DNA from: Oceaniglobus roseus
GTDB lineage: Bacteria > Pseudomonadota > Alphaproteobacteria > Rhodobacterales > Rhodobacteraceae
DNA length: 64,000 bases
Assembly: GCF_002869745.1 (NCBI RefSeq)
Contig: NZ_PNOS01000001.1
Coordinates: 186,001 to 250,000, forward strand
Direction of reading: 5' to 3'
The notes beneath the pieces are model-generated. The model made no database searches, was not told the origin of the DNA, and saw only the letters and a list, made by a program, of their open reading frames with translations. This document shows positions 1 through 64,000 of the stretch, piece by piece; position 1 is the first letter of the stretch; each line of letters begins with the position of its first letter. Both the position numbers and the translations under genes were made by a program.

Positions 1-538
1 CGCCGTTGCCGACGCGAAGACCGCTGCCGAGACCGAGACGAACCGGATCGCCACGCAGGCGGCGCTGGCCAAGATCGGCGCGGCGCTGCAGAACGGCGAA
101 CCCTATGTCGAGGCCACCTCCGAACTGCAGAGCGCGGGCGGCATCACCGTGCCCGAAGGGCTGAGCGCCAGCGCCGACACGGGCGTGGCGACGCTGGCCT
201 CGCTCCAGGAAAGCTTCCCGCCGGCCGCGCGCCGGGCCCTCACCGCCTCGATCCGCGAAACGTCGGGCGGCGGCGCGCTCGACCGCTTCGGCGCCTTTCT
301 GAAGGCCCAGACCGGGGCGCGGTCGCTGGATGCCAAGGAAGGCGACGATCCCGACGCGATCCTGTCGCGGGCCGAGGCGGCGACCAAGCAGGGCGACCTG
401 CAGACCGCGCTGGACGAGATCGGCAGCCTGCCCGATTCGGGACAGCGGGAAATGGCGGACTGGACGGCCCGGGCGCAGGCGCGCCTTGCCGCCACCTCTG
501 CCCTGGCCGACCTGACGGCCACACAGAACAGCAACTGA
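1..538 (+). CDS. Mitofilin-like membrane protein, C-terminal part (5' end outside window)
   Basis: An open frame enters from the window edge (first full codon at position 2) and ends 10 nt before hemY. About 178 residues are visible. They are Ala-rich and helical, containing stretches such as LAKIGAALQNGEPYVEA and ALDEIGSLPDSGQREMADW. This matches the C-terminal part of the COG4223/mitofilin-like proteins that sit just upstream of hemY in Rhodobacteraceae heme gene clusters. Those proteins are inner-membrane anchored with a long coiled coil; that N-terminal part lies outside the window. The family assignment rests on the hemY neighbour and residue style, and no catalytic motif is present. The internal ATG at 149 is not the start, because the frame is open and coding-like before it. 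Confidence 0.75.
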   Translation, partial: AVADAKTAAETETNRIATQAALAKIGAALQNGEPYVEATSELQSAGGITVPEGLSASADTGVATLASLQESFPPAARRALTASIRETSGGGALDRFGAFLKAQTGARSLDAKEGDDPDAILSRAEAATKQGDLQTALDEIGSLPDSGQREMADWTARAQARLAATSALADLTATQNSN

Positions 539-548
539 GGACGCTTCC

Positions 549-2114
549 ATGCTCTGGTCCCTAATCAAAATCGTCCTCTTCATCGCCATCGTAGCCGGGC
601 TTACCCTTCTGGCGGCGGACCTGATGCAGACCGACGGCGGCGTCGTCGTGTCGATCGCCAATGTCGAGTTCACGCTTGGCCCGCTCCAGCTGGTGATCGC
701 GGCGGTGCTGCTGATCCTCGCGGTCTGGATCGTGCTGAAGATCCTCGGGATCCTCGTGGCGCTGGTGCGCTTCCTGAACGGCGACGAAACCGCGCTGTCG
801 CGCTATTTCGACCGCAACCGCGAGCGCAAGGGTTACGAGGCGCTGGCGGACGGAATGCTGGCGCTGGCCTCGGGCGAGGGCAAGGAGGCGATGTCGAAGG
901 CGAACAAGGCCGAACGCTACCTGAACCGGCCCGAACTGACGAACCTGATCGCGGCCCAGGCCGCCGAGTTGCAGGGCGACAAGCGCAAGGCCGAGGACGT
1001 CTACAAGAAGCTGCTGGCCCATGACCGCACCCGCTTCGTGGGCGTGCGCGGCCTGATGAAGCAGAAGATCGCCGAGGGCGATACCGACACCGCCCTGAAG
1101 CTGGCCGAGAAGGCCTTCGCGCTGAAGCCCCGCCATGCCGAGACGCAGGACATCCTGCTGCAGCTCCAGGCCGGTCATGCCGACTGGGCCGGGGCGCGCA
1201 AGACGCTGGGCGCCAAGCTGAAGACCGGCACCCTGCCGCGCGACGTCCACAAGCGGCGCGACGCGGTGCTGGCGCTGTCCGAGGCGAAGGGCATCCTCGA
1301 CACCGGCAACACGATCGAGGCGAAGGAAGCGGCGATCGAGGCCAACCGCCTGTCGCCCGACCTGATCCCGGCCGCGGTGCTGGCCGCGCGGTACTATATC
1401 CAGAACAACCAGGAGAAATACGCAACCCGCGTGATCCGCAAGGCCTGGGAAGTGCAGCCGCACCCCGACCTCGCCGCCGCCTTCGCCGAGATCCGGCCCG
1501 ACGAATCGCCGCGCGAGCGGATCAAGCGGTTCACCGCGCTGACCCGGATCAAGCCCGACCACCCGGAAACGCGGATGCTGCTGGCCGAGCTGAACATCGC
1601 GGACGAGGATTTCCCGGCCGCCCGGCGCGCCCTCGGCGACCTGGCGACGTCCGATCCCACGGCGCGCTCGGTCACGATCATGGCCGCCATCGAGCGTGGC
1701 GAGGGTGCCGACGACGCCATCGTGCGCGGCTGGCTGACCCGCGCGCTGTCGGTGTCGCGCGGCCCGCAGTGGGTCTGCGACAACTGCCACACGATCCACA
1801 GCGCCTGGATGCCGGTCTGCGACACCTGCGGCGCCTTCGACACCCTGTCCTGGACCGTGCCGAAGACCGGCGAGGTCTCGATGCCCACGAGCACGGGGAT
1901 GCTGCCGCTGATCGTCGGCAAGATCGAGCCGCCGAAGCCTTCCGAACCCGCGCAGACCGTCCCGGCCGAGCCTGTCGACGCCGAGATCGTCACGCCCGAT
2001 CCGGTGCCGAGCCCGGTTCCGGAGGAGACGCCCGAACCGGTGCGCGAGACCGAGACCCGCGCGCCTGAGGAGGCCCGGCCGATCCCCGAGGACAGCCAGG
2101 CGCCGCGGCCGTGA
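549..2114 (+). CDS. hemY: HemY-type TPR membrane protein with C-terminal zinc ribbon
   Basis: This 521-residue protein starts with two hydrophobic segments (about residues 1-25 and 40-65), followed by the HemY_N region and a TPR-like helical array to about residue 400. HemY proteins are inner-membrane proteins linked to late heme synthesis; their molecular role is poorly defined and they are distinct from the protoporphyrinogen oxidase of the same name. The ATG at 549 follows the upstream stop by 10 nt, so the two genes are probably cotranscribed. The unusual part is a four-cysteine knuckle (C410, C413, C424, C427) with W420 and P422 between the pairs, like the rubredoxin-type domain of LapB. 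After it comes a Pro/Glu-rich low-complexity tail of about 70 residues. Confidence 0.88.
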   Translation: MLWSLIKIVLFIAIVAGLTLLAADLMQTDGGVVVSIANVEFTLGPLQLVIAAVLLILAVWIVLKILGILVALVRFLNGDETALSRYFDRNRERKGYEALADGMLALASGEGKEAMSKANKAERYLNRPELTNLIAAQAAELQGDKRKAEDVYKKLLAHDRTRFVGVRGLMKQKIAEGDTDTALKLAEKAFALKPRHAETQDILLQLQAGHADWAGARKTLGAKLKTGTLPRDVHKRRDAVLALSEAKGILDTGNTIEAKEAAIEANRLSPDLIPAAVLAARYYIQNNQEKYATRVIRKAWEVQPHPDLAAAFAEIRPDESPRERIKRFTALTRIKPDHPETRMLLAELNIADEDFPAARRALGDLATSDPTARSVTIMAAIERGEGADDAIVRGWLTRALSVSRGPQWVCDNCHTIHSAWMPVCDTCGAFDTLSWTVPKTGEVSMPTSTGMLPLIVGKIEPPKPSEPAQTVPAEPVDAEIVTPDPVPSPVPEETPEPVRETETRAPEEARPIPEDSQAPRP

Positions 2115-2176
2115 ACCGTCGGGCGTCGTGAAGCGGCGCCCGATCCCGTACAGCGCGGAACGGGCCTGAACGGGGG

Positions 2177-2205
2177 TTGACGCTGATTTCACGCCGCTCT
2201 AGGAC
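2177..2205 (+). promoter_or_regulatory. Sigma-70 type promoter of tRNA-Thr
   Basis: A -35 box TTGACG (2177-2182) and a -10 box TAGGAC (2200-2205) are separated by exactly 17 nt. The -10 box ends 9 nt before the mature tRNA start, as expected for a stable RNA promoter. Confidence 0.75.
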
Positions 2206-2214
2206 GGCGCGGTG

Positions 2215-2290
2215 GCCGCTGTAGCTCAGCTGGTAGAGCACGTCATTCGTAATGATGGGGTCGGGGGTTCGAGTCCCTTCAGCGGCACCA
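2215..2290 (+). tRNA. tRNA-Thr (anticodon CGT)
   Basis: The 76-nt sequence folds as a standard cloverleaf. The acceptor arms GCCGCTG and CAGCGGC pair perfectly, the T-loop arm contains GGTTCGAGTCC, and CCA is encoded. The anticodon loop reads TTCGTAA, giving anticodon CGT, which decodes ACG threonine. Confidence 0.96.
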
Positions 2291-2341
2291 CTGAGTTTCC
2301 CGAGCCTGAAGCAATCGCGCAGCGCGTCAGGCGCGACGTGT

Positions 2342-2369
2342 GCAGGATGGGTTATGTCACCCATCCTGC
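2342..2369. repeat. REP-like palindrome
   Basis: A perfect 11-bp stem (GCAGGATGGGT / ACCCATCCTGC) encloses a 6-nt loop. The core GGATGGGT...ACCCATCC is shared with the doublet at 39567-39628, so this looks like a dispersed repeat. It lies after the tRNA and could also act as a transcription stop, but no T-tract follows. Confidence 0.65.
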
Positions 2370-2475
2370 TGCATGACCCTGACAGGGCGATCCCGGCCGG
2401 GGATTGTCTGTCCTGCCTCCTTTCCCCTATGGTCCGCCGACCGGAGGTTGGCTCGGCAAACGGCAGGCGACAGGA

Positions 2476-2985
2476 ATGGCACGCAACATCTTCACTTTGA
2501 CCAATGCGATCCTGATCGGTGCGGTGCTTCTGGTCGCTTCCTGCGGGGGCAGGCGCGAACGGCACGGCCGGGACGCGGCGGAGTGCATGCAGCGGGCGAT
2601 CTACTTCGAATCGAACCGGTCCAGCCGCGACGGCATGATCGCGGTCGGCAGCGTGGTGATGAACCGCGTCGCCTCCGACGATTTCCCCGACACGGTCTGC
2701 GGCGTCGTCAGCCAGCGCGGGCAGTTCGCCGCCGGGCTGATGACGCGCGAGATGGGGGGGCGCGGCTTTCCCCTGGTGCGCGAGGCCGCGGCGGCGGTGC
2801 TGGCGGGCGAGCGCCATCCGCTGATCGGCAACGCGCGCTTCTTCCACGCGGCCAGTTACCGGGCCCATTACAACAACATTCATTACGTCGTGACCGCGGG
2901 CGGCAATGCCTTCTACGAAAAGCGTCCTCCGGCGCTGGTCACGCAGCGCGTGCCGCTGCCGCCCGTGGAGGGTCTCACGCCCTGA
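2476..2985 (+). CDS. SleB-type cell wall hydrolase, lipoprotein
   Basis: This 169-residue protein has an N-terminal hydrophobic segment ending in a lipobox (LLVASC, Cys near residue 24), so it is probably a lipid-anchored envelope enzyme. The rest is a Hydrolase_2/SleB-like domain: CMQRAIYFESN, then a GMIAVGSVVMNRV segment, a QRGQF motif and a C-terminal HYVVTAGGNAFYEKR. In this family the Glu of the YFES motif is the likely catalytic residue for peptidoglycan cleavage. The ATG at 2476 is chosen over the longer frame from 2404 because the lipoprotein signal starts there and a purine-rich site precedes it. It converges on fliI with only 16 nt between them. Its role in growth, remodelling or flagellar assembly cannot be told from sequence. 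Confidence 0.82.
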   Translation: MARNIFTLTNAILIGAVLLVASCGGRRERHGRDAAECMQRAIYFESNRSSRDGMIAVGSVVMNRVASDDFPDTVCGVVSQRGQFAAGLMTREMGGRGFPLVREAAAAVLAGERHPLIGNARFFHAASYRAHYNNIHYVVTAGGNAFYEKRPPALVTQRVPLPPVEGLTP

Positions 2986-3001
2986 CGAAGCCGGGGTCGG
3001 C

Positions 3002-4345
3002 TCAGCCGCGACGCGACGCCGGCTCGGGCAGGCAGGCCTTCAGCGCGGCGAAGCTGTCGGCGACCGATCCGTTCTCGCGCTGCGCCACGAAGGCGTCGAG
3101 CCTGGGCCAGGCCTGGATTGCCGCGTCGATCCCCGGATCCGATCCCGCGGCGTAAAGCCCGGACTGGATCATCAGCTCGGCCCGCTGGTAGGTGCCGAGA
3201 TGACGCCGCGCCTCGCCGATCATGGCGTTCTCCGCTTCCGAGGCCGCGCCCGGCAGGGAGCGGGAGACGGACCGCAGCACGTCCACCGCCGGAAACCGCC
3301 CCCGCTCGGCGATCGCGCGGTCCAGCACGACATGGCCGTCCAGCACGCCGCGCAGGATGTCGGCCACCGGCTCCTCCATGTCGGACCCGGCGACGAGGAC
3401 GGTGAAGATCGCGGTGATGTCGCCCGTCGCCCCCGGCCCCTCGGCCACACCGGGCCCCGCCCGTTCGCACAGCGCCGTGATCATCGCGGTGGTCGAGGGC
3501 GGATAGCCGCCCAGCCCGCCGGTTTCGCCATTCGCCAGGGCGATCTCGCGGTGCGCATCGGCGAAGCGCGTGACCGAATCGGCCAGCAGCAGCACGTGCC
3601 TTCCCTGGTCGCGGAAGTGTTCGGCCACCGCCATGGCGGCCGGTGCGCAACGGCGGCGCAGCGCGGCGGAGCGGTCCGAGGTCGCGGCGACGATCACCGT
3701 CCGCTTCATGCCCTCCGGCCCCAGCACCCGCTCGACGAACTCCCGCACCTCGCGCCCGCGCTCGCCGATCATGCCGATGACCACGACATCCGCCGTCAGC
3801 CGCTGCGCCAGCAGGGCCAGCACCGTGGACTTGCCCACGCCAGAGCCCGCGAACAGCCCCAGCCGCTGCCCCCGCACGATCGGCAGCAGCGTGTTGAACA
3901 CGGCCAGACCGGTGTTCAGCCGGGCGCCGAGCCCGCGCCGCTGCGTCGGGTTCGGCGGGCTGGCCTGGAGACGCCGCGCCCTCAGCCCCGGCAGCAGGGG
4001 CCGGTCCTCCAGAGGCTGCCCGTAGGGGTCGATCACCCGGCCGATCCAGCTGTCGTCGGGGGCCAGCGTCGCGGGCCCCAGCAGCGCCACCCGGTCGCCG
4101 AGGGCGAGGCCGTCGAGCGGGGCGTCGGGCAGGACGGTCAGGCTGTCCCTGCCGAGGCCCAGGACCTCGCCCCGCGTTACAGAGGCGCCGGAGCCGATGC
4201 GCACGAGGTCGCCCATGGCGGCGAGGCCCGACAACCCCTCGACCGTGACGCGACCGGCGCCGATGGCCGAGACGCGGCCGACCGGGCGGCTGACCGACAG
4301 CCCGGCGACGACCCCCGCCACGTTCTTGAATCCGATACCGCCCAT
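3002..4345 (-). CDS. fliI: Flagellum-specific ATPase FliI
   Basis: FliI is the F1-beta-like ATPase that works with FliH and FliJ to feed substrates into the flagellar type III export gate. The 447-residue protein has the N-terminal beta-barrel region, a P-loop AGSGVGKS at about residues 166-173, a Walker B region LLLADSVTRFADAHREIAL, the GGYPPSTTA loop and a helical C-terminal domain; the length is normal. The ATG at 4345 is chosen because GGGAGGA precedes it at good distance, and the resulting length fits the family. It is transcribed alone and divergently from flgB. fliH lies 16 kb away with fliF. A fliJ-like gene is at 9219-9575. Confidence 0.95.
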   Translation of the reverse strand: MGGIGFKNVAGVVAGLSVSRPVGRVSAIGAGRVTVEGLSGLAAMGDLVRIGSGASVTRGEVLGLGRDSLTVLPDAPLDGLALGDRVALLGPATLAPDDSWIGRVIDPYGQPLEDRPLLPGLRARRLQASPPNPTQRRGLGARLNTGLAVFNTLLPIVRGQRLGLFAGSGVGKSTVLALLAQRLTADVVVIGMIGERGREVREFVERVLGPEGMKRTVIVAATSDRSAALRRRCAPAAMAVAEHFRDQGRHVLLLADSVTRFADAHREIALANGETGGLGGYPPSTTAMITALCERAGPGVAEGPGATGDITAIFTVLVAGSDMEEPVADILRGVLDGHVVLDRAIAERGRFPAVDVLRSVSRSLPGAASEAENAMIGEARRHLGTYQRAELMIQSGLYAAGSDPGIDAAIQAWPRLDAFVAQRENGSVADSFAALKACLPEPASRRG

Positions 4346-4430
4346 GTTGCGTCCTCCCGCTGTGCTGCGAACGGTTTGTAAAGGAATGGCGGTTAAGCCT
4401 TCGTTGCGCCTGATCGAGGGAGAAACCCCG

Positions 4431-4823
4431 ATGTTCGACAACATCGCCATTCTGAAGACCGCAGGGGCCCTGGCCGGGCATGCCAGCCAGCGCCAGGCCC
4501 TGACCGCCCGCAACGTCGCCAATGCCGACACGCCGGGCTATCGTGCCATGGACCTTCCGGATTTCGCCGAAACCTATCGCGCCGCTTCCGGTGGCCTGGC
4601 CATGCGGCGGACCCGGCCCGCGCACTTGGGCAGCTTCCTGGGCGCCGACGGCACGCCCCGGCCCGTCGAATCGGGGGCCGAGGCCGCGCCGAACGGCAAC
4701 ACCGTCTCGCTCGAGAAGGAGATGATCCGCGCCGTGTCGCTGCGCCATGAACACGATCTGGCCCTGTCCGTGTTCTCGAAGGCGCGCGACATCCTGCGCC
4801 TGAGCCTCGGCAAGTCGCGGTAG
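4431..4823 (+). CDS. flgB: Flagellar proximal rod protein FlgB
   Basis: This is a 130-residue rod subunit exported through the flagellar apparatus. It has the rod-protein N-terminal motif (NVANADTPGYRAMD near residues 28-41) and a C-terminal helix rich in heptads (EKEMIRAVSLRHEHDLALSVF). The ATG at 4431 has GAGGGAGA upstream. A longer frame reaches back to 4197, but that part overlaps fliI and has no family similarity. It is the first gene of a nine-gene plus-strand flagellar unit; the 85-nt gap to fliI must hold both divergent promoters. Confidence 0.95.
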   Translation: MFDNIAILKTAGALAGHASQRQALTARNVANADTPGYRAMDLPDFAETYRAASGGLAMRRTRPAHLGSFLGADGTPRPVESGAEAAPNGNTVSLEKEMIRAVSLRHEHDLALSVFSKARDILRLSLGKSR

Positions 4824-4834
4824 GAGGGCAGGGG

Positions 4835-5224
4835 ATGACCGACCTGATCCGCACCCTCGGGCTTTCGGCCAGCGGCATGACGGCCCAGGCGCAACGCCTG
4901 CGCCACCTGTCCGAGAACATCGCCAACGCCGACACGCCCGGCTATCGCCGCAAGACCGTCAGCTTCGACACCGTGCAACGCGGCGAGGCGGCCGGACAGG
5001 TCGAGGTCGGCAAGGTCCGCCTGGACCGAAGCGACCTGACCCGGATTCACGACCCGGGCAATCCGCTGGCCGACGCGCAGGGCAATTACGAAGGCTCGAA
5101 CGTCGACCTGGTGATCGAGATCGCGGACGCCCGCGAGGCGCAGCGCAGCTACGAGGCGAACCTGAAGATGTTCGACCAGGCCCGCCAGATGACCCAGAGC
5201 CTGCTTGACCTGCTGCGGCGATGA
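4835..5224 (+). CDS. flgC: Flagellar proximal rod protein FlgC
   Basis: This 129-residue rod protein has both terminal family signatures: LSENIANADTPGYRRKT near residues 25-41 and a C-terminal EAQRSYEANLKMFDQ helix. It builds the periplasmic rod together with FlgB, FlgF and FlgG. It begins 11 nt after flgB with an AGGAGG-like site in the gap. Length and motifs are normal. Confidence 0.95.
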   Translation: MTDLIRTLGLSASGMTAQAQRLRHLSENIANADTPGYRRKTVSFDTVQRGEAAGQVEVGKVRLDRSDLTRIHDPGNPLADAQGNYEGSNVDLVIEIADAREAQRSYEANLKMFDQARQMTQSLLDLLRR

Positions 5225-5257
5225 CCGCGGCTCCCTGATGCCGGAAGGAGATCCAGA

Positions 5258-5542
5258 ATGGATATCAACAGTCTGAAAGCGGCCCAGAGCTATGCCGCGA
5301 ACCGCCCCCTCACCGCGGCCGAGCCGGGTGTCGGGGGGAATGCCTTCACCGCCCTCGCGAAGGACTTCCTCGCGACCGTCCAGCGGGGCGAGGACACGGC
5401 GGCCGCCGCCATGACCGGCGGTGCCGATGCCCACTCCCTGGTGCAGGCGCTGGCCCAGACCGAACTGGCCGTCGAAACCGCCGTGACGGTGCGCGACAAG
5501 GTGGTCGAGGCCTACCAGGAACTCCTGCGGATGCCGGTCTGA
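5258..5542 (+). CDS. fliE: Flagellar hook-basal body complex protein FliE
   Basis: This small 94-residue protein links the MS-ring and export gate to the rod. The C-terminal half carries the FliE pattern (ADAHSLVQALAQTELAVETAVTVRDKVVEAYQEL), where a helix ends in a YQE(L/I) motif followed by a short tail. The ATG at 5258 has AAGGAG upstream. It is preceded by flgC (33-nt gap) and followed 3 nt later by fliQ, the classic flgB-flgC-fliE arrangement. Confidence 0.93.
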   Translation: MDINSLKAAQSYAANRPLTAAEPGVGGNAFTALAKDFLATVQRGEDTAAAAMTGGADAHSLVQALAQTELAVETAVTVRDKVVEAYQELLRMPV

Positions 5543-5545
5543 GCC

Positions 5546-5812
5546 ATGGGCCCCGAGCAATTCTTCGACACGCTGCGCCAGGGCCTGTGGGTGTCGGTCG
5601 TGATGTCGACGCCGATCCTGCTGGTGGCCCTTGTGGCCGGGGTCGGCGTTGGGCTGTTCCAGGCGCTGACCTCGATCCAGGAAATGACGCTGACCTTCGT
5701 GCCGAAGGTCGCCGCCATCCTGATCGTCTTCTGGGCGACGATGACCTTCATGACGGAAACCCTGGTGACGTTCTTCGACACCCAGATCGTCCCGCAGATC
5801 GCCGGAGGCTGA
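5546..5812 (+). CDS. fliQ: Flagellar export gate protein FliQ
   Basis: This 88-residue membrane protein has two transmembrane hairpin segments (about residues 15-40 and 52-75) and typical FliQ sequence between them (GLFQALTSIQEMTLTFVPK). FliQ assembles with FliP and FliR into the helical export gate. It lies 3 nt after fliE and 1 nt before flgF, so it is probably translationally coupled. In this lineage fliQ sits in the rod operon while fliP and fliR lie in two other units of the same window. Confidence 0.95.
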   Translation: MGPEQFFDTLRQGLWVSVVMSTPILLVALVAGVGVGLFQALTSIQEMTLTFVPKVAAILIVFWATMTFMTETLVTFFDTQIVPQIAGG

Positions 5813-5813
5813 G

Positions 5814-6530
5814 ATGGACAACGCGTTCTACACCACCCTCACCCGCCAGTCGGGCCTGATGCGCGAAATGCAGACGGTGGCCAACAACATCGCCAACATG
5901 GCGACGGGCGGCTTCCGCAAGGAAGGCGTGATCTTCTCGGAATACATCGAGAGGCTGGGGCGCGACGATCCCTCGCTGTCGATGTCCGCCGCCCGCGGCC
6001 GCTTCACCGACCAGAGCCAGGGGGTGCTGACCCAGACCGGCAGCACCTTCGACTTCGCGATCGAGGGACCGGGCTTCTTCCTGGTCCAGACGCCGAACGG
6101 CCAGGCCCTGACCCGCACCGGTAACTTCACCGTCTCGGCCACGGGCGAGCTGGTGAACCAGGACGGCTACCGTCTGCTCGACGGCGGCGGCGCCCCGGTC
6201 TTCGTGCCGCCGGACTCCGCCGAGGTCAGCCTGTCCTCCGACGGCACGCTCAGCGCCGCGGGCCAGCCGCTGGCCCAGATCGGCCTCTGGGACGTCTCCG
6301 ATCCGGCGGATCTGACCCACCGCGACGGCGTGCTGTTCGACATCTCAGCGCCGCCCGCGCCGGTGGCCGACGGGGTGATCCTGCAGGGCTTCCTCGAAGG
6401 CTCCAACGTCGATCCGATCGGAGAGATGTCGCGGATGATCGCGGTGCAGCGGGCCTACGAGCTGGGCCAGAGCTTTCTCGACACCGAAGACCAGCGGATC
6501 CGCAACGTGCTGACCACCCTCGGCCGCTGA
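5814..6530 (+). CDS. flgF: Flagellar basal-body rod protein FlgF
   Basis: This 238-residue rod protein of the FlgE/F/G family begins with a helix and the VANNIANMATGGFRKEG motif. It carries the central DFAIEGPGFFLVQT box and ends with the coiled-coil helix (MSRMIAVQRAYELGQSFLD). It follows fliQ by one nucleotide and precedes flgG by 25 nt. It is distinguished from flgG by position and by its shorter length and TRQSGLMREM N-terminus. Confidence 0.93.
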   Translation: MDNAFYTTLTRQSGLMREMQTVANNIANMATGGFRKEGVIFSEYIERLGRDDPSLSMSAARGRFTDQSQGVLTQTGSTFDFAIEGPGFFLVQTPNGQALTRTGNFTVSATGELVNQDGYRLLDGGGAPVFVPPDSAEVSLSSDGTLSAAGQPLAQIGLWDVSDPADLTHRDGVLFDISAPPAPVADGVILQGFLEGSNVDPIGEMSRMIAVQRAYELGQSFLDTEDQRIRNVLTTLGR

Positions 6531-6555
6531 CCCCGCCAGACACAAGGACCAGACC

Positions 6556-7341
6556 ATGCGTGCCCTCCAGATCGCCGCCACCGGGATGAGCGCCCAGCAG
6601 ATGCGGGTCGAGGTGATATCGAACAACCTCGCCAACATGAACACCACCGGCTACAACGCCCGCCGGGCCGAGTTCGCCGACCTGCACTACCAGCAGCTGA
6701 CCCGCGCCGGGTCGATCAACGCCGCCGACGGCACCCAGATCCCGACCGGGGTGCAGCTGGGGCTGGGCGTGCGCCCCGCCTCGATCAGCATGAACGTCCA
6801 GCAGGGGGCGCTGACCCAGACGGGGGGCGATCTCGACTTCGCGATCGAGGGCAACGGCTTCTTCGAGGTGACGTTGCCCTCGGGCGCCTCCGCCTATACC
6901 CGCGACGGCGGGCTGAAGCGGTCGGGCGACGGGCTGATCGTGACCTCCGACGGCCATGGCGTGGTGCCCGACATCACCATCCCGGCCGATGCCCGCGCCA
7001 TCTCGGTCAACGCCGCGGGCGAGGTCTATGCCTATTTCAACGACCAGACCCAGCCGCAGCTGCTGGGCCAGTTCTCCCTCGCCGGGTTCACAAACGTGAA
7101 GGGGCTGGAGGCGATCGGGTCGAACCTGTTCCTGGAAACCCCGGCCTCCGGGCCCGCCCTGGTGGGAACGCCGGGCACCGACGGGCTGGGCACCCTGCGG
7201 CAGGGCTATCTCGAGAACTCCTCGGTCGACGCGGTGCGCGAGATCACCCAGCTGATCGAGGCTCAGCGCGGCTACGAGCTGAACGCCAAGGTCATCACCG
7301 CCGCCGACCAGATGCTTGGCGCGACGACGCAGATCCGATGA
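6556..7341 (+). CDS. flgG: Flagellar distal rod protein FlgG
   Basis: This 261-residue distal rod subunit shows the N-terminal signature VISNNLANMNTTGYNARR, the central DFAIEGNGFFEVTLP box and the C-terminal SSVDAVREITQLIEAQRGYE, all strongly conserved in FlgG. The length matches the 260-residue norm. Its stop overlaps the flgA start as ATGA, so the two are coupled. Confidence 0.96.
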   Translation: MRALQIAATGMSAQQMRVEVISNNLANMNTTGYNARRAEFADLHYQQLTRAGSINAADGTQIPTGVQLGLGVRPASISMNVQQGALTQTGGDLDFAIEGNGFFEVTLPSGASAYTRDGGLKRSGDGLIVTSDGHGVVPDITIPADARAISVNAAGEVYAYFNDQTQPQLLGQFSLAGFTNVKGLEAIGSNLFLETPASGPALVGTPGTDGLGTLRQGYLENSSVDAVREITQLIEAQRGYELNAKVITAADQMLGATTQIR

Positions 7342-7763
7342 TCCGCGCCGCGCTTCTGTTCGCCCTCTGCACGACCCCTGCCGCGGCAGATACCCTGGCG
7401 GCGGCCCGCGTCGTGCGGGCCCAGTCGATCATCGTGCCCGAGGATCTGACATGGCTTTCCCAGGACGTCCCCGGCGCCCTTGCCGATCCGGCCGAGGTCG
7501 TGGGCAAGGAAGCGCGCGTCATGCTCTATGCCGGGCGCCCGATCCGCCCCGGCGACGTCGGCCCCCCGGCGCTGGTCGAGCGCAACCAGATCGTCAAGGT
7601 GCTGTTCCGCAACGGCCCCATCAGCATCGCCATCGAGGGCCGCGCCCTGGGCCGCGCCGCCATCGGCGAGGAGATCCGCGTGATGAACCTCGACTCCCGC
7701 ACCACCGTCAGCGGCACGGTTGCCGCCGACGGCTCTGTCATCGTGTCCCACGCCCTGCCCTGA
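7338..7763 (+). CDS. flgA: Flagellar P-ring assembly chaperone FlgA
   Basis: This 141-residue periplasmic protein has a Sec signal peptide (cleavage near TPAAADT) and a SAF-type domain containing the GRPIRPGDV segment and a C-terminal VSGTVAADGSVIV. FlgA helps FlgI assemble the P-ring. It is a short form of FlgA, lacking the long N-terminal extension of the enteric protein. It overlaps flgG by 4 nt and precedes flgH. Its partner FlgI is encoded 18 kb away. Confidence 0.9.
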   Translation: MIRAALLFALCTTPAAADTLAAARVVRAQSIIVPEDLTWLSQDVPGALADPAEVVGKEARVMLYAGRPIRPGDVGPPALVERNQIVKVLFRNGPISIAIEGRALGRAAIGEEIRVMNLDSRTTVSGTVAADGSVIVSHALP

Positions 7764-7773
7764 GGAGAGCCCC

Positions 7774-8499
7774 ATGCGCCGCACGGTCCTGATCCTGTCC
7801 TGCTGCCTGGCCGCCGCCTGCGGGCGCCTCGGCCAGATCGGCAAGGTTCCCGAGTTCAGCTCGCCCGAGACGGGGTACGAGCTCAGCGCCATGGCCAATC
7901 CCGGCCTGCCCACGGTGATCGAGCGGCGGACCGAGCTTGACGCCGCCTCGCTCTGGCGCGGCGGGCGGAAATCGCTGCTGGGCGACCGGCGGGCCGAGTC
8001 CCGCGGCGACATCCTGACCGTGGTGATCGAGATCGACGACCGGGCCGAGATCAGCAATTCGACACAGCGGTCGCGCAGCGGTGCCGAGAGCCTGGGCATG
8101 CCCTCGCTGTTCGGAATCCCGCAGCGCATCGACCGCAAGCTGCCCGAAGGCGCGTCCCTTGCCGACGCGGTGTCCACCAGCTCCACCTCGACCAGCGCCG
8201 GGGACGGTTCGGTGCGGCGCAACGAGAAGCTGACGCTGCGGGTGGCGGCGACCGTGGTGAACGAGCTGCCGAACGGCGTGCTGCAGATTCAGGGATCGCA
8301 GGAGGTGCGGGTGAACTTCGAGATCCGCGAACTGATCGTCACCGGCTATGTCCGGCCCGAGGACATCTCGCGCCAGAACGAGATCACCTATGACAAGATC
8401 GCGGCGGCCCGCATCTCCTATGGCGGGCGGGGGCAGATCACCGACGTGCAGCAGCCGCGCTATGGCCAGCAGATCGCCGACGCGATCCTGCCGTTCTGA
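7774..8499 (+). CDS. flgH: Flagellar L-ring lipoprotein FlgH
   Basis: This 241-residue outer-membrane ring subunit has a short signal ending in a lipobox (CCLAAAC, Cys near residue 16). It shows the FlgH core segments SLWRGGRKSLLGDRRAESRGDILTV (split over residues 50-75), a Ser/Thr-rich linker and the C-terminal YGGRGQITDVQQPRYGQ pattern. The ATG at 7774 is used because GAGGAGAG precedes it and it starts directly at the signal peptide; an upstream frame to 7720 overlaps flgA. Family length is normal. Confidence 0.95.
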   Translation: MRRTVLILSCCLAAACGRLGQIGKVPEFSSPETGYELSAMANPGLPTVIERRTELDAASLWRGGRKSLLGDRRAESRGDILTVVIEIDDRAEISNSTQRSRSGAESLGMPSLFGIPQRIDRKLPEGASLADAVSTSSTSTSAGDGSVRRNEKLTLRVAATVVNELPNGVLQIQGSQEVRVNFEIRELIVTGYVRPEDISRQNEITYDKIAAARISYGGRGQITDVQQPRYGQQIADAILPF

Positions 8500-8510
8500 G
8501 GGAGGCCGCG

Positions 8511-9020
8511 ATGCTGAGGAAACTGCTGCCGCTGCTGCTGGCGCTGGTCGGGCTCGGGGCCGGCGTGGTCGCCGGGATTGCCCTGCGTCCCGCGCCCTCC
8601 GAGACACCCGAAGCCGGTGCGGAGCTGGCCGCGGGCGCGCCCTGCGGCGATGTCGCGCCCCACGGCGCCGTGGCCGAGGACGCGCCGCCGGAGGAACCGA
8701 CCGAATTCGCCAAGCTGTCGAACCAGTTCGTATTCCCCTTGGTCGAGGATGGCGCGGTCTCGGCCCTGGTGGCCCTGTCCCTGACGCTGGAGGTGACGCC
8801 GGGCCAGACCAACACCGTCTTCGACCGTGAACCGAAGCTCAGGGACGGGTTCCTGCGGGTGATGCTGGATCATGCGAACGCGGGCGGCTTTCGCGGCGCC
8901 TTCACCTCGAACGACTCGATGGAGCGGCTCAGGAAGGCCCTGCTGGAAAAGGGGCGCGAGGATCTGGGCGATGTGCTGGTCGATGTCCTGATCCTCGACA
9001 TCAACCGTCAGGAGGTCTGA
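8511..9020 (+). CDS. FliL-like basal-body-associated protein (second copy)
   Basis: This 169-residue protein has an N-terminal transmembrane helix (about residues 5-27), an acidic Pro/Ala linker, and a FliL-type domain starting at FAKLSNQFVFPLVEDG and ending in VLVDVLILDINRQEV. FliL proteins surround the stator units next to the MS-ring and support torque. It is the last gene of the rod operon, 11 nt after flgH. A second, more typical FliL is encoded at 17984-18472. The two share topology and domain but little obvious sequence, so they are probably ancient paralogues with different roles. Confidence 0.8.
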   Translation: MLRKLLPLLLALVGLGAGVVAGIALRPAPSETPEAGAELAAGAPCGDVAPHGAVAEDAPPEEPTEFAKLSNQFVFPLVEDGAVSALVALSLTLEVTPGQTNTVFDREPKLRDGFLRVMLDHANAGGFRGAFTSNDSMERLRKALLEKGREDLGDVLVDVLILDINRQEV

Positions 9021-9125
9021 GAAGACCCGCAAGCGGCCCTCCGTGATGCCCGCCACGCCCCGGACGCTTGCAGGCCGAGCGGGCGCAAGGTCGAGGGGGA
9101 GAGACGCCTCAACGCCTGGAACCGT

Positions 9126-9157
9126 CCGGGAGGTGCGGCCGCGATTGCGCCTCCCGG
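9126..9157. terminator. Hairpin between convergent flagellar units
   Basis: The arms CCGGGAGGTGC and GCGCCTCCCGG pair over 11 bp (one G-T) around a 10-nt loop. It lies in the 198-nt gap where the fliL2 and fliJ-like genes converge, so it could stop both transcripts. There is no T-run. The rest of the gap shows nothing else. Confidence 0.5.
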
Positions 9158-9218
9158 CGGGCGTCCCCGATCGGCCGTTCGTGCGCAGCCTGTCGTTCAT
9201 CCGCCGGTCGGCACGGGC

Positions 9219-9575
9219 CTACCGGCGGTCCTTGTCCAGCCGTTCCGCCAGAAGACGCAGGGCTTCCGCCCGTCCGAAGGACCGGCGCGCGGCGCCGAGA
9301 TAGGCTTCCCGCGCGGCGGCCAGGCCTGCCTGCCGACGCTGCAATCCGCGCAGCATCTCCGCGCTCGACGCCTGCCAGGTCACATCCGCCCCCGATAGCC
9401 GCGAAGGATCCAGCGCCAGGTCGGCCTCACGGGCGCGGGTGCTGGCGCGAATCGCGTCGATGCCCGTCTGCAGGGCCGCCATGCGGGAGGCGATGCGGCT
9501 CAGATCCTGCAGATCCGCGTCGCGCTTCATCTCGGCAAGGGCCCTGAGGCGGGCAAGATCCCGGGGTTTCACCAT
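9219..9575 (-). CDS. FliJ-like coiled-coil protein (candidate)
   Basis: This 118-residue protein is almost wholly helical and charged: it starts MVKPRDLARLRALAEMKRDADL, has heptad-like spacing throughout, and no membrane segment. Size, coiled-coil character and position directly behind flhB suggest the FliJ role, an export-ATPase stalk and chaperone escort working with FliI and FliH. Primary similarity to FliJ is not evident, and it could be a separate flagellar chaperone. The ATG at 9575 overlaps the end of flhB by 7 nt. It is the last gene of the long fliL-flhB operon. Confidence 0.6.
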   Translation of the reverse strand: MVKPRDLARLRALAEMKRDADLQDLSRIASRMAALQTGIDAIRASTRAREADLALDPSRLSGADVTWQASSAEMLRGLQRRQAGLAAAREAYLGAARRSFGRAEALRLLAERLDKDRR

Positions 9576-10648
9576 CTGCGGGCCTTCCGCCGCATCTCCT
9601 CGGCGAAGCGGATCGCCACGGCCACGGCAGCGTAGTGGTCGGGCCGGATCTCCTCGCCGAGGCGGAGGGTGGCGTGCAGCAGCCGCGCGGTCGCCGGATC
9701 GCTGTGCAGCGGGATCCCGTGCTCGGCCGCCCGTTCCCGGATCCGCGCCGCGATCTCGTCCACCCCCTTGGCCACGCAGACCGGCGCTCGGCCCGCGGCG
9801 CGTGTCCATTCCAGCGCCACGGCATAGTGGGTCGGGTTGACGATCACCACGCTGGCCTTCTGCACGTCGGCCAGCATCGAGTTCATCGCGATGTCGTACC
9901 CCTTCTGGCGCCGCTGCTGCTTCATCTGCGGATCGCCCTCGCTCTGTTTCGCCTCATCGCGCAGATCCTTGTGGGACATGCGGTTCCTGCGCATGTGCTC
10001 GGCCCGCTGCCACAGGAAGTCGACCGCGCCAAGCGCCGTTGCGACGGCCAGCACCAGCATCAGGAAGCTGACCGAGAGGTGCAGCATCTTCAGGGTGATC
10101 TGCCCCGGCGTCAGCGCGATGCTGTTCAGGATCGACGGCATCCGCGCCCAGAGGAAACTGCCGAGGATCGCCGAGTAGATGACGAGCTTGACGAAGCTCT
10201 TGGCGAACTCGAACAGCCCGCCGCGCCCGAACTTGTTCCGGGCATTGCCGAGCAGCGAGATCCGGCTGAACTTCGGTGCGATCTTCGAGGGCGTGACCGT
10301 GAACGCCTGCTGGGCGAAGACGCACAGGAGGACGGCCGCGGTCGGCAGAAGCAGGAACGGGGCGAGGTCGACCGCGATCTCGGCCATCAAGGCGCCGGAC
10401 AGGGCCGGCCCGCTGCCGGTGAAGATCTGGTCCGACAGCTGGACCGGGCGGATCAGGAGGCCCGAGAGGCTCTTGCCGAAGGCCGAGAGCGTTCCGGCGC
10501 CAAGGGCCGCGGCGGCCATCAGGAAGCCGGCATAGCCCGCCGCCGTGAAAAGGTCGGTCGAGCGCGGGATCTCGCCCTTCTTGCGCGCATCCTCGAGCTT
10601 CTTCTGCGAGGGTTCGTGCTGCTTGTCCTCGTCGCTGTCGTCGCTCAT
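9569..10648 (-). CDS. flhB: Flagellar export switch protein FlhB
   Basis: FlhB is the export-gate protein whose cytosolic domain self-cleaves to switch from rod/hook to filament substrates. The 359-residue protein starts with the charged DKQHEPSQKKLEDARKKGEIP segment, has four transmembrane helices, then the cytosolic domain with the autocleavage motif NPTH at residues 271-274. The ATG at 10648 overlaps the fliR stop by 4 nt (ATGA). Length and motif are normal, so the switch should be functional. Confidence 0.96.
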   Translation of the reverse strand: MSDDSDEDKQHEPSQKKLEDARKKGEIPRSTDLFTAAGYAGFLMAAAALGAGTLSAFGKSLSGLLIRPVQLSDQIFTGSGPALSGALMAEIAVDLAPFLLLPTAAVLLCVFAQQAFTVTPSKIAPKFSRISLLGNARNKFGRGGLFEFAKSFVKLVIYSAILGSFLWARMPSILNSIALTPGQITLKMLHLSVSFLMLVLAVATALGAVDFLWQRAEHMRRNRMSHKDLRDEAKQSEGDPQMKQQRRQKGYDIAMNSMLADVQKASVVIVNPTHYAVALEWTRAAGRAPVCVAKGVDEIAARIRERAAEHGIPLHSDPATARLLHATLRLGEEIRPDHYAAVAVAIRFAEEMRRKARRW

Positions 10649-11418
10649 GGCGCCCCGGCGAAGGGGACGGCGAGGAAACGGTCCAGCGCGTCGGACCACT
10701 CCGACAGGATCAGCGGCAGGGCGATGGCAAGGATGGCAAGCCCGGCCGCGGTGATCGCCGGGGCGCCGACGAAGGCGACCATCAGCTGCGGCATGGCGCG
10801 GTTGATGACCCCGAGCGCGAGGTTGTAGACCAGCGAGGCGATGATGAACGGCGCGGCAAGGCTGAAGGCCAGGGAAAAGACCTGTGCGACATGATCGACG
10901 GCCCAGGTCAGCAGATCCTCGGCCGGCGGCGGCTGGCCGGGCGGCAGGACGTCGTAGGACAGCAGGAACAGCATCACCAGCTTGACGTGCAACCCCAGCA
11001 TCGCGGCAAGCGCCAGGCCGCCGATCACCATGATGTGGCCGATGGCGGGCATCGGATCCGCCGCCTGTCCGCCGAAGATCTGCGCGAGCGAGGTCGCCTG
11101 TGCCGCCATCGACCCGGCGATCATCAGGCCCAGGACGAACAGCCGCAGCATCGCGCCCAGGGCCAGGCCGATCACGGTCTCCGACAGCAGCAGCCGGTCC
11201 CACCGTGGCGCGCGCGCCAGGTCGGGCATCTGCGACACCACGGCCGGGGCGACGATCGCGGTCAGCCCCAGGGCCAGCACCAGCCGCACGCGCATCGGCA
11301 CGACCCGTTCGCCGAACACCGGCAGCAGCGCCGCGGCGGCACCGACGCGCAGGAACACGACGAAGCCGAGCGTGAGGAACGCCTGGACCTCGGCCAGGAC
11401 CTGCGCCGCCCCGGTCAT
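10645..11418 (-). CDS. fliR: Flagellar export gate protein FliR
   Basis: This 257-residue integral membrane protein has about six hydrophobic segments. FliR hallmarks include FFLRVGAAAALLPVFGE-like N-terminal sequence, RLFVLGLMIAGSMAAQATSLA, and ALGVINRAMPQLMVAFVGAP near the C-terminus. FliR joins the FliP5-FliQ4 gate. It overlaps flhA upstream and flhB downstream by 4 nt each. The ATG at 11418 gives the family length; the longer frame lies inside flhA. Confidence 0.95.
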   Translation of the reverse strand: MTGAAQVLAEVQAFLTLGFVVFLRVGAAAALLPVFGERVVPMRVRLVLALGLTAIVAPAVVSQMPDLARAPRWDRLLLSETVIGLALGAMLRLFVLGLMIAGSMAAQATSLAQIFGGQAADPMPAIGHIMVIGGLALAAMLGLHVKLVMLFLLSYDVLPPGQPPPAEDLLTWAVDHVAQVFSLAFSLAAPFIIASLVYNLALGVINRAMPQLMVAFVGAPAITAAGLAILAIALPLILSEWSDALDRFLAVPFAGAP

Positions 11419-13496
11419 GCCGCCACGACGCCGACCAGGGCGGGGCGGGAGCCGGTCCCGATCTCCTCGAAGGACAGCACCGGCGTCGCGATTCCCTTGG
11501 CCGCCATCACCATGTGGAGGAACCGGCGGCGGCGGGACGAGGTGACGAGGGCGGGCGCGATGCCGGATTCGCCGACCTTGCTGACGGTCTCGGCGATGGC
11601 GCCGGCGAGGCGGTTGAAGTCCTCCGGCGGGAGGGCGACATCGGGCGCGCCGGCCTCGGACTCGATCTGGTATGCGGCGAAGGTTTCCTCCCATTCGGGG
11701 GCGAGTTGCAGCAGGGGCAGGGTGCCGTCGGGGCGGCGGAGTTTGGCCACCAGCTGGAAGCTCAGCCGCTGGCGCACCAGTTCGCAGATCGCCTCGGGCG
11801 TGGAGCGGCTGCCCCGGGCCTCGGCTATGGTTTCCAGGATCAGCGGCAGGTTGCGGATCGAGACACGTTCGGCCAGCAGCAGGCGCAGCACTGCCAGCAG
11901 CAGGTCGACCGGCACCTTGTCCGGCACCAGTTCGTCCAGGAGGCGTCGGTTCGCCGCCGCGCGGTTCGGATCCGACAGGTTGGTGAATTCGTCCAGCAGG
12001 CGGCGCAGTGCCTTCAGCGTCAGCAGCCGCGGCAGGTTCTGCTTCATCACCTCCAGCAGATGTGTCGCCAGGACCTCGGCGGGGGTGACCGTGGTGATTC
12101 CGTCCAGCGCCGCCGCGTCCTGGGCATCGGACGGAATCCAGCGGGCGGGCGCGCCGTAGACCGGCTCGCGCACATCCTCTCCGGCGGGCAGTTCCGTCGC
12201 CTCGCCCGTGAGCGCCAGCACCTGGTTCGGGAACACCCGGTCGCGCACCTGCTCGACCCCCTGGATGCGCAGGACGTAGGTGCCCCGGGGCAGCGAGGCG
12301 TCGTCGGTCAGCCGGATCTCGGGCAGGATCACGCCGTAGACGCCGGCGACGTGGCGCCGCATGTTGCCGATCCGCGCGTCGAGACCCGTCGCAGGGTCCA
12401 GCACCATCGGCACGAGGTCCGCGGCGAATTCGAGGTGGATGTCGTCGAGATCCAGGATGTCGCCCATCGCCATCTCGACCGGCGCGCCCGGATCCTCCTT
12501 CGGGCGTTCCGGCGTGGCGCGGGCCGCGGCCGCCCTGCGGCGCACCTGCCAGGACAGGGCGCCAAGGGCCAGGCCGCAGACCATGAACGGAAGGAACGGC
12601 AGGCCCGGCACCAGCGCGAACAGGATCATCAGCAGCGCCACGGTGCCGAGCGCGGAGGGGAAGCGGCCGAGCTGGCTGAAGATCGCGGTGTCGGTCGATC
12701 CGGTCTCCCCGCCCCGTGCCAGCAGCAGCGCCGAGGCGATGGAAATGATCACGGCGGGAATCTGCGTCACCAGACCGTCGCCGACCGTCAGGATCGCGTA
12801 GGTCTCGAACGCGCGGCCCAGCGGCATGCCGTGGACCGCGACGCCGATGAGAAGGCCCATGACGAGGTTCAGCAAGGTGATCAGCAGGCCGGCGACCGCA
12901 TCGCCCTTGACGAATTTCGACGCGCCGTCGAGGGAGCCGAAAAAGGTGGTTTCCTGCTGTTCCCTTTCGCGCCGCCGCTTCGCTTCGGCATGGTCGATGG
13001 CGCCGGCCGACATGTCACTGTCGATGGCCAGCTGCTTGCCCGGCATCCCGTCCAGCGCGAATCGGGCGCCGACCTCCGCCATGCGCGCGGCGCCCTTGGT
13101 GATGACGACGAAGTTCACGATCATCAGAACGCCGAAGACGACAAGGCCGAGAAACAGGTTGCCGCCCATGACGAACATGGCGAACCCCTCGATCACGTCG
13201 CCGGCCGCGCCGGTGCCGGTGTGGCCCTGGCCGATGATCAGCTTCGTCGACGAGACGTTCAGCGACAGGCGCAGCATCAGCGAGGCGAGGAGGATCGTCG
13301 GGAAGGCCGAGAATTCCAGCGGGCGTTCGATGAACAGGGTCAGCGTGAACATCAGGATCGCGAGCGCGAAGGACACCGAGAGTCCCGCATCGAGCACCCA
13401 GGCGGGCATCGGCAGGATCATCATCACGATGACGCCCATGAGCGCCAGCGCGAGAAGGATGGTCGGCTGGAACAGGGTGCGGATGCTGAAGGTCAT
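11415..13496 (-). CDS. flhA: Flagellar export gate protein FlhA
   Basis: FlhA is the largest gate component: its transmembrane part uses the proton motive force and its cytosolic ring docks chaperone-substrate complexes. The 693-residue protein has eight hydrophobic segments in the first half. The strongly conserved FHIPEP region (LMLRLSLNVSSTKLIIGQG, then VITKGAARMAEVGARFALDG near residues 125-160) is followed by a cytosolic domain from about residue 330. Length is normal. The start ATG at 13496 overlaps the stop of a small candidate ORF upstream (13493-13852). Confidence 0.97.
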   Translation of the reverse strand: MTFSIRTLFQPTILLALALMGVIVMMILPMPAWVLDAGLSVSFALAILMFTLTLFIERPLEFSAFPTILLASLMLRLSLNVSSTKLIIGQGHTGTGAAGDVIEGFAMFVMGGNLFLGLVVFGVLMIVNFVVITKGAARMAEVGARFALDGMPGKQLAIDSDMSAGAIDHAEAKRRREREQQETTFFGSLDGASKFVKGDAVAGLLITLLNLVMGLLIGVAVHGMPLGRAFETYAILTVGDGLVTQIPAVIISIASALLLARGGETGSTDTAIFSQLGRFPSALGTVALLMILFALVPGLPFLPFMVCGLALGALSWQVRRRAAAARATPERPKEDPGAPVEMAMGDILDLDDIHLEFAADLVPMVLDPATGLDARIGNMRRHVAGVYGVILPEIRLTDDASLPRGTYVLRIQGVEQVRDRVFPNQVLALTGEATELPAGEDVREPVYGAPARWIPSDAQDAAALDGITTVTPAEVLATHLLEVMKQNLPRLLTLKALRRLLDEFTNLSDPNRAAANRRLLDELVPDKVPVDLLLAVLRLLLAERVSIRNLPLILETIAEARGSRSTPEAICELVRQRLSFQLVAKLRRPDGTLPLLQLAPEWEETFAAYQIESEAGAPDVALPPEDFNRLAGAIAETVSKVGESGIAPALVTSSRRRRFLHMVMAAKGIATPVLSFEEIGTGSRPALVGVVAA

Positions 13497-13852
13497 GGGC
13501 CGTCACCGGACGCCATGATGCAGCAGGGGCGACCCTTGGGAAGAGCGGCCCGCAACGAGATCCCGAGGCGGTGCATCCAGCGCTCCGTCTCGGTAACCCG
13601 CCGGATCTGCGGTGTGTTTCCTTCCCGCCGACCCTGCCGAGCGACGTCGGCAGTGCATGCCACGCGCCCGCCTGCATTGCCGCCCGGAACATGGACGGAA
13701 GGCTTGCGAACGCATCCGACTGCGAGGTGCGCGGGCGCGGGACGCCGATTTGAAAAAGATGTCATGATCTGCCTTGCGTTCTGCAAGCTGCCGTCGTGCC
13801 AGCCTTGTCCGGTGGGCCTTAAGAAAGCGTTGGCGCGGGAATGCCCCATCAT
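13493..13852 (-). CDS. Candidate small ORF between the 711-aa gene and flhA
   Basis: A 119-codon frame exactly fills the gap before flhA. Its ATG overlaps the stop of the preceding gene as ATGA and its TGA overlaps the flhA start as ATGA, the same coupling used by most neighbours. The product (starts MMGHSRANAFL, basic, no hydrophobic segment, five Cys) resembles nothing I recognise. Its third codon positions are only moderately G/C-rich (about 70% by my hand count) and positions 1 and 2 look similar. That is weak coding evidence in this genome. It may be a real lineage-specific gene, a remnant, or a chance frame in a 350-nt gap holding an internal promoter. Confidence 0.25.
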   Translation of the reverse strand: MMGHSRANAFLRPTGQGWHDGSLQNARQIMTSFSNRRPAPAHLAVGCVRKPSVHVPGGNAGGRVACTADVARQGRREGNTPQIRRVTETERWMHRLGISLRAALPKGRPCCIMASGDGP

Positions 13853-15984
13853 CCCCCGGTCTGCAGCAGGTTCTGCAGGGCGCGCCGCCGCTCGCGGCTT
13901 GCGCCCAGCAGATCGCGGTTGCGCGCGAGAAGACCGGTTGGAGCCTCGGGTATCGCGACAGTAGTTTCCGCCGGGGGTGACGGGAGATCGGGGACCGCAT
14001 CCGGTCGTGCGGCTGCCTTCTTTAGCAGCGCCTGGGCTTCCTGATCCTCCAGGCCGGCCAGATAGCTTTCGGCGATCCGTGGCCGATCCTCCATCAGGGC
14101 GATCCGCGCCAGAAGGATCCTTTCTCGTGGTTTCGGGATTGCCAGGTTTACGCCGAGGGCCTTGCGCGCCTGCTCCGGCAGACGGAGCGCGACCAATCGG
14201 TCCGCCACCGCGAGCCGGGCCGCCGATCCGAGCGGTGCTTCGCCAAGGGCCGGCAAAGCCAGTTCGAGAAACGTCGCGTCGTCCGACCGCTTGGCCAGCG
14301 CGGCGAACGTGCGATCGCGCAGTTGCTCCGCAGTCTCCGGCGGAAGCGCTTCGCGGCTCTGCCCGTCGCGCAGATCCGCGAGTGCCTCGGCATAGCGCTG
14401 CTCGTGAACCAGCGCCTCGACGATCCTGGCCGTCAGGGCCTGCCCGGCGGGGTCCGCTTCCAGTTCGAAGGCCAGGGCGCGGGCGCTGTCCAGCAGGTCG
14501 TCGCCGACCGATCCGTTGGATTCGATCCGCGAGGCGATCAGGTCCGCAAGCGCGCCTGCCGCTTCCACGGTGCGTGAGGCGGCGATTTCGGCCAGGATCG
14601 GCTCTGCCGACCGATGGTCGCCGACATCCAGCCGAAGCTGGGCTTCGAGCATGGCGGCTTCCGGCGTGGGTCCGGAACCGCCCCGTTCCACGGCATTGCG
14701 CGCGGCAAGGGCTGCGTCGCGGTCGCCTGCGTCGAGGAACTTCCGTGCAATTCTCGGTCCGAGGTGGCGGCGCAGGTGCGGCGGCCAGGCCGAGAGCGTC
14801 CGCAGGATCGCCTCGGTGTTCATGCGCGTATCTGGGGTCACGGCATCCTGCGCCAGAAGCCCCCAGAGCGCGCCGGGCGAATTGCAGTCGATCTGCCGGG
14901 CGATGACGCTCCGCTCCGGAACGGTATCGCCATCCATGATCCGGCCCATGTCCTCGAGGATATCGCGATCGGGAATGTCGGCGGGGCCTTCCCGGATGGC
15001 GGATCGGGCCTCGGCACCGAAAGTGCGATACAGCATGTCGCGGGCTAAGTTGCGATAGGCTGCGGCATCCGGCCGGTCGCGCGCGTCGAACAGGGCCGCA
15101 TAGGCCGCCCCGACGCTTCGCGACAGCTGCTCCGGTTCGTACCAGCTGCCGACGTCGAACAATTCGTCGTCCAGGCAGAGATGCGGCGGCGTCCCGTCCA
15201 AGGACCCGGTCCGGGCCCGGCGGTCCCGGTCCACCTGGGTCTCGATCCGCATATGTGCTCCGGGCAGCGGAGCAGGTTCGGGCGGCGGTGGTGTTGCTTC
15301 GGCCTCGGCGGCCGGTTGCGTGGACCTCAGCAGCTGGTCGAGCCGCCCGGTGTCCATCTTCACCATGCCTTGCGTCATCCCGTGCGCAATCTGCGCAATC
15401 AGTTCCTCGCGTAACGCGGTGACCCGCTCCACCGCCGCCTGGTCGGGCCCCTCCGCCGAATCCCTCGGCGGCCCGCCCAGGGCTGCAAGGTCCAGCGATG
15501 CCGCGGGGGGTGGCAGAACGACCGGCAGACGGAGCGACGCCATGTCGCGTGAGAGGGCTGGCGTGATCTCCCCGGGATCGAGCACGATGTTGTAGGGGTC
15601 GTCCGGTGCGGGCGCTCCATCTCGCACGTCGATCACGAGTCCCTGGTTCGGAAGTTCAATCACCGACAGGTTGCAGACGCAGCCCAGCGTTATCCCCAGC
15701 CTGCCGTCGCCCAGGTCCTCGAGCCGTTGCAGGCGATCGGCATAGATCCGGCGGTAGATGTCCGACAGGTCGTAGGCGCCGGTCCCCGGCGCCCGCAGCT
15801 CGTACCGGTCCCCTGCGCGCCCCAGACGCCAGTCCGGCCTGCGGGGAAAGTCCACCACGATGCGGGTGAAGCCATCATGCTCGGCCGTGCGGACCGGAAC
15901 CCCCTGGGCGCGGGCGGCGGATGCCAGAAGCAGGAGGGCCAGAGCGGCGCCGACCAGCGATGGAGGGATGCCGTACCGGGTCAT
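13849..15984 (-). CDS. Large periplasmic protein of flagellar motor operon, unknown function
   Basis: This 711-residue protein has a Sec signal peptide (cleavage near ASAARAQG). An N-terminal AMIN-like beta domain follows (about residues 30-130, with TRIVVDFPRRPDW), and then from about residue 330 a long helical TPR-like repeat region to near the C-terminus. It is therefore periplasmic and probably binds peptidoglycan or other envelope parts. It overlaps motA upstream by 4 nt and lies in the operon fliL-hyp-motE-motA. Comparison with Sinorhizobium, where MotE is the folding chaperone of periplasmic MotC, suggests this protein is the MotC counterpart, but I cannot show homology. Confidence 0.6.
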   Translation of the reverse strand: MTRYGIPPSLVGAALALLLLASAARAQGVPVRTAEHDGFTRIVVDFPRRPDWRLGRAGDRYELRAPGTGAYDLSDIYRRIYADRLQRLEDLGDGRLGITLGCVCNLSVIELPNQGLVIDVRDGAPAPDDPYNIVLDPGEITPALSRDMASLRLPVVLPPPAASLDLAALGGPPRDSAEGPDQAAVERVTALREELIAQIAHGMTQGMVKMDTGRLDQLLRSTQPAAEAEATPPPPEPAPLPGAHMRIETQVDRDRRARTGSLDGTPPHLCLDDELFDVGSWYEPEQLSRSVGAAYAALFDARDRPDAAAYRNLARDMLYRTFGAEARSAIREGPADIPDRDILEDMGRIMDGDTVPERSVIARQIDCNSPGALWGLLAQDAVTPDTRMNTEAILRTLSAWPPHLRRHLGPRIARKFLDAGDRDAALAARNAVERGGSGPTPEAAMLEAQLRLDVGDHRSAEPILAEIAASRTVEAAGALADLIASRIESNGSVGDDLLDSARALAFELEADPAGQALTARIVEALVHEQRYAEALADLRDGQSREALPPETAEQLRDRTFAALAKRSDDATFLELALPALGEAPLGSAARLAVADRLVALRLPEQARKALGVNLAIPKPRERILLARIALMEDRPRIAESYLAGLEDQEAQALLKKAAARPDAVPDLPSPPAETTVAIPEAPTGLLARNRDLLGASRERRRALQNLLQTGG

Positions 15985-16844
15985 GCCGCCTTCGCACCTT
16001 TCAGTGATTCCTCGAGCTCGCTGAACCCGGGGCGCATGTGATGCGGGGTGTTCTGGCGGCCGACCTCGATGCAGATGCTGGGCGAGTGGTTGTGGAGGTT
16101 GGCGACCAGCACCTCGCGGATCAGCTGGTGGAAATGGGCGTCCTCCTCGATCACCGTCTTCACCCGCGCGGCGAAGGGGCCAACCAGACCGTAGGCCAGG
16201 AAGACGCCCAGGAAGGTTCCCACGAGCGCCCCGCCGATCATCTTGCCAAGAACCTCGGGCGGCTGGTCGATCGAGCCCATGGTCTTGATGACGCCGAGAA
16301 CGGCCGCCACGATGCCGAGCGCGGGAAGACCGTCGGCGACGCTCTGCAGAGCGTGGCTGGAGTGCATGGCGTGATGCAGGTTGGCCTCCATCCGTTTCTC
16401 CAGCACCTCCTCCACCTGGTGGGGATCGTCATAGTTCATCGAGGCCGAGCGGAGCGTGTCGCAGATCAGTTCGACCGCTTCGTGATCCTTCTGGATCTTC
16501 GGATAGCGACCGAAGATCTCGCTGCTGTCGGGGCCTTCGATATGTTCTTCCAGGCCGACCGGGTTCTGCTTGGCGAGCCGGATCAGCTCGTACAGCAGGC
16601 ACAGAAGGTCCCGATAATCCTGCGGTTTCCAGTGCGGGCCCTTGAAGACCTTGCCGATGTCCCGGGCGGTCCGTTTCACCGAGGGTCCGTCGTTGGACAG
16701 CAGGAACGCGCCCACCGCGGCGCCGCCGATCATCGCAAGTTCGAACGGCAGGGACTTCAGGATGATGCCCATCTTTCCCCCGGCGGCGATGTAGCCGCCG
16801 AAGACCATCACGAAAATGACGGCGATTCCGATCATTCCGAACAT
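15981..16844 (-). CDS. motA: Flagellar stator protein MotA
   Basis: This 287-residue stator subunit has four transmembrane segments: two at the N-terminus (FVMVFGGYIAAGG and a second at about residues 33-50) and two near residues 165-220. The cytosolic loop between them contacts FliG. The LPALGIVAAVLGVIKTMG and GKMIGGALVGTFLGVFLAYG segments are diagnostic of the channel helices. With MotB (encoded 14 kb away) it forms the proton channel. Its stop overlaps the start of the 711-residue gene by 4 nt; AAGGAG precedes its ATG. Confidence 0.96.
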   Translation of the reverse strand: MFGMIGIAVIFVMVFGGYIAAGGKMGIILKSLPFELAMIGGAAVGAFLLSNDGPSVKRTARDIGKVFKGPHWKPQDYRDLLCLLYELIRLAKQNPVGLEEHIEGPDSSEIFGRYPKIQKDHEAVELICDTLRSASMNYDDPHQVEEVLEKRMEANLHHAMHSSHALQSVADGLPALGIVAAVLGVIKTMGSIDQPPEVLGKMIGGALVGTFLGVFLAYGLVGPFAARVKTVIEEDAHFHQLIREVLVANLHNHSPSICIEVGRQNTPHHMRPGFSELEESLKGAKAA

Positions 16845-16901
16845 GGGGCAGGTGTCTCCTTCTGAAAGGTCGGTGCGATCCGGCGCAAGGACAGTGTCCG
16901 G

Positions 16902-17495
16902 TCATTCCTTGGGGGCGTTGGCATTGCGCCCGGCGAGCACAACGCTGATCGAATAGGCGGCCTCCGCCGACAGTCCCCCGATCACCTTGGCGGCGGCGTC
17001 GGGACGCATCCGGCCAAGAAAGCCCGCGGCGAAATCCGGGGCCATCGTCTCGAACAGGGCGGCGGCCTCCTTGGGCTTCATATTCTCGTAGACCGCGGTC
17101 AGCCGGGCGATGTCCTCTTCCGACGCGGTGTCGGCCCGTGCCAGGGTCTGTTCCAGCTGGTCCTCCGCCGCCTTAAGTTCGGCGAGTTGCGCCGTGAGTT
17201 CCTTTTCGGCGCCGGCCAGGGCGGCCGAACGTTCGGCGATGTAGGCTTCCCGCTCTTCCACGCGTTTCTCTCGCTCGGCGAGCGCGTCCAGAACGGCGGC
17301 GACGTCCGGATCGGGGGCGCAGGCGCCCGTGTCGGCGTTCGCGTCCGAGGCAGGGCCGAGCGCCTGGACCTCGCGGGCGATGGCCTGTCCGGTTCCCCCG
17401 GCGAGGCGCAGCGCACCGGACAGGGCCAGGATCAGGGCAAGGAACGAAAGCGGCCCCAGAAGGCGCCTGCGTCCGGGATGTTTTCCGCGGGTCAT
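16902..17495 (-). CDS. motE: MotE-family flagellar protein
   Basis: This 197-residue protein has a basic N-terminus, one transmembrane or signal helix (about residues 11-32), a long coiled coil (about 70-125) and a C-terminal MgtE-N-like domain (MKPKEAAALFETMAPDFAAGFLGRMRPDAAAKVIGGL). This layout is that of MotE, described in rhizobia as a periplasmic chaperone for the motor protein MotC. It overlaps the following upstream gene by 4 nt. The symbol reflects domain family and operon position. Confidence 0.72.
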   Translation of the reverse strand: MTRGKHPGRRRLLGPLSFLALILALSGALRLAGGTGQAIAREVQALGPASDANADTGACAPDPDVAAVLDALAEREKRVEEREAYIAERSAALAGAEKELTAQLAELKAAEDQLEQTLARADTASEEDIARLTAVYENMKPKEAAALFETMAPDFAAGFLGRMRPDAAAKVIGGLSAEAAYSISVVLAGRNANAPKE

Positions 17496-17974
17496 TGCGC
17501 CTCCTCCAGCGTCGCGCTGCGGTGGCTGGCGAAGAAGGACCGGACGGGCGGCGCGGCGGTCGTGTGCGTCACGTTCCGCGGCTCCGGCTCTGTCCTGGCC
17601 GTGGGGCGCCGGAAGGGCACCGGCGCGTCCGCCGCGGCAACCTCCGGCGCAGGGTCGGGATCACGTTCGCAGACGGGGGGCGGCGCGGCATCGGCGATGT
17701 CGTGCAGCGCCGCGACGTTGAGTTCGAGCCGTCGCGCGACATCCTCTGCCCGCTGCGTCAGTTCCTCGAGCGAGCGGCCCGAAGCACCCGCCTCCGCCTG
17801 GGCGGCCTTCAGCGTCCGTGTCATGTCGTCGACCTGTGCGGACAGCACGGCAATGGCCCCGCCGACACCCTTTTCCAGGTCGGTGAAGCGGTTCAGACGG
17901 CGGGACAGGACGACGCAGTAGAATGCGGCCCCCAGAGCGCCGGCGATCATCAGGATGTCGGAGATCAGGGTCAT
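17492..17974 (-). CDS. Flagellar operon protein with one membrane helix, unknown function
   Basis: This 160-residue protein starts with a transmembrane helix (ISDILMIAGALGAAFYCVVL). A coiled coil follows (about residues 40-95, with AVLSAQVDDMTRTLKAAQAEA) and then a disordered Pro/Ala/Arg-rich tail. It lies between fliL (9-nt gap) and motE (4-nt overlap), so it is surely part of the stator-related unit. I recognise no family. Anchor plus coiled coil suggests a structural or adaptor role at the motor. Confidence 0.75.
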   Translation of the reverse strand: MTLISDILMIAGALGAAFYCVVLSRRLNRFTDLEKGVGGAIAVLSAQVDDMTRTLKAAQAEAGASGRSLEELTQRAEDVARRLELNVAALHDIADAAPPPVCERDPDPAPEVAAADAPVPFRRPTARTEPEPRNVTHTTAAPPVRSFFASHRSATLEEAQ

Positions 17975-17983
17975 GCCGGGTCC

Positions 17984-18472
17984 TCAGTTGAACACGAATT
18001 CCATGATCAGCAGGTCGCGCACGCGACCCTCGCCGACCACGACCTGGATCCGGCGCAGCATCTGAGCCCGCAGCCGCATCAGGCCGGCCGGATCCTCGAG
18101 TTCGACCGGTTCGACCGCCCGAAGGTAACTGTTCAGCACGTCGATCACCCGCGGGAGAAGCTTCGTCACCTCCTCGAGCCGGGGCTGGTCGACCTCGAGT
18201 TGCCCGAGGAACCGCAGCGCGTGGCTGCCCGATCCGAGGGAGACGAGAATTGGGTCGAGCGGGATGAACGCGATGTTCGGCATCACGGGCGCCTCGGGCG
18301 GCGGTGCCGGTTCGGCACCGGAGTCGTGTCCGCCGAGAATCATGCCGCTATGCACGGCGTAGAATCCGCCGCCGCCAAGGATCAGGGCCAGGACCCCGCC
18401 GATCAACAGCCCCTTGCGCCCGGATTTCTGCGGGGCGTGCGAGGTATCCAGTTCAGCTTCTGCTTGTGCCAT
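17984..18472 (-). CDS. fliL: Flagellar basal-body-associated protein FliL
   Basis: This 162-residue inner-membrane protein has a short cytosolic tail, one transmembrane helix (GLLIGGVLALILGGGGFYAV, about residues 20-40) and a periplasmic FliL domain with FLGQLEVDQPRLEEVTKLLPRV. It ends in the RVRDLLIMEFVFN pattern typical of FliL. FliL rings encircle stator units. It is the first gene of the long minus-strand operon and is divergent from fliF, with a CtrA-like box in the 123-nt gap. Confidence 0.92.
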   Translation of the reverse strand: MAQAEAELDTSHAPQKSGRKGLLIGGVLALILGGGGFYAVHSGMILGGHDSGAEPAPPPEAPVMPNIAFIPLDPILVSLGSGSHALRFLGQLEVDQPRLEEVTKLLPRVIDVLNSYLRAVEPVELEDPAGLMRLRAQMLRRIQVVVGEGRVRDLLIMEFVFN

Positions 18473-18520
18473 CCGGGTGTTCCATCAGAGGTCCGATGAC
18501 CCCTGATAGCCCCATTCAGA

Positions 18521-18535
18521 CTAACCGAATGTTAA
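18521..18535. promoter_or_regulatory. CtrA-like box between fliL and fliF
   Basis: CTAA, 7 nt, TTAA: one mismatch to the CtrA full site TTAA-N7-TTAA. It lies in the divergent fliL/fliF intergenic region, 61 nt before the fliF start and 49 nt before fliL, so it could serve either unit. The same arrangement occurs before flgE. Confidence 0.55.
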
Positions 18536-18595
18536 GCCGCGCCGGTCCATACGAACGGAGAGAGGGCAGAAGCCCGCACCGTCAGGAGGGTGATC

Positions 18596-20194
18596 TTGGA
18601 ACAGCTGGCATCGCGATGGACCGACCTTTCCGCCCAGCGCAAGGTCATCGCCGTTCTTGCTGCCGTGGCGATCCTGGTGGCGGGCGCGGGTCTGTTCCGG
18701 CTTTCCACCACCCCCTCCATGACCCTTCTTTACGCGGGCCTCGAGAACGAGGCGGCAGGCGAGATCGTGCAGGCGCTGGAGGCGCAGGGCGTTGCCTACG
18801 AGATCCGCGGCGCGTCGATCTTCGTCGACAGCACCCGGCGCGACGAGCTGCGTCTCACCCTGGCCTCCGAGGGTCTGCCGCGCAATTCCTCGCAAGGCTA
18901 CGAGCTGCTCGATTCCCTGTCGGGCTTCGGCACCACCTCGCAGATGTTCGATGCCGCCTACTGGCGGGCGAAGGAGGGCGAGCTGGCGCGCACCATCGTC
19001 GCCAGTCCCGACATCCAGAACGCCCGGGTCCACATCGCCAATCCCGGAACCAAGCCGTTCCAGCGCGACGTGCCGCCGACCGCTTCGGTGACCGTGACGA
19101 CGACCGGCGGCGCGCTCTCTCCCGCCCATGCCCGCGCCCTGCGCTTCCTGGTCGCCTCCGCCGTGGCCGGGCTGGCGCCGAAGGATGTGTCGGTGATCGA
19201 TTCGCGGACCGGCGTCGTCCTGCCCTCGGAGGCCGAGGGCGATGTGCCGGGCCGCGGCCAGGACCGTGCCTCCGAGATCAAGCGCAATGTCGAACGTCTG
19301 CTCGAGGCGCGCGTCGGCTATGGCAAGGCGGTGGTCGAGGTGAACGTCGAAACGGTGACCGAGCGCGAACAGATCACCGAGCGGCGCTATGATCCCGAGG
19401 GCAAGGTCGCCGTCAGCCAGGAGACCGAGGAGACGACCTCGGCCTCCAGCGACAAGGACGGAGGCGACGTCACCGTGGCCAGCAACGTGCCCGACGGCGC
19501 CGGAGCCGCGCGTGGCGGCAGCTCCCAGAGCGAGAACGCGGTCACGCGCGAGCGGGTGAACTACGAGGTGTCGGAGGTCCAGCGCGACGTGCTGCGCCAG
19601 CCCGGCGCGATCCGGCGGATGTCCGTCGCCGTGCTGATCGACGGGCTGACGGTCATCAACGGCGATGGCACGACGACGTGGCAGCCCCGGCCCGATGCGG
19701 AGGTCGAGGCGCTGCGCGAACTGGTTGCGGCAGCCAGCGGGTTCGACGAGGCGCGCGGCGACAGCCTGACCGTCAAGACCATGCAGTTCGAGCCGGTGGG
19801 CAACGAAGGCTCTCCCCCCGCACCCGGCCTCTTCGGCCCGATCGACATCGATGCCATGCGCCTTGCACAACTCGGCGTGCTGGCCGCGGTGATCCTGCTG
19901 CTCGGGCTGTTCGTCGTCCGCCCGATCCTCGCCCCCCGCCGCGAGGCACAGCCGATGGCGCTGGCCGGACCGGAGCCCGAACCCGGGGAACCGGCCTTCA
20001 GCCCCTTCCTCAGCGGCGAGATCTCGGACGGTCCGTTCATGCCGCAGCCGATGCAGCCGCTGTTCGGGGAGGCCGAGACGCCCGCGGGCCCGGAAGAGCC
20101 GGTGGACCGCCTGCGGCGCCTGATCGAGGAGCGCAAGGAGGAATCGATCGAGATCCTGAAGGCCTGGATGGAAGACAGTGAGGAGCCCGCCTGA
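18596..20194 (+). CDS. fliF: Flagellar MS-ring protein FliF
   Basis: FliF forms the MS-ring in the inner membrane, the first structure built. The 532-residue protein has transmembrane helices at about residues 18-38 and 420-440, and the ring-building domains between them (TTPSMTLLYAGLE, then RRDELRLTLASEGLP). It ends in a FliG-binding tail (RLRRLIEERKEESIEILKAW). I choose the TTG at 18596: AGGAGG ends exactly 6 nt before it, whereas the in-frame GTG at 18590 directly abuts that site. fliG is not adjacent despite the intact FliG-binding tail. The stop overlaps fliH by 1 nt. Confidence 0.95.
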   Translation: MEQLASRWTDLSAQRKVIAVLAAVAILVAGAGLFRLSTTPSMTLLYAGLENEAAGEIVQALEAQGVAYEIRGASIFVDSTRRDELRLTLASEGLPRNSSQGYELLDSLSGFGTTSQMFDAAYWRAKEGELARTIVASPDIQNARVHIANPGTKPFQRDVPPTASVTVTTTGGALSPAHARALRFLVASAVAGLAPKDVSVIDSRTGVVLPSEAEGDVPGRGQDRASEIKRNVERLLEARVGYGKAVVEVNVETVTEREQITERRYDPEGKVAVSQETEETTSASSDKDGGDVTVASNVPDGAGAARGGSSQSENAVTRERVNYEVSEVQRDVLRQPGAIRRMSVAVLIDGLTVINGDGTTTWQPRPDAEVEALRELVAAASGFDEARGDSLTVKTMQFEPVGNEGSPPAPGLFGPIDIDAMRLAQLGVLAAVILLLGLFVVRPILAPRREAQPMALAGPEPEPGEPAFSPFLSGEISDGPFMPQPMQPLFGEAETPAGPEEPVDRLRRLIEERKEESIEILKAWMEDSEEPA

Positions 20195-20814
20195 TGCCAA
20201 ACCCCCTGCGCCTCGACGACTTCGGCGCGCCGCCGGGCGACGTGCGGTCGCCGTCGCACATTCCGGATCTCGACGCGGCACCTGCCGCTTCGCCGCCGAC
20301 GGATGGATCCCTCGTGGCGTTCGACAAGGGCTATGCCGCCGGCTGGGACGATGCCACGGCCGCGGCGAAGGTCGACCTCCAGCAGCAGGAGGCGGCCCTG
20401 CTGAGGCATCTCGAAGACCTCGGCTTCACCTATCACGAGGCGCGGGCGCACGTCATGTCGGCGCTCACGCCGCTGCTGCGGGCGCTGCTCGAGAAGCTGC
20501 TGCCGGACCTTCTGCACCAGACGCTCGTGCCGCGGCTGCTGGCGGAATGCGAGACGCTGGTCGACGACCTGGCGGACGCGCCGGTCCAGCTGATGGTGGC
20601 TCCGGACGGTGCCGCGGAATTGCGCAGGATCATCGGAGGGATCACCGCGCTGCCGCTGCACCTGGTCGAGGAGCCGAGCGTGGCGGCGGGCCGGATGTAC
20701 CTGCGCCTTGGCGCCGCTGAGCGCGAGATCGACCTGGCCGGCGCCCGCGCCGCCATTGCCGAAGCGCTGTCGGCGCTGGACGACCTGAACCGGGAGACGC
20801 TGCGCCATGGATGA
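20194..20814 (+). CDS. fliH: FliH-like flagellar export regulator
   Basis: This 206-residue soluble protein has a disordered N-terminus (about residues 1-40), then FDKGYAAGWDDA, a helical stretch (about 60-130) and a C-terminal domain (LMVAPDGAAELRRIIG...RMYLRLGAAEREIDL). Position between fliF and fliN and the FDKGYAAGW start fit FliH, the stalk and inhibitor of FliI that docks to FliN; in Caulobacter the gene at this position is flbE. Sequence similarity across FliH proteins is low, so position carries much weight. It overlaps fliN by 8 nt. Confidence 0.75.
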   Translation: MPNPLRLDDFGAPPGDVRSPSHIPDLDAAPAASPPTDGSLVAFDKGYAAGWDDATAAAKVDLQQQEAALLRHLEDLGFTYHEARAHVMSALTPLLRALLEKLLPDLLHQTLVPRLLAECETLVDDLADAPVQLMVAPDGAAELRRIIGGITALPLHLVEEPSVAAGRMYLRLGAAEREIDLAGARAAIAEALSALDDLNRETLRHG

Positions 20815-21109
20815 CCGCGATCACGCTGCCGACGCCGCTGCGGGCGAGGACACGACGGCACATCCCTTCTCGCGCGTGCCGGTGGAGATCACGATTTCCG
20901 TCGGCAAGACCCGCCCGATGCTGCGCGACTTGCTGCGCCTCGGCCCCGATGCGATCCTGCCGCTCGACTCGCGGGTGCAGGATCCGGTCGAGCTCTATAT
21001 CGGCGACCGCCTGATCGCGCGGGGCGAATTGCAGGAGCTCGACGGAGACCGGACCGGGCAGCTCGCGGTGCGCCTGACCGAGATCGCCGATCTGAAGAAC
21101 GGGCTCTGA
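20807..21109 (+). CDS. fliN: Flagellar motor switch protein FliN
   Basis: This 100-residue protein is essentially a single SpoA domain: VPVEITISVGKTRPMLRDLLRLGPDAILPLDS, then PVELYIGDRLIARGELQEL. FliN forms the lower C-ring and docks FliH. The length is close to the minimal FliN. It overlaps fliH and is 2 nt from fliP. The other C-ring proteins, FliG and FliM, are not encoded in the window. Confidence 0.93.
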   Translation: MDDRDHAADAAAGEDTTAHPFSRVPVEITISVGKTRPMLRDLLRLGPDAILPLDSRVQDPVELYIGDRLIARGELQELDGDRTGQLAVRLTEIADLKNGL

Positions 21110-21111
21110 TC

Positions 21112-21843
21112 TTGCGCCTGCGGACCCTCGGCCTTGCCGCGCTCCTCTTCTGCCTCGCGCTGCAGCCCGCCCTCGCGCAGCAGGTGACTCTGGACCTCGG
21201 GGAAGGGGCGTCGCTGACGGCGCGCTCGGTCCAGCTGCTCGTGCTGATCACGGTGCTGAGCCTGGTGCCGGGGCTCGCCATCATGATCACCTGCTTCCCG
21301 TTCATCGTGACGGTGCTGTCGATCCTGCGGCAGGGCATCGGGCTTCAGCAGTCCCCGCCGAACATGCTGATCGTGACGCTGGCGCTGTTCCTCACCTATT
21401 TCGTGATGGAACCGGTCTTTCTCGCCGCATGGCGCGACGGGATCGTGCCGCTGACCGATGGCGCGATCCCCATCGACCAGGCCGTGCCGCTGGTCCTGGC
21501 CCCGTTCCGCAGCTTCATGGCGGGCCGCATCGACCCCGGCACCTTCGAGGCGCTGACGACCCTGCGCCCCGACACCGCCGACGTCACGCTCTCGCCCGAC
21601 TCGCCGCTTTCGCTGCTGGTCCCGTCCTTTCTGCTGTCGGAGATCGAGCGGGCGTTCCAGGTCGGCTTCCTGATCTTCCTGCCCTTCCTCATCATCGACC
21701 TCGTGGTTGCCGCGATCCTGATGTCGATGGGGATGATGATGGTGCCTCCGGCCATCGTGTCCCTGCCGTTCAAGCTGGCCTTCTTCGCCGTGGCCGACGG
21801 ATGGACCCTGGTTTCGGGCGCCCTGGTGCGCAGCTATTTCTGA
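21112..21843 (+). CDS. fliP: Flagellar export gate protein FliP
   Basis: This 243-residue gate protein has a cleavable signal peptide (to about LQPALAQ), then FliP hallmarks: SLVPGLAIMITCFPFIVTVLSILRQ, PPNMLIVTLALFLTYFVMEP, FLIFLPFLIIDLVVAAILMSMGMMM and VSLPFKLAFF. The start is a TTG 2 nt after the fliN stop; the first ATG would remove the signal peptide and part of the first membrane segment. It is the last gene of the fliF unit. A small palindrome (CCGGCATGCCGG, 21869-21880) follows and may mark the transcript end. Confidence 0.95.
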   Translation: MRLRTLGLAALLFCLALQPALAQQVTLDLGEGASLTARSVQLLVLITVLSLVPGLAIMITCFPFIVTVLSILRQGIGLQQSPPNMLIVTLALFLTYFVMEPVFLAAWRDGIVPLTDGAIPIDQAVPLVLAPFRSFMAGRIDPGTFEALTTLRPDTADVTLSPDSPLSLLVPSFLLSEIERAFQVGFLIFLPFLIIDLVVAAILMSMGMMMVPPAIVSLPFKLAFFAVADGWTLVSGALVRSYF

Positions 21844-22006
21844 GGCAGGTCCGACCCGGCCCGGAAGCCCGGCATGCCGGACACTGCGATCGGATCCTGC
21901 CGGTGCCGGCGCGGGTCTTCATTCCGCTGGCCTTGCACAGCCCGTGGATCGGGTCCAAACCAAAGCCACGGGGACTGTGCCCCGCCGCGCCCGGAGCTTG
22001 CCCCCG

Positions 22007-22708
22007 ATGTCCCAGTTTCGACCGTTTCGCCTGCTGCGCCTTGCGTTCCTGTCAGCCCTCCTTGCCATACCGCTTCCCGTCGGAGCCGAAACCTTCCGCG
22101 CGATGCTCGGCGGGCGCACCCTCGGCACGATCAGCTTCGACGCGGCGGGAAGCGGCGCCGGACGGACGGCGCGATTGCTCACCAACCTGAACAACACGCC
22201 GCTTGGCGTCGGCGACGGCACCTTCGAGGCGCTGTCGGAATCCGTCTCGGCCAACGGTCGGAGGCTGCGCCAGTACACCGGCACCAGCCGCTCGGCCCGG
22301 AAATCCCGCGACATCGCCGTTCTTCTGGACGGCGGCCGGGTCATCCAGACCACCGTCAGCCCCGCCGACGAGCAGACGCCGCTGTCGGACGCCGCCAAGG
22401 TGCCGGCGGGTGTCATCGACCTTGCCCAGGGGTTCGGCCGGATCGTCGACAGCCAGGGCTGCCCGCAGGGCTTCCGCATGTACGACGGGCGCCGGGTCAT
22501 CCAGGTCTCTCCCGGCAGCGCGGAAACGAAGGACGATCTTCTGACGTGCAGCATGTCCTACAACGTCGTCGCCGGGCCGGGCCACCTGTCGCCGTTCCGC
22601 TTCACCAACCTGTCGCTCGACCTCACCTACGATGCGCGACCCGGCCGGACGGGCCTGCTGCGCGCGGTGATCCGCACCGGTCTTTTCGCGCTCACCCTCC
22701 AGCGCTGA
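22007..22708 (+). CDS. Exported protein, DUF6134-like, unknown function
   Basis: This 233-residue protein has a Sec signal peptide (cleavage near LPVGAET). A beta-rich domain follows, starting TFRAMLGGRTLGTISFDAAG, with an Asn/Thr-rich LLTNLNNTPLG segment and two Cys (about residues 155 and 184) that may form a disulfide. This resembles the uncharacterised DUF6134 periplasmic proteins. The ATG at 22007 begins the signal peptide and has CGGAG upstream; a longer frame from 21944 is unlikely. It lies alone after fliP, and nothing ties it to motility. Confidence 0.6.
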   Translation: MSQFRPFRLLRLAFLSALLAIPLPVGAETFRAMLGGRTLGTISFDAAGSGAGRTARLLTNLNNTPLGVGDGTFEALSESVSANGRRLRQYTGTSRSARKSRDIAVLLDGGRVIQTTVSPADEQTPLSDAAKVPAGVIDLAQGFGRIVDSQGCPQGFRMYDGRRVIQVSPGSAETKDDLLTCSMSYNVVAGPGHLSPFRFTNLSLDLTYDARPGRTGLLRAVIRTGLFALTLQR

Positions 22709-22756
22709 TCCGCCGCCCGATTGCGCAGCCCCCGCCCGGTCCCCTATCAAGGATCG

Positions 22757-24433
22757 ATGCCACACGGCCCAAGGACGCCCCCCGTGCCCGACCGCAAGCC
22801 CGCCCTTCACCTGTTCCGGAACCCGACCTTCCGCACGCTCTGGGTGGCGGCACTGGCGTCCAACTTCGGCGGCCTGGTGCAATCGGTCGGCGCCGCCTGG
22901 ATGATGACGACTCTGACCGACTCCCAGCACATGGTGGCGCTGGTGCAGGGCTCGGTCACGCTGCCGATCATGATCTTCTCGCTTCTTGCGGGGGTCTTCG
23001 CCGACAACTACGACCGCCGCCGGGTGATGCTGATCGCCCAGGGCTTCATGCTGGCGGTGTCCATCCTGCTGTCCTTCATGGCCTGGGAGGGCTGGCTTAC
23101 CCCCTGGCTGCTACTGTCCTTCACCTTCCTGATCGGCTGCGGCACGGCGCTGCACAACCCGTCATGGCAGGCCACCATGGGCGACATCGTCCCGCGCGAC
23201 GACCTGCCGTCGGCCGTGGCGCTGAACTCCATGGGGTTCAACCTGATGCGCTGCGTCGGTCCGGCCATCGGCGGCGCCATCGTCGCGCTTCTGGGGGCCG
23301 CGGCGGCCTTCGCGGTGAACGCCACCAGCTACATCGCGATCATCTGGGCACTGCTGATCTGGCGCCCGAAACCGCAGCCCCGCAGCCTGCCGCGCGAACC
23401 CTTCACCAGCGCCTTCATGGCCGGCCTGCGCTATGTCGCCATGTCGCCGAACCTGATCCGCGTGATCTTCCGCGGCTTCCTCTTCGGTCTGTCCGCAGTC
23501 GCGATCCTGGCCCTGCTGCCGGTGGTGGTGCGCGACCTGCTGGAGGGCCGCGCGCTGGTCTACGGCATCATGCTCGGCGGTTTCGGAGTCGGAGCGGTCG
23601 GCGGCGCCTTCATCACCTCGACCCTGCGCGCGAAGTTCGAGAACGAAACGGTGGCCCGGGGCGCCTTCGTGGCCTTCGCCGCCTCGGCCGCGGTACAGGG
23701 CCTGTCCACCCACTACATCCCCTCGGCCATCGCCCTGCTTGTCGCGGGGGCGGGGTGGGTCGTGGCGCTGTCGATGTTCAACGTCACGGTGCAGCTGTCG
23801 ACCCCGCGCTGGGTGGTGGGCCGCGCGCTTGCCCTGTACCAGACGGGAGTCTTCGGCGGCATGGCGGCGGGCAGCTGGATCTGGGGGGCGGTCTCCGACG
23901 GTTTCGGTGTCGGCGCGGCCTTGCTCGGCACCGCGGTGGTTCTGGTCCTCGGTGCGCTCGTCGGGCTGAAAATGCCCCTGCCGGGCTTCGGGATGCTGAA
24001 CCTCGACCCGCTGAACCAGTTCAAGGAACCGCCGCTGCGCCTGGATCTGACGCAGCGCAGCGGGCCGATCAACATCATGGTCGAATACATCATCCGCCAG
24101 GGCGACGTGCCCGAGTTCCTGTCGGTCATGGCGCTGCGCCGCCGGATCCGCATCCGCGACGGTGCCCAGCACTGGACGCTGATGCGCGACCTTGAACATC
24201 CCGACCGCTGGTCGGAAAGCTATCATGTCCCGACCTGGGTCGAATACATCCGTCACAACCAGCGCCGCACCCAGGCCGATCTTGACGCCTACCAGCGCCT
24301 TCTCGCCCTGCACCAGGGCCCCGCCGCGCCCCGTGTGACCCGGATGATCGAACGCCAGACGGTGCCCCGGGTCGACGATACCCCGCTGAAGCCCGAACCC
24401 GAGCTGCCCGACCCGGGCCAGCAGACCGCCTGA
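22757..24433 (+). CDS. MFS exporter (MFS_3 type) with C-terminal ABM-like domain
   Basis: This 558-residue protein carries about 12 transmembrane segments over residues 20-415. Motif A-like FADNYDRRRVMLIAQG follows the second helix; MFS_3 (EntS/MefA-like) features include FRTLWVAALASNFGG and a GWGVVALSMFNVTVQLSTPRWV-type segment. After the last helix comes a soluble domain of about 140 residues (IMVEYIIRQGDVPEFLSVM...HWTLMRDLEHPDRWSESYHVPTW). It looks like an antibiotic-biosynthesis-monooxygenase ferredoxin fold. The substrate is unknown. The ATG at 22757 has AAGGA upstream and is preferred to the TTG at 22721. It converges on a marR gene 28 nt away. Confidence 0.8.
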   Translation: MPHGPRTPPVPDRKPALHLFRNPTFRTLWVAALASNFGGLVQSVGAAWMMTTLTDSQHMVALVQGSVTLPIMIFSLLAGVFADNYDRRRVMLIAQGFMLAVSILLSFMAWEGWLTPWLLLSFTFLIGCGTALHNPSWQATMGDIVPRDDLPSAVALNSMGFNLMRCVGPAIGGAIVALLGAAAAFAVNATSYIAIIWALLIWRPKPQPRSLPREPFTSAFMAGLRYVAMSPNLIRVIFRGFLFGLSAVAILALLPVVVRDLLEGRALVYGIMLGGFGVGAVGGAFITSTLRAKFENETVARGAFVAFAASAAVQGLSTHYIPSAIALLVAGAGWVVALSMFNVTVQLSTPRWVVGRALALYQTGVFGGMAAGSWIWGAVSDGFGVGAALLGTAVVLVLGALVGLKMPLPGFGMLNLDPLNQFKEPPLRLDLTQRSGPINIMVEYIIRQGDVPEFLSVMALRRRIRIRDGAQHWTLMRDLEHPDRWSESYHVPTWVEYIRHNQRRTQADLDAYQRLLALHQGPAAPRVTRMIERQTVPRVDDTPLKPEPELPDPGQQTA

Positions 24434-24461
24434 TCCCACCGCCGCGCAACGGCCGTGGCCC

Positions 24462-24917
24462 TCATCCCCGACGGCTGGCGTTCTCCTCGATCCGCAGGAG
24501 CGCGGCGGACAGCGCCATCCGCGCTTCGGCCGACAGGCCCGCCAGCATCCGCGCGTCGTGGGCCTCCAAGGCGCGGGCAGCCCGGGCGCACAGGCGTTGC
24601 CCCGGCTCCGTCGCGATGAGCTGGCTCGCGCGCCGGTCGCAGGTGTCCCGTTCCCGCGCAACGAGGCCCCGCCGCACGAGTTCATCCACGACCGGTACCA
24701 TGTTCGGCGGTTCGATGGCGAGTGCCCGCGCCAGGTCGGTCTGCCGCAGACCCGGGGAGTCCACGATGACGGCAAGGGCGGCGAAGGTCAGCCTCCTCAG
24801 GCCGAGCGGGGCCAGAGTTGCCGCCGCATCGGCCTGGACCAGGTGAAGCGTCCGCTGCATCTGGTATCCGACCAGTCCCCGCAAACGCGCATCCGGCGCC
24901 ACGCCCTCGTCTGCCAT
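24462..24917 (-). CDS. MarR-family transcriptional regulator
   Basis: This 151-residue protein has the MarR winged-helix layout: an N-terminal dimer helix, LTFAALAVIVDSPGLRQTDLARALAIEPPNMVPVVDELVRRGLV as helix-turn-helix (about residues 43-85), the wing with DTCDRRASQLIATEPG, and a C-terminal dimer helix. The DRR motif in the wing is strongly conserved. Such proteins are usually ligand-relieved repressors of efflux or catabolic genes; the convergent MFS gene is the obvious but unproven target. No clear inverted-repeat operator was found upstream. Confidence 0.88.
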   Translation of the reverse strand: MADEGVAPDARLRGLVGYQMQRTLHLVQADAAATLAPLGLRRLTFAALAVIVDSPGLRQTDLARALAIEPPNMVPVVDELVRRGLVARERDTCDRRASQLIATEPGQRLCARAARALEAHDARMLAGLSAEARMALSAALLRIEENASRRG

Positions 24918-25347
24918 CAGAAATCGCTGGCGTGCACTGGCTGACAGTCGGCCGGGCGGTGAGGATCTCTTGCCCCTGAGCGCCGCAGCGCGCCAGACAG
25001 CCTTGGGGTTCTGTTCGAAGTGCCTTTGATACGCATCGGCGCGCTCCGCCTCGATCCTGTCCGGTCAAGGATTATCGAGAATAACCATCTTTGCAATTCC
25101 GCATCCGACGGAGGCGTCCTTTCGGACCACGGAGACGCGAAGACGACTGTGGCCCCCGTGAACGCGGTGACGTCGCCGCGCCGTCGTCACGCGCGGGACG
25201 GCCCTTCGCGAAAGCGGTCGCATCCCTGTCTCCTGCCGTCGCCTTGCCGCACGCTCGCCACATTCCGCGTGCGAGCAATTCGTCGTGCTGGGGCGGACGT
25301 CCGTCACGCGAAAGATGTCCAGCCGGAACGGCGAACGCTTCCGTAAT
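24918..25347. other. Intergenic stretch without recognised gene
   Basis: About 430 nt between the marR start and the end of flgI. It includes an AT-richer patch at about 25066-25095 (TTATCGAGAATAA) that could belong to a marR promoter or operator, but no convincing -35/-10 pair or repeat is seen. Frames in it have flat codon-position composition and no family features. Confidence 0.5.
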
Positions 25348-25376
25348 CCGCTGCGCGGCGGGCCCTGCGCTAGCGG
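25348..25376 (-). terminator. Possible hairpin at the end of flgI
   Basis: CCGCTAGCGC and GCGCAGCGG pair with one bulged base around a 10-nt loop. The structure includes the flgI stop codon. No T-run follows, so termination is uncertain. Confidence 0.3.
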
Positions 25377-26470
25377 ACGATGAACTCGGCGTGCAGGGCA
25401 CCGGCGGCCTTGATGCTCTTCAGGATGTCGATCATGTCGCGCGGCGCGACGCCAAGCGCGTTGAGCCCCTGGACGACTTCGGACAGGGACGTGCCCGCCG
25501 GCACTTCTGCGAGCGCGATGCCGGGATCCTTCTGGATCCCCGCATTGGTCCGCGGCACCACGATCGTCTCGCCCGGGGCAAACGGATTTGGCTGCACGAC
25601 CAGCGGCGACTCCTCGATCCTGAGGGTCAGGTTGCCCTGGCTGACGGCGACGCGGCTGATGCGCACGTCCTCGCCCATGACGATCGTGCCCGAACTCTGG
25701 TCCACGACCACCCGTGCCTTGCGCTGCGGTTCGACCGTGATGTTCTCGATCCTGCCCATGGCATGGGCCGGAGAGCGCAGCCGGGTCGAGGCGATATCGA
25801 CGAGAACCGTGCCGGCGTCCAGCATCGTGGCCACGCGGCCACTGAGATCGCGGTTGATCGCCTGCTCGATCCGACCTGCAGTCGTGAAGTCCGGGGTTCG
25901 CAGGGCCAGCCTGATCGAACTCAACTGCGTGAAATCGAAATCGATCTCCCGCTCGACACGGGCGCCGGACGGGATGATTCCGGCGGTCGGCACGCCCTGG
26001 GTCACCGAGGCGGCGTCGCCCTTGGCGATAACCCCCCCCGCCAGGACAGTACCCTGCGAAACAGCATAGATCACGCCATCGGCGGCGGTCAGAGGGGTCA
26101 TTACCAGCGTGCCTCCCATGAGGCTCGACGCGTCGCCTATGGCAGAAACGGTGACGTCAATCTGGCTGCCGGTTCGGGCGAAGGGGGGCAGGGTGGCGGT
26201 GACCAGCACCGCGGCGACATTCTTCGGCCGAAACTGCTCGCCCGTTACGTTGACGCCGAGCCGCTCCAGGATGTTCGCCATCATCTCTTCGGTGAACGGG
26301 GCGTTGCGCATACCGTCACCAGTGCCGTTCAGTCCAACCACCAGCCCGTAGCCAACCAGGTCGTTGCCGCGAACCCCGTCGAATTCGACCAGATCCTTGA
26401 TCCTGACCTCGGCGGCCGCGGTGGGCAATGTCCAGAGGGCAATCAGGAAGAGCGAGACCAGCCGGATCAT
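25370..26470 (-). CDS. flgI: Flagellar P-ring protein FlgI
   Basis: This 366-residue periplasmic ring subunit has a signal peptide (cleavage near PTAAAEVR) and the invariant start RIKDLVEFDGVRGNDLVGYGLVVGLNGTGDG (residues 22-52). It also has VTATLPPFARTGSQIDVTVSA and a C-terminal LNALGVAPRDMIDILKSIKAAGALHAE. All are diagnostic of FlgI. It overlaps flgL by 4 nt and ends the motB-flgE-flgK-flgL-flgI unit. Its chaperone FlgA is in the rod operon. Confidence 0.97.
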   Translation of the reverse strand: MIRLVSLFLIALWTLPTAAAEVRIKDLVEFDGVRGNDLVGYGLVVGLNGTGDGMRNAPFTEEMMANILERLGVNVTGEQFRPKNVAAVLVTATLPPFARTGSQIDVTVSAIGDASSLMGGTLVMTPLTAADGVIYAVSQGTVLAGGVIAKGDAASVTQGVPTAGIIPSGARVEREIDFDFTQLSSIRLALRTPDFTTAGRIEQAINRDLSGRVATMLDAGTVLVDIASTRLRSPAHAMGRIENITVEPQRKARVVVDQSSGTIVMGEDVRISRVAVSQGNLTLRIEESPLVVQPNPFAPGETIVVPRTNAGIQKDPGIALAEVPAGTSLSEVVQGLNALGVAPRDMIDILKSIKAAGALHAEFIVR

Positions 26471-27471
26471 CGCAGGTATCCGGAAAGCGTCAGCTGCGAC
26501 AACCGCGCGGTGACCGAAAAAAAGGTTTCAAGCTGCGTCTGCACCGCCTGAAGATTCGTGGCGGTATCGTAGGGGTCTGCGGCCACGAGTGTGGACAAAG
26601 CTATCCGGGCCGAGGCGCCTTCGCTGGCGTTGCGTGTCCTGGCGGCGTCGATCCGTTCTTCCAGCACGCCGACATCGCCGCGGAGCGCGGTGATGCGGTT
26701 GCTTGCGCCAAGGAGATCCTCGGCAATTGCGCCGATAAGAGCGGAGGCTTCCACCGGTCGCCCGTCAAGCACCCCGCGGTCGAGCAGGGCGGCCTTTGCC
26801 GTCGCCGCCAATGCTGCCCGGATCTCCGTCGCACGGGCATCCATCCCGAAGCTCACGGCTTCGCCGGGCCTCATCCGGAACGGGGCCAGTGGAACGGTCG
26901 CACCGCGATATCCCGTCGTGTCGAAAGCGCCACCCGGGGCGAACCAGGCGTCCACGGTGTCGGAAATCTCCTGCACCGTCGCAACGGGCGGCAGCGCCGC
27001 GGCGAGGGCGTCGAGCATCTCCCGGGCCGGGGCGAGAGGCGGGCTGGCCGTTTCGGCGCCGCCGAAGAGGCTGCGCCCGGCGACCGAGGTGTTCAGCGCA
27101 CCTACCACGGCCTCGAACCGGCTGGCGGCGTTCGCGGCGAAATTCGCAATCTGCAGCTCGTCCGTGGTGTTGTCCATCGCAAGCGCTGCGCCGGCGAGTG
27201 CATCGAGGTGTCCGCCGACCTGTTCCAGGGCCGTCTGTGCGGTCTCGGCGAACAGCGATGCCTCGTCGTTTGCCGTGCCATAGGCGGCAAGGTTGCTTAA
27301 ACTGCGTTCGAGAACGCTGACCGGGGCCACGTCTCCGGCCAGGGCCGAGCGCAGGTCGGACTTCCGGCCGCTGCTCAACTCCTGCGCCAGGGTGTTCAGG
27401 TCCGACCGGATGCGCGCGTTGGTCAGCCGGTTGGAGAAACTCATCGCGAGGTCGCCAATGGATGTCATCAT
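26467..27471 (-). CDS. flgL: Flagellar hook-filament junction protein FlgL
   Basis: This 334-residue flagellin-like protein has an N-terminal helix MSFSNRLTNARIRSDLNTLAQELSSGRKSDLR, a variable middle with a GRSLFGGAETASPPL segment, and a C-terminal helix ending LSQLTLSGYLR. FlgL lies between hook and filament with FlgK. Two adjacent ATGs (27471 and 27468) could start it, 3-6 nt after flgK. The assignment over flagellin rests on the flgK-flgL order and sequence style. Confidence 0.88.
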   Translation of the reverse strand: MMTSIGDLAMSFSNRLTNARIRSDLNTLAQELSSGRKSDLRSALAGDVAPVSVLERSLSNLAAYGTANDEASLFAETAQTALEQVGGHLDALAGAALAMDNTTDELQIANFAANAASRFEAVVGALNTSVAGRSLFGGAETASPPLAPAREMLDALAAALPPVATVQEISDTVDAWFAPGGAFDTTGYRGATVPLAPFRMRPGEAVSFGMDARATEIRAALAATAKAALLDRGVLDGRPVEASALIGAIAEDLLGASNRITALRGDVGVLEERIDAARTRNASEGASARIALSTLVAADPYDTATNLQAVQTQLETFFSVTARLSQLTLSGYLR

Positions 27472-27474
27472 GGC

Positions 27475-28905
27475 TCAGATCTCCATCAATCGCCGAAGCA
27501 TGTCGTCCACGGCCTGAATCACCTTCGCATTCGCTGCATAGGATTGTTCGACCAGCAAGAGTTTCTGCATCTCCTGGTCGCTATCGACGCCGCCTGCCAG
27601 CTCGCGCTCCCGCAGGGTTGCCGCGCGGGTTTCGGCGAAAGTCTGTTGCTGCTGTGCCCGGAACTCCCGGCTGCCGACCATCGAGAGCAGTTCCGAGAAC
27701 AGGCCGGCGGCGCTCCGGTCACTGCCGCCGAAGGGCGAGGGACGCGGGATCTCGAGCGCGTCGGAGAGCGCCTGCAGCGTTGCCGCGTTGCCCGGTGGAC
27801 CCTCGGCCGACGCGTAGAGCCCGTCGCGCAGGCGCCAGACTTCACCGTTGGCCGGATCGACGGCCGCGTTCAGGGAAAGCCGCTGGGCCAACCCGGGAGC
27901 GGCCGGCGGGACAAGGACCGCCCCCGCGTCGGTGAGGAGGCCGGGATCGCCAGAACCAAGCGTCGGGTCCACGGCCGGATCCTGGAACCGTTCGATCAGG
28001 TCTGCCGCCAGGGCGTCGAGCTGCGACTGTGCCTCCGGGCCGAGGTCGTCCCGGATCCCGAAGGCGGCGGCGAGGCTGCCGCCGCCCATCCGCCCACTTG
28101 CCGACATGTCCACGGGGCGTCCGCTCACGGTGAGACCGGACAGGTGTCCGCCGCCGAGGGTCATCCCGGCCGTGATGGCGTTGGACGCGGTAAATCCGAT
28201 CTCTGCGGCGCGTCCGTCCAGCAGGATCTGCCCGCCCGTCGTCACCAGGGCCACGGCGCCCCTCGCGCGCGGCAGTTCGCGCAAGGGAACCATGGCGGAA
28301 ATGCTGTCGATCAGCACCTGGCGTTGATCCATCAGCGCGTTCGCCTCGGTCGAGTTGGACTGGACACGGGTGATGCTGGTGTTGAGCCTGGCGATTTCGG
28401 CCAGGGCGTCGTTCAGCTGTCCCACCTGTGTCGCGATGCTTCGGTCCGCCGCCAGTCGCTGGTCCTGCACGCCCTGGCCGGCCGCGTTCAGGGCGCTGGC
28501 GAGGTCCGCCGCGCCTTCCGCGGCCGACTGCAGGCGCGCGACGGAATCCGGGCGACTCGCCGCCTCGATCAGGCGGCCTTCAAACGTGGCCAGGCGGCCG
28601 GGAAGCGACGAGGGGCTGTCCGCGGCGCCGATCAGGTTCTGAAGGCGCGACAGGAAGCCCGCGGGCGTTCGCGCCGCCCCGGCGTCGGCGTCGGCGATGC
28701 GACGGTCGGCCAGGACCGCGGCGTTCACGATCCGCGTGACGCCCAAGACCCGGACACCGCCCAGACGGTCGCTGCCAAGCACGACCTCCCGCCGTCCGTA
28801 ACCTTCGGTGAGGGCGTTGGCGACATTGGACGACACCGCCTGAGCCGAGCGGCTGACCGCGCCCAGTCCGCTGAGGGCGTTGTAAAGGGCATTGGACATG
28901 CTCAT
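27475..28905 (-). CDS. flgK: Flagellar hook-associated protein FlgK
   Basis: This 476-residue junction protein has the hallmark N-terminus (MSMSNALYNALSGLGAVSRS, then SSNVANALTEGYGRREVVLG) and the coiled-coil region LNTSITRVQSNSTEANALMDQR. It ends with the helix EMQKLLLVEQSYAANAKVIQAVDDMLRRLMEI. It caps the hook before filament growth. It is 43 nt downstream of flgE and 3 nt upstream of flgL. Length is somewhat shorter than the enteric protein but usual for this group. Confidence 0.95.
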   Translation of the reverse strand: MSMSNALYNALSGLGAVSRSAQAVSSNVANALTEGYGRREVVLGSDRLGGVRVLGVTRIVNAAVLADRRIADADAGAARTPAGFLSRLQNLIGAADSPSSLPGRLATFEGRLIEAASRPDSVARLQSAAEGAADLASALNAAGQGVQDQRLAADRSIATQVGQLNDALAEIARLNTSITRVQSNSTEANALMDQRQVLIDSISAMVPLRELPRARGAVALVTTGGQILLDGRAAEIGFTASNAITAGMTLGGGHLSGLTVSGRPVDMSASGRMGGGSLAAAFGIRDDLGPEAQSQLDALAADLIERFQDPAVDPTLGSGDPGLLTDAGAVLVPPAAPGLAQRLSLNAAVDPANGEVWRLRDGLYASAEGPPGNAATLQALSDALEIPRPSPFGGSDRSAAGLFSELLSMVGSREFRAQQQQTFAETRAATLRERELAGGVDSDQEMQKLLLVEQSYAANAKVIQAVDDMLRRLMEI

Positions 28906-28948
28906 GACGGTTATCCTTCAGATGGTGGCGCTTCTTGCGATGCGGGCG

Positions 28949-30253
28949 CTATCGCTTGAGGTTGGTCGTTTCCTGCAGCATCTCGTCGACGGTCTGGACG
29001 ACCTTGGCGTTGGAGGAATAGGCGCGCTGGGTCTGGATCAGGTTGGTCAGCTCAACCGCGACATCGGTCGTCGACGCCTCGAGCGAGTAGCCGAGCGTCG
29101 TGCCGGTGGGGCCGTCACCCGCGTCCCAGAGGAACATCGGACCGCTGTCCGCCGAGAGCTTGTAGGTCTGGTCGTCGCGCGCGGTCAGCCCGTCGGGGTT
29201 GGGCACGTCCACCAGCGGCACCTGGTAGATCGGACGGTTGAACCCGGTGTCATAGATCGCCTGCACTACGCCGTCGGGATCGATCTCGACTCCGATCAGG
29301 TTGCCGACCGGGGATCCGTTCTTGTCCAGGTTCGTCGGGGCGAAGCTGGCGGCCAGCTGGGTGGTCCCGCCGCTGTCGCCCAGTCTGCCGATCGTCATGT
29401 CGATGGTGCCGCCGCCGACGGCCAGGGGCACGCTGCCGGTGGCGGGATCGTACGCCCCGCCGGAAACGGCCGTCACGCTGGCCAGGGTGCCGCCGTCGGC
29501 CGCCGTGTCGTTGAAGGTCAGGGTGTATTCGCCGATGATGGCGCCGCCCGAGGCGGAATCGGTGATCGTCATCGTCCAGGTGTTCGAGGATCCGGTGGCG
29601 GGGACCGTGGGCGTGTAGGTAATGCTGAGGGATTCCGGCTGCCCGAGGTTGCCGAAATACTCCACCGACAGGTCCACCGGATCGCCGCTGGACCCGGCAG
29701 CCGTGTCGGCCGCGGGAAGGTTCACCCTCAGGGAGATCTGGGTCGTCGGGTTGGCGACGAACTGGTTGGTGCCGATGTTGACCGGCTCCAGCGCGGCGCT
29801 GGTGTCGCGGGTGACATTGGGCAGCGTCCCGTCCGGATCGAGCGGCCAGCCCATCAGCGCCTGGCCCGAGGCGGTAGTCAGGATGCCCGCGGAATCGGGG
29901 CGGAAGGAGGCGGTGGTCATCAGCGACAGCGGCAGCACCCCGGCCCGGCCAACCGCGACACGGTCCGTCACCGGGAGGAAGCCCCGACCCTGCACGCTGA
30001 TGTCGGTGGGGTTGCTGCTGCCCACGGTCTGGCCGCGCTGGCTGATCAGACGGTGGGTTTCGGCACGGACGCCGCCGGCGGTATAGCGCTGGCGACTTTC
30101 GCCCGAACTCACGACCATCGAGTTGAAATCGGTCTCCAGCCGCCGGTAGCCGATGGTCGACGAGTTCGCGATGTTGTCCGAGATGCTGGCCAGCCGCTGG
30201 GCGTTGGCGTTCAGCCCGGACACGCTGGCGTACAGCGAGGAGGAGATGGTCAT
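28949..30253 (-). CDS. flgE: Flagellar hook protein FlgE
   Basis: This 434-residue hook subunit has the N-terminal helix and motif SISDNIANSSTIGYRRLET and a DISVQGRGFLPV box near residues 83-94. A large Gly/Thr/Ser-rich variable domain fills the middle, and the C-terminal helix is LTNLIQTQRAYSSNAKVVQTVDEML. It follows motB by 126 nt, a gap with a CtrA-like box and a GATAAT promoter element, so hook genes may have their own promoter. The rod-type hook cap gene flgD and length-control gene fliK are not in the window. Confidence 0.95.
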   Translation of the reverse strand: MTISSSLYASVSGLNANAQRLASISDNIANSSTIGYRRLETDFNSMVVSSGESRQRYTAGGVRAETHRLISQRGQTVGSSNPTDISVQGRGFLPVTDRVAVGRAGVLPLSLMTTASFRPDSAGILTTASGQALMGWPLDPDGTLPNVTRDTSAALEPVNIGTNQFVANPTTQISLRVNLPAADTAAGSSGDPVDLSVEYFGNLGQPESLSITYTPTVPATGSSNTWTMTITDSASGGAIIGEYTLTFNDTAADGGTLASVTAVSGGAYDPATGSVPLAVGGGTIDMTIGRLGDSGGTTQLAASFAPTNLDKNGSPVGNLIGVEIDPDGVVQAIYDTGFNRPIYQVPLVDVPNPDGLTARDDQTYKLSADSGPMFLWDAGDGPTGTTLGYSLEASTTDVAVELTNLIQTQRAYSSNAKVVQTVDEMLQETTNLKR

Positions 30254-30280
30254 TCAGTCACCTTTCTGATGCGGATCGAC

Positions 30281-30290
30281 ATTATCCCCT
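30281..30290 (-). promoter_or_regulatory. Candidate -10 element of flgE promoter
   Basis: Read on the minus strand, AGGGGATAAT lies 28 nt before the flgE start. It fits a sigma-70 -10 (GATAAT) or, with TAAG 16 nt upstream, a relaxed sigma-28 site (consensus TAAA-N15-GCCGATAA). It is adjacent to the CtrA-like box. Confidence 0.4.
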
Positions 30291-30306
30291 CACTACAGGA
30301 CCGCAC

Positions 30307-30321
30307 TTAACAGGCTGCTAA
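30307..30321. promoter_or_regulatory. CtrA-like box upstream of flgE
   Basis: TTAA, 7 nt, CTAA: one mismatch to TTAA-N7-TTAA, and the same half-sites as the fliL/fliF box in opposite orientation. It is 54 nt upstream of the flgE ATG and next to the candidate -10, the usual position for CtrA activation. Confidence 0.55.
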
Positions 30322-30379
30322 CGGCTAAGATTGCCCCTACTTGCCGCGGCCGGATCCCGCCGCTGCGGCCTCCGCCGGG

Positions 30380-31234
30380 TCACTTGCCGTCGCGCAGCAG
30401 GACCAGCTCGATGCGGTTGTTGCGGACCGACAGCGGGTTGCCCGCCACCAGCTCGCGGTCGGCCAGGCCGGTGACGCGGTGCAGGCGGGCGGGATCCAGC
30501 GCGGTGCGGTCGACCAGGCGGCGCACCGCCGTGGCGCGGTCGGTCGACAGGTCCCAGACCGGGTTCACCCGCCGCACGACGGGTTCCGAGCGGACGTGGC
30601 CGTTGATCGCGATGCGGTTGTCGGCCAGCGCGAAGACGCCTGCCACGACGCCGACCAGATCCTGCAGGAGCGGCAGCGGCCGGGACGAATTGTCGTCGAA
30701 CAGCTGCTGTCCCGGCAGGTCGAACAGCTCGACCACCAGCCCGACATCGGTCACGCGGGTGACGATGTGGCGGGCCAGATCCTCGCTCACCATGCTCTCG
30801 CCGGAGCGCGCGCTCAGCTTGTTGGCCAGGTCCTCAAGCTTGCGGTTGCCCATGTCGCCCTCGGCCTCGCCGGCGCGGTCGCGGTCGACGCCGGACATGC
30901 CGCGGGCCTTGTCCTCCTCGTCGTGGTGGCGGGCCGAGGCGCCGGTGCCGTTCTTGGCCAGGCTCTCCTCCGAGAACACCGAGTCGCCGCCGAAGGAATC
31001 GTCGCCCCCGCCCGAGACGCGGGCCATCGACACCGTCGGCGCGAAATAGTCGGCGATGCCCTTCCTCTGCGTCTCGGTCGTCGCGTTCAGCAGCCACATC
31101 AGCAGGAAGAACGCCATCATCGCGGTCACGAAATCCGCATAGGCCACCTTCCACGCGCCGCCGTGATGGCCGCCGCCGCCGACCACCTTCTTGCGCTTGA
31201 TGATGATCGGCGCGTTTGCACCCGCTGTCGCCAT
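30380..31234 (-). CDS. motB: Flagellar stator protein MotB
   Basis: This 284-residue stator subunit anchors to peptidoglycan. A basic N-terminus (IIIKRKKVVGG) is followed by the plug/channel helix AYADFVTAMMAFFLLMWLL, with the proton-carrying Asp at residue 34. The C-terminal OmpA-like domain contains NRIAINGHVRSEP and WDLSTDRATAVRRLV. Gly/His repeats before the helix (GGGGHHGG) are typical of this group. The conserved Asp and no sodium-type features suggest proton drive. It heads the motB-flgE-flgK-flgL-flgI unit and is separated from motA by 14 kb. Confidence 0.95.
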   Translation of the reverse strand: MATAGANAPIIIKRKKVVGGGGHHGGAWKVAYADFVTAMMAFFLLMWLLNATTETQRKGIADYFAPTVSMARVSGGGDDSFGGDSVFSEESLAKNGTGASARHHDEEDKARGMSGVDRDRAGEAEGDMGNRKLEDLANKLSARSGESMVSEDLARHIVTRVTDVGLVVELFDLPGQQLFDDNSSRPLPLLQDLVGVVAGVFALADNRIAINGHVRSEPVVRRVNPVWDLSTDRATAVRRLVDRTALDPARLHRVTGLADRELVAGNPLSVRNNRIELVLLRDGK

Positions 31235-31289
31235 GTCTCACCCCTTTTCCCACCGTGGGCGGGTATAGGGTGGAGGGGTGAAAGGCCGA

Positions 31290-31300
31290 TTAACCCTTAA
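31290..31300 (-). promoter_or_regulatory. TTAA-N3-TTAA element upstream of motB
   Basis: Two TTAA half-sites separated by 3 nt lie 56 nt before motB and overlap the stop codon of the GMC gene. The spacing is not that of a full CtrA site, but it is the only AT-rich signal before motB and may mark its promoter. Confidence 0.3.
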
Positions 31301-32895
31301 AAAACAGGGCTCTTGCCGTCTTCCAGACACATTTCGGCTGCCTTTTCGGCGATCATGATCACGGGTGCGTTGGTGTTGCCGCTGGTGATCGTCGGCATCA
31401 CCGAGGCATCGGCGACCCTCAGCCCCGCGATGCCCCGGAGGCGCAGCCGCGCGTCGAGCGGGGAGTCCTGTCCCGCACCCATGGCGACGGTACCGACGGG
31501 GTGGAAGATGGTCGTGCCGATCTCGCCCGCCGCCTTCACCAGCGCCGCCTCGTCGTCGGAAGGGTTGGCGGGGCGGAACTCTTCGGGGGCGTACCGGGCC
31601 AGCGGCGCAGCAGCCATGATCCGCCGGGTCAGCCGGATCGCCCGCGCGGCGACCGCCCGGTCGCGGGCGGCGGACAGGTAGTTCGGCGCGATCACCGGGG
31701 CTGCGGCGGGATCGGGTGACGCGATCCTCACCGTGCCGCGGCTGTCGGGGCGCAGGTGGCAGACGCTGGCGGTCAGGGCGTCGAAATCGTGCAGCCCGCC
31801 GCCGAAGGCCTCGAGGCTCAGGGGCTGGACGTGGTACTCGAGGTCCGCCGTCGCCACGTCCTCGCCCGACCGCGCGAAGGCGCCGAGCTGCGAGGGCGCC
31901 ATCGACATCGGGCCGGTGCGCTTCAGCGCATATTCCAGCGCGATCATCGCCTTGCCGTAAAGGCTGGCCGACATGGTGTTCAGCGTCTTCGCACCGCGGA
32001 CCCGGTAGGCGCAGCGCAGTTGCAGGTGATCCTGAAGGTTGGCGCCGATCCCGGGCACGTCCCGCAGCACCGGGATCCCCATCTCCTGCAACAGCGCCCC
32101 GGGCCCGATCCCCGACAGCTGGAGGATCTGCGGCGTGCCGATGGCGCCCGCCGCCAGGATCACCTCGCCCGCCGTCGCCGTCTCCAGCCGGTCGCCCCGC
32201 CGGAACAGCACCCCGGTGGCGCGGCCGTGCTGGACGATCACCCGCTCGGTCCTCGCGCCGGTCAGCACCCGGAGGTTCCGGCGGTAGGCGACGGGTTTCA
32301 GGAAGGCCTTCGCGGTGTTCCAGCGGAAGCCCGACCGCTGGTTGACGCGGAAATACCCCACGCCCTCGTTGTCGCCGGTGTTGAAATCCGTGACCTTCGG
32401 GATACCGACATGCGTGGCCGCCTCCTGCCAGGCGTCGAGGATGTCCCAGCGGAGCCGCTGGTTCTCCACCCGCCACTCGCCGCCCGCGCCGTGGAACTCC
32501 GACGGCCCGTCGACGTAGTCCTCGCTCCGCCTGAACAGCGGCAGCACGTCGTCCCAGCCCCAGCCGGTCAGTCCCCGCTGCCGCCAGCCGTCGTAATCCG
32601 CCGCCTGCCCCCGGAGGTAGAGCATCCCGTTGATCGAAGAACAGCCGCCGAGCTCCTTGCCGCGCGGATAGAGCAGCGACCGCCCGCCGAGCCCCGGCTC
32701 GGCCGCGGTCTTCATCATCCAGTCGGTCTTCGGATTGCCGATGCAGTAGAGATAGCCGACCGGGATGTGGATCCACGGATAGGTGTCGCGCTGCCCCGCC
32801 TCGAGCAGCAGCACCTTGCGGCCCCCGGCGCTGAGGCGGTTGGCGAGGACGCAGCCGGCGCTGCCCGCGCCGACGATGATGTGGTCGTAGTCCAA
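31297..32895 (-). CDS. GMC-family FAD-dependent oxidoreductase
   Basis: This 532-residue flavoenzyme starts with the FAD-binding motif [17 protein letters not shown] (residues 6-22), then the GMC signatures [20 protein letters not shown] and [19 protein letters not shown]. The C-terminal active site has H465 (HPVGT) and N509 (GNTNAP). It belongs to the choline/alcohol dehydrogenase branch that oxidises an alcohol to an aldehyde. It lies about 100 nt after dctM on the same strand, behind a hairpin, so it is probably the last gene of the TRAP unit. Substrate is unknown; choline is possible but no betaine genes are present. Confidence 0.88.
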
Positions 32896-32919
32896 AGGCC
32901 TGTTCCTGGGCGGAGAGAC

Positions 32920-32967
32920 CCCGGGGCGCTGCCCCGGACCCCGGAGTAATTAGGGCAAAGAAGAAAC
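32920..32967. repeat. Family-typical intergenic hairpin with A-rich tail
   Basis: CCGGGGC GCT GCCCCGG (7-bp stem, 32921-32937) is followed by a CCCCGGAGTAATTAGGGCAAAG segment ending near 32967. Similar GC hairpin plus ATATTT/CAAAG sequence recurs between genes of this family and at 52258-52323 here. It lies between dctM and the GMC gene and may cause partial termination. Confidence 0.5.
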
Positions 32968-32996
32968 AGGGAGGGGTGAGGCTGCCCCCTGCGCGG

Positions 32997-34391
32997 TCAC
33001 TTGATGACGATCTCCGGCCCCATCATCTCGGTCGGCAGCCAGGTCGAGAGCCAGGGGACGTAGGTCACGAGGATCAGGAACACGAAGAGCACGGCGAGGA
33101 AGGGCAGGGCGGCGCGCACCACGGCCATCATCGGCATCCCCGCGACGCCGGAGGTGACGAACAGGTTCAGGCCCACCGGCGGGGTGATCATCCCGATCTC
33201 CATGTTCACCACCATGATGATCCCGAGGTGGATCGGGTCGATCCCGAGCTGGATCGCGATCGGGAAGACCAGCGGCGCGACGATGACGAGGAGGCCCGAA
33301 GGCTCCATGAACTGGCCGCCGATCAGCAGGATCACGTTGACCACGATCAGGAAGCCGATGGGACCGAGGCCCGAGGACAACATCGCGTTGGCGATGGCCT
33401 GGGGGATCTGCTCGTCGGTCAGGACGTGCTTCAGGATCAGCGCGTTGGCGATGACGAACATCAGCATCACCGTGAGCTTCCCCGCTTCCAGCAGCGTCCT
33501 CATCGTGTCGCGGTGGAAGAAGCCCGTGACGACGGCATAGGGCGCGCGGTAGAGCGGCAGCGGCCGCTTGCCCTCGCCGACATAGAGCGGGCCCATGTCG
33601 CGGTAGATGAAGGTCGCCACGAAGAAGGCATAGACCGACGCCACTGCGGCGGCTTCGGTCGGCGTGAAGATCGCGCCGGTGACGCCGGGAATGCCGTAGA
33701 TGCCGACCATGATGATGACGATCAGCAGAAGCCCCCAGAGCGCGTCGCGGAATGAGTCGAACACCTCGCCCCAGCCCAGCCATTCGCCCTTGGGCATCTT
33801 CTTGACGATGGCCATGATGTAGATCGTGACCATCAGCATCACGCCCGCGAGGATCCCCGGGATCACGCCGGCAAGGAACATCCGCCCCACCGAGACATCC
33901 GTGGCCGAGGCGTATACGACCATGACGATCGAGGGCGGGATCAGGATGCCGAGGGTGCCGGCGTTGCAGATCACGCCCGCCGCGAATTCCTTGGTATAGC
34001 CCACCTGCCGCATCGCCACGATGACGATCGAGCCGATGGCGACCACGGTGGCGGGGGACGAGCCCGAGAGCGCCGCGAACATCATGCAGGCCAGCACCCC
34101 CGCGATGGCGAGGCCGCCGGGCAGGTGGCCGACGCAGGCGATGGCGAAGCGGATGATCCGCTTCGCGACGCCCCCCGTCGACATGAAGGACGAGGCGAGG
34201 ATGAAGAACGGGATGGCGAGCAGCGTGTAGTGCCCCGCCATCGCCTGGTAGAGCGACTGCGCCACCGAGGCGAGCGAGGTGTTGGAGAACATCAGCAGGA
34301 AGGCGATGGAGCTGAGGCCGAGGGAGACCGCGATCGGCACGCCGATCAGCAGGAACCCGACGATCATCACGAAGAGGAGGACGACTTCCAT
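32997..34391 (-). CDS. dctM: TRAP transporter large membrane subunit DctM
   Basis: This 464-residue subunit has about 12 transmembrane segments. It carries DctM motifs FFILASSFMSTGGVAKRIIRFA, ALSGSSPATVVAIGSI, NAGTLGILIPPSIVMVVYA and GLNLFVTSGV. A cytosolic insertion (about residues 265-300) is typical of the C4-dicarboxylate branch. It forms the sodium-driven channel with DctQ; the binding protein is the upstream dctP. It starts 3 nt after dctQ. Confidence 0.93.
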   Translation of the reverse strand: MEVVLLFVMIVGFLLIGVPIAVSLGLSSIAFLLMFSNTSLASVAQSLYQAMAGHYTLLAIPFFILASSFMSTGGVAKRIIRFAIACVGHLPGGLAIAGVLACMMFAALSGSSPATVVAIGSIVIVAMRQVGYTKEFAAGVICNAGTLGILIPPSIVMVVYASATDVSVGRMFLAGVIPGILAGVMLMVTIYIMAIVKKMPKGEWLGWGEVFDSFRDALWGLLLIVIIMVGIYGIPGVTGAIFTPTEAAAVASVYAFFVATFIYRDMGPLYVGEGKRPLPLYRAPYAVVTGFFHRDTMRTLLEAGKLTVMLMFVIANALILKHVLTDEQIPQAIANAMLSSGLGPIGFLIVVNVILLIGGQFMEPSGLLVIVAPLVFPIAIQLGIDPIHLGIIMVVNMEIGMITPPVGLNLFVTSGVAGMPMMAVVRAALPFLAVLFVFLILVTYVPWLSTWLPTEMMGPEIVIK

Positions 34392-34394
34392 GGC

Positions 34395-35102
34395 TCAGGC
34401 GTCCCTCATCCGGGTGGCGGCATCGTCCACCGCGTCTTCGGCCTCGTGGCTGACGATCATGCTGTCCTCGTGGCCCTTCCAGATGCGGATGCAGGCCTGC
34501 AGCACCCGGAACAGCATCAGCAGGGCCGAGAGCGGCAGCACGACGTAGGGCACCAGCACCGGCATCTTGGAATAGCTGTCGACCACCGTCTCGCCGCCCT
34601 CGGTGTAGGAGTTGAAGGTCTTCTCGAGCCAGTCCTTCAGCCCGTCGAAGGGGATCGGGATGTCGCCCGTCTCGGTGAAGCCGAAGCGGCGCGCGTCCCA
34701 GTCGAAGCCGGTGGGGAACCAGCGCCCGGTGGTCTTCGGCAGGTCGGCGAAGGGCGCCCAGTAATCCCAGGCCCCCTTGAGGAACAGCACGGCGTAGAGC
34801 AGGCAGAGCAGACCCGCGACCAGCGCCACCGCGCGGCGCGGACCGGGCGCGAGCAGGTTCGTCACCGCGTCGACGCCGAGGTGCATCCGGATCTTGAAGC
34901 CGTAGGAGACTCCGAGCAGCACCAGCCAGGCGAACATCACCAGCGTGACCTCGAGGCTCCAGATGATCGAAGAGTTGAACCCGTAGCGCAGCACCACGTT
35001 GACGAAGGTGAGGACGGTCATCAGCCCCATGAGGACCGCCATCAGCGTCTCTTCGAGGGTGTCGATCACCCCCGGTTCACGCGGGTATCTGCTGTGATCC
35101 AT
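34395..35102 (-). CDS. dctQ: TRAP transporter small membrane subunit DctQ
   Basis: This 235-residue subunit has four transmembrane helices. The second pair is separated by a long periplasmic loop (about residues 115-170, TTGRWFPTGFDWDARRFGFT), an insertion seen in DctQ of the C4-dicarboxylate branch. The segment LEVTLVMFAWLVLLGVSYGFKIRMHLGVD is the DctQ core. It lies 105 nt after dctP, a gap containing a strong hairpin, and 3 nt before dctM. Confidence 0.9.
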   Translation of the reverse strand: MDHSRYPREPGVIDTLEETLMAVLMGLMTVLTFVNVVLRYGFNSSIIWSLEVTLVMFAWLVLLGVSYGFKIRMHLGVDAVTNLLAPGPRRAVALVAGLLCLLYAVLFLKGAWDYWAPFADLPKTTGRWFPTGFDWDARRFGFTETGDIPIPFDGLKDWLEKTFNSYTEGGETVVDSYSKMPVLVPYVVLPLSALLMLFRVLQACIRIWKGHEDSMIVSHEAEDAVDDAATRMRDA

Positions 35103-35164
35103 CTTCGTCCCGATCCCCCGGAAAACTTGAAACGGCCGCCCGGCCCTGCCGCAGGCGGCTGAAG

Positions 35165-35202
35165 GCGCCGCGCCCCCGGACGTCCCTCCGGGGGCGCGGC
35201 GC
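35165..35202 (-). terminator. Strong hairpin after dctP
   Basis: A perfect 16-bp stem (GCGCCGCGCCCCCGGA and its complement) with a 6-nt loop lies 6-43 nt past the dctP stop and before dctQ. It probably stabilises the dctP message and reduces read-through, so that binding protein is made in excess. Confidence 0.75.
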
Positions 35203-35207
35203 GCAGG

Positions 35208-36209
35208 TTACATCGTCTCGTTGATCTTCTGCGCCGCGTCGATGTTCTCCTGGCCCACCTCGTCGGCGAACTGGTCCCACACCGGCTTCATCGCATCGAC
35301 CCACTGGGCGCGCTGCTCGGGCGTCAGCTCGCGGATGGTGGACCCGGCGTCGAGGATCAGCTGCCGCGCTTGGGCGTCGACCTTGCCGACCTCGGCGTTG
35401 CGCTCCTTCGTGACCTCGTCGAGGATGGTCAGGAACTGCTCCTTCACGTCCGGCTCGAGGCTGTCGAGGAAGTCGACCGAGGTCACGACCATGTAGTCGA
35501 TGATGCCGTGGTTGGTCTCGGTGATGCCGTCCTGCACCTCGAAGAACTTCTGGCCGTAGATGTTCGACCAGGTGTTCTCCTGCCCGTCGACGACGCCGGT
35601 CTGCAGCGCGCCGTAGACCTCGGCGAAGGCCATCGGCTGCGGCGAGGCACCCAGGGCCTCCATCTGCGCAACCAGCACGTCCGACGGCTGGACGCGGAAC
35701 TTCAGCCCCTTCGCGTCCCCGGGCACCAGCAGCGGCTTGTTCGCCGAGAATTGCTTCATCCCGTTGTGCCAGTAGGCCAGGCCCTGGAGGCCGCGGCGCT
35801 GCATCTTGTCCAGCATCGCCTGTCCGGTCTCGGACGCCTGGAAGGCATCGACCGCCTCGATGTTCTTGAACATGAAGGGCAGGTCGAACAGGCGATAGGC
35901 CTTGGTGATCGACTCGAACAGCGACAGCGAGGGCGCCGCAAGCTGCACGTCGCCGCGCAGCATCGCCTCGATCACCTGCTCGTCGGTGTAGAGCGTGGAG
36001 TTCGGATAGACCTCCATGCACATCTTGCCGTCCATCTCCTCGTTCACCCGCTCCATCAGCAGGTTGGCGGCGATCCCCTTGGGATGCTTGTCGGTGTTGG
36101 TGACGTGGCTGAACTTGACGACCGTCTCGCCGGGGTCGCAGGCCGCGAGGGCCGCGCCGGGCACGGCGACGACGGCAGCCGCCAGAGCGGCCTTCAGGAA
36201 ACTTTTCAT
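35208..36209 (-). CDS. dctP: TRAP transporter substrate-binding protein DctP (C4-dicarboxylate type)
   Basis: This 333-residue periplasmic protein has a signal peptide (cleavage near GAALAACD) and the DctP fold. The ligand-salt-bridge Arg is R172 in GLKFRVQPSD, followed by MAFAEVYGALQTGVVDGQENTW, very close to the malate/succinate-binding DctP proteins of Rhodobacter. The ATG at 36209 has GGGAGGA upstream and begins the signal peptide. First gene of the dctP-dctQ-dctM-GMC unit. Succinate, malate or fumarate are the expected ligands, though the GMC partner hints at something else. Confidence 0.9.
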   Translation of the reverse strand: MKSFLKAALAAAVVAVPGAALAACDPGETVVKFSHVTNTDKHPKGIAANLLMERVNEEMDGKMCMEVYPNSTLYTDEQVIEAMLRGDVQLAAPSLSLFESITKAYRLFDLPFMFKNIEAVDAFQASETGQAMLDKMQRRGLQGLAYWHNGMKQFSANKPLLVPGDAKGLKFRVQPSDVLVAQMEALGASPQPMAFAEVYGALQTGVVDGQENTWSNIYGQKFFEVQDGITETNHGIIDYMVVTSVDFLDSLEPDVKEQFLTILDEVTKERNAEVGKVDAQARQLILDAGSTIRELTPEQRAQWVDAMKPVWDQFADEVGQENIDAAQKINETM

Positions 36210-36440
36210 GGTGGTCCTCCCATAGGATCTGAAAGGGCGGGTTTTCCCCGCCGCTGCCGGGCACAATGCCAAGGAAACGCGCCCCGTGACAAAGGTAATC
36301 GTGGGGGTCGCAGAAAATTTATCCAGATCACGGCTTTATGGCCCCTTCTCAAGGCTTTGGCAGCGCCCGGCGCCGCATGCACCGCGGTCCGCCCGGGCGG
36401 CCGGCGACCCCCGCGACGTGATTCGCAATACCCGAGCGTC
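36210..36440. other. Intergenic region upstream of dctP
   Basis: This 231-nt region must carry the dctP promoter. On the minus strand a TTGAGA and a downstream GGATAAATTTT are visible, but their spacing (about 23 nt) is too long for a standard sigma-70 promoter. No DctR or sigma-54 site (GG-N10-GC) was found. Confidence 0.35.
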
Positions 36441-37487
36441 TCAGCGCAGCGGAAAAGAATCGCGCCAGCGGGCGCGGAACAGCGCCCGTTTCTGCGCGTC
36501 CAGCGCCAGCAGCAGGGCCGGGCCAAGCGCGATCGGCCGGCGGATCGAGGCGGCGCTGCCGGGCATGTCCAGAAGCGTGCCGTCCGCCCCGTCGAGCGGC
36601 ACGATCAGCAGCGCCCGCTCCAGCGCCTCGCGCCCCGGCGGCGACAGCAGGAAGTCGACGAAGGCGCCCGCCAGCCCGGACGATCGCGCCCCGGCGGGGA
36701 TCATCGCCGCCCGGCTGAGAACCAGCGTGTAGTCCCCCGGCGCCACGACGCCGAGGCGCGCATCCTCCGCCGCCCGCGCCAGGGCATAGGAGCCGAGCAC
36801 GTTGTAGGCGACAAGAAAGCGCCCCGCGATCACCGCGTCGATGATCTCGGCCGAGCAGCAGGTCGCCACCGCGCCCGCGCCGCCGAAGCTTTCCATCAGC
36901 CCGCCGAAGGTCGTCGCCTCCAGCGAATCCGCGAAGGCCAGCAGGTAGCCGAGGCCCGACTCCTCGATGTCGTAGGTGGCGATCCGTCCGCGGAAGCGGC
37001 TTTCGGCCGGGCGCAGCAGGTCGAGAAGGTCGAAGCGCGAACGCGGCACCTCGCCCTCGGGCACGAGGTCGCGGTTGTAGACCATGACCGCGGGCTCCTG
37101 CGTCACGCCCCACAGCTCGTCCCGCCAGCGCAGCGCCCCCGGCAGGGCCGCCGTCAGGGCCGAGCGCCAGGGCTGCGCGCAGCCCTCGTTCACCAGGTCG
37201 ACCATCTGGTGCACCGCCGAGCTCAGTACCAGGTCCGCGCCCGCCGCGCCATCGGCGCACTCCGTCCGCGCCAGCCGATAGAGGTCGTTCGACCCCCATT
37301 GCTCGTAGTCCAGCCCGACGGTCGGCCGGGTCTCGAGGAAGGCCGCGATGACCGGTCCCATCGCCTCCAGATCGGTGGTCGAGCGCACCACCAGCCGCTC
37401 GGCCGCCGCCTCCGGTCCGAAGGCCATCACCCGCTCCTGCGCGAAGGCGCCTTGGACGAGGCAGAGCCACAGCGCCAGCCACCGCAT
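36441..37487 (-). CDS. Periplasmic substrate-binding protein cotranscribed with TctDE
   Basis: This 348-residue protein has a signal peptide (cleavage near QGAFAQER). It follows the class of iron/thiamine/spermidine-type ABC binding proteins: LVVRSTTDLEAMGPVIAAFLE, then WGVTQEPAVMVYNRDLV and a C-terminal SGLAGAFVDFLLSPPGREALE. No permease or ATPase gene is nearby. The ATG at 37487 overlaps the kinase stop by 1 nt (TAATG), so it is coupled to tctE. It may be a periplasmic co-sensor for the kinase. Confidence 0.75.
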   Translation of the reverse strand: MRWLALWLCLVQGAFAQERVMAFGPEAAAERLVVRSTTDLEAMGPVIAAFLETRPTVGLDYEQWGSNDLYRLARTECADGAAGADLVLSSAVHQMVDLVNEGCAQPWRSALTAALPGALRWRDELWGVTQEPAVMVYNRDLVPEGEVPRSRFDLLDLLRPAESRFRGRIATYDIEESGLGYLLAFADSLEATTFGGLMESFGGAGAVATCCSAEIIDAVIAGRFLVAYNVLGSYALARAAEDARLGVVAPGDYTLVLSRAAMIPAGARSSGLAGAFVDFLLSPPGREALERALLIVPLDGADGTLLDMPGSAASIRRPIALGPALLLALDAQKRALFRARWRDSFPLR

Positions 37488-38824
37488 TACGCGGCCCCCT
37501 CCAGGCACAGCGCCGCCTCGAACCCGCCCGCGCGCCGCTCCAGCCGCAGCCGCCCGCCGTGCCCTTCCGCCACCGCCGCGGCGATGGACAGGCCCAGGCC
37601 GCTGCCCCCGGCCGAGCCGACGAACCGCTCGCCCACCCGTGCCAGCACCGCCTCTCCCGGCCCCGCGCCGTTGTCGCGGACGTAGAGGACCGGACCGCGC
37701 ACCCCCAGCCGCACCGGCCCCCTGCCGTGACGCAGCGCGTTGTGCAGCAGGTTCTTCCCCGCCTCCGCCAGCGCCACGGCGTCGGCGCGCACCATCACCG
37801 GGTCGTCCGGCAGGTCCAGTTCCACGACGCCGCCCGCCGCCTCGGCATCCTCCAGCACGTCCAGCGCGATGTCCCGCAGATCGACCAGCGCCCGCGGCTC
37901 GGTGTCCGAGCGGTGGGCGATCAGAGCCTGGCTCAGCATCTGGTCCAGAAGGCGGCTCAGCGACAGCGTGCGTTCATGGATCCGCGCCACGATCCGCGCC
38001 CGCGTTTCGGGGTCCGCCTCTCCGGCGGCCAGCTGCGCCTGCGCCCGGATCGCCGCCACCGGCGTCCTCAGCTGGTGCGCCGCGTCCCCGATCAGCGACC
38101 GGTTCGACACGAGCTGCCGGTCCAGCCGGGCCATGAAGTCGTTCAGCGGCGACAGCATCTCGGCCACCTCCCGCGGCACCGACAGGTCGAGCGGCGTCAG
38201 GTCCGTCGGATCGCGCCCCCGGAGCGCCGCGCCGATCCGCGGCAGCGGCAGCAGGGCCGAGCGCAGGGCGAGCCAGGCGAGAAGGGCGATCAGCGCCCCC
38301 GCCGCCCCCAGCACGGCGACGGCATTCCCGGCGATGTCCCGCGCCAGCGCCCGGCGCGCCAGCAGGGTCTGGCCGACCACCACCGTCACCGGGCCGGAGA
38401 AGCTGCGCTCGGCAAAGCGCCGTGTCAGCGCGACATAGCGGGCCGCCTCCGCGCCGAAGGCCCCGTCGTAGAACACAGTCTCCCCCGCCTCCCGCGGCAG
38501 CGGCGCCGCGGCGCTTCCCGTCACCGTCTGCCCGTCGGGGCCGGTCACGCGATAGCGGATGCGGTCGTCCGGGGCGAAGGCCAGCAGCTCGAACGCCGTC
38601 ACCGGCATGTCGACCACCAGCGTCCCGTCGCGCACCGAGATCGACTCGGCGATGCTCTGCGCGGCGCCGAGCAGCAGCCGGTCGTAGATCTCCCGCGCCG
38701 CCTGCCGCCCGTAGCCGAGCGCGGCGGCCAGCACCACGATGCCCCCCGCCACCAGCACCGCCGCCATGGCGAGCGCCACCCGCGCCTTCAGCGAGATCGC
38801 CGGCCGCCGCAACGCCTCAGCCAC
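37487..38824 (-). CDS. tctE: TctE-type sensor histidine kinase
   Basis: This 445-residue kinase has two transmembrane helices (about residues 14-36 and 165-188) around a periplasmic 2CSK_N domain (DRLLLGAAQSIAES, MPVTAFELLAF). A short HAMP-like linker leads to the H-box with H250 (GDAAHQLRTPVAAIRAQ), the N-box GKNLLHNALRHG and the G-boxes VRDNGAGPGE and GGSGLGLSIA. It is the sensor that controls tricarboxylate uptake through TctD. Its start overlaps the end of tctD by 8 nt. Confidence 0.92.
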   Translation of the reverse strand: MAEALRRPAISLKARVALAMAAVLVAGGIVVLAAALGYGRQAAREIYDRLLLGAAQSIAESISVRDGTLVVDMPVTAFELLAFAPDDRIRYRVTGPDGQTVTGSAAAPLPREAGETVFYDGAFGAEAARYVALTRRFAERSFSGPVTVVVGQTLLARRALARDIAGNAVAVLGAAGALIALLAWLALRSALLPLPRIGAALRGRDPTDLTPLDLSVPREVAEMLSPLNDFMARLDRQLVSNRSLIGDAAHQLRTPVAAIRAQAQLAAGEADPETRARIVARIHERTLSLSRLLDQMLSQALIAHRSDTEPRALVDLRDIALDVLEDAEAAGGVVELDLPDDPVMVRADAVALAEAGKNLLHNALRHGRGPVRLGVRGPVLYVRDNGAGPGEAVLARVGERFVGSAGGSGLGLSIAAAVAEGHGGRLRLERRAGGFEAALCLEGAA

Positions 38825-39488
38825 CCTCGGCGATCCTGTAGCCGAGCCCGCGGTGCGTCTCGATCACCGCGCCGCTGCCCGCCAGCTTCTTCCTCAGCCG
38901 CGCGATGTAGAGCTCGACCGCGTTCACCCCCACTTCGCTGTCGGCGAAGGAGAACAGCCCGTCGAACAGCCGCTCCTTGCTCAGGATGTGTCCCGGGTGC
39001 CCCATCAGCAGCGACAGCAGCGCCATCTCCCGCCGGGTCAGCGGCAGCGGCTTGCCGCCCACCCGCACCACCTGCGCCGAGGGGTCGTAGTCGATGGCGC
39101 CGAGCCTCAGCCGCGCCTCCACCCGCCCGGCCTCGCGCCGGGTCAGGGCGCGCACCCGCGCCTCCAACTCGCGCAGGTCGAAGGGTTTCACGAGGTAATC
39201 GTCCGCCCCGTCGTCCAGCGCGTCCACTCGCGCCGAGACCTCGATCCGCGCCGTCAGCATCAGCACCGGCACCCGGTTTCCGCCCCGCCGCAGCGACCGC
39301 AGGAAATCCCGCCCGTCGCCGTCGGGCAGGTTGATGTCCAGCACCACCACGTCATAGCCCTGCACGCCGACATGGTCCCGCGCCGCGGCGAGGTCGCCCG
39401 CGATGTCGCAGGCATAGCCCGCCCGCCCCAGCGCGGCCGCCACCGCCTCGGCCACGTCGGCCGCATCCTCCACCACCAGCACGCGCAT
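38817..39488 (-). CDS. tctD: TctD-type OmpR-family response regulator
   Basis: This 223-residue regulator has a receiver domain (acidic pocket E7/D8, phospho-acceptor D51 in VVLDINLPDGDG, K101 in YLVKPFD). Its OmpR/PhoB winged helix is about residues 125-220 (PLTRREMALLSLLMGHPGHI, then GVNAVELYIARLRKKL and RGLGYRI). The ATG at 39488 has GGGAGGA upstream; the longer frame runs into a palindromic repeat. It is divergent from tctCBA, whose promoter has a tandem repeat that fits its DNA-binding mode. Confidence 0.93.
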   Translation of the reverse strand: MRVLVVEDAADVAEAVAAALGRAGYACDIAGDLAAARDHVGVQGYDVVVLDINLPDGDGRDFLRSLRRGGNRVPVLMLTARIEVSARVDALDDGADDYLVKPFDLRELEARVRALTRREAGRVEARLRLGAIDYDPSAQVVRVGGKPLPLTRREMALLSLLMGHPGHILSKERLFDGLFSFADSEVGVNAVELYIARLRKKLAGSGAVIETHRGLGYRIAEGG

Positions 39489-39566
39489 GACGTCCTCCCT
39501 GCCGGAGCCTAGTGCGCCGGGACCGTCCCCTGCAACAGAGCGTGCATGCCGCCCTTCCGTCACGGG

Positions 39567-39628
39567 GGATGGGTGAATCACCCATCCTACGCGCCGCGCC
39601 GATCGTAGGGTGGGTGATTCACCCACCC
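39567..39628. repeat. REP-like inverted doublet
   Basis: Two near-perfect 21-nt palindromes (GGATGGGTG AAT CACCCATCC at 39567-39587 and GGGTGGGTG ATT CACCCACCC at 39608-39628) face each other. They are joined by a linker whose ends CCTACG and CGTAGG also pair. This is the layout of a REP doublet of the GTAGGGTGGGT type. It is located between tctD and tctC. Confidence 0.75.
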
Positions 39629-39668
39629 GCCCCGGCGAAGATCGGCGCAGCCTGCGCCCTTCCGCGGC

Positions 39669-39690
39669 ATGACAGGTCCATGACAGGTCC
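39669..39690 (+). promoter_or_regulatory. Tandem 11-bp direct repeat, candidate TctD site
   Basis: ATGACAGGTCC occurs twice, head to tail with no gap. An 11-bp period is what OmpR-family dimers use. The first copy overlaps the position expected for the -35 box of the -10 element TATAGG at 39697-39702, as in activator-dependent promoters. Confidence 0.6.
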
Positions 39691-39696
39691 GCGCCC

Positions 39697-39702
39697 TATA
39701 GG
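39697..39702 (+). promoter_or_regulatory. Candidate -10 box of tctC promoter
   Basis: TATAGG, 60 nt upstream of the tctC ATG. The hexamer 17 nt before it is AGGTCC, a poor -35, consistent with a need for an activator bound at the tandem repeat. Confidence 0.45.
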
Positions 39703-39761
39703 CTTTCCCAAGGGCCGGGACACAACGGACCCGGCCCGTGATATCTGTGGAGGAGACCACC

Positions 39762-40754
39762 ATGACACTCACCGCCCTCCGGCGCGGCCTGACCGCTGCC
39801 GCCCTGATCGCCTGCGCGCCGCTGTCGGCCCTGGCCCAGGACTTCACCCCCTCGAACCCCGAGTGCATCGCCCCGGCGAACCCCGGCGGAGGCTGGGACT
39901 TCACCTGCCGCCAGGTCGGCAAGTCGCTCCAGGACGAAGGGCTGATCCCCTCGACCATGCAGGTCGTGAACCTGTCGGGCGGCGGCGGCGGCGTGGCCTT
40001 CGCCGAAGTCGTGAACAAGCGCAACGACGACAACGACCTGATCGTCGCCGCCTCCTCGGCCACCGCGACCCGGCTCGCCCAGAACGCCTTTCCGGGCAAC
40101 ACCATGGACCAGGTCCGCTGGCTGGCCTCGGTCGGCGCCGACTACGGCGTGATCGCCGTCGCCAAGGACAGCGAGATCAACACCCTGCCCAAGCTGATGG
40201 ACAAGATGAAGGCCGACCCGAAATCCGTCGCCATCGGCGGCGGCTCGGCCGTCGGCGGCTGGGATCACCTGAAGGTACTGATCGCCGCCCAGGAAGCCGG
40301 GATCGAGGACGTCCGCCAGGTCAAGTACATCGCCTTCGCGGGCGGCGGCGAGGCGGTGACCCAGCTTCTGGCCGGCTCGCTCCAGGCCTTCACGGGCGAC
40401 CTGTCCGAGGCCAAGGGCTTCGTCGACTCCGGCGACATCAAGGTGCTGGCGGTGCTTGCGCCCGAGCGTCTGGGCGGCGAGTTCGCCGACATCCCGACCG
40501 CGAAGGAGCAGGGGATCGACGCCATCGGCGCCAACTGGCGCGGCTTCTACGCCCCCGGCGGGATGAGCGACGCGGCCTACGACTACTGGGTCGACGCCAT
40601 CGCCAAGCTCTACGCCTCGGACGAGTGGAAGCAGGTGATGGAGACCAACGGTCTTGCCCCGCTCGACCTCCACGGCGCCGAGTTCCAGGCCTTCGTGCAG
40701 GAGTCGGTGAACAACATCACCGCCCTCTCGAAAGAGATCGGCATCATCCAGTAA
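39762..40754 (+). CDS. tctC: Tripartite tricarboxylate transporter binding protein TctC
   Basis: This 330-residue periplasmic protein of the Bug/TctC family has a signal peptide (cleavage near LSALAQDF). It shows ECIAPANPGGGWDFTCRQVG (ligand loop near residue 40) and MQVVNLSGGGGGVAFAEVV, and DPKSVAIGGGSAVGGWDHL further on. The ATG at 39762 has GGAGGAG upstream. First gene of tctCBA. Citrate or another tricarboxylate is the classic ligand, but the family is broad. Confidence 0.92.
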   Translation: MTLTALRRGLTAAALIACAPLSALAQDFTPSNPECIAPANPGGGWDFTCRQVGKSLQDEGLIPSTMQVVNLSGGGGGVAFAEVVNKRNDDNDLIVAASSATATRLAQNAFPGNTMDQVRWLASVGADYGVIAVAKDSEINTLPKLMDKMKADPKSVAIGGGSAVGGWDHLKVLIAAQEAGIEDVRQVKYIAFAGGGEAVTQLLAGSLQAFTGDLSEAKGFVDSGDIKVLAVLAPERLGGEFADIPTAKEQGIDAIGANWRGFYAPGGMSDAAYDYWVDAIAKLYASDEWKQVMETNGLAPLDLHGAEFQAFVQESVNNITALSKEIGIIQ

Positions 40755-40772
40755 CCGGGCACCTTGCCCGCC

Positions 40773-40800
40773 GCCCGTCCCCGAACCCCCGGGGGCGGGC
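40773..40800 (+). terminator. Hairpin between tctC and tctB
   Basis: GCCCGTCCCCG and its complement form an 11-bp stem (one G-T) with a short loop, 19 nt after the tctC stop and 26 nt before tctB. It is likely to favour tctC expression over tctBA. Confidence 0.6.
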
Positions 40801-40825
40801 CATCCACGTCCGGGAGGGGACATCC

Positions 40826-41257
40826 ATGAGCGACCGCATCTTCGGCGGCATCGGCCTTCTGCTTGCCGCCATCTTCGCCTGGCAGGCGACCATCATCCAG
40901 GAGAGCTTCCTCTCCGATGCCGTCGGCCCCAAGACATTCCCGCTGGTGATCGCCGCCGTCATGGCGCTGTCGTCCCTCTATTTCCTGGTCAAGCCCGACC
41001 CCGAGCCGGAATGGCCGACCATGGGCCGCCTGGCCGAGATCGGCCTCGCCGTCCTCGTGATGATCGCCTATGCCGAGCTTCTGCCCGAGGTCGGCTTCCT
41101 GATCGCCACCGCCGTCGCCTCCGCCTATCTCACCTGGCGCCTCGGCACCAATCCGCTGCAAAGCCTCGTCGTCGGGGTCTGCACCTCGGTCGGCATCTAC
41201 GTCGTCTTCAAACTGGTGCTGGGGCTCTCGCTCGCCTCCGGTCCCCTCGGATTCTGA
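40826..41257 (+). CDS. tctB: Tripartite tricarboxylate transporter small membrane protein TctB
   Basis: This 143-residue protein has four transmembrane helices. It contains TctB family features such as AVGPKTFPLVIAAVMALSSLYF near residues 32-54 and ASAYLTWRLGTNPLQSLVVG in the second half. The ATG at 40826 follows GGGAGGGG. It lies 10 nt upstream of tctA. Confidence 0.88.
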   Translation: MSDRIFGGIGLLLAAIFAWQATIIQESFLSDAVGPKTFPLVIAAVMALSSLYFLVKPDPEPEWPTMGRLAEIGLAVLVMIAYAELLPEVGFLIATAVASAYLTWRLGTNPLQSLVVGVCTSVGIYVVFKLVLGLSLASGPLGF

Positions 41258-41267
41258 GGCCGCATCC

Positions 41268-42809
41268 ATGGACACCCTCGCTTCCCTCGCCGACGGCTTC
41301 GTTGTCGCGCTGACCTTCCAGAACATCCTGCTGGCCCTCGTCGGCTGCTTCCTCGGCACGATCATGGGCGCGCTGCCGGGCCTCGGGCCCAGCAACGGCG
41401 TCGCGATCCTGATCCCCGTCGCCTTCACCCTCGGCCTCGGGCCGACGCCCGCGCTGATCCTGCTGACCTCGGTCTACTACGGCGCGATGTACGGCGGCCG
41501 GATCTCGTCGATCCTCCTCAACATCCCCGGCGACGAACCGGCGCTGATGACCTGCCTCGACGGCTACCCGATGGCGAAACAGGGCCGTGCGGGCGAGGCG
41601 CTCGCGCTGTCGGGCATCGCCAGCTTCGTCGGCGCCTTCTTCGCCACCTGGGGCCTCGTCCTCCTCGCCCCGCAGCTCGTCAAGGTCGCCCTGCTGTTCG
41701 GCCCGGCCGAATACTTCGCTCTGTTTACCCTCGCCTTCGCCACCCTCGGCGGCATCTCGGCCACCAACCAGGCGAAATCCGCCTTCGCCGCCGCCCTCGG
41801 CCTCGGCCTCGCGATGATCGGCGTCGACACCCAGACCGGCGTGCCGCGCTTCACCTTCGGCGAGGTGCACCTCTACGACGGCATCGACTTCCTCGTCGCC
41901 ATCGTCGGCCTGTTCGCGCTGTCCGAGGTCTTCATCTTCCTCGAACACCGCGGCTCGGCGGAAGAGGAAGCCGCCAAGCCGAAGATCGAGATCGGCAGGA
42001 TCGTCCCCTCCTGGGGCCTGATCCGCTACTGCACCCCCACGATGCTGCGCTCGACGGTCCTCGGCTTCATCGCGGGCGTCCTGCCGGGGGCGGGCGCGTC
42101 CCTCGGCTCGTTCATCTCCTACTCGATCGAGAAGAAGGTGGTCGACTCCTCGGGCAAGACCTTCGGCAAGGGCGACCCGCGCGGCGTCGCCGCGCCAGAG
42201 GCCGGCAACAACGCCGCCGCCGGGGGCGCGCTGGTGCCGATGCTGGCCCTCGGCGTGCCGGGCTCCGGCACCACCGCGGTGCTGCTCGCCGTGCTGCTGT
42301 CGCTCAACATCACGCCGGGGCCGCTCCTGTTCTCGCAGAACCCCGACGTGGTCTGGGGCCTGATCGCGGCGCTGTTCATCGGCAACCTGATGCTGCTCGC
42401 CATGAACATTCCCATGGTCGGCCTCTTCACCCGCGTCCTGATGGTGCCGCCGCGGATCCTGATGCCGGTGGTGGCGATGATCTCCTTCGTCGGGATCTAC
42501 GGCATCTCCGGCTCCAGCTTCGACCTGCTGGTGATGATCGCCTTCGGCGTCGGCGGCTGGGCGCTGAGGAAGCTCGACGTGCCGCTGGTGCCGGTGATCC
42601 TCGGCACGCTGCTCGGCAACGAGATGGAGGTGAACCTGCGCCGCGCCGTCACCATCGACGACGGCAACTACGGCATCCTCGTCGGCTCGCCACTCGCCAT
42701 CGCGCTCTGGACCATCGCCATCGTCGGCTTCATCCTGCCGATCTTCGTCGGCGGCATTCTGAAGCGGCGTATGAAGCAGGCCCACGAGGAAGGGTCGCTG
42801 ACGGATTGA
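41268..42809 (+). CDS. tctA: Tripartite tricarboxylate transporter large membrane protein TctA
   Basis: This 513-residue channel protein has about 12 transmembrane segments. The two TctA signatures are GTIMGALPGLGPSNGVAILIP with YYGAMYGGRISSILLNIPGDEPA (residues 25-95) and GVLPGAGASLGSFISYSIEKK (about 270-290). GNNAAAGGALVPMLALGVPGSGTTAVLL follows. Last gene of the unit, followed by a perfect hairpin. Confidence 0.95.
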   Translation: MDTLASLADGFVVALTFQNILLALVGCFLGTIMGALPGLGPSNGVAILIPVAFTLGLGPTPALILLTSVYYGAMYGGRISSILLNIPGDEPALMTCLDGYPMAKQGRAGEALALSGIASFVGAFFATWGLVLLAPQLVKVALLFGPAEYFALFTLAFATLGGISATNQAKSAFAAALGLGLAMIGVDTQTGVPRFTFGEVHLYDGIDFLVAIVGLFALSEVFIFLEHRGSAEEEAAKPKIEIGRIVPSWGLIRYCTPTMLRSTVLGFIAGVLPGAGASLGSFISYSIEKKVVDSSGKTFGKGDPRGVAAPEAGNNAAAGGALVPMLALGVPGSGTTAVLLAVLLSLNITPGPLLFSQNPDVVWGLIAALFIGNLMLLAMNIPMVGLFTRVLMVPPRILMPVVAMISFVGIYGISGSSFDLLVMIAFGVGGWALRKLDVPLVPVILGTLLGNEMEVNLRRAVTIDDGNYGILVGSPLAIALWTIAIVGFILPIFVGGILKRRMKQAHEEGSLTD

Positions 42810-42832
42810 TCGGATCCTGCCCCGACCGGACC

Positions 42833-42858
42833 GCAGACCGGGCATCGGCCCGGTCTGC
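42833..42858 (+). terminator. Terminator after tctA
   Basis: GCAGACCGGGC, loop ATCG, GCCCGGTCTGC: a perfect 11-bp stem 24 nt after the tctA stop. No T-run, but position and stability fit a transcription end. Confidence 0.65.
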
Positions 42859-43137
42859 CCATTCCAGACCCACAGTGCTCCGTCGCCATGGCCCGATGAC
42901 TCGCGAGCCGAGCTTCAACCCGGGAAGCCCCTCCGGAGGGGCGACTTCACCACCCGCGCCTATCGTCATCGGTCACACCGGCAGAGCCACAGCCTCCTGG
43001 CGCATCGAACCCCGCGCTTCGCGTTGGGAGCCGTTACATATCCGCCCCGGCAACGGCGTGCGTGATTGCCTCATCTCGCCGACGCGCCGGACCTGACCCC
43101 ACGTCGACCCGGTTGTCGGGGGCGGATGCTGGGGCGT
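42859..43137. other. Intergenic region with no recognised feature
   Basis: About 280 nt between the tctA terminator and the end of the P1 hydrolase gene. No frame with family features, no repeat and no clear promoter was seen. Confidence 0.5.
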
Positions 43138-44148
43138 TCAGACGCCGTTCTCCTGCCGCCAGGTCGGCAGCAGATCGCCCTCCGCAGGGCGCGCCAGAAA
43201 AACCGCCCGCGCGATCGACCGCGCCACGCAATGCGCCGCCGCGGCGCCGATCCGCAGAACGGTGGAATCGTCAACCTCGACACCACCGGTGGACAGCGCG
43301 AACACGATATCCCCGTCATGTGGCGTATGCGCAGGCACCACCGCCCGGGCGATCCCGTCATGGGCCGCCACCGAAAGCCGGTGGCACTGCGCCTTGGTCA
43401 GCCGCGCGTCCGTGGCCACGATGCACAGGGTGGTGTTGCCGCCACCCCGTGCCGCCAGCATCTTGCGGCTCTCCCCGATCTCCGCCAGCCCGCCCCGCGG
43501 ATCCGGCCCCAGCCCGCCGAACTCGTCCCCGACCTCGAAGGGTGCCGCCCAGAAATGCCGGTCCCCCGGCGTCGTGACGCTGCCCACCGGGTTCGCCGCC
43601 ACCAGCGCCCCGACCGTCACCCCCTGCTCCAGCACGAAGGACGCCGACCCCAGCCCGCCCTTCTGCCGGGCCGCCAGCGCGCCCGTTCCCGCGCCGACCG
43701 AGCCGAGGGCGAAGTCCTGCGAAGCCGCCGCGAACGCCGCCCGCCCGAGCGCGCCATAGGGGTTCACCCCCCACCCCTTGTCCCCGCCGTTCAGCAGGTC
43801 GAACAGGATCGCCCCGGGCACCACCGGCACCCGCGCGGAGCCCACGGCAAACCCCCGCCCGGCCTCCCGCAGCGCCGCCGCGACACCCGAGCAGGCGTCC
43901 AGCCCGAAGGCGGACCCCCCCGACAGGACAATGGCGTCCACCGCCTGCACCGACTTGTCCGGCGCCAGAAGATCGGTCTCGCGCGTCCCCGGCGCGCCGC
44001 CCATGACGTGGCAGGACGCCACGAAGGGCGCATCGCCGACCACCACGGTACATCCCGATTTCAGCACCGGGTCCGAGGCCTGTCCGACCTTCAGACCCGG
44101 CACGTCCGTCAACAGGTTCCGCGCTCCGACCTTCACCACACGCCCCAT
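43138..44148 (-). CDS. P1-family (DmpA/NylC-type) Ntn hydrolase
   Basis: This 336-residue enzyme belongs to peptidase family S58/P1, made as a precursor that cleaves itself. The early signature NLLTDVPGLKVGQASDP is followed by IVLSGGSAFGLDACSGV and GVNPYGALGRAAF. The presumed cleavage site is N238-T239 in GGGNTTLCIVATDA, so the new N-terminal nucleophile would be Thr239. This is as in the nylon-oligomer hydrolase NylC rather than the Gly-Ser of DmpA. Members cleave beta-peptides, D-amino acid amides or 6-aminohexanoate oligomers. It ends a putative operon with SDR, aldehyde dehydrogenase and a peptide-type ABC transporter. No signal peptide, so cytosolic. Confidence 0.88.
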   Translation of the reverse strand: MGRVVKVGARNLLTDVPGLKVGQASDPVLKSGCTVVVGDAPFVASCHVMGGAPGTRETDLLAPDKSVQAVDAIVLSGGSAFGLDACSGVAAALREAGRGFAVGSARVPVVPGAILFDLLNGGDKGWGVNPYGALGRAAFAAASQDFALGSVGAGTGALAARQKGGLGSASFVLEQGVTVGALVAANPVGSVTTPGDRHFWAAPFEVGDEFGGLGPDPRGGLAEIGESRKMLAARGGGNTTLCIVATDARLTKAQCHRLSVAAHDGIARAVVPAHTPHDGDIVFALSTGGVEVDDSTVLRIGAAAAHCVARSIARAVFLARPAEGDLLPTWRQENGV

Positions 44149-44238
44149 CTTCGCTTTCCAGAATTCCCGCGGGGGCCCACATTGCGTGCCATGGGCGCAA
44201 GCGCGATGGCGACGGGTGTGAAGCCCCCGGTCCCGCCC

Positions 44239-44979
44239 TCAGATGCAGCGCCCACCATCGACCTCCATCACCACCCCGGTCACCATCGAAGCCTCGCCCG
44301 AACAGAGATAGAGGGCGGCGTTCCCGAGATCTTCCGGGGTCGAGAACCGCCCCAGCGGAATGGTGGCAAGGAACTTCGCCCGCATTTCCGGCGTGTCCTC
44401 GCCCATGAAGGACTTCAGCAGCGGCGTCTCCCCCGCCACGGGCGCCAGCGCGTTCACCCGCACGCCGGAGGGCGCCAGCTCCACCGCCATCGCCTTGGTC
44501 GCCGTGATCATCCAGCCCTTCGAGGCGTTGTACCAGTTGAGCCGCGGCCGCGGGCTCAGCCCCGCGGTCGAGGCGATGTTCAGGATCGCCCCGGTCCCGC
44601 GCGCCTTCATCTGCGGCACCAGCGCCCGCGCCGTCAGGTAGACCGATTTCACGTTGACCCGCAGCACCCGGTCGAAGTCGTCCTCGCTGACCTCCTCCAT
44701 CGGCGCGGGCAGGTGGGTGATCCCGGCGTTGTTCACCAGGATGTCGACGTCGCCGATGGCCTGCACCGCCGCCTTTGCCATCGCGTCGACGCTGGCGCCG
44801 TCGCCCACGTCCACCGTCACGGCGACGCCACCGATCTCCTCGGCCACCGCGCGCGCCGCATCGCCGTTGATGTCGGCGCAGACCACCCGGGCGCCCTCGG
44901 CCGCGAAGCGCCGCGCGATCCCGGCGCCGAAGCCCGATCCGGCGCCGGTGACGATGGCGCCCTTTCCGTCCAGTCTCAT
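44239..44979 (-). CDS. Short-chain dehydrogenase/reductase
   Basis: This 246-residue classical SDR has the cofactor motif TGAGSGFGAG (residues 11-20), D36 after the second strand (ADINGD, suggesting NAD preference), NNAG at 83-86, S137 and the catalytic Y150-x3-K154 (YNASK). The C-terminus CSGEASMVTGVVMEVDGG is usual. It resembles glucose/3-oxoacyl-type reductases; the substrate is unknown. It lies 13 nt after the aldehyde dehydrogenase and 90 nt before the P1 hydrolase on the same strand. Confidence 0.88.
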   Translation of the reverse strand: MRLDGKGAIVTGAGSGFGAGIARRFAAEGARVVCADINGDAARAVAEEIGGVAVTVDVGDGASVDAMAKAAVQAIGDVDILVNNAGITHLPAPMEEVSEDDFDRVLRVNVKSVYLTARALVPQMKARGTGAILNIASTAGLSPRPRLNWYNASKGWMITATKAMAVELAPSGVRVNALAPVAGETPLLKSFMGEDTPEMRAKFLATIPLGRFSTPEDLGNAALYLCSGEASMVTGVVMEVDGGRCI

Positions 44980-44992
44980 GCTCTTTCCTCCC

Positions 44993-46447
44993 TCATCCGT
45001 GCCAGGCGGCCACGGTCTTCAGCTGTGAAAATCCGTAGAGCGCCTCGAACCCCTTCTCGCGTCCATGCCCGGACTGACCGACGCCGCCGAAGGGCAGCTC
45101 GACCCCGCCGCCCGCGCCGTAGTTGTTGACGAAGACCTGCCCCGCCCTCAGCGCCTTCGCCAGCCGCATCTGCCGTCCGCCGTCCGCCGTCCAGACCGAG
45201 GCGACGAGGCCATAGGCGGTGCCGTTCGCGATCCTCGCCGCCTCGGCCTCGTCCGCGAAGGGGATCAGCACCTGCACGGGTCCGAAGATCTCGTCCTGCG
45301 CCAGCGGGTGGTCCGGCGGCACGTCGGCGAAGAGCACCGGTGCGACGTAGTGGCCGCCCGGCGGCGCATCCTCCAGCACGCCCTCGGCGGCGCGCACAAG
45401 ATCCGAACCGCGCGCGAGGAAGCCTTCCACGATCGCTTTCTGGCGTGCCGAGATCAGCGGCCCGACCTGGAGATCCGCCAGCGCCGGACCGACCCGCAGC
45501 GCGCGATAGCGCTCGGCCATCCGCGCGCGCACCTCGCCGTAGACCTCGCGCTGCACGAGGATGCGGGAGGAGGCCGAGCAGGTCTGGCCGGCGTTCTGGA
45601 TCCCCGCGTTCACGAGGAACGGCAGGGCGCGGTCGAGGTCGGCGTCGGCGAAGACCACCTGCGGCGACTTGCCGCCCAGTTCCAGCGTCACCGGCACCAC
45701 GTTCTGCGCCGCCGCCGCCTGTACCAGCCGCCCCGTCGCCACCGAGCCGGTGAAGGACAGGTGCTGCACGCCGGGATGCGCCGACAGCGCCGCCCCGGCC
45801 GCGGCCCCCGTGCCCGGCACGATGTTCAGCGCGCCGGGCGGAAGCCCCGCCTCCCCGGCGATCCAGCCGAACATCAGCGCGGTCAGGCAGGCCTCTTCCG
45901 CCGGTTTCAGCACGCAGGCGTTGCCCATGGCGAGCGCGGCACCGACCGAGCGGCCGATGATCTGCATGGGATAGTTCCAGGGCACGATATGCCCCGTGAC
46001 CCCGTGGGCCTCGCGCAGGGTGTAGACGGTGTAGCCGTCGAGATAGGGGATCGTCTCGCCCGTCACCTTGTCCGCCGCGCCGCCGTAGAACTCCATGTAC
46101 CGCGCCAGCGCCACGGCATCGGCCCGCGCCTGGGTCAGCGGCTTGCCAACGTCCAGCGCCTCGAGCCGCGCCAGCTCCTCGACCCGCTCCAGCACCAGCC
46201 GACCGATGCGGCTCAGGATGCGGCCCCGCTCGGCCGCGGTCATCCGGCCCCACTCGCCCTGCCGCGCGGCCTGCGCAGCGGCCACGGCGGCGTCGATCTC
46301 GGCCGCCTGCCCCCGCGCGATGGCGCAGAGGCGGCTGCCGTCGGAGGGATTGCCCAGCTCCAGCGTGCCCCCAGCCGCGGCGCGCCACCGGCCGCCGATC
46401 AGGCAGTGCGCGGGATCGAAGGGCAGGTCGGGCAGGTCATTCGGCAT
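44993..46447 (-). CDS. NAD(P)-dependent aldehyde dehydrogenase
   Basis: This 484-residue enzyme of the ALDH superfamily has catalytic C290 (QNAGQTCSASSRI) and general base E256 (LELGGKSPQVV). The cofactor loop is SFTGSVATG, the VPWNYP motif is near residue 155, and FGGVGQSGHGREKG is at the C-terminus. Overall it is close to the aminobutyraldehyde/betaine-aldehyde group. Its ATG lies within the end of the ATPase gene (11-nt overlap), so it is cotranscribed with the transporter. It may oxidise an aldehyde formed from the imported amide compound. Confidence 0.9.
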   Translation of the reverse strand: MPNDLPDLPFDPAHCLIGGRWRAAAGGTLELGNPSDGSRLCAIARGQAAEIDAAVAAAQAARQGEWGRMTAAERGRILSRIGRLVLERVEELARLEALDVGKPLTQARADAVALARYMEFYGGAADKVTGETIPYLDGYTVYTLREAHGVTGHIVPWNYPMQIIGRSVGAALAMGNACVLKPAEEACLTALMFGWIAGEAGLPPGALNIVPGTGAAAGAALSAHPGVQHLSFTGSVATGRLVQAAAAQNVVPVTLELGGKSPQVVFADADLDRALPFLVNAGIQNAGQTCSASSRILVQREVYGEVRARMAERYRALRVGPALADLQVGPLISARQKAIVEGFLARGSDLVRAAEGVLEDAPPGGHYVAPVLFADVPPDHPLAQDEIFGPVQVLIPFADEAEAARIANGTAYGLVASVWTADGGRQMRLAKALRAGQVFVNNYGAGGGVELPFGGVGQSGHGREKGFEALYGFSQLKTVAAWHG

Positions 46448-48047
46448 TTACGGCACTCCGTGAGAGGTCGGGCAGGCGCGGCGCGGCGGCGATCAGCGCC
46501 TGCGTATAGGGATGTTCGGGGCGGCTCAGCACACGTTCGGTCGGGCCTTCCTCGACGATCTTGCCCGCCTGCATCACCAGCACCCGCGTCGTCACCGCGC
46601 GCACGACGGTCAGGTCGTGGCTGATGAACAGGTAGGCGAGCGAGAAGCGGCGGCAGATGTCGGCCAGCAGGTCCAGCACACGCGCGCGCACCGAGACGTC
46701 CAGCGCCGACACCGCCTCGTCGAAGACGATCAGCTCGGGCTTCAGGATCAGCGCGCGGGCGATGGCGATCCGCTGTCGCTGCCCGCCCGAGAACTGGTGG
46801 ATGAACCGCGCGGCATCGTCCGGCTGCAGGCCCACCGCCTCCAGCGCCTCGGCGATCCGGGCGCGACGCGCCTCGTCCCGCGGCGGGGCGGGCAGCAGGT
46901 GGAACGGTTCGGACACCAGCCGCCCGACGCGGTGGCGCGGATTGAAGCTGCCGTAGGGATCCTGGAACACCACCTGCATCCCGCTCCTCAGGGTGGGGGG
47001 CAGGGTAGCGATGTCGTGTCCGAAGACGGCGATCCGCCCGCCCTGCAGCGGCTCCAGCCCCAGGATCGCACGGGCCAGCGTGGACTTGCCGCAACCGGAT
47101 TCGCCCACCAGTCCCACCCGCTCACCTGCATCGACGCGCAGCGACACGCCGTCCACCGCGCGGTGATGGCGACGCGGCCCGAACAGGCGGGTGCGCGGAA
47201 GGGGATAGTCGCGCACCGCCCCCTCGACGCTCAGGATCGGATCGCCCGAGGGGGCGGCCTCCGGCATGTCGGGCCGGTGGACCGAGGCCGAGAACAAGGC
47301 GCGGGTATAGGGATGGGCCATCGCGGCGAAGAGCTCGGCCGTCGGCTTCGCCTCCACGATCTGGCCCGCCTGCATCACCGCGATACGGTCGGCCATCTGC
47401 GCCACCACGGCCAGGTCGTGGGTGATCATCAGGAGGCCCATGCCGTAATCCGCGACCAGCCCCTTCAAAAGGTCGAGGATCCGCGCCTGCGTCGTCACGT
47501 CCAGCGCCGTCGTCGGCTCGTCCGCGATCAGCAGCTTCGGGCGCAACGCGATGGCCATGGCGATGACCACCCGCTGCCGCTGGCCGCCGGACAGCTCGTG
47601 CGGATAGCGCGACAGCGGGAAGCGGTCGGCGGACAGGCCGACCCGTTCCAGCACCGCCCGCGCCCGCGCCATCGCCTCGGCGCGCGGCGTGGCCTCGTGC
47701 TGGAGGATCGTCTCGGCCACCTGGTCGCCGATGCACTGCACCGGGTTCAGCGCCGTCATCGGCTCCTGGAACACCATGCCCACGGTCCTGCCCCGAAGCG
47801 CGCAGAGCGTCGGCTCGCGGGCGGAGACGACATCGGTGCCGTCCAGCAGGATCCGCCCCGTGGCCTCGGCGCCCTCGGGCAGCAGCCCCATCACCGCCAG
47901 CGCCGCCATCGACTTGCCCGAGCCGCTTTCCCCGGTCAGCGCCACGATCTCTCCGGGTCGGACCCACAGCGACAGGTCGCGCAGGATCGGCCGCCCGGCG
48001 ATGCCGACCGACAGCCCCTCCACGTCCAGAACCGGAGCGGCCGTCAT
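46437..48047 (-). CDS. Oligopeptide-type ABC transporter double ATPase (DppD-DppF fusion)
   Basis: This 536-residue protein has two ATPase domains in tandem. The first has Walker [10 protein letters not shown], signature [12 protein letters not shown] and Walker [13 protein letters not shown]. The second has [26 protein letters not shown] and [12 protein letters not shown]. Each is followed by an oligopeptide-type C-terminal extension ([16 protein letters not shown]). Single-chain arrangements of this kind are known (GsiA/YejF). The ATG at 48047 overlaps the permease stop by 4 nt. Confidence 0.93.
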
Positions 48048-48862
48048 GCCCGGACCACCCTCAGCCGCGGGTCCAGCCAGTCGCGCAGCCCGTCGCCGAG
48101 CAGGTTCAGCCCCAGCACGCTGAGGACGATCGCCATGCCGGGAAAGATCGCGAGGTGCGGTGCGAGGCTCACCATCGTCTGCGCGTCGGCCAGCATCCGC
48201 CCCCAGCTGGGCGTCGGCGGCTGCGCGCCGAGGCCGACATAGGACAGTCCCGCCTCGGCCAGGATGCCGAGCGAGAACTGGATCGTCCCCTGCACGATCA
48301 TCAGCGAGGCGATGTTGGGCAGGATGTGCTCGGCCGAGATCCGGGCGGAAGACTTGCCGCAGACCCGCGCCATGAGGATGAAATCCCGCTGCCAGAGACC
48401 CAGGGCCGCGCCGCGCGACAGCCGGGCAAACACCGGAATGTTGAAGATCCCGATGGCGATGATCGCGTTCGCCGCCCCGGCGCCGAAGACGGCGGTGATC
48501 AGGATCGCGATGACCAGCGAGGGGAAGGCGAAGATCAGGTCGTTGCCGCGCATGATGACCTCGTCGAGCCACCCGCCCCGCCGCGCCGCCGCCGCAAGCC
48601 CGAGCGGGATGCCGAGCGCCATGCCGATCCCCACCGCCAGCAGCGCCACGGCAAGCGAGGTGCGCGCGCCGACGAGGATCATCGACAGGATGTCGCGCCC
48701 GAAGTGATCCGTCCCGAACCAGTGCGCCGCCGAGGGCGGCTGCAGCTTGGCCGGTATGTCCAGCACCTCGATATCGTAGGGCGTCCAGACCAGCGACACC
48801 AGCGCCGCCAGCACGAACAGCGCGCTCAAGCCCGCGCCGAGGAGGAAACTGCGCCCCCTCAC
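48044..48862 (-). CDS. Oligopeptide-type ABC permease (DppC-like)
   Basis: This 272-residue permease has about six transmembrane segments: an N-terminal helix, the AAHWFGTDHFGRDILSMILVGARTSL motif of the DppC/OppC group, and the EAA-type loop ILAEAGLSYVGLGAQPPTPSWGRML. It starts with GTG at 48862, forming a GTGA overlap with the upstream permease stop; no ATG gives a complete first helix. Pairs with the DppB-like permease. Confidence 0.92.
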   Translation of the reverse strand: MRGRSFLLGAGLSALFVLAALVSLVWTPYDIEVLDIPAKLQPPSAAHWFGTDHFGRDILSMILVGARTSLAVALLAVGIGMALGIPLGLAAAARRGGWLDEVIMRGNDLIFAFPSLVIAILITAVFGAGAANAIIAIGIFNIPVFARLSRGAALGLWQRDFILMARVCGKSSARISAEHILPNIASLMIVQGTIQFSLGILAEAGLSYVGLGAQPPTPSWGRMLADAQTMVSLAPHLAIFPGMAIVLSVLGLNLLGDGLRDWLDPRLRVVRA

Positions 48863-49806
48863 GCCCGCGCCCTCAGCCGCGGATCGACGGCGGCATAGGC
48901 GAGGTCGACCGCGAAGTTCACCACGATCACCGCACAGACCAGCAGCATCACCACGGATTCGACCACGATCAGGTCGCGCTGCGCGATGGACTGGAACACC
49001 AGCCGTCCGAGGCCGGGCAGGTAGAACACCTGCTCGATGATGATCGCGCCCGCCAGCAGGAACGAGAACTGGAGCCCGAGGATTGTCAGCACCGGGATCA
49101 GCGCATTCCTCAGCGCATGGCGCCACAGCACCTGCCGCCGGGTCAGGCCCTTGGCCCGGGCGGTGCGGATGAAATCCTCGCCCAGCATGTCGATCAGCGC
49201 GCTGCGCATGATCCGCGCGAGGATGGCCGCCTGCGGCAGCGCCAGCGCCACGGCGGGCAGGGTCAGCGCCTTGATCCCGCCGCCGATCCCCTTGTCCCAG
49301 CCCGGGAACCCCCCCGCGGGCAGCCAGCGCAGGGTGATCGCGAAGACCAGCACCGCCAGCATGGCGAACCAGAAGTTCGGGATCGCGATGCCCACCTGCG
49401 TCGCCGCCATCACCGCCGTGTCGCCCGCGCGGCCCCGCCGCGACGCGGCGTAGAGGCCGACGGGAAAGGCGACGAGCGTGGACAGCGCCAGGGCATAGAG
49501 CGCCAGCGGCAGCGAGACCCACAGCCGGTCCGCGATCATCTGCGCCACGGGGCTGCGGTAGGCATAGGAGGTGCCGAAGTCACCGCTCAGCATCCCGCCG
49601 ACCCAGGCGAGGTACCGCTCCACCTTCGGTACGTCGAGCCCGAGTTCCGCGCGCAGCGCGGCCACGGTGTCGGGCCGCGCGTTGACGCCCAGCATGTACG
49701 AGGCGGGATCCCCCGGCGCGACCTCGATCACCAGGAAGATGACGGCGGAGGCCACCGCCAGGCTGACGATGAGCGACAGGCCGCGTCGGAGGGCATAGCG
49801 CAACAT
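48859..49806 (-). CDS. Oligopeptide-type ABC permease (DppB-like)
   Basis: This 315-residue permease has six transmembrane segments. Its DppB/OppB hallmarks are FLVIEVAPGDPASYMLG near residue 25, YLAWVGGMLSGDFGTSYAY, and the EAA loop ARAKGLTRRQVLWRHALRNALIPVLT. First gene of the transporter unit; the likely binding-protein gene lies 870 nt upstream beyond a small gene on the other strand. No clear promoter was seen. Confidence 0.93.
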   Translation of the reverse strand: MLRYALRRGLSLIVSLAVASAVIFLVIEVAPGDPASYMLGVNARPDTVAALRAELGLDVPKVERYLAWVGGMLSGDFGTSYAYRSPVAQMIADRLWVSLPLALYALALSTLVAFPVGLYAASRRGRAGDTAVMAATQVGIAIPNFWFAMLAVLVFAITLRWLPAGGFPGWDKGIGGGIKALTLPAVALALPQAAILARIMRSALIDMLGEDFIRTARAKGLTRRQVLWRHALRNALIPVLTILGLQFSFLLAGAIIIEQVFYLPGLGRLVFQSIAQRDLIVVESVVMLLVCAVIVVNFAVDLAYAAVDPRLRARA

Positions 49807-50035
49807 GGAGCCGACGTTAGGGGGGCGGCAGGGGGTGGTCCAGAGCGCTTTTCTGCGCCGGTTCCGGGCGTCATCCCGGACCCGCCCTGCCTCATTCCGG
49901 ACTCAGTTGCTCCAAACTTCCGCTGGATTCGGCGGTCTTAGTCTTTTGGTAACACTTCGGCCCCATCCTCGCCCATGGGCAGGGTGCGTCCCAAGGCGGT
50001 TCGGTAACTGGTCGGCAGGGCTCAGGAGCAAACGG

Positions 50036-50251
50036 ATGATCGTCGCTTACCTCTTCTTCGCCATGATCGCGGGCATTGTCGGCTTCGGTGTCAGCCTCGC
50101 CTCGGGCTTCGGCTGGCTGGCGTCCTTCGGTCTCGGGTACCTGGCCGCGATGCTGGGCTTTGCCGCAGTGGTGGCCCTTCTGACCTTGGCCCGGCGCGCG
50201 CCGTCGACGTCCTCCCGCTTCGCCCGGTCCGGCTCCGGCGTCACCGGCTGA
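50036..50251 (+). CDS. Small two-helix membrane protein, unknown function
   Basis: This 71-residue protein is almost wholly membrane: helices at about residues 2-20 (VAYLFFAMIAGIVGFGVSLA) and 27-50, then a basic Ser/Arg tail. The ATG at 50036 has AGGAG 8 nt before it. It resembles short uncharacterised membrane proteins found in Rhodobacteraceae, but I know no function. It lies on the opposite strand between the peptide ABC permease genes and their binding protein, with a hairpin behind it. Confidence 0.65.
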   Translation: MIVAYLFFAMIAGIVGFGVSLASGFGWLASFGLGYLAAMLGFAAVVALLTLARRAPSTSSRFARSGSGVTG

Positions 50252-50281
50252 GGCCGACACTTCCGCGCCGCGGCCTCAGCT

Positions 50282-50312
50282 CGCATCGGGCGAAAGCCTC
50301 GCCCTCGATGCG
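50282..50312 (+). terminator. Hairpin after the small membrane protein gene
   Basis: CGCATCGGGCGA pairs with TCGCC-CGATGCG (12 bp, one 2-nt bulge) around a 5-nt loop, 31 nt after the stop. Confidence 0.45.
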
Positions 50313-50676
50313 TTCGGGCATCTCCTCCGCACTCGCTAATCCTGCTTCTGCGCGTCCGCCTGCGTGAGTGCCGGGCCGCAGCGGCTTCTGCGCTGACCGC
50401 CCCTTCGACAGTCGGCCCATGCCACCCCCGCGGTCGCCGCCGCCTCACCCGGAGAATCGCGGCCGTCTTTCCCCCACCGTGTCCCGGGACGGCGCGGTGG
50501 CGGCAGGCACGCGCCTTGCACCATCCTTCCAGTAGGGACTGCCGGGTAGGCGGGGCCGGAGCGGCGCCGCGCCGGGCGCGTGGGCAACGCCGCCCATGGG
50601 TCAAGCCGCACGCCGGAGCCCCCGGCGGATCCTGCGCCAGACCTCCGACCGGACCCCGACCATGGGCGGGCCGGCC
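50313..50676. other. Intergenic stretch without recognised gene
   Basis: About 360 nt up to the end of the binding-protein gene. Very GC-rich; frames here have no family features and flat codon-position composition. No repeat or promoter recognised. Confidence 0.5.
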
Positions 50677-52152
50677 TCAGCCTTCCCAGCTGACCCCGGT
50701 CAGATCCACCGCCTGCGTCGGCTGGTTCACCCAGAGGCCGCGCAGCCCCGCCTTCGCCACCGTCGGGATCGCCAGCTCGAACAGGTAGGCGTTGACGTAA
50801 TCCTTCGCGATCATCTCCTGCGCCTCGCGCAGCAGCGCCGTGCGGCCCTCGGGATCGGTCGTCGCGTTCAGCCTGTCCATCAGCGCCACGAACTCGGGCT
50901 TGCCGTACTGGAAATAGTAGTCGGGGTTGGCGTAGATCCCGATGTCCATCGGCTCGGTATGCGAAACGATGGTCAGGCCGAAGTCCTTGCCCTTGAACGT
51001 CGTCTCCAGCCACTGCGCCCATTCCTGGTTCTCGATCTCGGTCTCGATTCCGACCGCGCGCAGCTGCGCCGCCACGATCTCGCCGCCGCGCCGCGCATAG
51101 GACGGGGGCGGCAGTTTCAGGGTGGTGGTGAAGCCGTCGGGATAGCCCGCCTCGGCCAGCAGCTTCCTCGACAGCTCCGGGTCGTATTTCGAGAGCGAGG
51201 TCAGATCCTCGTAGGCCGGGTTGTGCGGCGCGAAATGGGTGCCGATGGGGGTGCCGAGGCCGAACATCGCGCCGTCGATGATCTCCTGCCGGTCGATGGC
51301 ATGGGCCACCGCCTCGCGCACGCGGACATCGTCGAAGGGCTTCTGCCCATTGTTCATGGCAAGGATCGTCTCGCCCTCGGTGTTGCCGACAAGAACCTGG
51401 AACCGCGGATCGGCCTCGAACTGGGGCAGGTTCTCGGGGGCGGGGTAGCCGACGAAGGCGTCGATGTCCTCGGCCATCATCGCGGCGAAGGCGGCGGTCG
51501 GGTCGGAGATGAACTTGAACGTCGCCTTCGCCAGCTTCGCCGGTTCGCCCCAGTAGCCGTCGAAGCGCTCGAGGTCGATCCGGTCGCCCTGCACCCAGTC
51601 CACGAATTTGAACGCGCCGGTGCCGACCGGCTTCGTCGCGATGTCGGCGATGCTCTCCTCGGACACGATCACCGCGTCGCCCCAGGCCATGTTGAACAGG
51701 AAGCTCCCCGTGGGCTGGGCCAGCGTCACCTTCACGGTGAGCGGATCCTCCACCGTCACCTCCGAGATCGGCGCGAACAGCCCCTTCTGCGCGTTGGTGC
51801 TGTCCTCGGCCCTTGCGCGGTCGAGCGAGAACTTCACGTCCTCCCCGTCCATCGTGCTGCCGTCGTGGAAGGTCACGCCGTCCTTCAGGTGGAAGGTGTA
51901 GGTCAGCCCGTCGTCGGAGATGTCCCAGCTCTGCGCGAGGCCCGGCACGATGGAGCCGTCCGAGGCGAAGCGCGTCAGGCCTTCGAACACGTTGGAATAG
52001 AGCACCGAGTCGATCGCCCCCGCCGCGCCGCCCGTGGGATCGAGGTTCGGCGGTTCCAGCTGGATCGCGACGGTGATGCTGTCCTGGGCGGCGGCCGCTC
52101 CGGTCACGAGGGTCGCCGCTGCGGCGGCGGCAAGGAAGGCGCGGATGGTCAT
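50677..52152 (-). CDS. Oligopeptide-type ABC substrate-binding protein
   Basis: This 491-residue periplasmic SBP_bac_5 protein has a signal peptide (cleavage near GAAAAQDS). It shows the DppA/OppA-class signatures TVAIQLEPPNLDPTGG, GLAQSWDISDDGLTYTFHLKDGVTFHDGS and FDDVRVREAVAHAIDRQEI. The ATG at 52152 has CGGAGAG upstream. It is downstream of the M20 gene on the same strand but separated by two hairpins. It presumably serves the permeases at 48044-49806. Confidence 0.92.
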   Translation of the reverse strand: MTIRAFLAAAAAATLVTGAAAAQDSITVAIQLEPPNLDPTGGAAGAIDSVLYSNVFEGLTRFASDGSIVPGLAQSWDISDDGLTYTFHLKDGVTFHDGSTMDGEDVKFSLDRARAEDSTNAQKGLFAPISEVTVEDPLTVKVTLAQPTGSFLFNMAWGDAVIVSEESIADIATKPVGTGAFKFVDWVQGDRIDLERFDGYWGEPAKLAKATFKFISDPTAAFAAMMAEDIDAFVGYPAPENLPQFEADPRFQVLVGNTEGETILAMNNGQKPFDDVRVREAVAHAIDRQEIIDGAMFGLGTPIGTHFAPHNPAYEDLTSLSKYDPELSRKLLAEAGYPDGFTTTLKLPPPSYARRGGEIVAAQLRAVGIETEIENQEWAQWLETTFKGKDFGLTIVSHTEPMDIGIYANPDYYFQYGKPEFVALMDRLNATTDPEGRTALLREAQEMIAKDYVNAYLFELAIPTVAKAGLRGLWVNQPTQAVDLTGVSWEG

Positions 52153-52225
52153 GGCTCTCTCCGGTGATGGCCAGGGGTTGCAGCGACCTTCCCCGCTATC
52201 GGGCTTTCGATCAAGTGGCATGGTG

Positions 52226-52323
52226 CGGGAGCGAGGGGCCAGCCCCTCGCGCTCCCCGGGATATTTTTAAAGCAAAGATGGGGGCCGCGTGCTCCCCGTC
52301 ATCTTTGCTTTTCAAATATCCCC
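52226..52323. repeat. Double hairpin intergenic repeat / terminator
   Basis: A GC hairpin (GGAGCGAGGGG...CCCCTCGCGCTCC, about 52229-52256) is followed by a large inverted repeat. In the latter, GGATATTTTTAAAGCAAAGATG (from 52259) pairs with its counterpart ending at 52323 over 20 of 22 positions, with GCAAAGATG/CATCTTTGC perfect. The AT-rich ends make it a plausible terminator for the M20 gene. The sequence style recurs between genes in Rhodobacteraceae. Confidence 0.65.
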
Positions 52324-52355
52324 GCCGGAGGCATCCGACGCGCGCCGCCAGCGCG

Positions 52356-53681
52356 TCATCGGGTCTGCGTGCCGCCGCCCGCCAGAAGCTCGACCAGCGA
52401 CAGGGCCATGACCGTGACACTGTCCATCATGTCGTCGACGCCGATCCACTCGTCGGGCTTGTGGGCCAGTTCCAGCAGGCCGGGGCCGTAGGCGACGCAG
52501 TTCTTCAGCTTGCCGATCCGGTCTATGTGCTTCTGGTCGTAGGTGCCGGGGGAGGCGACGAACTGCGCCTCGCGGCCCATGGTCCGGGCGATGGCGCGGG
52601 CGACGGTGCTGGCGACGGGGCCGTCCCTGTCGGTCATCGAGGGCAGCACGCGGTTCAGTTCGCGCAGGTCGTAGCGGAAGTTCGGGCGCGAGGCGGCGAG
52701 GCCGTCGAGCAGGGCGCGCACCTCGCCCTGCACCTCGTCCACCCGCTCCTCCATCAGGAAGCGGCGGTCGATCACGATGCGGCAGCTGTCGGGCACGCAG
52801 TGCGAGGGCAGGGCGGTGGAGTCCTTCGGCTTCTCGGCCTGGCCGCCGTGGATCGAGTTGATGTTCATGGTTGAGGAGCGCGCGCCTTCGGGCACCACCG
52901 GCATCTCCGTGCGGCGCGCGGCGAGGGCGGGATAGAGCGTGGTCTCGAACGCCTGCAGCACCGCGCCCATGTGGCGCACCGCGCAGTCGCCGAGGAAGGG
53001 CATGGAGCCGTGGGCGATCTCGCCGAAGGTTTCGATCTCGGCCCACCAGCCGCCGCGGTGGCCGAGGCACACGCGGTCCTTGTTCAGCGGTTCGGGGATG
53101 ATGACGTGCTGGACGCGGTCGGGGCTGAAATACCCCTTCTCGGCCAGGTAGGCGACGCCGCCGTAGCCGCCGGATTCCTCGTCCGCCGTGCCCGAGATCT
53201 CGATGGCGCCGGCGAAGTCCGGAAACTCGGCCAGGAAGCATTCGGCGGCGACGATGGAGGCGGTGAGGCCCCCTTTCATGTCGCAGGCCCCGCGGCCGTA
53301 GATCCGGCCGTCTTCCAGCGCGCCGCCGAAGGGATCGCGGGTCCAGCCCTGGCCGACGTCCACCACGTCGGTGTGGGAGTTGAAATGCACCGTCTCGCCG
53401 CCGCGCCGACCCTCGCGACGTGCCACGATGTTCCATCGGGGATAGGCCGCGCAGTCCCCCGGCGTGCCCTCGGCGCGGATCAGCTCGGTCGCGAAACCGG
53501 CGGCGGAGAGGCGCGCGTCGAGGTATTCGCAGATCAGGCGATAGTTCTCGCCGGGCGGGTTGAGGGTCGGGATGCGGATCAGATCCTGCGTCAGCGCGAC
53601 GAGCGCCGCGCGGCTGTCGGCGATGCGGGCGGCGAGACCGGCGAGCGCGGGATCGTCGGAGAGGGCGGGGGGCATGTCCAT
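52356..53681 (-). CDS. M20-family deacylase (ArgE/DapE-like)
   Basis: This 441-residue metallohydrolase has the M20 metal ligands: H103 and D105 (NSHTDVVDVG), D134 (GRGACDMKGG), E168/E169 (GTADEES) and the closing HIDRIG region near the C-terminus. A dimerisation domain is inserted at about residues 215-325. Relatives hydrolyse N-acyl amino acids (acetylornithine, succinyl-diaminopimelate, formyl-aminopyrimidine). It lies upstream of the peptide binding protein and is divergent from the second TRAP system. The ligand is unknown. Confidence 0.88.
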   Translation of the reverse strand: MDMPPALSDDPALAGLAARIADSRAALVALTQDLIRIPTLNPPGENYRLICEYLDARLSAAGFATELIRAEGTPGDCAAYPRWNIVARREGRRGGETVHFNSHTDVVDVGQGWTRDPFGGALEDGRIYGRGACDMKGGLTASIVAAECFLAEFPDFAGAIEISGTADEESGGYGGVAYLAEKGYFSPDRVQHVIIPEPLNKDRVCLGHRGGWWAEIETFGEIAHGSMPFLGDCAVRHMGAVLQAFETTLYPALAARRTEMPVVPEGARSSTMNINSIHGGQAEKPKDSTALPSHCVPDSCRIVIDRRFLMEERVDEVQGEVRALLDGLAASRPNFRYDLRELNRVLPSMTDRDGPVASTVARAIARTMGREAQFVASPGTYDQKHIDRIGKLKNCVAYGPGLLELAHKPDEWIGVDDMMDSVTVMALSLVELLAGGGTQTR

Positions 53682-53797
53682 CCCGCCAGTCTTGCGGAGG
53701 ACGCGGACGGCGGCAAGGGGTCGCGATAGGGTCCGCCGATGGCCGGTTCACCCCTTGCCTTACGCGCCCCGTTCCGTAAGCTGTCGGCGCAGCGGAC

Positions 53798-53803
53798 TAG
53801 AAT
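53798..53803 (+). promoter_or_regulatory. Candidate -10 box upstream of second dctP
   Basis: TAGAAT, 38 nt before the gene start in the 159-nt divergent region. No good -35 at 17 nt, so it may need an activator. Confidence 0.25.
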
Positions 53804-53840
53804 ATCACCAGCCGAACAACCGCTTATGGGAGGAGAAAAC

Positions 53841-54824
53841 ATGACGAATCCGGCAAGACTGGCGTGCCTTGCGGCCACCACCGCCCTGACGATGGGGGCC
53901 ATGGCCGGCGCCGCGGCGGCGGAGACCAAGCTGAAGTGGGCCCATGTCTACGAGGCGAGCGAGCCCTATCACACCTGTGCCGTCGCCGCGAACGACCTGC
54001 TGATGGAGGCGACCGACGACCGTTACGGCATCGAGGTCTTCCCGGCGTCGTCCCTCGGCAAGGAGGTGGACATCAACGAGGGTCTCGGATTCGGCACCGT
54101 CGACATCATCTATACCGGACAGCTCTTCGCGGGCCGCGCCTATGGCCCGATCGCCATCGGCGGCGCGCCGTTCATGTTCCGCGACTACGACCACTGGGAC
54201 CACTACCGCAACTCCGACCTCTTCAATGAGCTGTCGCAGGGCTATACCGACGCGACCGGCAACCACATCGTCGCCATGACCTATTACGGCGCGCGGCACG
54301 TCACCTCGAACAAGCCGATCCTGAAGCCCGAGGACATGGCCGGGCTGAAGATCCGGGTGCCGAACGCGCCCCTCTACATGATGTTCCCCGAGGCCGTGGG
54401 CGCCAATCCGACCCCGATCGCCTTCGCCGAGGTCTATCTCGCGCTGCAGCAGGGCACCGTGGACGCGCAGGAGAACCCGCTGCCGACGATCCAGGCGAAG
54501 AAGTTCTACGAGGTCCAGAAGGACATCAACCTGACCGGTCACATCACCGACGCGCTGCTGACCATCGTCGGCGGACCCGCCTGGGACGCGATGAGCGAGG
54601 AGGACCGCGCCGCGCTGTCCGAAGTGGCGAGCAAGACCGCCGACTGCGCCACCGACCAGATCATCCAGAAGGAGGGCGAGCTGGCCGACTGGTTCAAGGA
54701 GCAGGGCGTGCAGGTCAACGAGGTGGACCGCGGACCGTTCATCGAGGCGGTGAAGAAGATGCACAACGGCGACATGGCGACCTGGGACCAGGCCACCTAC
54801 GACCGTCTTCAGGCCATCGAGTAA
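53841..54824 (+). CDS. TRAP transporter substrate-binding protein (second system)
   Basis: This 327-residue periplasmic protein has a signal peptide (cleavage near GAAAAET) and the DctP fold. Conserved R172 (GLKIRVPNAP) forms the carboxylate salt bridge. NPTPIAFAEVYLALQQGTVDAQENP follows. It differs strongly from the DctP at 35208 (ligand region NAPLYM instead of QPSDVL), so it should bind another organic acid. The ATG at 53841 has GGGAGGAG. First gene of a dctP-dctQ-dctM unit. Confidence 0.92.
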   Translation: MTNPARLACLAATTALTMGAMAGAAAAETKLKWAHVYEASEPYHTCAVAANDLLMEATDDRYGIEVFPASSLGKEVDINEGLGFGTVDIIYTGQLFAGRAYGPIAIGGAPFMFRDYDHWDHYRNSDLFNELSQGYTDATGNHIVAMTYYGARHVTSNKPILKPEDMAGLKIRVPNAPLYMMFPEAVGANPTPIAFAEVYLALQQGTVDAQENPLPTIQAKKFYEVQKDINLTGHITDALLTIVGGPAWDAMSEEDRAALSEVASKTADCATDQIIQKEGELADWFKEQGVQVNEVDRGPFIEAVKKMHNGDMATWDQATYDRLQAIE

Positions 54825-54840
54825 GCCTTTTGACAGGCTC

Positions 54841-54868
54841 CCGGGGTGCCGCCGTCGCGGCGCCCCGG
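54841..54868 (+). terminator. Hairpin after the second dctP
   Basis: CCGGGGTGCCGC, loop CGTC, GCGGCGCCCCGG: 12-bp stem (one G-T) starting 16 nt after the stop. It repeats the pattern of a hairpin between binding protein and membrane subunits. Confidence 0.65.
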
Positions 54869-54935
54869 ACCCCCCGACCCTCTGACACCGCGACCGGCCC
54901 GGCAGACCCCGGGCGCCCCGGCAAAGGACGCCACC

Positions 54936-55502
54936 ATGGACGACAAGACGCCGCGGACCGGCGCCGACCAGATGCTGTCGCTCGAGGACGAGAAGATCGA
55001 CCTGTCGGACCTCAGGTGGGACGACAGCCTGGTGCTGATCCTGTTCTGGGTCCTCGCCTTTGTCGTGTTCCTGCAGTTCTTCACCCGCTACATCCTGAAC
55101 GACAGCCTGGGCTGGACGGAAGAGATCGCGCGGTTCCTGCTGATCGGCGTCACCTTCACCGGCGCCGTCATGGCCACCCGCAAGCAGAGCCACATCGCGG
55201 TCGAGTTCCTGTACCGCTGGGTGCCGCGGCGGGGCCGGCAGGTGGCGCAGTTCCTGATCGACGTCACCACGACCGCCTTCTTCGCCGTGCTCGGCCTGCT
55301 CTGCGTCCAGATCGCCGGACGTACGAACCAGATGATGGTGTCGCTCGACGTGCCGAAATCGACCATCTACTGGTATGTCACCGCCTGTTTCGCGGCCATG
55401 GCGCTCTATTCGCTGTGGAACCTCGTGAAGCACCTCAGGACCGGCACCAGCCCCCTCATCGATCCCGAGCTCTTCGTGGATCAACGCCCCGCCCGGGACT
55501 AG
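54936..55502 (+). CDS. TRAP transporter small membrane subunit (second system)
   Basis: This 188-residue DctQ-family protein has a charged cytosolic N-terminus and four transmembrane helices. The family segment LNDSLGWTEEIARFLLIGVTFTGAVMATRKQSHIAVEF is in the middle. The ATG at 54936 has AAAGGA upstream; an upstream frame to 54846 covers the hairpin and is unlikely. It lies 111 nt after dctP and 12 nt before dctM. Confidence 0.9.
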   Translation: MDDKTPRTGADQMLSLEDEKIDLSDLRWDDSLVLILFWVLAFVVFLQFFTRYILNDSLGWTEEIARFLLIGVTFTGAVMATRKQSHIAVEFLYRWVPRRGRQVAQFLIDVTTTAFFAVLGLLCVQIAGRTNQMMVSLDVPKSTIYWYVTACFAAMALYSLWNLVKHLRTGTSPLIDPELFVDQRPARD

Positions 55503-55514
55503 GAGTCAAAAGCC

Positions 55515-56795
55515 TTGGACATCGTCTGGCTGTTCGTCATGCTCTTCGGGATGCTTCTGGTGGGGGTGCCCGTGGCGGTATCGCTCGCCGGGGCCTCCGT
55601 CATCTTCATCTTCGCCAACGGCACGCCGCCGCCGATGGTCGTCGCGCACCGGATGATCAACGGCGTCGACAGCTTCCCGCTGCTCGCCGTGCCGTTCTTC
55701 ATCCTCGCGGGCAACCTGATGAACACCGCCGGCATCACCGAGCGGATCTTCAACTTCGCCCTGGCGCTGGTCGGCTGGATGCGCGGCGGGCTGGGTCACG
55801 TCAACGTCGGCGCCTCGGTGATCTTCGCGGGCATGTCCGGCGCGGCGGTGGCCGATGCGGGCGGGCTTGGCGCGATCGAGATCAAGGCGATGCGCGATGC
55901 CAAGTACGACGCGGGCTTCTCCGTCGGCATCACCGCGGCCTCCTCGACCATCGGGCCGATCATCCCGCCCTCGCTGCCCATGGTGATCTACGGCGTGGTC
56001 GCCGGCGCCTCCATCGGCCAGCTGTTCGTGGCGGGCTTCATCCCCGGCCTGCTGATGGCGGTGTCGCTGATGCTGATGATCGCCTGGTTCGCGCGGCGGA
56101 AGGGCTTTCCCCGCGACCAGCCGTTCCAGTGGGGCGTGCTGTGGCAGACGTTCAAGCGGGCGTTCCTGTCGCTGCTGACCCCGGTCATCATCGTCGGCGG
56201 CATCCTGACCGGCGCCTTCACGCCGACCGAGGCGGCGGTGGCCGCCTGCGCCTGGGCGCTGTTCCTGGGCCTCGTCGTCTATCGCACCCTGACCCTGCCG
56301 CGGTTCCTGCGCGTCAGCTACGACACGATCGAGACGACGGCCGTGGTCCTGCTGGTGGTCGGCGCGGCGGCGATCTTCGCCTGGATTCTGACTTCGAACC
56401 GGGTGCCCGAGCAGTTCGCGGCGGCGTTGCTGTCGATCTCGGACCGGCCCTGGGTGATCCTGCTGCTGATCAACCTGATCCTGCTGCTGGTCGGCTGCTT
56501 CATGGAGACGGTGGCCGCGATCACCATCATGGTCCCGGTCCTGCTGCCCATCGCGGTGAGCGTCGGCGTCGATCCTGTGCACTTCGGGGTGATCATGGTG
56601 CTGAACCTGATGCTCGGGCTGCTGACGCCGCCCGTGGGCATGGTCCTCTACGTCCTCGCGCGGGTCGCCAAGATCCCGTTCGAGCGCTGCGTCGCCGGCA
56701 CCGCGCCGTTCCTGATCCCGCTGGTGATCGTGCTGCTGCTGATCACCTACGTTCCGGCCATCACCATGTGGCTGCCGACGCTGATCTATCGTTGA
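55515..56795 (+). CDS. TRAP transporter large membrane subunit (second system)
   Basis: This 426-residue DctM-family protein has about 12 transmembrane segments. It carries PFFILAGNLMNTAGITERIFNFA, MSGAAVADAGGLGAIEIKAM and SSTIGPIIPPSLPMVIYG, with LLTPPVGMVLY near the C-terminus. It starts with TTG at 55515; GGAG lies 10 nt before it and the resulting N-terminus DIVWLFVMLFGMLLVGVPVAVS is a complete first helix, unlike the first ATG at 55539. Confidence 0.92.
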   Translation: MDIVWLFVMLFGMLLVGVPVAVSLAGASVIFIFANGTPPPMVVAHRMINGVDSFPLLAVPFFILAGNLMNTAGITERIFNFALALVGWMRGGLGHVNVGASVIFAGMSGAAVADAGGLGAIEIKAMRDAKYDAGFSVGITAASSTIGPIIPPSLPMVIYGVVAGASIGQLFVAGFIPGLLMAVSLMLMIAWFARRKGFPRDQPFQWGVLWQTFKRAFLSLLTPVIIVGGILTGAFTPTEAAVAACAWALFLGLVVYRTLTLPRFLRVSYDTIETTAVVLLVVGAAAIFAWILTSNRVPEQFAAALLSISDRPWVILLLINLILLLVGCFMETVAAITIMVPVLLPIAVSVGVDPVHFGVIMVLNLMLGLLTPPVGMVLYVLARVAKIPFERCVAGTAPFLIPLVIVLLLITYVPAITMWLPTLIYR

Positions 56796-56975
56796 GGGAA
56801 TGGCGCCCTGTCCACGGCGACGCGGATTCCACCGGACAATCCATGGACACCAGCGAAGATTTCATGCCCGGCGGCAACGCCGGGCAGCGCGGCGCTTGCA
56901 GCCTGACCCGTTTGCACGCCAGAATCAGCCATGGTTCATGTCCAGTCAGACCCGCCCAACCGTGAAAGCCCGCCA

Positions 56976-58055
56976 ATGACCCGCACCCATGCCGGAACCG
57001 TCCGCGCCCGCGCCGAGGATGTCTCGGCCTTCGTCCACGCCGTCCTTCTCGGCATCGGCGCCGACGAGGCCACCGCCACCGCCTGCCGCGATTCGCTGCT
57101 GCACGGCTCGATCCACGGTGTCGACAGCCACGGCGTCCGCCTGACCGGCCACTACGCGCGCTGCCTCAAGGCGGGGCGGCTGAACAGGCAGCCGAAGCTG
57201 ACCTTCAACCGCACCCGCGCCGGATCGGGGATGCTCGACGGCGACGACGCGCAGGGCGCGCTGCCCGCCTACCGCGCGATGGAGCACGCCTGCGACCTTG
57301 CGCGCGAGGCCGGGATCGGCGCGGTCGGGATCCAGAACACCAGCCACTTCGGCCCCGCCGGCGCCTACACGCTGCGCGCCGCGCAGAACGGCTACCTCGC
57401 CTTCTCCACCTGCAACTCCGACAGTTTCGTGCGGCTTCACGACGGGGCGACGCCGTTCCACGGCACCAACCCGCTGTCCTTCGCCATCCCGTCGGGCGGC
57501 GCCGATCCTTGGCTGCTCGACATGGCGACCTCGTCGGTGCCCTTCAACCGGGTCGAACTCTACCGCTCGCTGAACGCCCCGCTGCCCGAGGGCGCGGCCT
57601 CGGACGAAAGCGGCGTCGATACCGCCGATCCCCATGCCGCCGCGATGCTGGCCCCGCTCGGCGGCGCCTTCGGCTTCAAGGGCGCGGCGCTGGGCGGCGT
57701 GGCCGAGATCTTCTCGGCGGTGATGACCGGCATGCGGCTCTCGCCCGACATCGCGCCGATGATGGGTCCGGATTTCTCGACCCCGCGGGGCTGCGGCGCC
57801 TTCGTGATCGCGCTGGATCCCGACGCCTTCATCGGCGCGCCCATGGTCCAGCAGGCGATGACCCGCTACCTCGAGCTCCTGCGAAACTCTCCGGCGCGCC
57901 CCGGCACCACCGTCATGGCGCCGGGCGACCGCGAATGGGCCGAGGCCGCGCACCGCAGGGCAGAGGGCATCCCGCTCGACCCCGTGACGCTCGACAGCTT
58001 CGCACAATTGGCGGACGAGCTGGGGATGGAGCGCCTCGCGACGACCGCGCCCTGA
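56976..58055 (+). CDS. Ldh_2-family NAD(P)H-dependent 2-oxoacid oxidoreductase
   Basis: This 359-residue enzyme belongs to the malate/L-lactate/2,3-diketogulonate dehydrogenase family, which does not use a Rossmann fold. Typical segments are HGSIHGVDSHGVRLTGHYARC with the catalytic His, VGIQNTSHFGPAGAYTLRAAQNG, PFHGTNPLSFAIPS and LDMATSSVPFNRVELYR. The ATG at 56976 is favoured because family alignment begins there; a longer start at 56931 lacks a ribosome site. It follows the TRAP genes by about 180 nt and probably acts on the imported acid. Lactate, malate, ureidoglycolate or a sugar acid are all possible. Confidence 0.85.
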   Translation: MTRTHAGTVRARAEDVSAFVHAVLLGIGADEATATACRDSLLHGSIHGVDSHGVRLTGHYARCLKAGRLNRQPKLTFNRTRAGSGMLDGDDAQGALPAYRAMEHACDLAREAGIGAVGIQNTSHFGPAGAYTLRAAQNGYLAFSTCNSDSFVRLHDGATPFHGTNPLSFAIPSGGADPWLLDMATSSVPFNRVELYRSLNAPLPEGAASDESGVDTADPHAAAMLAPLGGAFGFKGAALGGVAEIFSAVMTGMRLSPDIAPMMGPDFSTPRGCGAFVIALDPDAFIGAPMVQQAMTRYLELLRNSPARPGTTVMAPGDREWAEAAHRRAEGIPLDPVTLDSFAQLADELGMERLATTAP

Positions 58056-58121
58056 CACTTCGCGGTTGCGCGCGGGCGGCGGCCTCGCAATGGTTCGGCT
58101 GACACCACCAAGGGGTTCCGC

Positions 58122-58886
58122 ATGTCACGCCGCCTGATCCGCCTCGCCTGCCTGCTGCTTGCGCTCGCGCCGACCCTGGCGCGGGCCGATGTCACCGTCT
58201 TCGCCGCGGCAAGCCTGAAGACCGCCCTCGACCGCATCGCGGCCGACTTCACCGCGGCGGAAGGGATCGACACCACGATCTCCTTCGCCGGCTCCTCGAC
58301 CCTCGCGCGCCAGATCGAACAGGGCGCCCCGGCGGACGTGTTCCTGTCGGCCAACACCGCCTGGATGGACGAGCTGGAGGAAAAGGGGCTGATCGTCGCC
58401 GGGACGCGCACCGATCTCCTGGGCAACAGCATCGTCCTTGCGGGTCACGACCCTGCGCCCGCGACCCCGCTGTCGCTGCCGCGGGACTGGGCGACGCTCG
58501 ACTTCGGCAGCGACGGCAGGCTCGCCATGGCGATGGTCGACTCGGTTCCGGCCGGCATCTACGGCAAGCAGGCGCTGACCTCCCTCGGTCTCTGGGAGCA
58601 GGTTCAGGACCGCGTCGCGCAGGCCGACAACGTGCGCGCGGCGCTTGCCCTCGTCTCGCTGGGCGAGGCGCCCTTCGGCATCGTCTATGCCACCGACGCG
58701 AAGGCCGACCCGAACGTGCACCTCTGGGCCACCTTCCCGACGGACAGCCACGATCCCATCGTCTATCCCGCCGCCGCCACCCGCGACACCGCCGAGGCAC
58801 GCGCCTTCCTCGCCTTCCTCAACGGCCCCGCCGCCCGCGCGGTGTTCGAGGCCGCGGGCTTCACCCTCCTCGCCCCGCCCGAATGA
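58122..58886 (+). CDS. modA: Molybdate ABC transporter binding protein ModA
   Basis: This 254-residue periplasmic protein has a signal peptide (cleavage near TLARADVT). It shows ModA signatures VFAAASLKTALDRIAADF, ISFAGSSTLARQIEQGAPADVFLSAN and VPAGIYGKQAL. It binds molybdate and tungstate by H-bonds from Ser and Tyr side chains. Its stop overlaps the modB start as ATGA. No ModE box or modE gene is visible upstream. Confidence 0.95.
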   Translation: MSRRLIRLACLLLALAPTLARADVTVFAAASLKTALDRIAADFTAAEGIDTTISFAGSSTLARQIEQGAPADVFLSANTAWMDELEEKGLIVAGTRTDLLGNSIVLAGHDPAPATPLSLPRDWATLDFGSDGRLAMAMVDSVPAGIYGKQALTSLGLWEQVQDRVAQADNVRAALALVSLGEAPFGIVYATDAKADPNVHLWATFPTDSHDPIVYPAAATRDTAEARAFLAFLNGPAARAVFEAAGFTLLAPPE

Positions 58887-59578
58887 CGCCGCTGACGCCG
58901 CAGGAACTCGACGCCATCGCCCTGTCCCTGAAGGTCGCCTTCTGGGCCACGCTGTTCAGCCTGCCGCCCGGCATCCTCGCCGCCCACGCGCTGGCCCGCT
59001 GGCAGTTCCCGGGACGGCAGCTGCTGAACGGGCTCGTCCACCTGCCGCTGATCCTGCCGCCCGTCGTCACCGGCTACCTGCTGCTCCTGACCTTCGGCAC
59101 CCGCGGCCCCGTGGGTGCCTTCCTGCAGGAGACGTTCGGCCTCGTCTTCGCCTTCCGCTGGACCGGCGCCGCGCTCGCCGCCGCGATCATGGCCTTTCCC
59201 CTGATGGTGCGCGCGATCCGCCTGTCGATCGAGGCCATCGACCCGAAGCTGGAAGAGGCGGCGGGCACCCTCGGCGCGTCGCGCCCCTGGGTCTTCGCGA
59301 CGATCACCCTGCCGATGATGCTGCCCGGCGTCATCGCGGGCGCGATCCTGGCCTTCGCCAAGGCGATGGGCGAATTCGGCGCCACGATCACCTTCGTCTC
59401 CAACATTCCCGGCCAGACCCAGACCCTGCCCTCGGCCATCTATGCCCTGTTGCAGGTGCCGGGTGGCGAGGCGGCGGCGCTGCGCCTCGTCCTCGTCTCG
59501 GTCGTGATCGCCATGGCCGCGCTGCTGCTCTCGGAATGGCTGTCGGTTCGCGCCGCGCGGCGGGTGGCCGGGCGGTGA
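58883..59578 (+). CDS. modB: Molybdate ABC transporter permease ModB
   Basis: This 231-residue permease has five to six transmembrane segments. It has ModB features LPLILPPVVTGYLLLLTFG and FRWTGAALAAAIMAFPLMVRAIR, with the EAA loop EEAAGTLGASRPWVFATITLPMMLPG in the middle. It is linked by 4-nt overlaps to modA (ATGA) and modC (GTGA). Confidence 0.95.
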   Translation: MTPLTPQELDAIALSLKVAFWATLFSLPPGILAAHALARWQFPGRQLLNGLVHLPLILPPVVTGYLLLLTFGTRGPVGAFLQETFGLVFAFRWTGAALAAAIMAFPLMVRAIRLSIEAIDPKLEEAAGTLGASRPWVFATITLPMMLPGVIAGAILAFAKAMGEFGATITFVSNIPGQTQTLPSAIYALLQVPGGEAAALRLVLVSVVIAMAALLLSEWLSVRAARRVAGR

Positions 59579-60672
59579 GCCTCTCCGTCGCCCTCGCCCA
59601 CCGCCTTCCGGGCCTCGACCTCGACATCGCCTTCGAGGCACCGCCGGGGGTAACGACGCTGTTCGGTCGCTCGGGCGCGGGCAAGACCACCGTGGTCAAC
59701 GCCGTCGCGGGCCTGCTGCGCCCCGACCGCGGGCGCATCGTCGCCGAGGGCGAGGTGCTTTGCGACACCGAAAGCGGCATCTGGCTGCCGCCGCACCGGC
59801 GCCGCCTCGGCTATGTCTTTCAGGAGGGGCGCCTTTTCCCCCATCTCTCAGTCCGCCAGAACCTGACCTACGGCCGCTGGTTCGCCCCCGGCCGGCGCGA
59901 CGGCGACGACTTCGCGCGCATCCTCGACCTGCTCGGGATCGAACCCCTGCTGACGCGCCGCCCCGCCGCGCTTTCGGGCGGCGAGAAGCAGCGCGTCGCC
60001 ATCGGCCGCGCGCTCCTGTCCCGGCCGCGCCTGCTGCTGATGGACGAACCCCTTGCCGCGCTGGACGAGGCTAGAAAGGCCGAGATCCTGCCCTATCTCG
60101 AACGGCTCAGGGACGAGGCGAGGGTGCCGATCCTCCACGTTTCCCACGCGCTGGCCGAAGTCGCCCGCCTCGCCACCACGGTCGTCGCGATCCAGGACGG
60201 CCGGGTGATCCGGACCGGCCCCGCGGCCGAGGTGCTGGCCGACCCCGAGGCGGTGCCGGCCCTCGGCGTGCGCGAGGCCGGCGCGGTGCTGACCGGCCGC
60301 CTTGCCGCCCATCACGACGACGGCCTCAGCGAGATCGCGCTGACCGCCGCGCCGCTGTTCCTGCCCCGGATCGCCGCGTCCGTCGGCGCGCAGGTGCGCG
60401 TCCGCATCGCCGCGCAGGACGTGATGCTGGCGCTCGAAGCGCCGCGCAGCATCTCCGCCCTCAACATCCTGCCCGCCACCGTGATCGCCGTGCGGCAGGG
60501 GCAGGGGCCCGGCGTGGTGGTCCAGTTGCGCTCGGGCGAGGATGTGTTCCTGGCCCGCGTCACCCGCCGCTCGGCCGATGCCATGAACCTCGGGCCCGGC
60601 ACCCCCTGCTTCGGAATCGTCAAGTCCGTCGCCGTCGCGCAAAGCGATGTCGGCCGCGGCCGACAGCCCTGA
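59575..60672 (+). CDS. modC: Molybdate ABC transporter ATPase ModC
   Basis: This 365-residue ATPase has Walker A GRSGAGKTT (near residue 33), Q-loop VFQEGRLFPHL, signature LSGGEKQRVAIGRALL, Walker B LLLMDEPLAALD and the switch His in ILHVSHA. A C-terminal Mop/TOBE domain (about 295-360) binds molybdate. It starts with GTG at 59575, overlapping the modB stop. Last gene of modABC. Confidence 0.94.
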   Translation: MSLSVALAHRLPGLDLDIAFEAPPGVTTLFGRSGAGKTTVVNAVAGLLRPDRGRIVAEGEVLCDTESGIWLPPHRRRLGYVFQEGRLFPHLSVRQNLTYGRWFAPGRRDGDDFARILDLLGIEPLLTRRPAALSGGEKQRVAIGRALLSRPRLLLMDEPLAALDEARKAEILPYLERLRDEARVPILHVSHALAEVARLATTVVAIQDGRVIRTGPAAEVLADPEAVPALGVREAGAVLTGRLAAHHDDGLSEIALTAAPLFLPRIAASVGAQVRVRIAAQDVMLALEAPRSISALNILPATVIAVRQGQGPGVVVQLRSGEDVFLARVTRRSADAMNLGPGTPCFGIVKSVAVAQSDVGRGRQP

Positions 60673-60751
60673 GGCCATCCGCACCAGTCGGGGGGCTTCC
60701 CACGCCGGTCCCCACCGCGCAGACTGCACCCGACCCTGCCCGGAGCCTGCG

Positions 60752-61585
60752 ATGCGCGACACCCTCCGCCTCTGCCTCGTCCAGATGACCTCGGCCAAGC
60801 GGGCGGAGGACAACATCCCGGTCCTTGAGGCCGCCGTCGCGCACGCCGTGGCCGAAGGTTGCGCCATGGTCGCGCTGCCGGAAACCGCCGGGCTGATGAA
60901 CCGCCACGGCGACGAGGCGCGCGCCGACGCCCGCCCGCCCGGGGACGCCCTCTGGTCCGCCGCCTGCCGCCGCCTTGCCGCCCGCCACCGCCTGTGGATC
61001 CACTGCGGTTCGACCGCCGTGCTGGGGCCGGACGGGAAGTTCCTGAACCGCAGCCTCCTGGTGGACGACACCGGTGCCGACGTCGCCACCTACGACAAGA
61101 TCCACCTCTTCGACGCCGCCCCCGACGGCCGCCCCACCGGCGAATCGGACTGGTACGCGGCGGGGGACCGGGCGGTGCTGGCGCAGACTCCGTGGGGGCC
61201 CATGGGCCTCAGCATCTGCTACGACCTGCGCTTTCCCCAGCTCTACCGCGCGCTCGGACAAGCGGGGGCGCGGGTGCTGTTCGTCCCCTCCGCCTTCATG
61301 GTCCCGACCGGCGCGGCGCATTGGGAGGTGCTGCTGCGCGCCCGCGCGATCGAGAACGCGGCCTTCGTCGTCGCCGCCGCGCAGGTCGGCCGCCACGAGG
61401 ACGGGCGCCGCACCTGGGGGCACGCGATGGTGGTCGCGCCCTGGGGCGAGGTGATCCGCGACATGGGCGGCGACGCGCCGGGCTGCGCGGTGATCGATCT
61501 CGACCTGACCGAGGCCGAGGCGGCGCGGCGCAGGATCCCCGCGCTGGACCACGACCGGCCCTTCGCCCCGCCCCGGCGCGGCTGA
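60752..61585 (+). CDS. NIT1-like carbon-nitrogen hydrolase (probable deaminated glutathione amidase)
   Basis: This 277-residue nitrilase-superfamily enzyme has the full catalytic triad E44 (ALPETAG), K116 (YDKIHLFD) and C156 (SICYDLRFP). The DKIHLFD and CYDLRFP sequences are those of NIT1/omega-amidase-like proteins, which remove the amide of deaminated glutathione as metabolite repair. Cytosolic. The ATG at 60752 lies 79 nt after modC; CGGAG precedes it. A link to molybdate is not apparent. Confidence 0.88.
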   Translation: MRDTLRLCLVQMTSAKRAEDNIPVLEAAVAHAVAEGCAMVALPETAGLMNRHGDEARADARPPGDALWSAACRRLAARHRLWIHCGSTAVLGPDGKFLNRSLLVDDTGADVATYDKIHLFDAAPDGRPTGESDWYAAGDRAVLAQTPWGPMGLSICYDLRFPQLYRALGQAGARVLFVPSAFMVPTGAAHWEVLLRARAIENAAFVVAAAQVGRHEDGRRTWGHAMVVAPWGEVIRDMGGDAPGCAVIDLDLTEAEAARRRIPALDHDRPFAPPRRG

Positions 61586-61651
61586 GCCAGGCGAATCCGC
61601 TTAGGATTGCGCCTTGTCCGAGTTATGCTCGCAAAGCGTGCGGAGATGGCG

Positions 61652-62098
61652 ATGTCGGCAGAGACCCTCATCAAGGCGTTCGTGGCGGTGGTCGGACTGG
61701 CCGGGCTTCTGGTCGGCGTATTCCAGTTCGTCCGGGTGCAGGCGGTCGAGGCGCGCACCCCCTACCTGGAACGCAAGCTCGCCTGGTGCGAGGAGGCGGT
61801 CGAGACGACCTCCCGCATCGCCGTCGCCGCCGATCCCGCCCCGGCGGACCAGGAGCGGTTCTGGCAGATGTACTGGGGCGTCATGGGCCTGATCGAGAAG
61901 CACTCGATCACCACGGCGATGATCGACTTCGGCAAGGCCCTGCGCAGTTCCGGGGCCGAGAAGGCGCCGACCGGCAGCGGGGAAAGCGCCGCCCCGCTGT
62001 CCGCGCTGTCCCTCGCGCTTGCCCACGCCTGCCGCAGGGAGCTTTCGGCCGAATGGTCGCCCTCCTGGGCGCTGTCCCCGGCGGGGTCGGGCGGCTGA
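61652..62098 (+). CDS. Membrane-anchored small protein, unknown function
   Basis: This 148-residue protein has one N-terminal transmembrane helix (about residues 5-25, ALVAVVGLAGLLVGVFQF-like). A helical cytosolic or periplasmic part follows (TPYLERKLAWCEEAVETTSRIA, then FWQMYWGVMGLIEK), ending with a CRRELSAEW segment. I choose the ATG at 61652 because GGAG lies 6 nt before it; earlier ATGs at 61625 and 61646 have no suitable site. I recognise no family. Confidence 0.65.
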   Translation: MSAETLIKAFVAVVGLAGLLVGVFQFVRVQAVEARTPYLERKLAWCEEAVETTSRIAVAADPAPADQERFWQMYWGVMGLIEKHSITTAMIDFGKALRSSGAEKAPTGSGESAAPLSALSLALAHACRRELSAEWSPSWALSPAGSGG

Positions 62099-62107
62099 AC
62101 GGCGTCT

Positions 62108-62587
62108 CTAGCCGCGCCGCGCCGCCTCGATCGCCGCGACGTCGATCTTGCCCATGGTCATCATCGCCGCGAAGGCGCGCTGCGCCTCGTCGCCGCCCGC
62201 CGCCAGCGCCTCGGTCAGCACCCGCGGCGTGATCTGCCAGTTGACGCCCCAGCGGTCCTTGCACCAGCCGCAGGCGCTTTCCGCGCCGCCGTTGCCGACG
62301 ATGGCGTTCCAGTAGCGGTCGGTCTCTTCCTGGTCGTCGGTGGCGATCTGGAACGAGAACGCCTCGGTCTGCACGAAGGCCGGTCCGCCGTTCAGCCCGA
62401 GGCAGGGAATGCCCGCCACCGTGAACTCGACGGTCAGCACGTCCCCCGCCTTGCCCGAGGGGAAGTCGCCCGGCGCCCGGTGCACCGCCTTCACCTCGCT
62501 GTCCGGAAAGACGTCGGCATAGAACCGCGCGGCCGCCTCGGCCTCGCGGTCGTACCAGACGCAGATGGTGTTCTTCGCTGTGGTCAT
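62108..62587 (-). CDS. VOC-superfamily protein (PhnB / 3-demethylubiquinone-like)
   Basis: This 159-residue protein of the glyoxalase/VOC superfamily has the PhnB-like start NTICVWYDREAEAAARFYADVFPDSEV and the middle FTVAGIPCLGLNGGPAFVQTEAFSFQIA. It ends with CGWCKDRWGVNWQITPRVL, typical of the PF06983 group. Enzyme activity in this group is mostly unknown, and the metal ligands of true glyoxalases are not all present. Monocistronic, converging on the preceding gene with a 9-nt gap. Confidence 0.85.
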   Translation of the reverse strand: MTTAKNTICVWYDREAEAAARFYADVFPDSEVKAVHRAPGDFPSGKAGDVLTVEFTVAGIPCLGLNGGPAFVQTEAFSFQIATDDQEETDRYWNAIVGNGGAESACGWCKDRWGVNWQITPRVLTEALAAGGDEAQRAFAAMMTMGKIDVAAIEAARRG

Positions 62588-62668
62588 GGTCGCCTCCCCG
62601 TTGCCGCGCCCCGTCGGCGCGGCCTTGCCGGAGCGTCCCGCATACCGCCCCCGCCCGTCAAGCGGCGG

Positions 62669-64000
62669 CTAGCGCGGTCCGCCGGTTTCGCCGATGTCCC
62701 AGAACAGCCCGGTCATCGCCAGCAGCGCCTCGCGCGCGACGGGGGCCAGCATGTGCTCGTTCGGGGCGTGCTGCGAACAGCCGGCATAGGAGTGCGGCAC
62801 CCAGACCGTCGGCATCCCCAGCACCTCGGCGAAGCAGTCGTTCGGCAGCAATCCGGCGAGGTTCGGCAGGATGTGCGGCGCCTTGCCCGTCACCTCCTCC
62901 AGCGAGGCCGCCACGAACCGCACCCAGGGGTGGTCGGGCGGCAGGCGGGTGGCCGGGAAGAACCCCTCGCGCGCCGGTTCGATCCCGACCATGCCGAAGC
63001 CTGACGCGTCCAGGTGGGCGCGCAGGTCCGGCAGGATCCGCGCCGGGTCGGTGCCGACGACGAAGCGCAGCTGGCAGGTCGCACGGGCCTCTCCGGCGAT
63101 GGCGTTGACCGGCGCCTCGGGCACCCCGCTTGTCATCGCCAGCACCGCGAAGGAGTTCCAGCCGAAGGCGCGTTCGGCCGGGCTCAGCCCCGGCTCGCCC
63201 CAAGTCGGGTCCACCTCCGGGCCCGCGCCGCCGACCGGCAGCTCCGCCAGGGCCGCGCGGATGTCGGGCGTCAGGCTGTCGGGCCGCCAGCCCTCGACCC
63301 GGATCTCGCCCTTCGGCCCGGTGATCGTGGCCAGCGCATGGGCCAGCACGATGGAGGGATCGGCGATCAGGCCGCCGAAGTTGCCCGAATGATGGGCCCC
63401 CTCCCGGAACCGCACCCGGAGCACGAAGTTCACCGCCCCCCGCGCGCCCATGAACAGCGTCGGGCGGTCGGGTTGCAGTCGCGGCCCGTCCGAGGCGATC
63501 AGAACGTCCGCCTTCAGCCTTTCCCGCTCGGCCGCGCAAAGCTCGCGAAGCCCCGGAGAGCCCGTCTCCTCCCCCGTCTCGATCAGCGCCTTGAGGTTGA
63601 AGCCCAGCCGCCCCCGCGTCTCCAGGACCGCCCGGAGCGCGCGCAGGTTGACCAGGTGCTGTCCCTTGTTGTCCGCCGTGCCGCGCCCGTACAGCCGCTC
63701 GCCCTCCACGGTCAGCGCGAAGGGCGCGAGACCGTCCCGCCACGCGGCGTCCTGCCCGCGGATCACGTCGCCGTGGCCGTAGGTCAGCACCGTCGGCAGG
63801 TCGTCGCCCTCGTGCCGCTCGGCCACCAGGAACGGCCCGCCCCCCGGCGCGGGGTTGTCGAGAACGGTGCAGGCGCAGCCCAGCCCCTCCAGCATCGGGA
63901 TCATCTCGGCCTCGAGATAGGCCCGCAGCGGGCCAAGGTTGTCGGCCACCTGGCTTTCGGTGCGCAAGGCCACCAGACGTCCCAGATCCGCGACGAATCC
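62669..64000 (-). CDS. M20-family peptidase, 5' end outside window
   Basis: The frame is open to the window edge on the minus strand, and residues before the internal GTG at 63973 (GFVADLGRLVALRTESQ) fit the family, so the true start lies beyond. About 443 residues are visible. Metal-ligand motifs are GHGDVI, GRGTADNKG and IETGEETGS, with a closing HMLAP-type segment near the C-terminus (APNEHMLAPV, the last His ligand). The dimerisation domain is at about residues 190-310. Most like the M20 dipeptidases that act on short peptides. It may relate to the peptide uptake locus but is separated by 9 kb. Confidence 0.88.
   Translation of the reverse strand, partial: GFVADLGRLVALRTESQVADNLGPLRAYLEAEMIPMLEGLGCACTVLDNPAPGGGPFLVAERHEGDDLPTVLTYGHGDVIRGQDAAWRDGLAPFALTVEGERLYGRGTADNKGQHLVNLRALRAVLETRGRLGFNLKALIETGEETGSPGLRELCAAERERLKADVLIASDGPRLQPDRPTLFMGARGAVNFVLRVRFREGAHHSGNFGGLIADPSIVLAHALATITGPKGEIRVEGWRPDSLTPDIRAALAELPVGGAGPEVDPTWGEPGLSPAERAFGWNSFAVLAMTSGVPEAPVNAIAGEARATCQLRFVVGTDPARILPDLRAHLDASGFGMVGIEPAREGFFPATRLPPDHPWVRFVAASLEEVTGKAPHILPNLAGLLPNDCFAEVLGMPTVWVPHSYAGCSQHAPNEHMLAPVAREALLAMTGLFWDIGETGGPR

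Follow-up and report, generated by a model that had tools for sequence, protein, structure and literature searches.

The alphaproteobacterial flagellar motor called Fla2 in Cereibacter sphaeroides relies on two periplasmic proteins, MotE and MotK, the latter first described in that organism in PLoS One in 2024 (PMC10954123). Both are essential for rotation, the respective mutants bearing paralysed flagella, and both co-localize with the hook at the flagellated pole; binding has been reported for the pairs MotE-MotK, MotE-MotB2 and MotK-MotB2, and the localization of MotK requires MotA2/MotB2 (PMC10954123). MotE possesses a single cysteine, which forms a disulphide-linked dimer and is itself essential; furthermore, MotE is lost in cells without MotK, and MotK is stable in cells without MotE (PMC10954123). 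As a MotE-sfGFP fusion is seen at the flagellar pole even when MotK is missing (PMC10954123), MotE and MotK do not constitute an obligate unit. A 2026 review of the E-ring puts MotE, FlgY and FlbB into one group and MotK, PflA and FlcB into another (PMC13023049). Among these comparable systems, Campylobacter jejuni PflA, a scaffold spoke, resembles MotK in partnering an E-ring protein (FlgY in Campylobacter) but differs from it in working with PflB. In Sinorhizobium meliloti MotE stabilizes MotC (Eggenhofer et al. 2004, as cited in PMC10954123 and PMC13023049), which the literature describes as a periplasmic, TPR-rich MotE partner needed for rotation and in these respects similar to MotK; unlike the arrangement described below, motE of S. 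meliloti lies between flgI and flgH and its product pairs with MotC, which is encoded after motB. Caulobacter crescentus offers a further parallel in CC_2058/FssB, a large secreted TPR protein encoded beside a MotE homologue, whose mutant is reported to be non-motile, although it was published as lacking BLAST similarity to MotK.

We analysed a window of 64,000 nucleotides from Oceaniglobus roseus (contig NZ_PNOS01000001.1, positions 186,001 to 250,000), within which a sequence-only reading had placed a MotE-type gene, motA and an ORF for a 711-residue protein on the minus strand. All three were confirmed: motE (16902..17495) encodes a 197-aa COG3334/E-ring family protein, motA (15981..16844) a 287-aa protein that passes the cut-off of NCBIfam TIGR03818 with 361 bits, and the third gene (13849..15984) the periplasmic 711-aa protein that we identify below as MotK. 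Upstream on the same strand are fliL, the first gene of the operon (17984..18472; Pfam FliL, 49.9 bits), and a pflI-like gene (17492..17974; DUF6468 at E 1.7e-4, under the Pfam cut-off), whose location between fliL and motE matches that in C. sphaeroides in a comparison of loci. The gene order on the minus strand is thus fliL-pflI-motE-motA-motK, with flhA (11415..13496) downstream of motK, and the 4-nt ATGA overlaps at two of its junctions, motK/motA and motE/pflI, make an operon very likely. The motA gene is the single MotA_N match in the genome; the single MotB_plug match is motB (30380..31234, minus strand), which is situated in a separate hook-gene cluster and adjoins flgE (28949..30253, minus strand). 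No gene intervenes between motB and flgE, the position taken by motC in S. meliloti, in agreement with the earlier remark that no recognisable motC is present. On the plus strand, after flgH, the window also encodes a 169-aa FliL-like membrane protein (8511-9017) with no match in Pfam or NCBIfam and no BLASTP similarity to the FliL of the operon; a gene resembling it adjoins flgH at locus L041.

By far the best explanation of this arrangement, in which we place high confidence, identifies the 711-aa protein as MotK, which partners MotE in the periplasm as part of a vertically inherited alphaproteobacterial flagellar motor; the MotE-MotK system itself is already known, having been published in 2024. 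For comparison we used a C. sphaeroides genome (G072) chosen by its reaction-centre H subunit, which is 100% identical to the query H sequence, the one that 87 PDB entries contain. This genome has the same fliL-pflI-motE-motA-motK order as the window, and its gene after motA encodes 652 aa (68.6 kDa computed) and its motE 185 aa (19.2 kDa computed), the published values being 652 aa and 68.5 kDa for MotK and 185 aa and 19.2 kDa for MotE (PMC10954123). The window MotK aligns with its C. sphaeroides counterpart by BLASTP at 32% identity over 593 columns (181 bits, E 1e-52), and a MotK profile matches the C. sphaeroides protein at E 7e-127. Beyond this sequence homology, the two share the place directly after motA, a Sec signal, an AMIN-fold N-terminal domain, a helical TPR-type region and a set of cysteines, and differ in length (652 aa in C. 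sphaeroides, 711 aa in the window). The relationship of the two MotE proteins is closer (55% identity, E 2e-49 by BLASTP), and the dimer cysteine is conserved, Cys59 of the window MotE aligning with cysteine 20 of the C. sphaeroides protein in mature-protein numbering. The 197-aa protein starts with a signal-like stretch and, like the COG3334 proteins of C. sphaeroides and S. meliloti, contains a coiled coil and an MgtE_N/ARM-type C-terminal domain, the MgtE_N match barely passing the Pfam cut-off (26.9 versus 25.9 bits). It also weakly matches the spirochaete collar protein FlbB, which has been placed with MotE in one orthologous group (PMC13023049).

The 711-aa protein had earlier been described as AMIN-like and TPR-like, which could not have been proven from a single sequence, since the Pfam AMIN-like match is sub-threshold (E 0.017) and NCBIfam gives no match; both parts are now confirmed by structure prediction, which returns an AMIN fold, a linker and a TPR superhelix. 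The AlphaFold2 model of full-length MotK, calculated with 71 homologues in the alignment, has a mean pLDDT of 85.5 and a pTM of 0.62. A signal peptide of approximately residues 1-25, ending in ASAARA (15910..15984, minus strand), is recognizable in the sequence and coincides with a helix at 8-23 in the model; the signal of C. sphaeroides MotK comprises 24 residues (PMC10954123). The following eight-stranded AMIN-fold domain (residues 29-122; 15619..15900, minus strand) reaches a pLDDT of 90.9 when modelled alone, and its structural matches include AmiC (4bin; Z 11.6, rmsd 2.7 over 99 residues), PilQ (3jc8; Z 11.5), another PilQ (Z 10.5) and the PflA N-domain (9leq; Z 7.7). Small heat-shock proteins that also matched, with lower Z, were set aside as other beta-sandwiches. 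We assign the domain to AMIN by its fold, since its sequence profile gave PilQ at E 0.02 as the sole match. The ensuing segment, from about 143 to 265, is mostly of low confidence in the model and was read as a disordered linker. It leads into a helical TPR-type superhelix (residues 270-660; 14005..15177, minus strand) with pLDDT mostly above 95, which aligns over 250-350 residues with TPR/PPR superhelices at a Z of about 13, a score also within reach of other helical repeats, and the model ends in a C-terminal helix at 685-710. The same layout has been published for MotK of C. sphaeroides (PMC10954123).

Two cysteines of the superhelix, Cys270 and Cys367 (near window positions 15177 and 14886), are conserved without exception in the 72 homologues, with counterparts at 243 and 339 in C. 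sphaeroides MotK, and a second pair, Cys102/Cys104, is present in 61 of the 72. Cys270 and Cys367 are likely to form a disulphide, a pair that does not figure where the MotK paper deals with disulphides (PMC10954123).

This succession of domains recalls the Campylobacter scaffold. Foldseek returned for the whole MotK model, as its best match, chain K of 9hmf (E 2.2e-5, probability 1.00), which has 773 residues and belongs to the periplasmic scaffold of C. jejuni, and the length of this chain fits mature PflA, which it probably is. The literature gives PflA the same order of parts, an N-terminal AMIN-type beta-sandwich, a flexible linker and a TPR superhelix. In light of this, MotE-MotK might be a spoke-and-E-ring scaffold comparable to FlgY-PflA, which fixes the radius of the stators instead of transiently activating them, as already proposed in print (PMC13023049, PMC11870540). 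Against this stand the low TM-score of the chain K match (0.14), which is expected for flexing superhelices and equally for unrelated repeats, the identification of chain K as PflA by its length, and the Z of 7.7 to the PflA N-domain, which is not above those of the small heat-shock proteins among the same matches. A MotK profile searched against PDB sequences detected no similarity to PflA, retrieving generic TPR, coatomer and unrelated proteins and no PflA up to E 1, as expected for TPR proteins. No cryo-tomograms of Fla2-type motors from Rhodobacteraceae came up in the literature. We consider the chances of such a scaffold to be evenly balanced, and it is in any case a refinement of the identification as MotK more than a competitor to it.

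For the MotE-MotK locus, our analysis shows which genes are present, their operon arrangement, their conservation and the folds predicted for the proteins; we infer that the Oceaniglobus proteins share the behaviour of their C. sphaeroides counterparts, although the identity of 32% between the two MotK proteins means that details may differ. On this analogy MotK would be exported by Sec, its AMIN domain would probably touch peptidoglycan, a long disordered linker would follow, and the TPR superhelix would dock onto both the MotE dimer and the periplasmic region of MotB. MotK might then be placed as a wall-contacting spoke or brace that links the MotE ring and the stator, an arrangement that we favour in view of the binding and localization data from C. 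sphaeroides together with the grouping in the E-ring review. Thus, the sequence-only reading was very probably right, judging by the C. sphaeroides orthologue, in viewing the 711-aa protein as a stator-associated, envelope-binding partner of MotE.

It had also cast the protein as the client of MotE. That MotE is a dedicated chaperone for the 711-aa protein, in the manner of the Sinorhizobium pair, would agree with its stabilization of MotC in S. meliloti and with the adjacency of the two genes in the window. However, in C. sphaeroides the dependence of stability is reversed, MotE being the protein that is lost when its partner is missing; MotE reaches the flagellar pole there on its own, and it is now seen as an E-ring building block (PMC13023049), making the chaperone role very unlikely. 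Another reading takes the protein for a genuine but drifted orthologue of MotC. MotC and MotK are both periplasmic, TPR-rich partners of MotE, and the 2026 review proposes that they are distant homologues despite great divergence (PMC13023049). Nevertheless, motK lies away from the motB-motC position, MotK has an AMIN domain, which MotC is said to lack (PMC13023049), and the authors of the MotK study report no MotC homologue in C. sphaeroides and keep the two apart (PMC10954123). We regard MotC orthology as improbable, if less so than the chaperone role. A search downstream of motB in 18 alphaproteobacterial genomes and in plasmid records for a motB-motC pair, meant to supply a rhizobial MotC sequence, found none that was recognisable. 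Of the MotC-like stator system initially envisaged, the MotE partner at the stator very probably stands, and the protein itself is instead MotK, with AMIN and TPR parts; overall, that interpretation is partly supported.

The identification as MotK can also be weighed against its phyletic distribution. Profile searches of 394 Rhodobacteraceae genomes, almost every one from a different genus, recovered MotK in 269 and MotE in 288; both proteins occur in 265, MotK only in 4, MotE only in 23 and neither in 102. As Fisher's test for this co-occurrence (p 8e-66) ignores shared ancestry, we rely on the plain counts, according to which MotE is found in 265 of the 269 MotK-bearing genomes and the gene pair is conserved. 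The motE-motA-motK order is unbroken in 17 of 18 relatives and is likewise found in 76 of the 80 named loci (located by a scan for MotE, with MotK then read from the neighbourhood), one of the remaining four ending at a contig end. It is conceivable that the 711-aa protein is an envelope-maintenance protein present in the operon by chance, with no role in the motor, given that AMIN and TPR domains are widespread among envelope proteins and that no Pfam family covers it. But the near-confinement of MotK to genomes with MotE, the almost constant adjacency of motK to motA and the requirement for the C. sphaeroides orthologue in rotation (PMC10954123) render this exceedingly unlikely.

Several loci depart from the common order. 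Together with the genomes that have one of the two proteins and lack the other, genome G007 counts against the identification: there motA-motK is beside flgI, and motE lies with fliL about 41 kb away. At a locus of Puniceibacterium antarcticum (L139, 5001-10561) the genes after motE encode unrelated oxidoreductases, so that motA-motK must be elsewhere, comparable to the situation in G007, or lost. In another genome (L083 of G011, 2607-11076) a diverged flagellar cluster encodes a distant MotE (E 2.5e-17) beside genes resembling pflI, fliM and fliL and lacks both MotK and a neighbouring motA, and more than 12 further Rhodobacteraceae genomes have a similarly distant MotE and no MotK. We know of no report of such MotK-less lineages. 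Beyond the family, proteins of the MotE type are widespread, occurring in 64 of 115 class-wide genomes, and a single-protein query found no MotK in 16 genomes of other families. Viral contigs yielded no MotK relatives, and plasmids a single partial match, in Paroceanicella profunda. We tentatively entertain the idea, which we consider less likely than not, that MotK is a PflA-homologous E-ring spoke locked by a Cys270-Cys367 disulphide and that the genera with a divergent MotE and no detectable MotK use another, undescribed TPR partner.

The regulatory context is similarly reminiscent of C. sphaeroides. A scan of the window for the CtrA motif TTAAN7TTAA, allowing one mismatch, gave three matches where 0.16 would be expected by chance, namely CTAACCGAATGTTAA in the fliL/fliF intergenic region (18521..18535, plus strand), a site before flgE (30307-30321) and one before motB (31279-31293). 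The location of all three shortly upstream of flagellar genes suggests that flagella in Oceaniglobus may be under CtrA control, as in C. sphaeroides, where a CtrA-like site upstream of fliL has likewise been reported (PMC10954123).

The general picture, including the link of MotK to PflA, was published between 2024 and 2026, and to it we add breadth, an independent test of the fold and an invariant cysteine pair. An unnamed 711-aa ORF that Pfam and NCBIfam had missed becomes a motor component whose orthologue has been studied experimentally, and the MotE-MotK pair spans most of the Rhodobacteraceae genera sampled. The motors of these alphaproteobacteria are thereby linked to the E-ring and to the PflA-type scaffolds visualized by cryo-ET in Campylobacter.

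Follow-up and report, generated by a model that had tools for sequence, protein, structure and literature searches.

The ungapped double 11-bp repeat between the divergent tctD and tctC genes of Oceaniglobus roseus is most probably the operator through which TctD activates tctCBA, with TctD binding in place of a −35 box; we put the probability of this reading at about 0.88. In the window (the whole 64,000-nt stretch of DNA that was analysed), the repeat precedes a plus-strand operon for a tripartite tricarboxylate transporter, made up of tctC, encoding the periplasmic receptor (39762–40754; PF03401, 1.5e-20), tctB (40826–41257; PF07331, 2.7e-20) and tctA (41268–42809; PF01970, 2.3e-150). On the minus strand lie tctD (38817–39488; PF00072 and PF00486), which encodes an OmpR/PhoB-type response regulator and presumed binder of the repeat and whose divergent position next door had been pointed out in the first-pass annotation, and tctE (37487–38824; PF08521, PF00512 and PF02518), which encodes a sensor kinase with a 2CSK_N periplasmic domain. 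The best NCBIfam model for the tctD product is NF012023 TctD, at 211 bits of the 337 required of a curated orthologue; its domain make-up and synteny fit TctD. A gene for a periplasmic solute-binding protein (36441–37508; PF01547/PF13531) overlaps the end of tctE, and the order tctD, tctE, binding protein gene is kept in all 12 relatives examined (51–72% identity); this binding protein may be a co-sensor for TctE.

Two abutting copies of ATGACAGGTCC occupy 39669–39679 and 39680–39690 on the plus strand (the duplication runs from 39668 to 39690 when the preceding C is counted), an exact match to the double repeat described by the first-pass annotation. That description had also placed the end of the first copy 17 nt before a TATAGG −10 box and called the −35 position poor. 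The coordinates agree with the former (39680–39696, with TATAGG at 39697–39702), and the latter is borne out by the hexamer at the −35 position, AGGTCC, which matches TTGACA at 2 of 6 positions, and by the lack of any sigma-70 hexamer pair in 39480–39780. The TTGACA-like ATGACA was ruled out as a −35, its two copies lying 22 and 11 nt from TATAGG. The conserved core of the half-sites, TGACAGGTC, as defined by alignment of relatives, covers 39670–39678 (about −39 to −31) in the first copy and 39681–39689 (about −28 to −20) in the second, given a transcript start predicted at 39709, ∼7 nt past the −10 box, from that box alone; a ribosome-binding site for tctC, GTGGAGGAG, follows at 39747–39755. 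By these positions the element would span about −39 to −20 and replace the −35 instead of merely overlapping it. A tandem this long with a perfect 11-bp period occurs once in the window; 40 first-order Markov simulations of the window gave a mean of 0.1 and a maximum of 2. That rarity is suggestive only; what settles that the repeat is non-chance is its conservation in relatives. A large inverted repeat, built from the near-identical palindromes GGATGGGTGAATCACCCATCC and GGGTGGGTGATTCACCCACCC, lies between tctD and the operator at 39564–39631; this genome has a single copy of the core palindrome. The tctD–tctC gap is 274 nt in the window versus mostly 115–206 nt in relatives, and the palindrome pair is an insertion-like element.

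Conservation of the repeat next to tctC in relatives was one of the points on which the first-pass annotation had staked its proposal. We compared 74 tctC upstream regions with one scorer: 54 close orthologues, comprising every full-length match of ≥67% identity found by searching the genus and the family (one partial match was excluded), and 20 members of a second TctC subfamily (about 50–60% identity) chosen from about 90 further matches. Direct repeats resembling TGACAGGTTnnTGACAGSTT score at least 14 of 18 in 57 of 57 regions with a divergent tctD (range 14–18), whereas regions without tctD score 10–14, with 1 of 17 reaching the lowest threshold of 14 and 0 of 17 reaching 15. The opposite strand scores 13 at most in both groups, and 0.5% of resampled sequences score 14. 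In the close set a divergent tctD-like gene is found upstream in 48 of 54 loci and is absent from 6; on the tctC strand, TGACAGGTT-like repeats at 11-bp spacing occur in 48 of 48 loci with tctD and 0 of 6 without. In the second subfamily all 9 loci with tctD carry the box, and 11 loci are without tctD. Fisher values overstate the case because the loci are related; outside the window's genus, the close set comes from different genera. No TctD orthologue was found in the six tctD-less close genomes, where the best regulators show 44–47% identity or nothing appears at 1e-40, nor in wider flanks. The 11-bp period, the head-to-tail orientation and the position over a missing −35 all hold, and in relatives, too, the box lies at a tct promoter beside divergent tctD, where a TctD operator would be expected. 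These comparisons support the earlier interpretation of the repeat as a candidate TctD operator. In one locus without tctD, a half-site is retained at a similar distance from tctC, 7 nt before TGTAGG in the register of the second half-site; at a guess, it may be a relic of the operator.

When the 48 close promoters with tctD are aligned, the two half-sites stand out, the flanks upstream of them are near-random, and TA follows half-site 2 at a set distance of 7 nt. The G, A, A, G and T of the core of half-site 1 are invariant (48/48), and at the −10 register T is found in 47 and A in 48 of the promoters, so that the 7-nt spacing of TA holds in 47 of 48. The conserved half-site in relatives is TGACAGGTT, of which the window carries a variant with GGTC. 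Two direct half-sites of similar sequence at an 11-bp period are the hallmark of tandem operators of OmpR/PhoB-type regulators, and judged by its form the repeat is an instance of this known kind. A class-II-like promoter is marked by the lack of a normal −35 and by a fixed spacing from activator site to −10; the window's promoter lacks a normal −35, and the spacing is kept in 47 of 48 close orthologues and in 0 of 9 loci of the second subfamily. Promoter geometry is not universal across TctC subfamilies, because TA is absent from the usual −10 register in the second one (0/9). Half-site 2 reads TGTCAG in 8 of these 9 loci.

In the mechanism that we propose, TctE would phosphorylate TctD once its signal is present, and a TctD dimer would bind both TGACAGGTC half-sites head-to-tail, one helical turn apart, at about −39 to −20. 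Bound TctD would then hold RNA polymerase aligned to the −10 box and in this class-II-like manner turn on tctCBA, whose substrate may be a tricarboxylate, TctC belonging to a broad family. For the direction of control we infer activation from homology and from promoter geometry: according to the available text of PMC10865840, citrate cannot induce the opdH-tct promoter of Pseudomonas aeruginosa unless both tctD and tctE are present. Overlap of the box with the promoter core could alternatively mean that TctD binds but represses, blocking RNA polymerase at −39 to −20 until released, and there is a precedent in the PhoB-dependent genes that TctD represses in P. aeruginosa (PMC4513871, in the portion available). 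We consider this improbable, however, since induction of the homologous promoter in P. aeruginosa depends on TctD (PMC10865840). Moreover, a repressor would require neither the −10 distance that is fixed in 47 of 48 promoters nor a missing −35.

PhoB, which activates in a class-II-like manner, binds the Pho box, CTGTCAT-N4-CTGTCAT, in a 7-4-7 arrangement. The minus strand of the site reads CTGTCAT-GGAC-CTGTCAT, with an identical core; the Pho box thus resembles the operator in its 11-bp period and in its TGTCA, the reverse complement of TGACA. PhoB might accordingly bind here, either by itself or competing with TctD, and so link the operon or tctD to phosphate supply, all the more as CTGTCA-type triple repeats precede a pstS-like gene in the same genome and as PhoB and TctD are described as sharing promoters in P. 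aeruginosa (PMC4513871, in part). Nevertheless, box presence tracks tctD presence, whereas the Pho box tracks phosphate genes; a full CTGTCAT would call for an A ahead of TGACAG, present in only 18 of 48 promoters at each copy, and what is conserved instead is the GGTT tail, which the Pho box lacks. In addition, the pstS repeats face the other way relative to their gene, on the strand opposite to the promoter, and the distant TctD boxes read TGAAAG, with no Pho core. These points weaken the Pho box as the sole reading, and we regard a role for PhoB at this site as very unlikely.

Just as unlikely, in our estimate, is that the main role of the box is autoregulation of tctD: the box does lie between both start codons, no more than 20 nt from the regulator start in some loci, and TctD controls its own gene in P. 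aeruginosa (PMC4513871, in the text available), but it is towards tctC that the −10 register is conserved, and in the 48 aligned promoters the 45 nt flanking the box towards tctD hold no conserved block. A functionless chance tandem can be rejected with near certainty, for although perfect short tandems of period 6–30 arise at ∼0.5 per simulated window, all 57 comparable loci conserve this repeat, and it is found further afield as well.

Of 388 family genomes, 37 contain a strict promoter pattern, each of them a single time, with 3 matches for the reversed control. Thirty of the 37 sites lie before the tctC orthologue. Of the remaining seven, three lie ahead of further TctC genes (by Pfam), two ahead of other periplasmic-binding genes and one ahead of a citrate-binding ATP-grasp gene, and the last has no Pfam match; a TctD-like gene lies within the retrieved stretch at four of these seven. 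With two mismatches from its GGTC tails, the window site falls outside the 37. These counts suggest that the TctD operator is near to a single site per genome, and the operator consensus proposed here appears to be new; our literature searches found no published description of an alphaproteobacterial TctD operator consensus. In one relative (locus L300), the strict box near 2001–2020 precedes the gene that combines ATP-grasp with citrate-binding domains, and the 4 kb retrieved there contain no TctD-like gene; the box is possibly a second citrate-metabolism target, or a chance match.

In the window's genome the next-best site (two mismatches) adjoins the gene for a TctD paralogue, whose start is 12 nt away. 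This paralogue (C4:48533–49217; 41% identity) has its own TctE-like kinase, its box, TGACAGGTTCTGGACAGGAT, stands 7 nt before TATTGT, and its divergent neighbour is by eye a secreted TctC-like gene, with no Pfam match. We rejected a larger TctD regulon in this genome, since the next-best site adjoins a paralogue with its own kinase, and the site looks like the paralogue's own. Four other TctD-like regulators (43–47% identity) lie beside related but different 11-bp repeats, CTTCAGnnnnnCGTCAG, which adjoin other divergent genes; the TctD-like clade seems to have several box types.

The box extends well beyond the family. Among the best 30 loci by the NCBIfam TctD model in 398 genomes of the phylum, 25 have a box score of at least 14; all 25 boxes are TGAAAG rather than TGACAG, and TA is at the same register in 22. 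Nine of 10 further loci of the class carry a box, five of the nine with TA at the register. A pattern scan of public, named genomes, which allowed A or C at base 4 of either half and was, like the scorer, blind to other letters there, returned at least 120 sites in at least 118 stretches, many from Pseudomonas; other genera among the matches listed are Jannaschia, Sulfitobacter, Thioclava and Sphingomonas, together with halomonads. A divergent TctD-like gene lies within 450 nt at 94 of 120 sites among the matches listed, and 70 of those 94 also have a TctA or TctC match downstream; of the remaining listed sites, 17 have a TctA or TctC match only and 9 have neither. The window's box and TctD resemble their Jannaschia, Sulfitobacter and Thioclava counterparts.

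Two characterized systems invite comparison. In P. aeruginosa, a TctD motif is described at the opdH-tctCBA operon and at tctD (PMC4513871, in the portion available), and the likeness extends to the type of regulator, the kind of transporter operon, a bipartite motif at the target promoter and a positive effect on the operon. However, the named Pseudomonas loci carry TGAAAG half-sites where the window has TGACAG, and related Pseudomonas loci carry TGAAAGGTT repeats. PmrA/BasR is among the solved structures closest to TctD, and the PmrA box of Klebsiella and Salmonella likewise consists of tandem hexamers with a 5-bp spacer, bound head-to-tail (PMC3973317 and PMC4660055, both in part). The spacer of the window repeat agrees with the PmrA box as given in the text available (CTTAAG/XTTAAT, 5-bp spacer; PMC3973317), but the letters, TGACAG, differ from the CTTAAG/CTTAAT half-sites; the PmrA box also serves polymyxin-resistance genes, and PmrA has His195 where TctD has Ala196. 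Among the matches listed there was no complex of RNA polymerase with a TctD- or PmrA-type regulator.

The difference between His195 and Ala196 falls in the recognition helix. In an alignment with E. coli BasR/PmrA, N189 and A196 of TctD correspond to N188 and H195 of PmrA, and in the Klebsiella PmrA–DNA complex Asn188 and His195 are among the base-contacting residues (PMC4660055, in part), the Klebsiella and E. coli numbering being treated as equal. We assembled 188 regulator–box pairs, from 93 of 107 regulators with a box score of at least 14 and 95 of 121 listed scan sites with a regulator. Among the pairs listed, regulators with His196 go with TGAAAG at half-site 1 in 90 of 90 cases and at half-site 2 in 89 of 90, and those with Asn189 and Ala, Gly or Ser at 196 go with TGACAG in 86 of 86 and 76 of 86, respectively. 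Mixed boxes occur mostly with Thr/Ser196 regulators, which often have one TGACAG and one TGAAAG half-site, and the two Thr189/Ala196 regulators have TGAAAG (again among the pairs listed). Recognition of half-site base 4 by residues 189 and 196 of TctD-type regulators has, we judge, an even chance of being correct; we treat it as a hypothesis because many other protein columns also differ between the TGACAG and TGAAAG groups (3 of 30 distant regulators were left out of the column comparison) and because independent changes are few, base 4 of half-site 1 changing only four times on a tree of 116 thinned regulators built with the helix columns omitted. A statistically proven recognition code was rejected, as sign tests on independent pairs were unable to reach 0.05.

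A loose annotation, tctD beside tctCBA, thus becomes a defined candidate operator and promoter, usually with one strict site per genome, and the operator sequence offers a route to link unassigned TctC transporters with their regulators. Comparing the phylum suggests how homologous regulators of homologous operons came to diverge by a single DNA letter, a matter that bears on how two-component systems are insulated from one another. If true, the reading of base 4 would amount to a protein-to-DNA recognition code by which operators could be predicted from sequence throughout a large clade of regulators.
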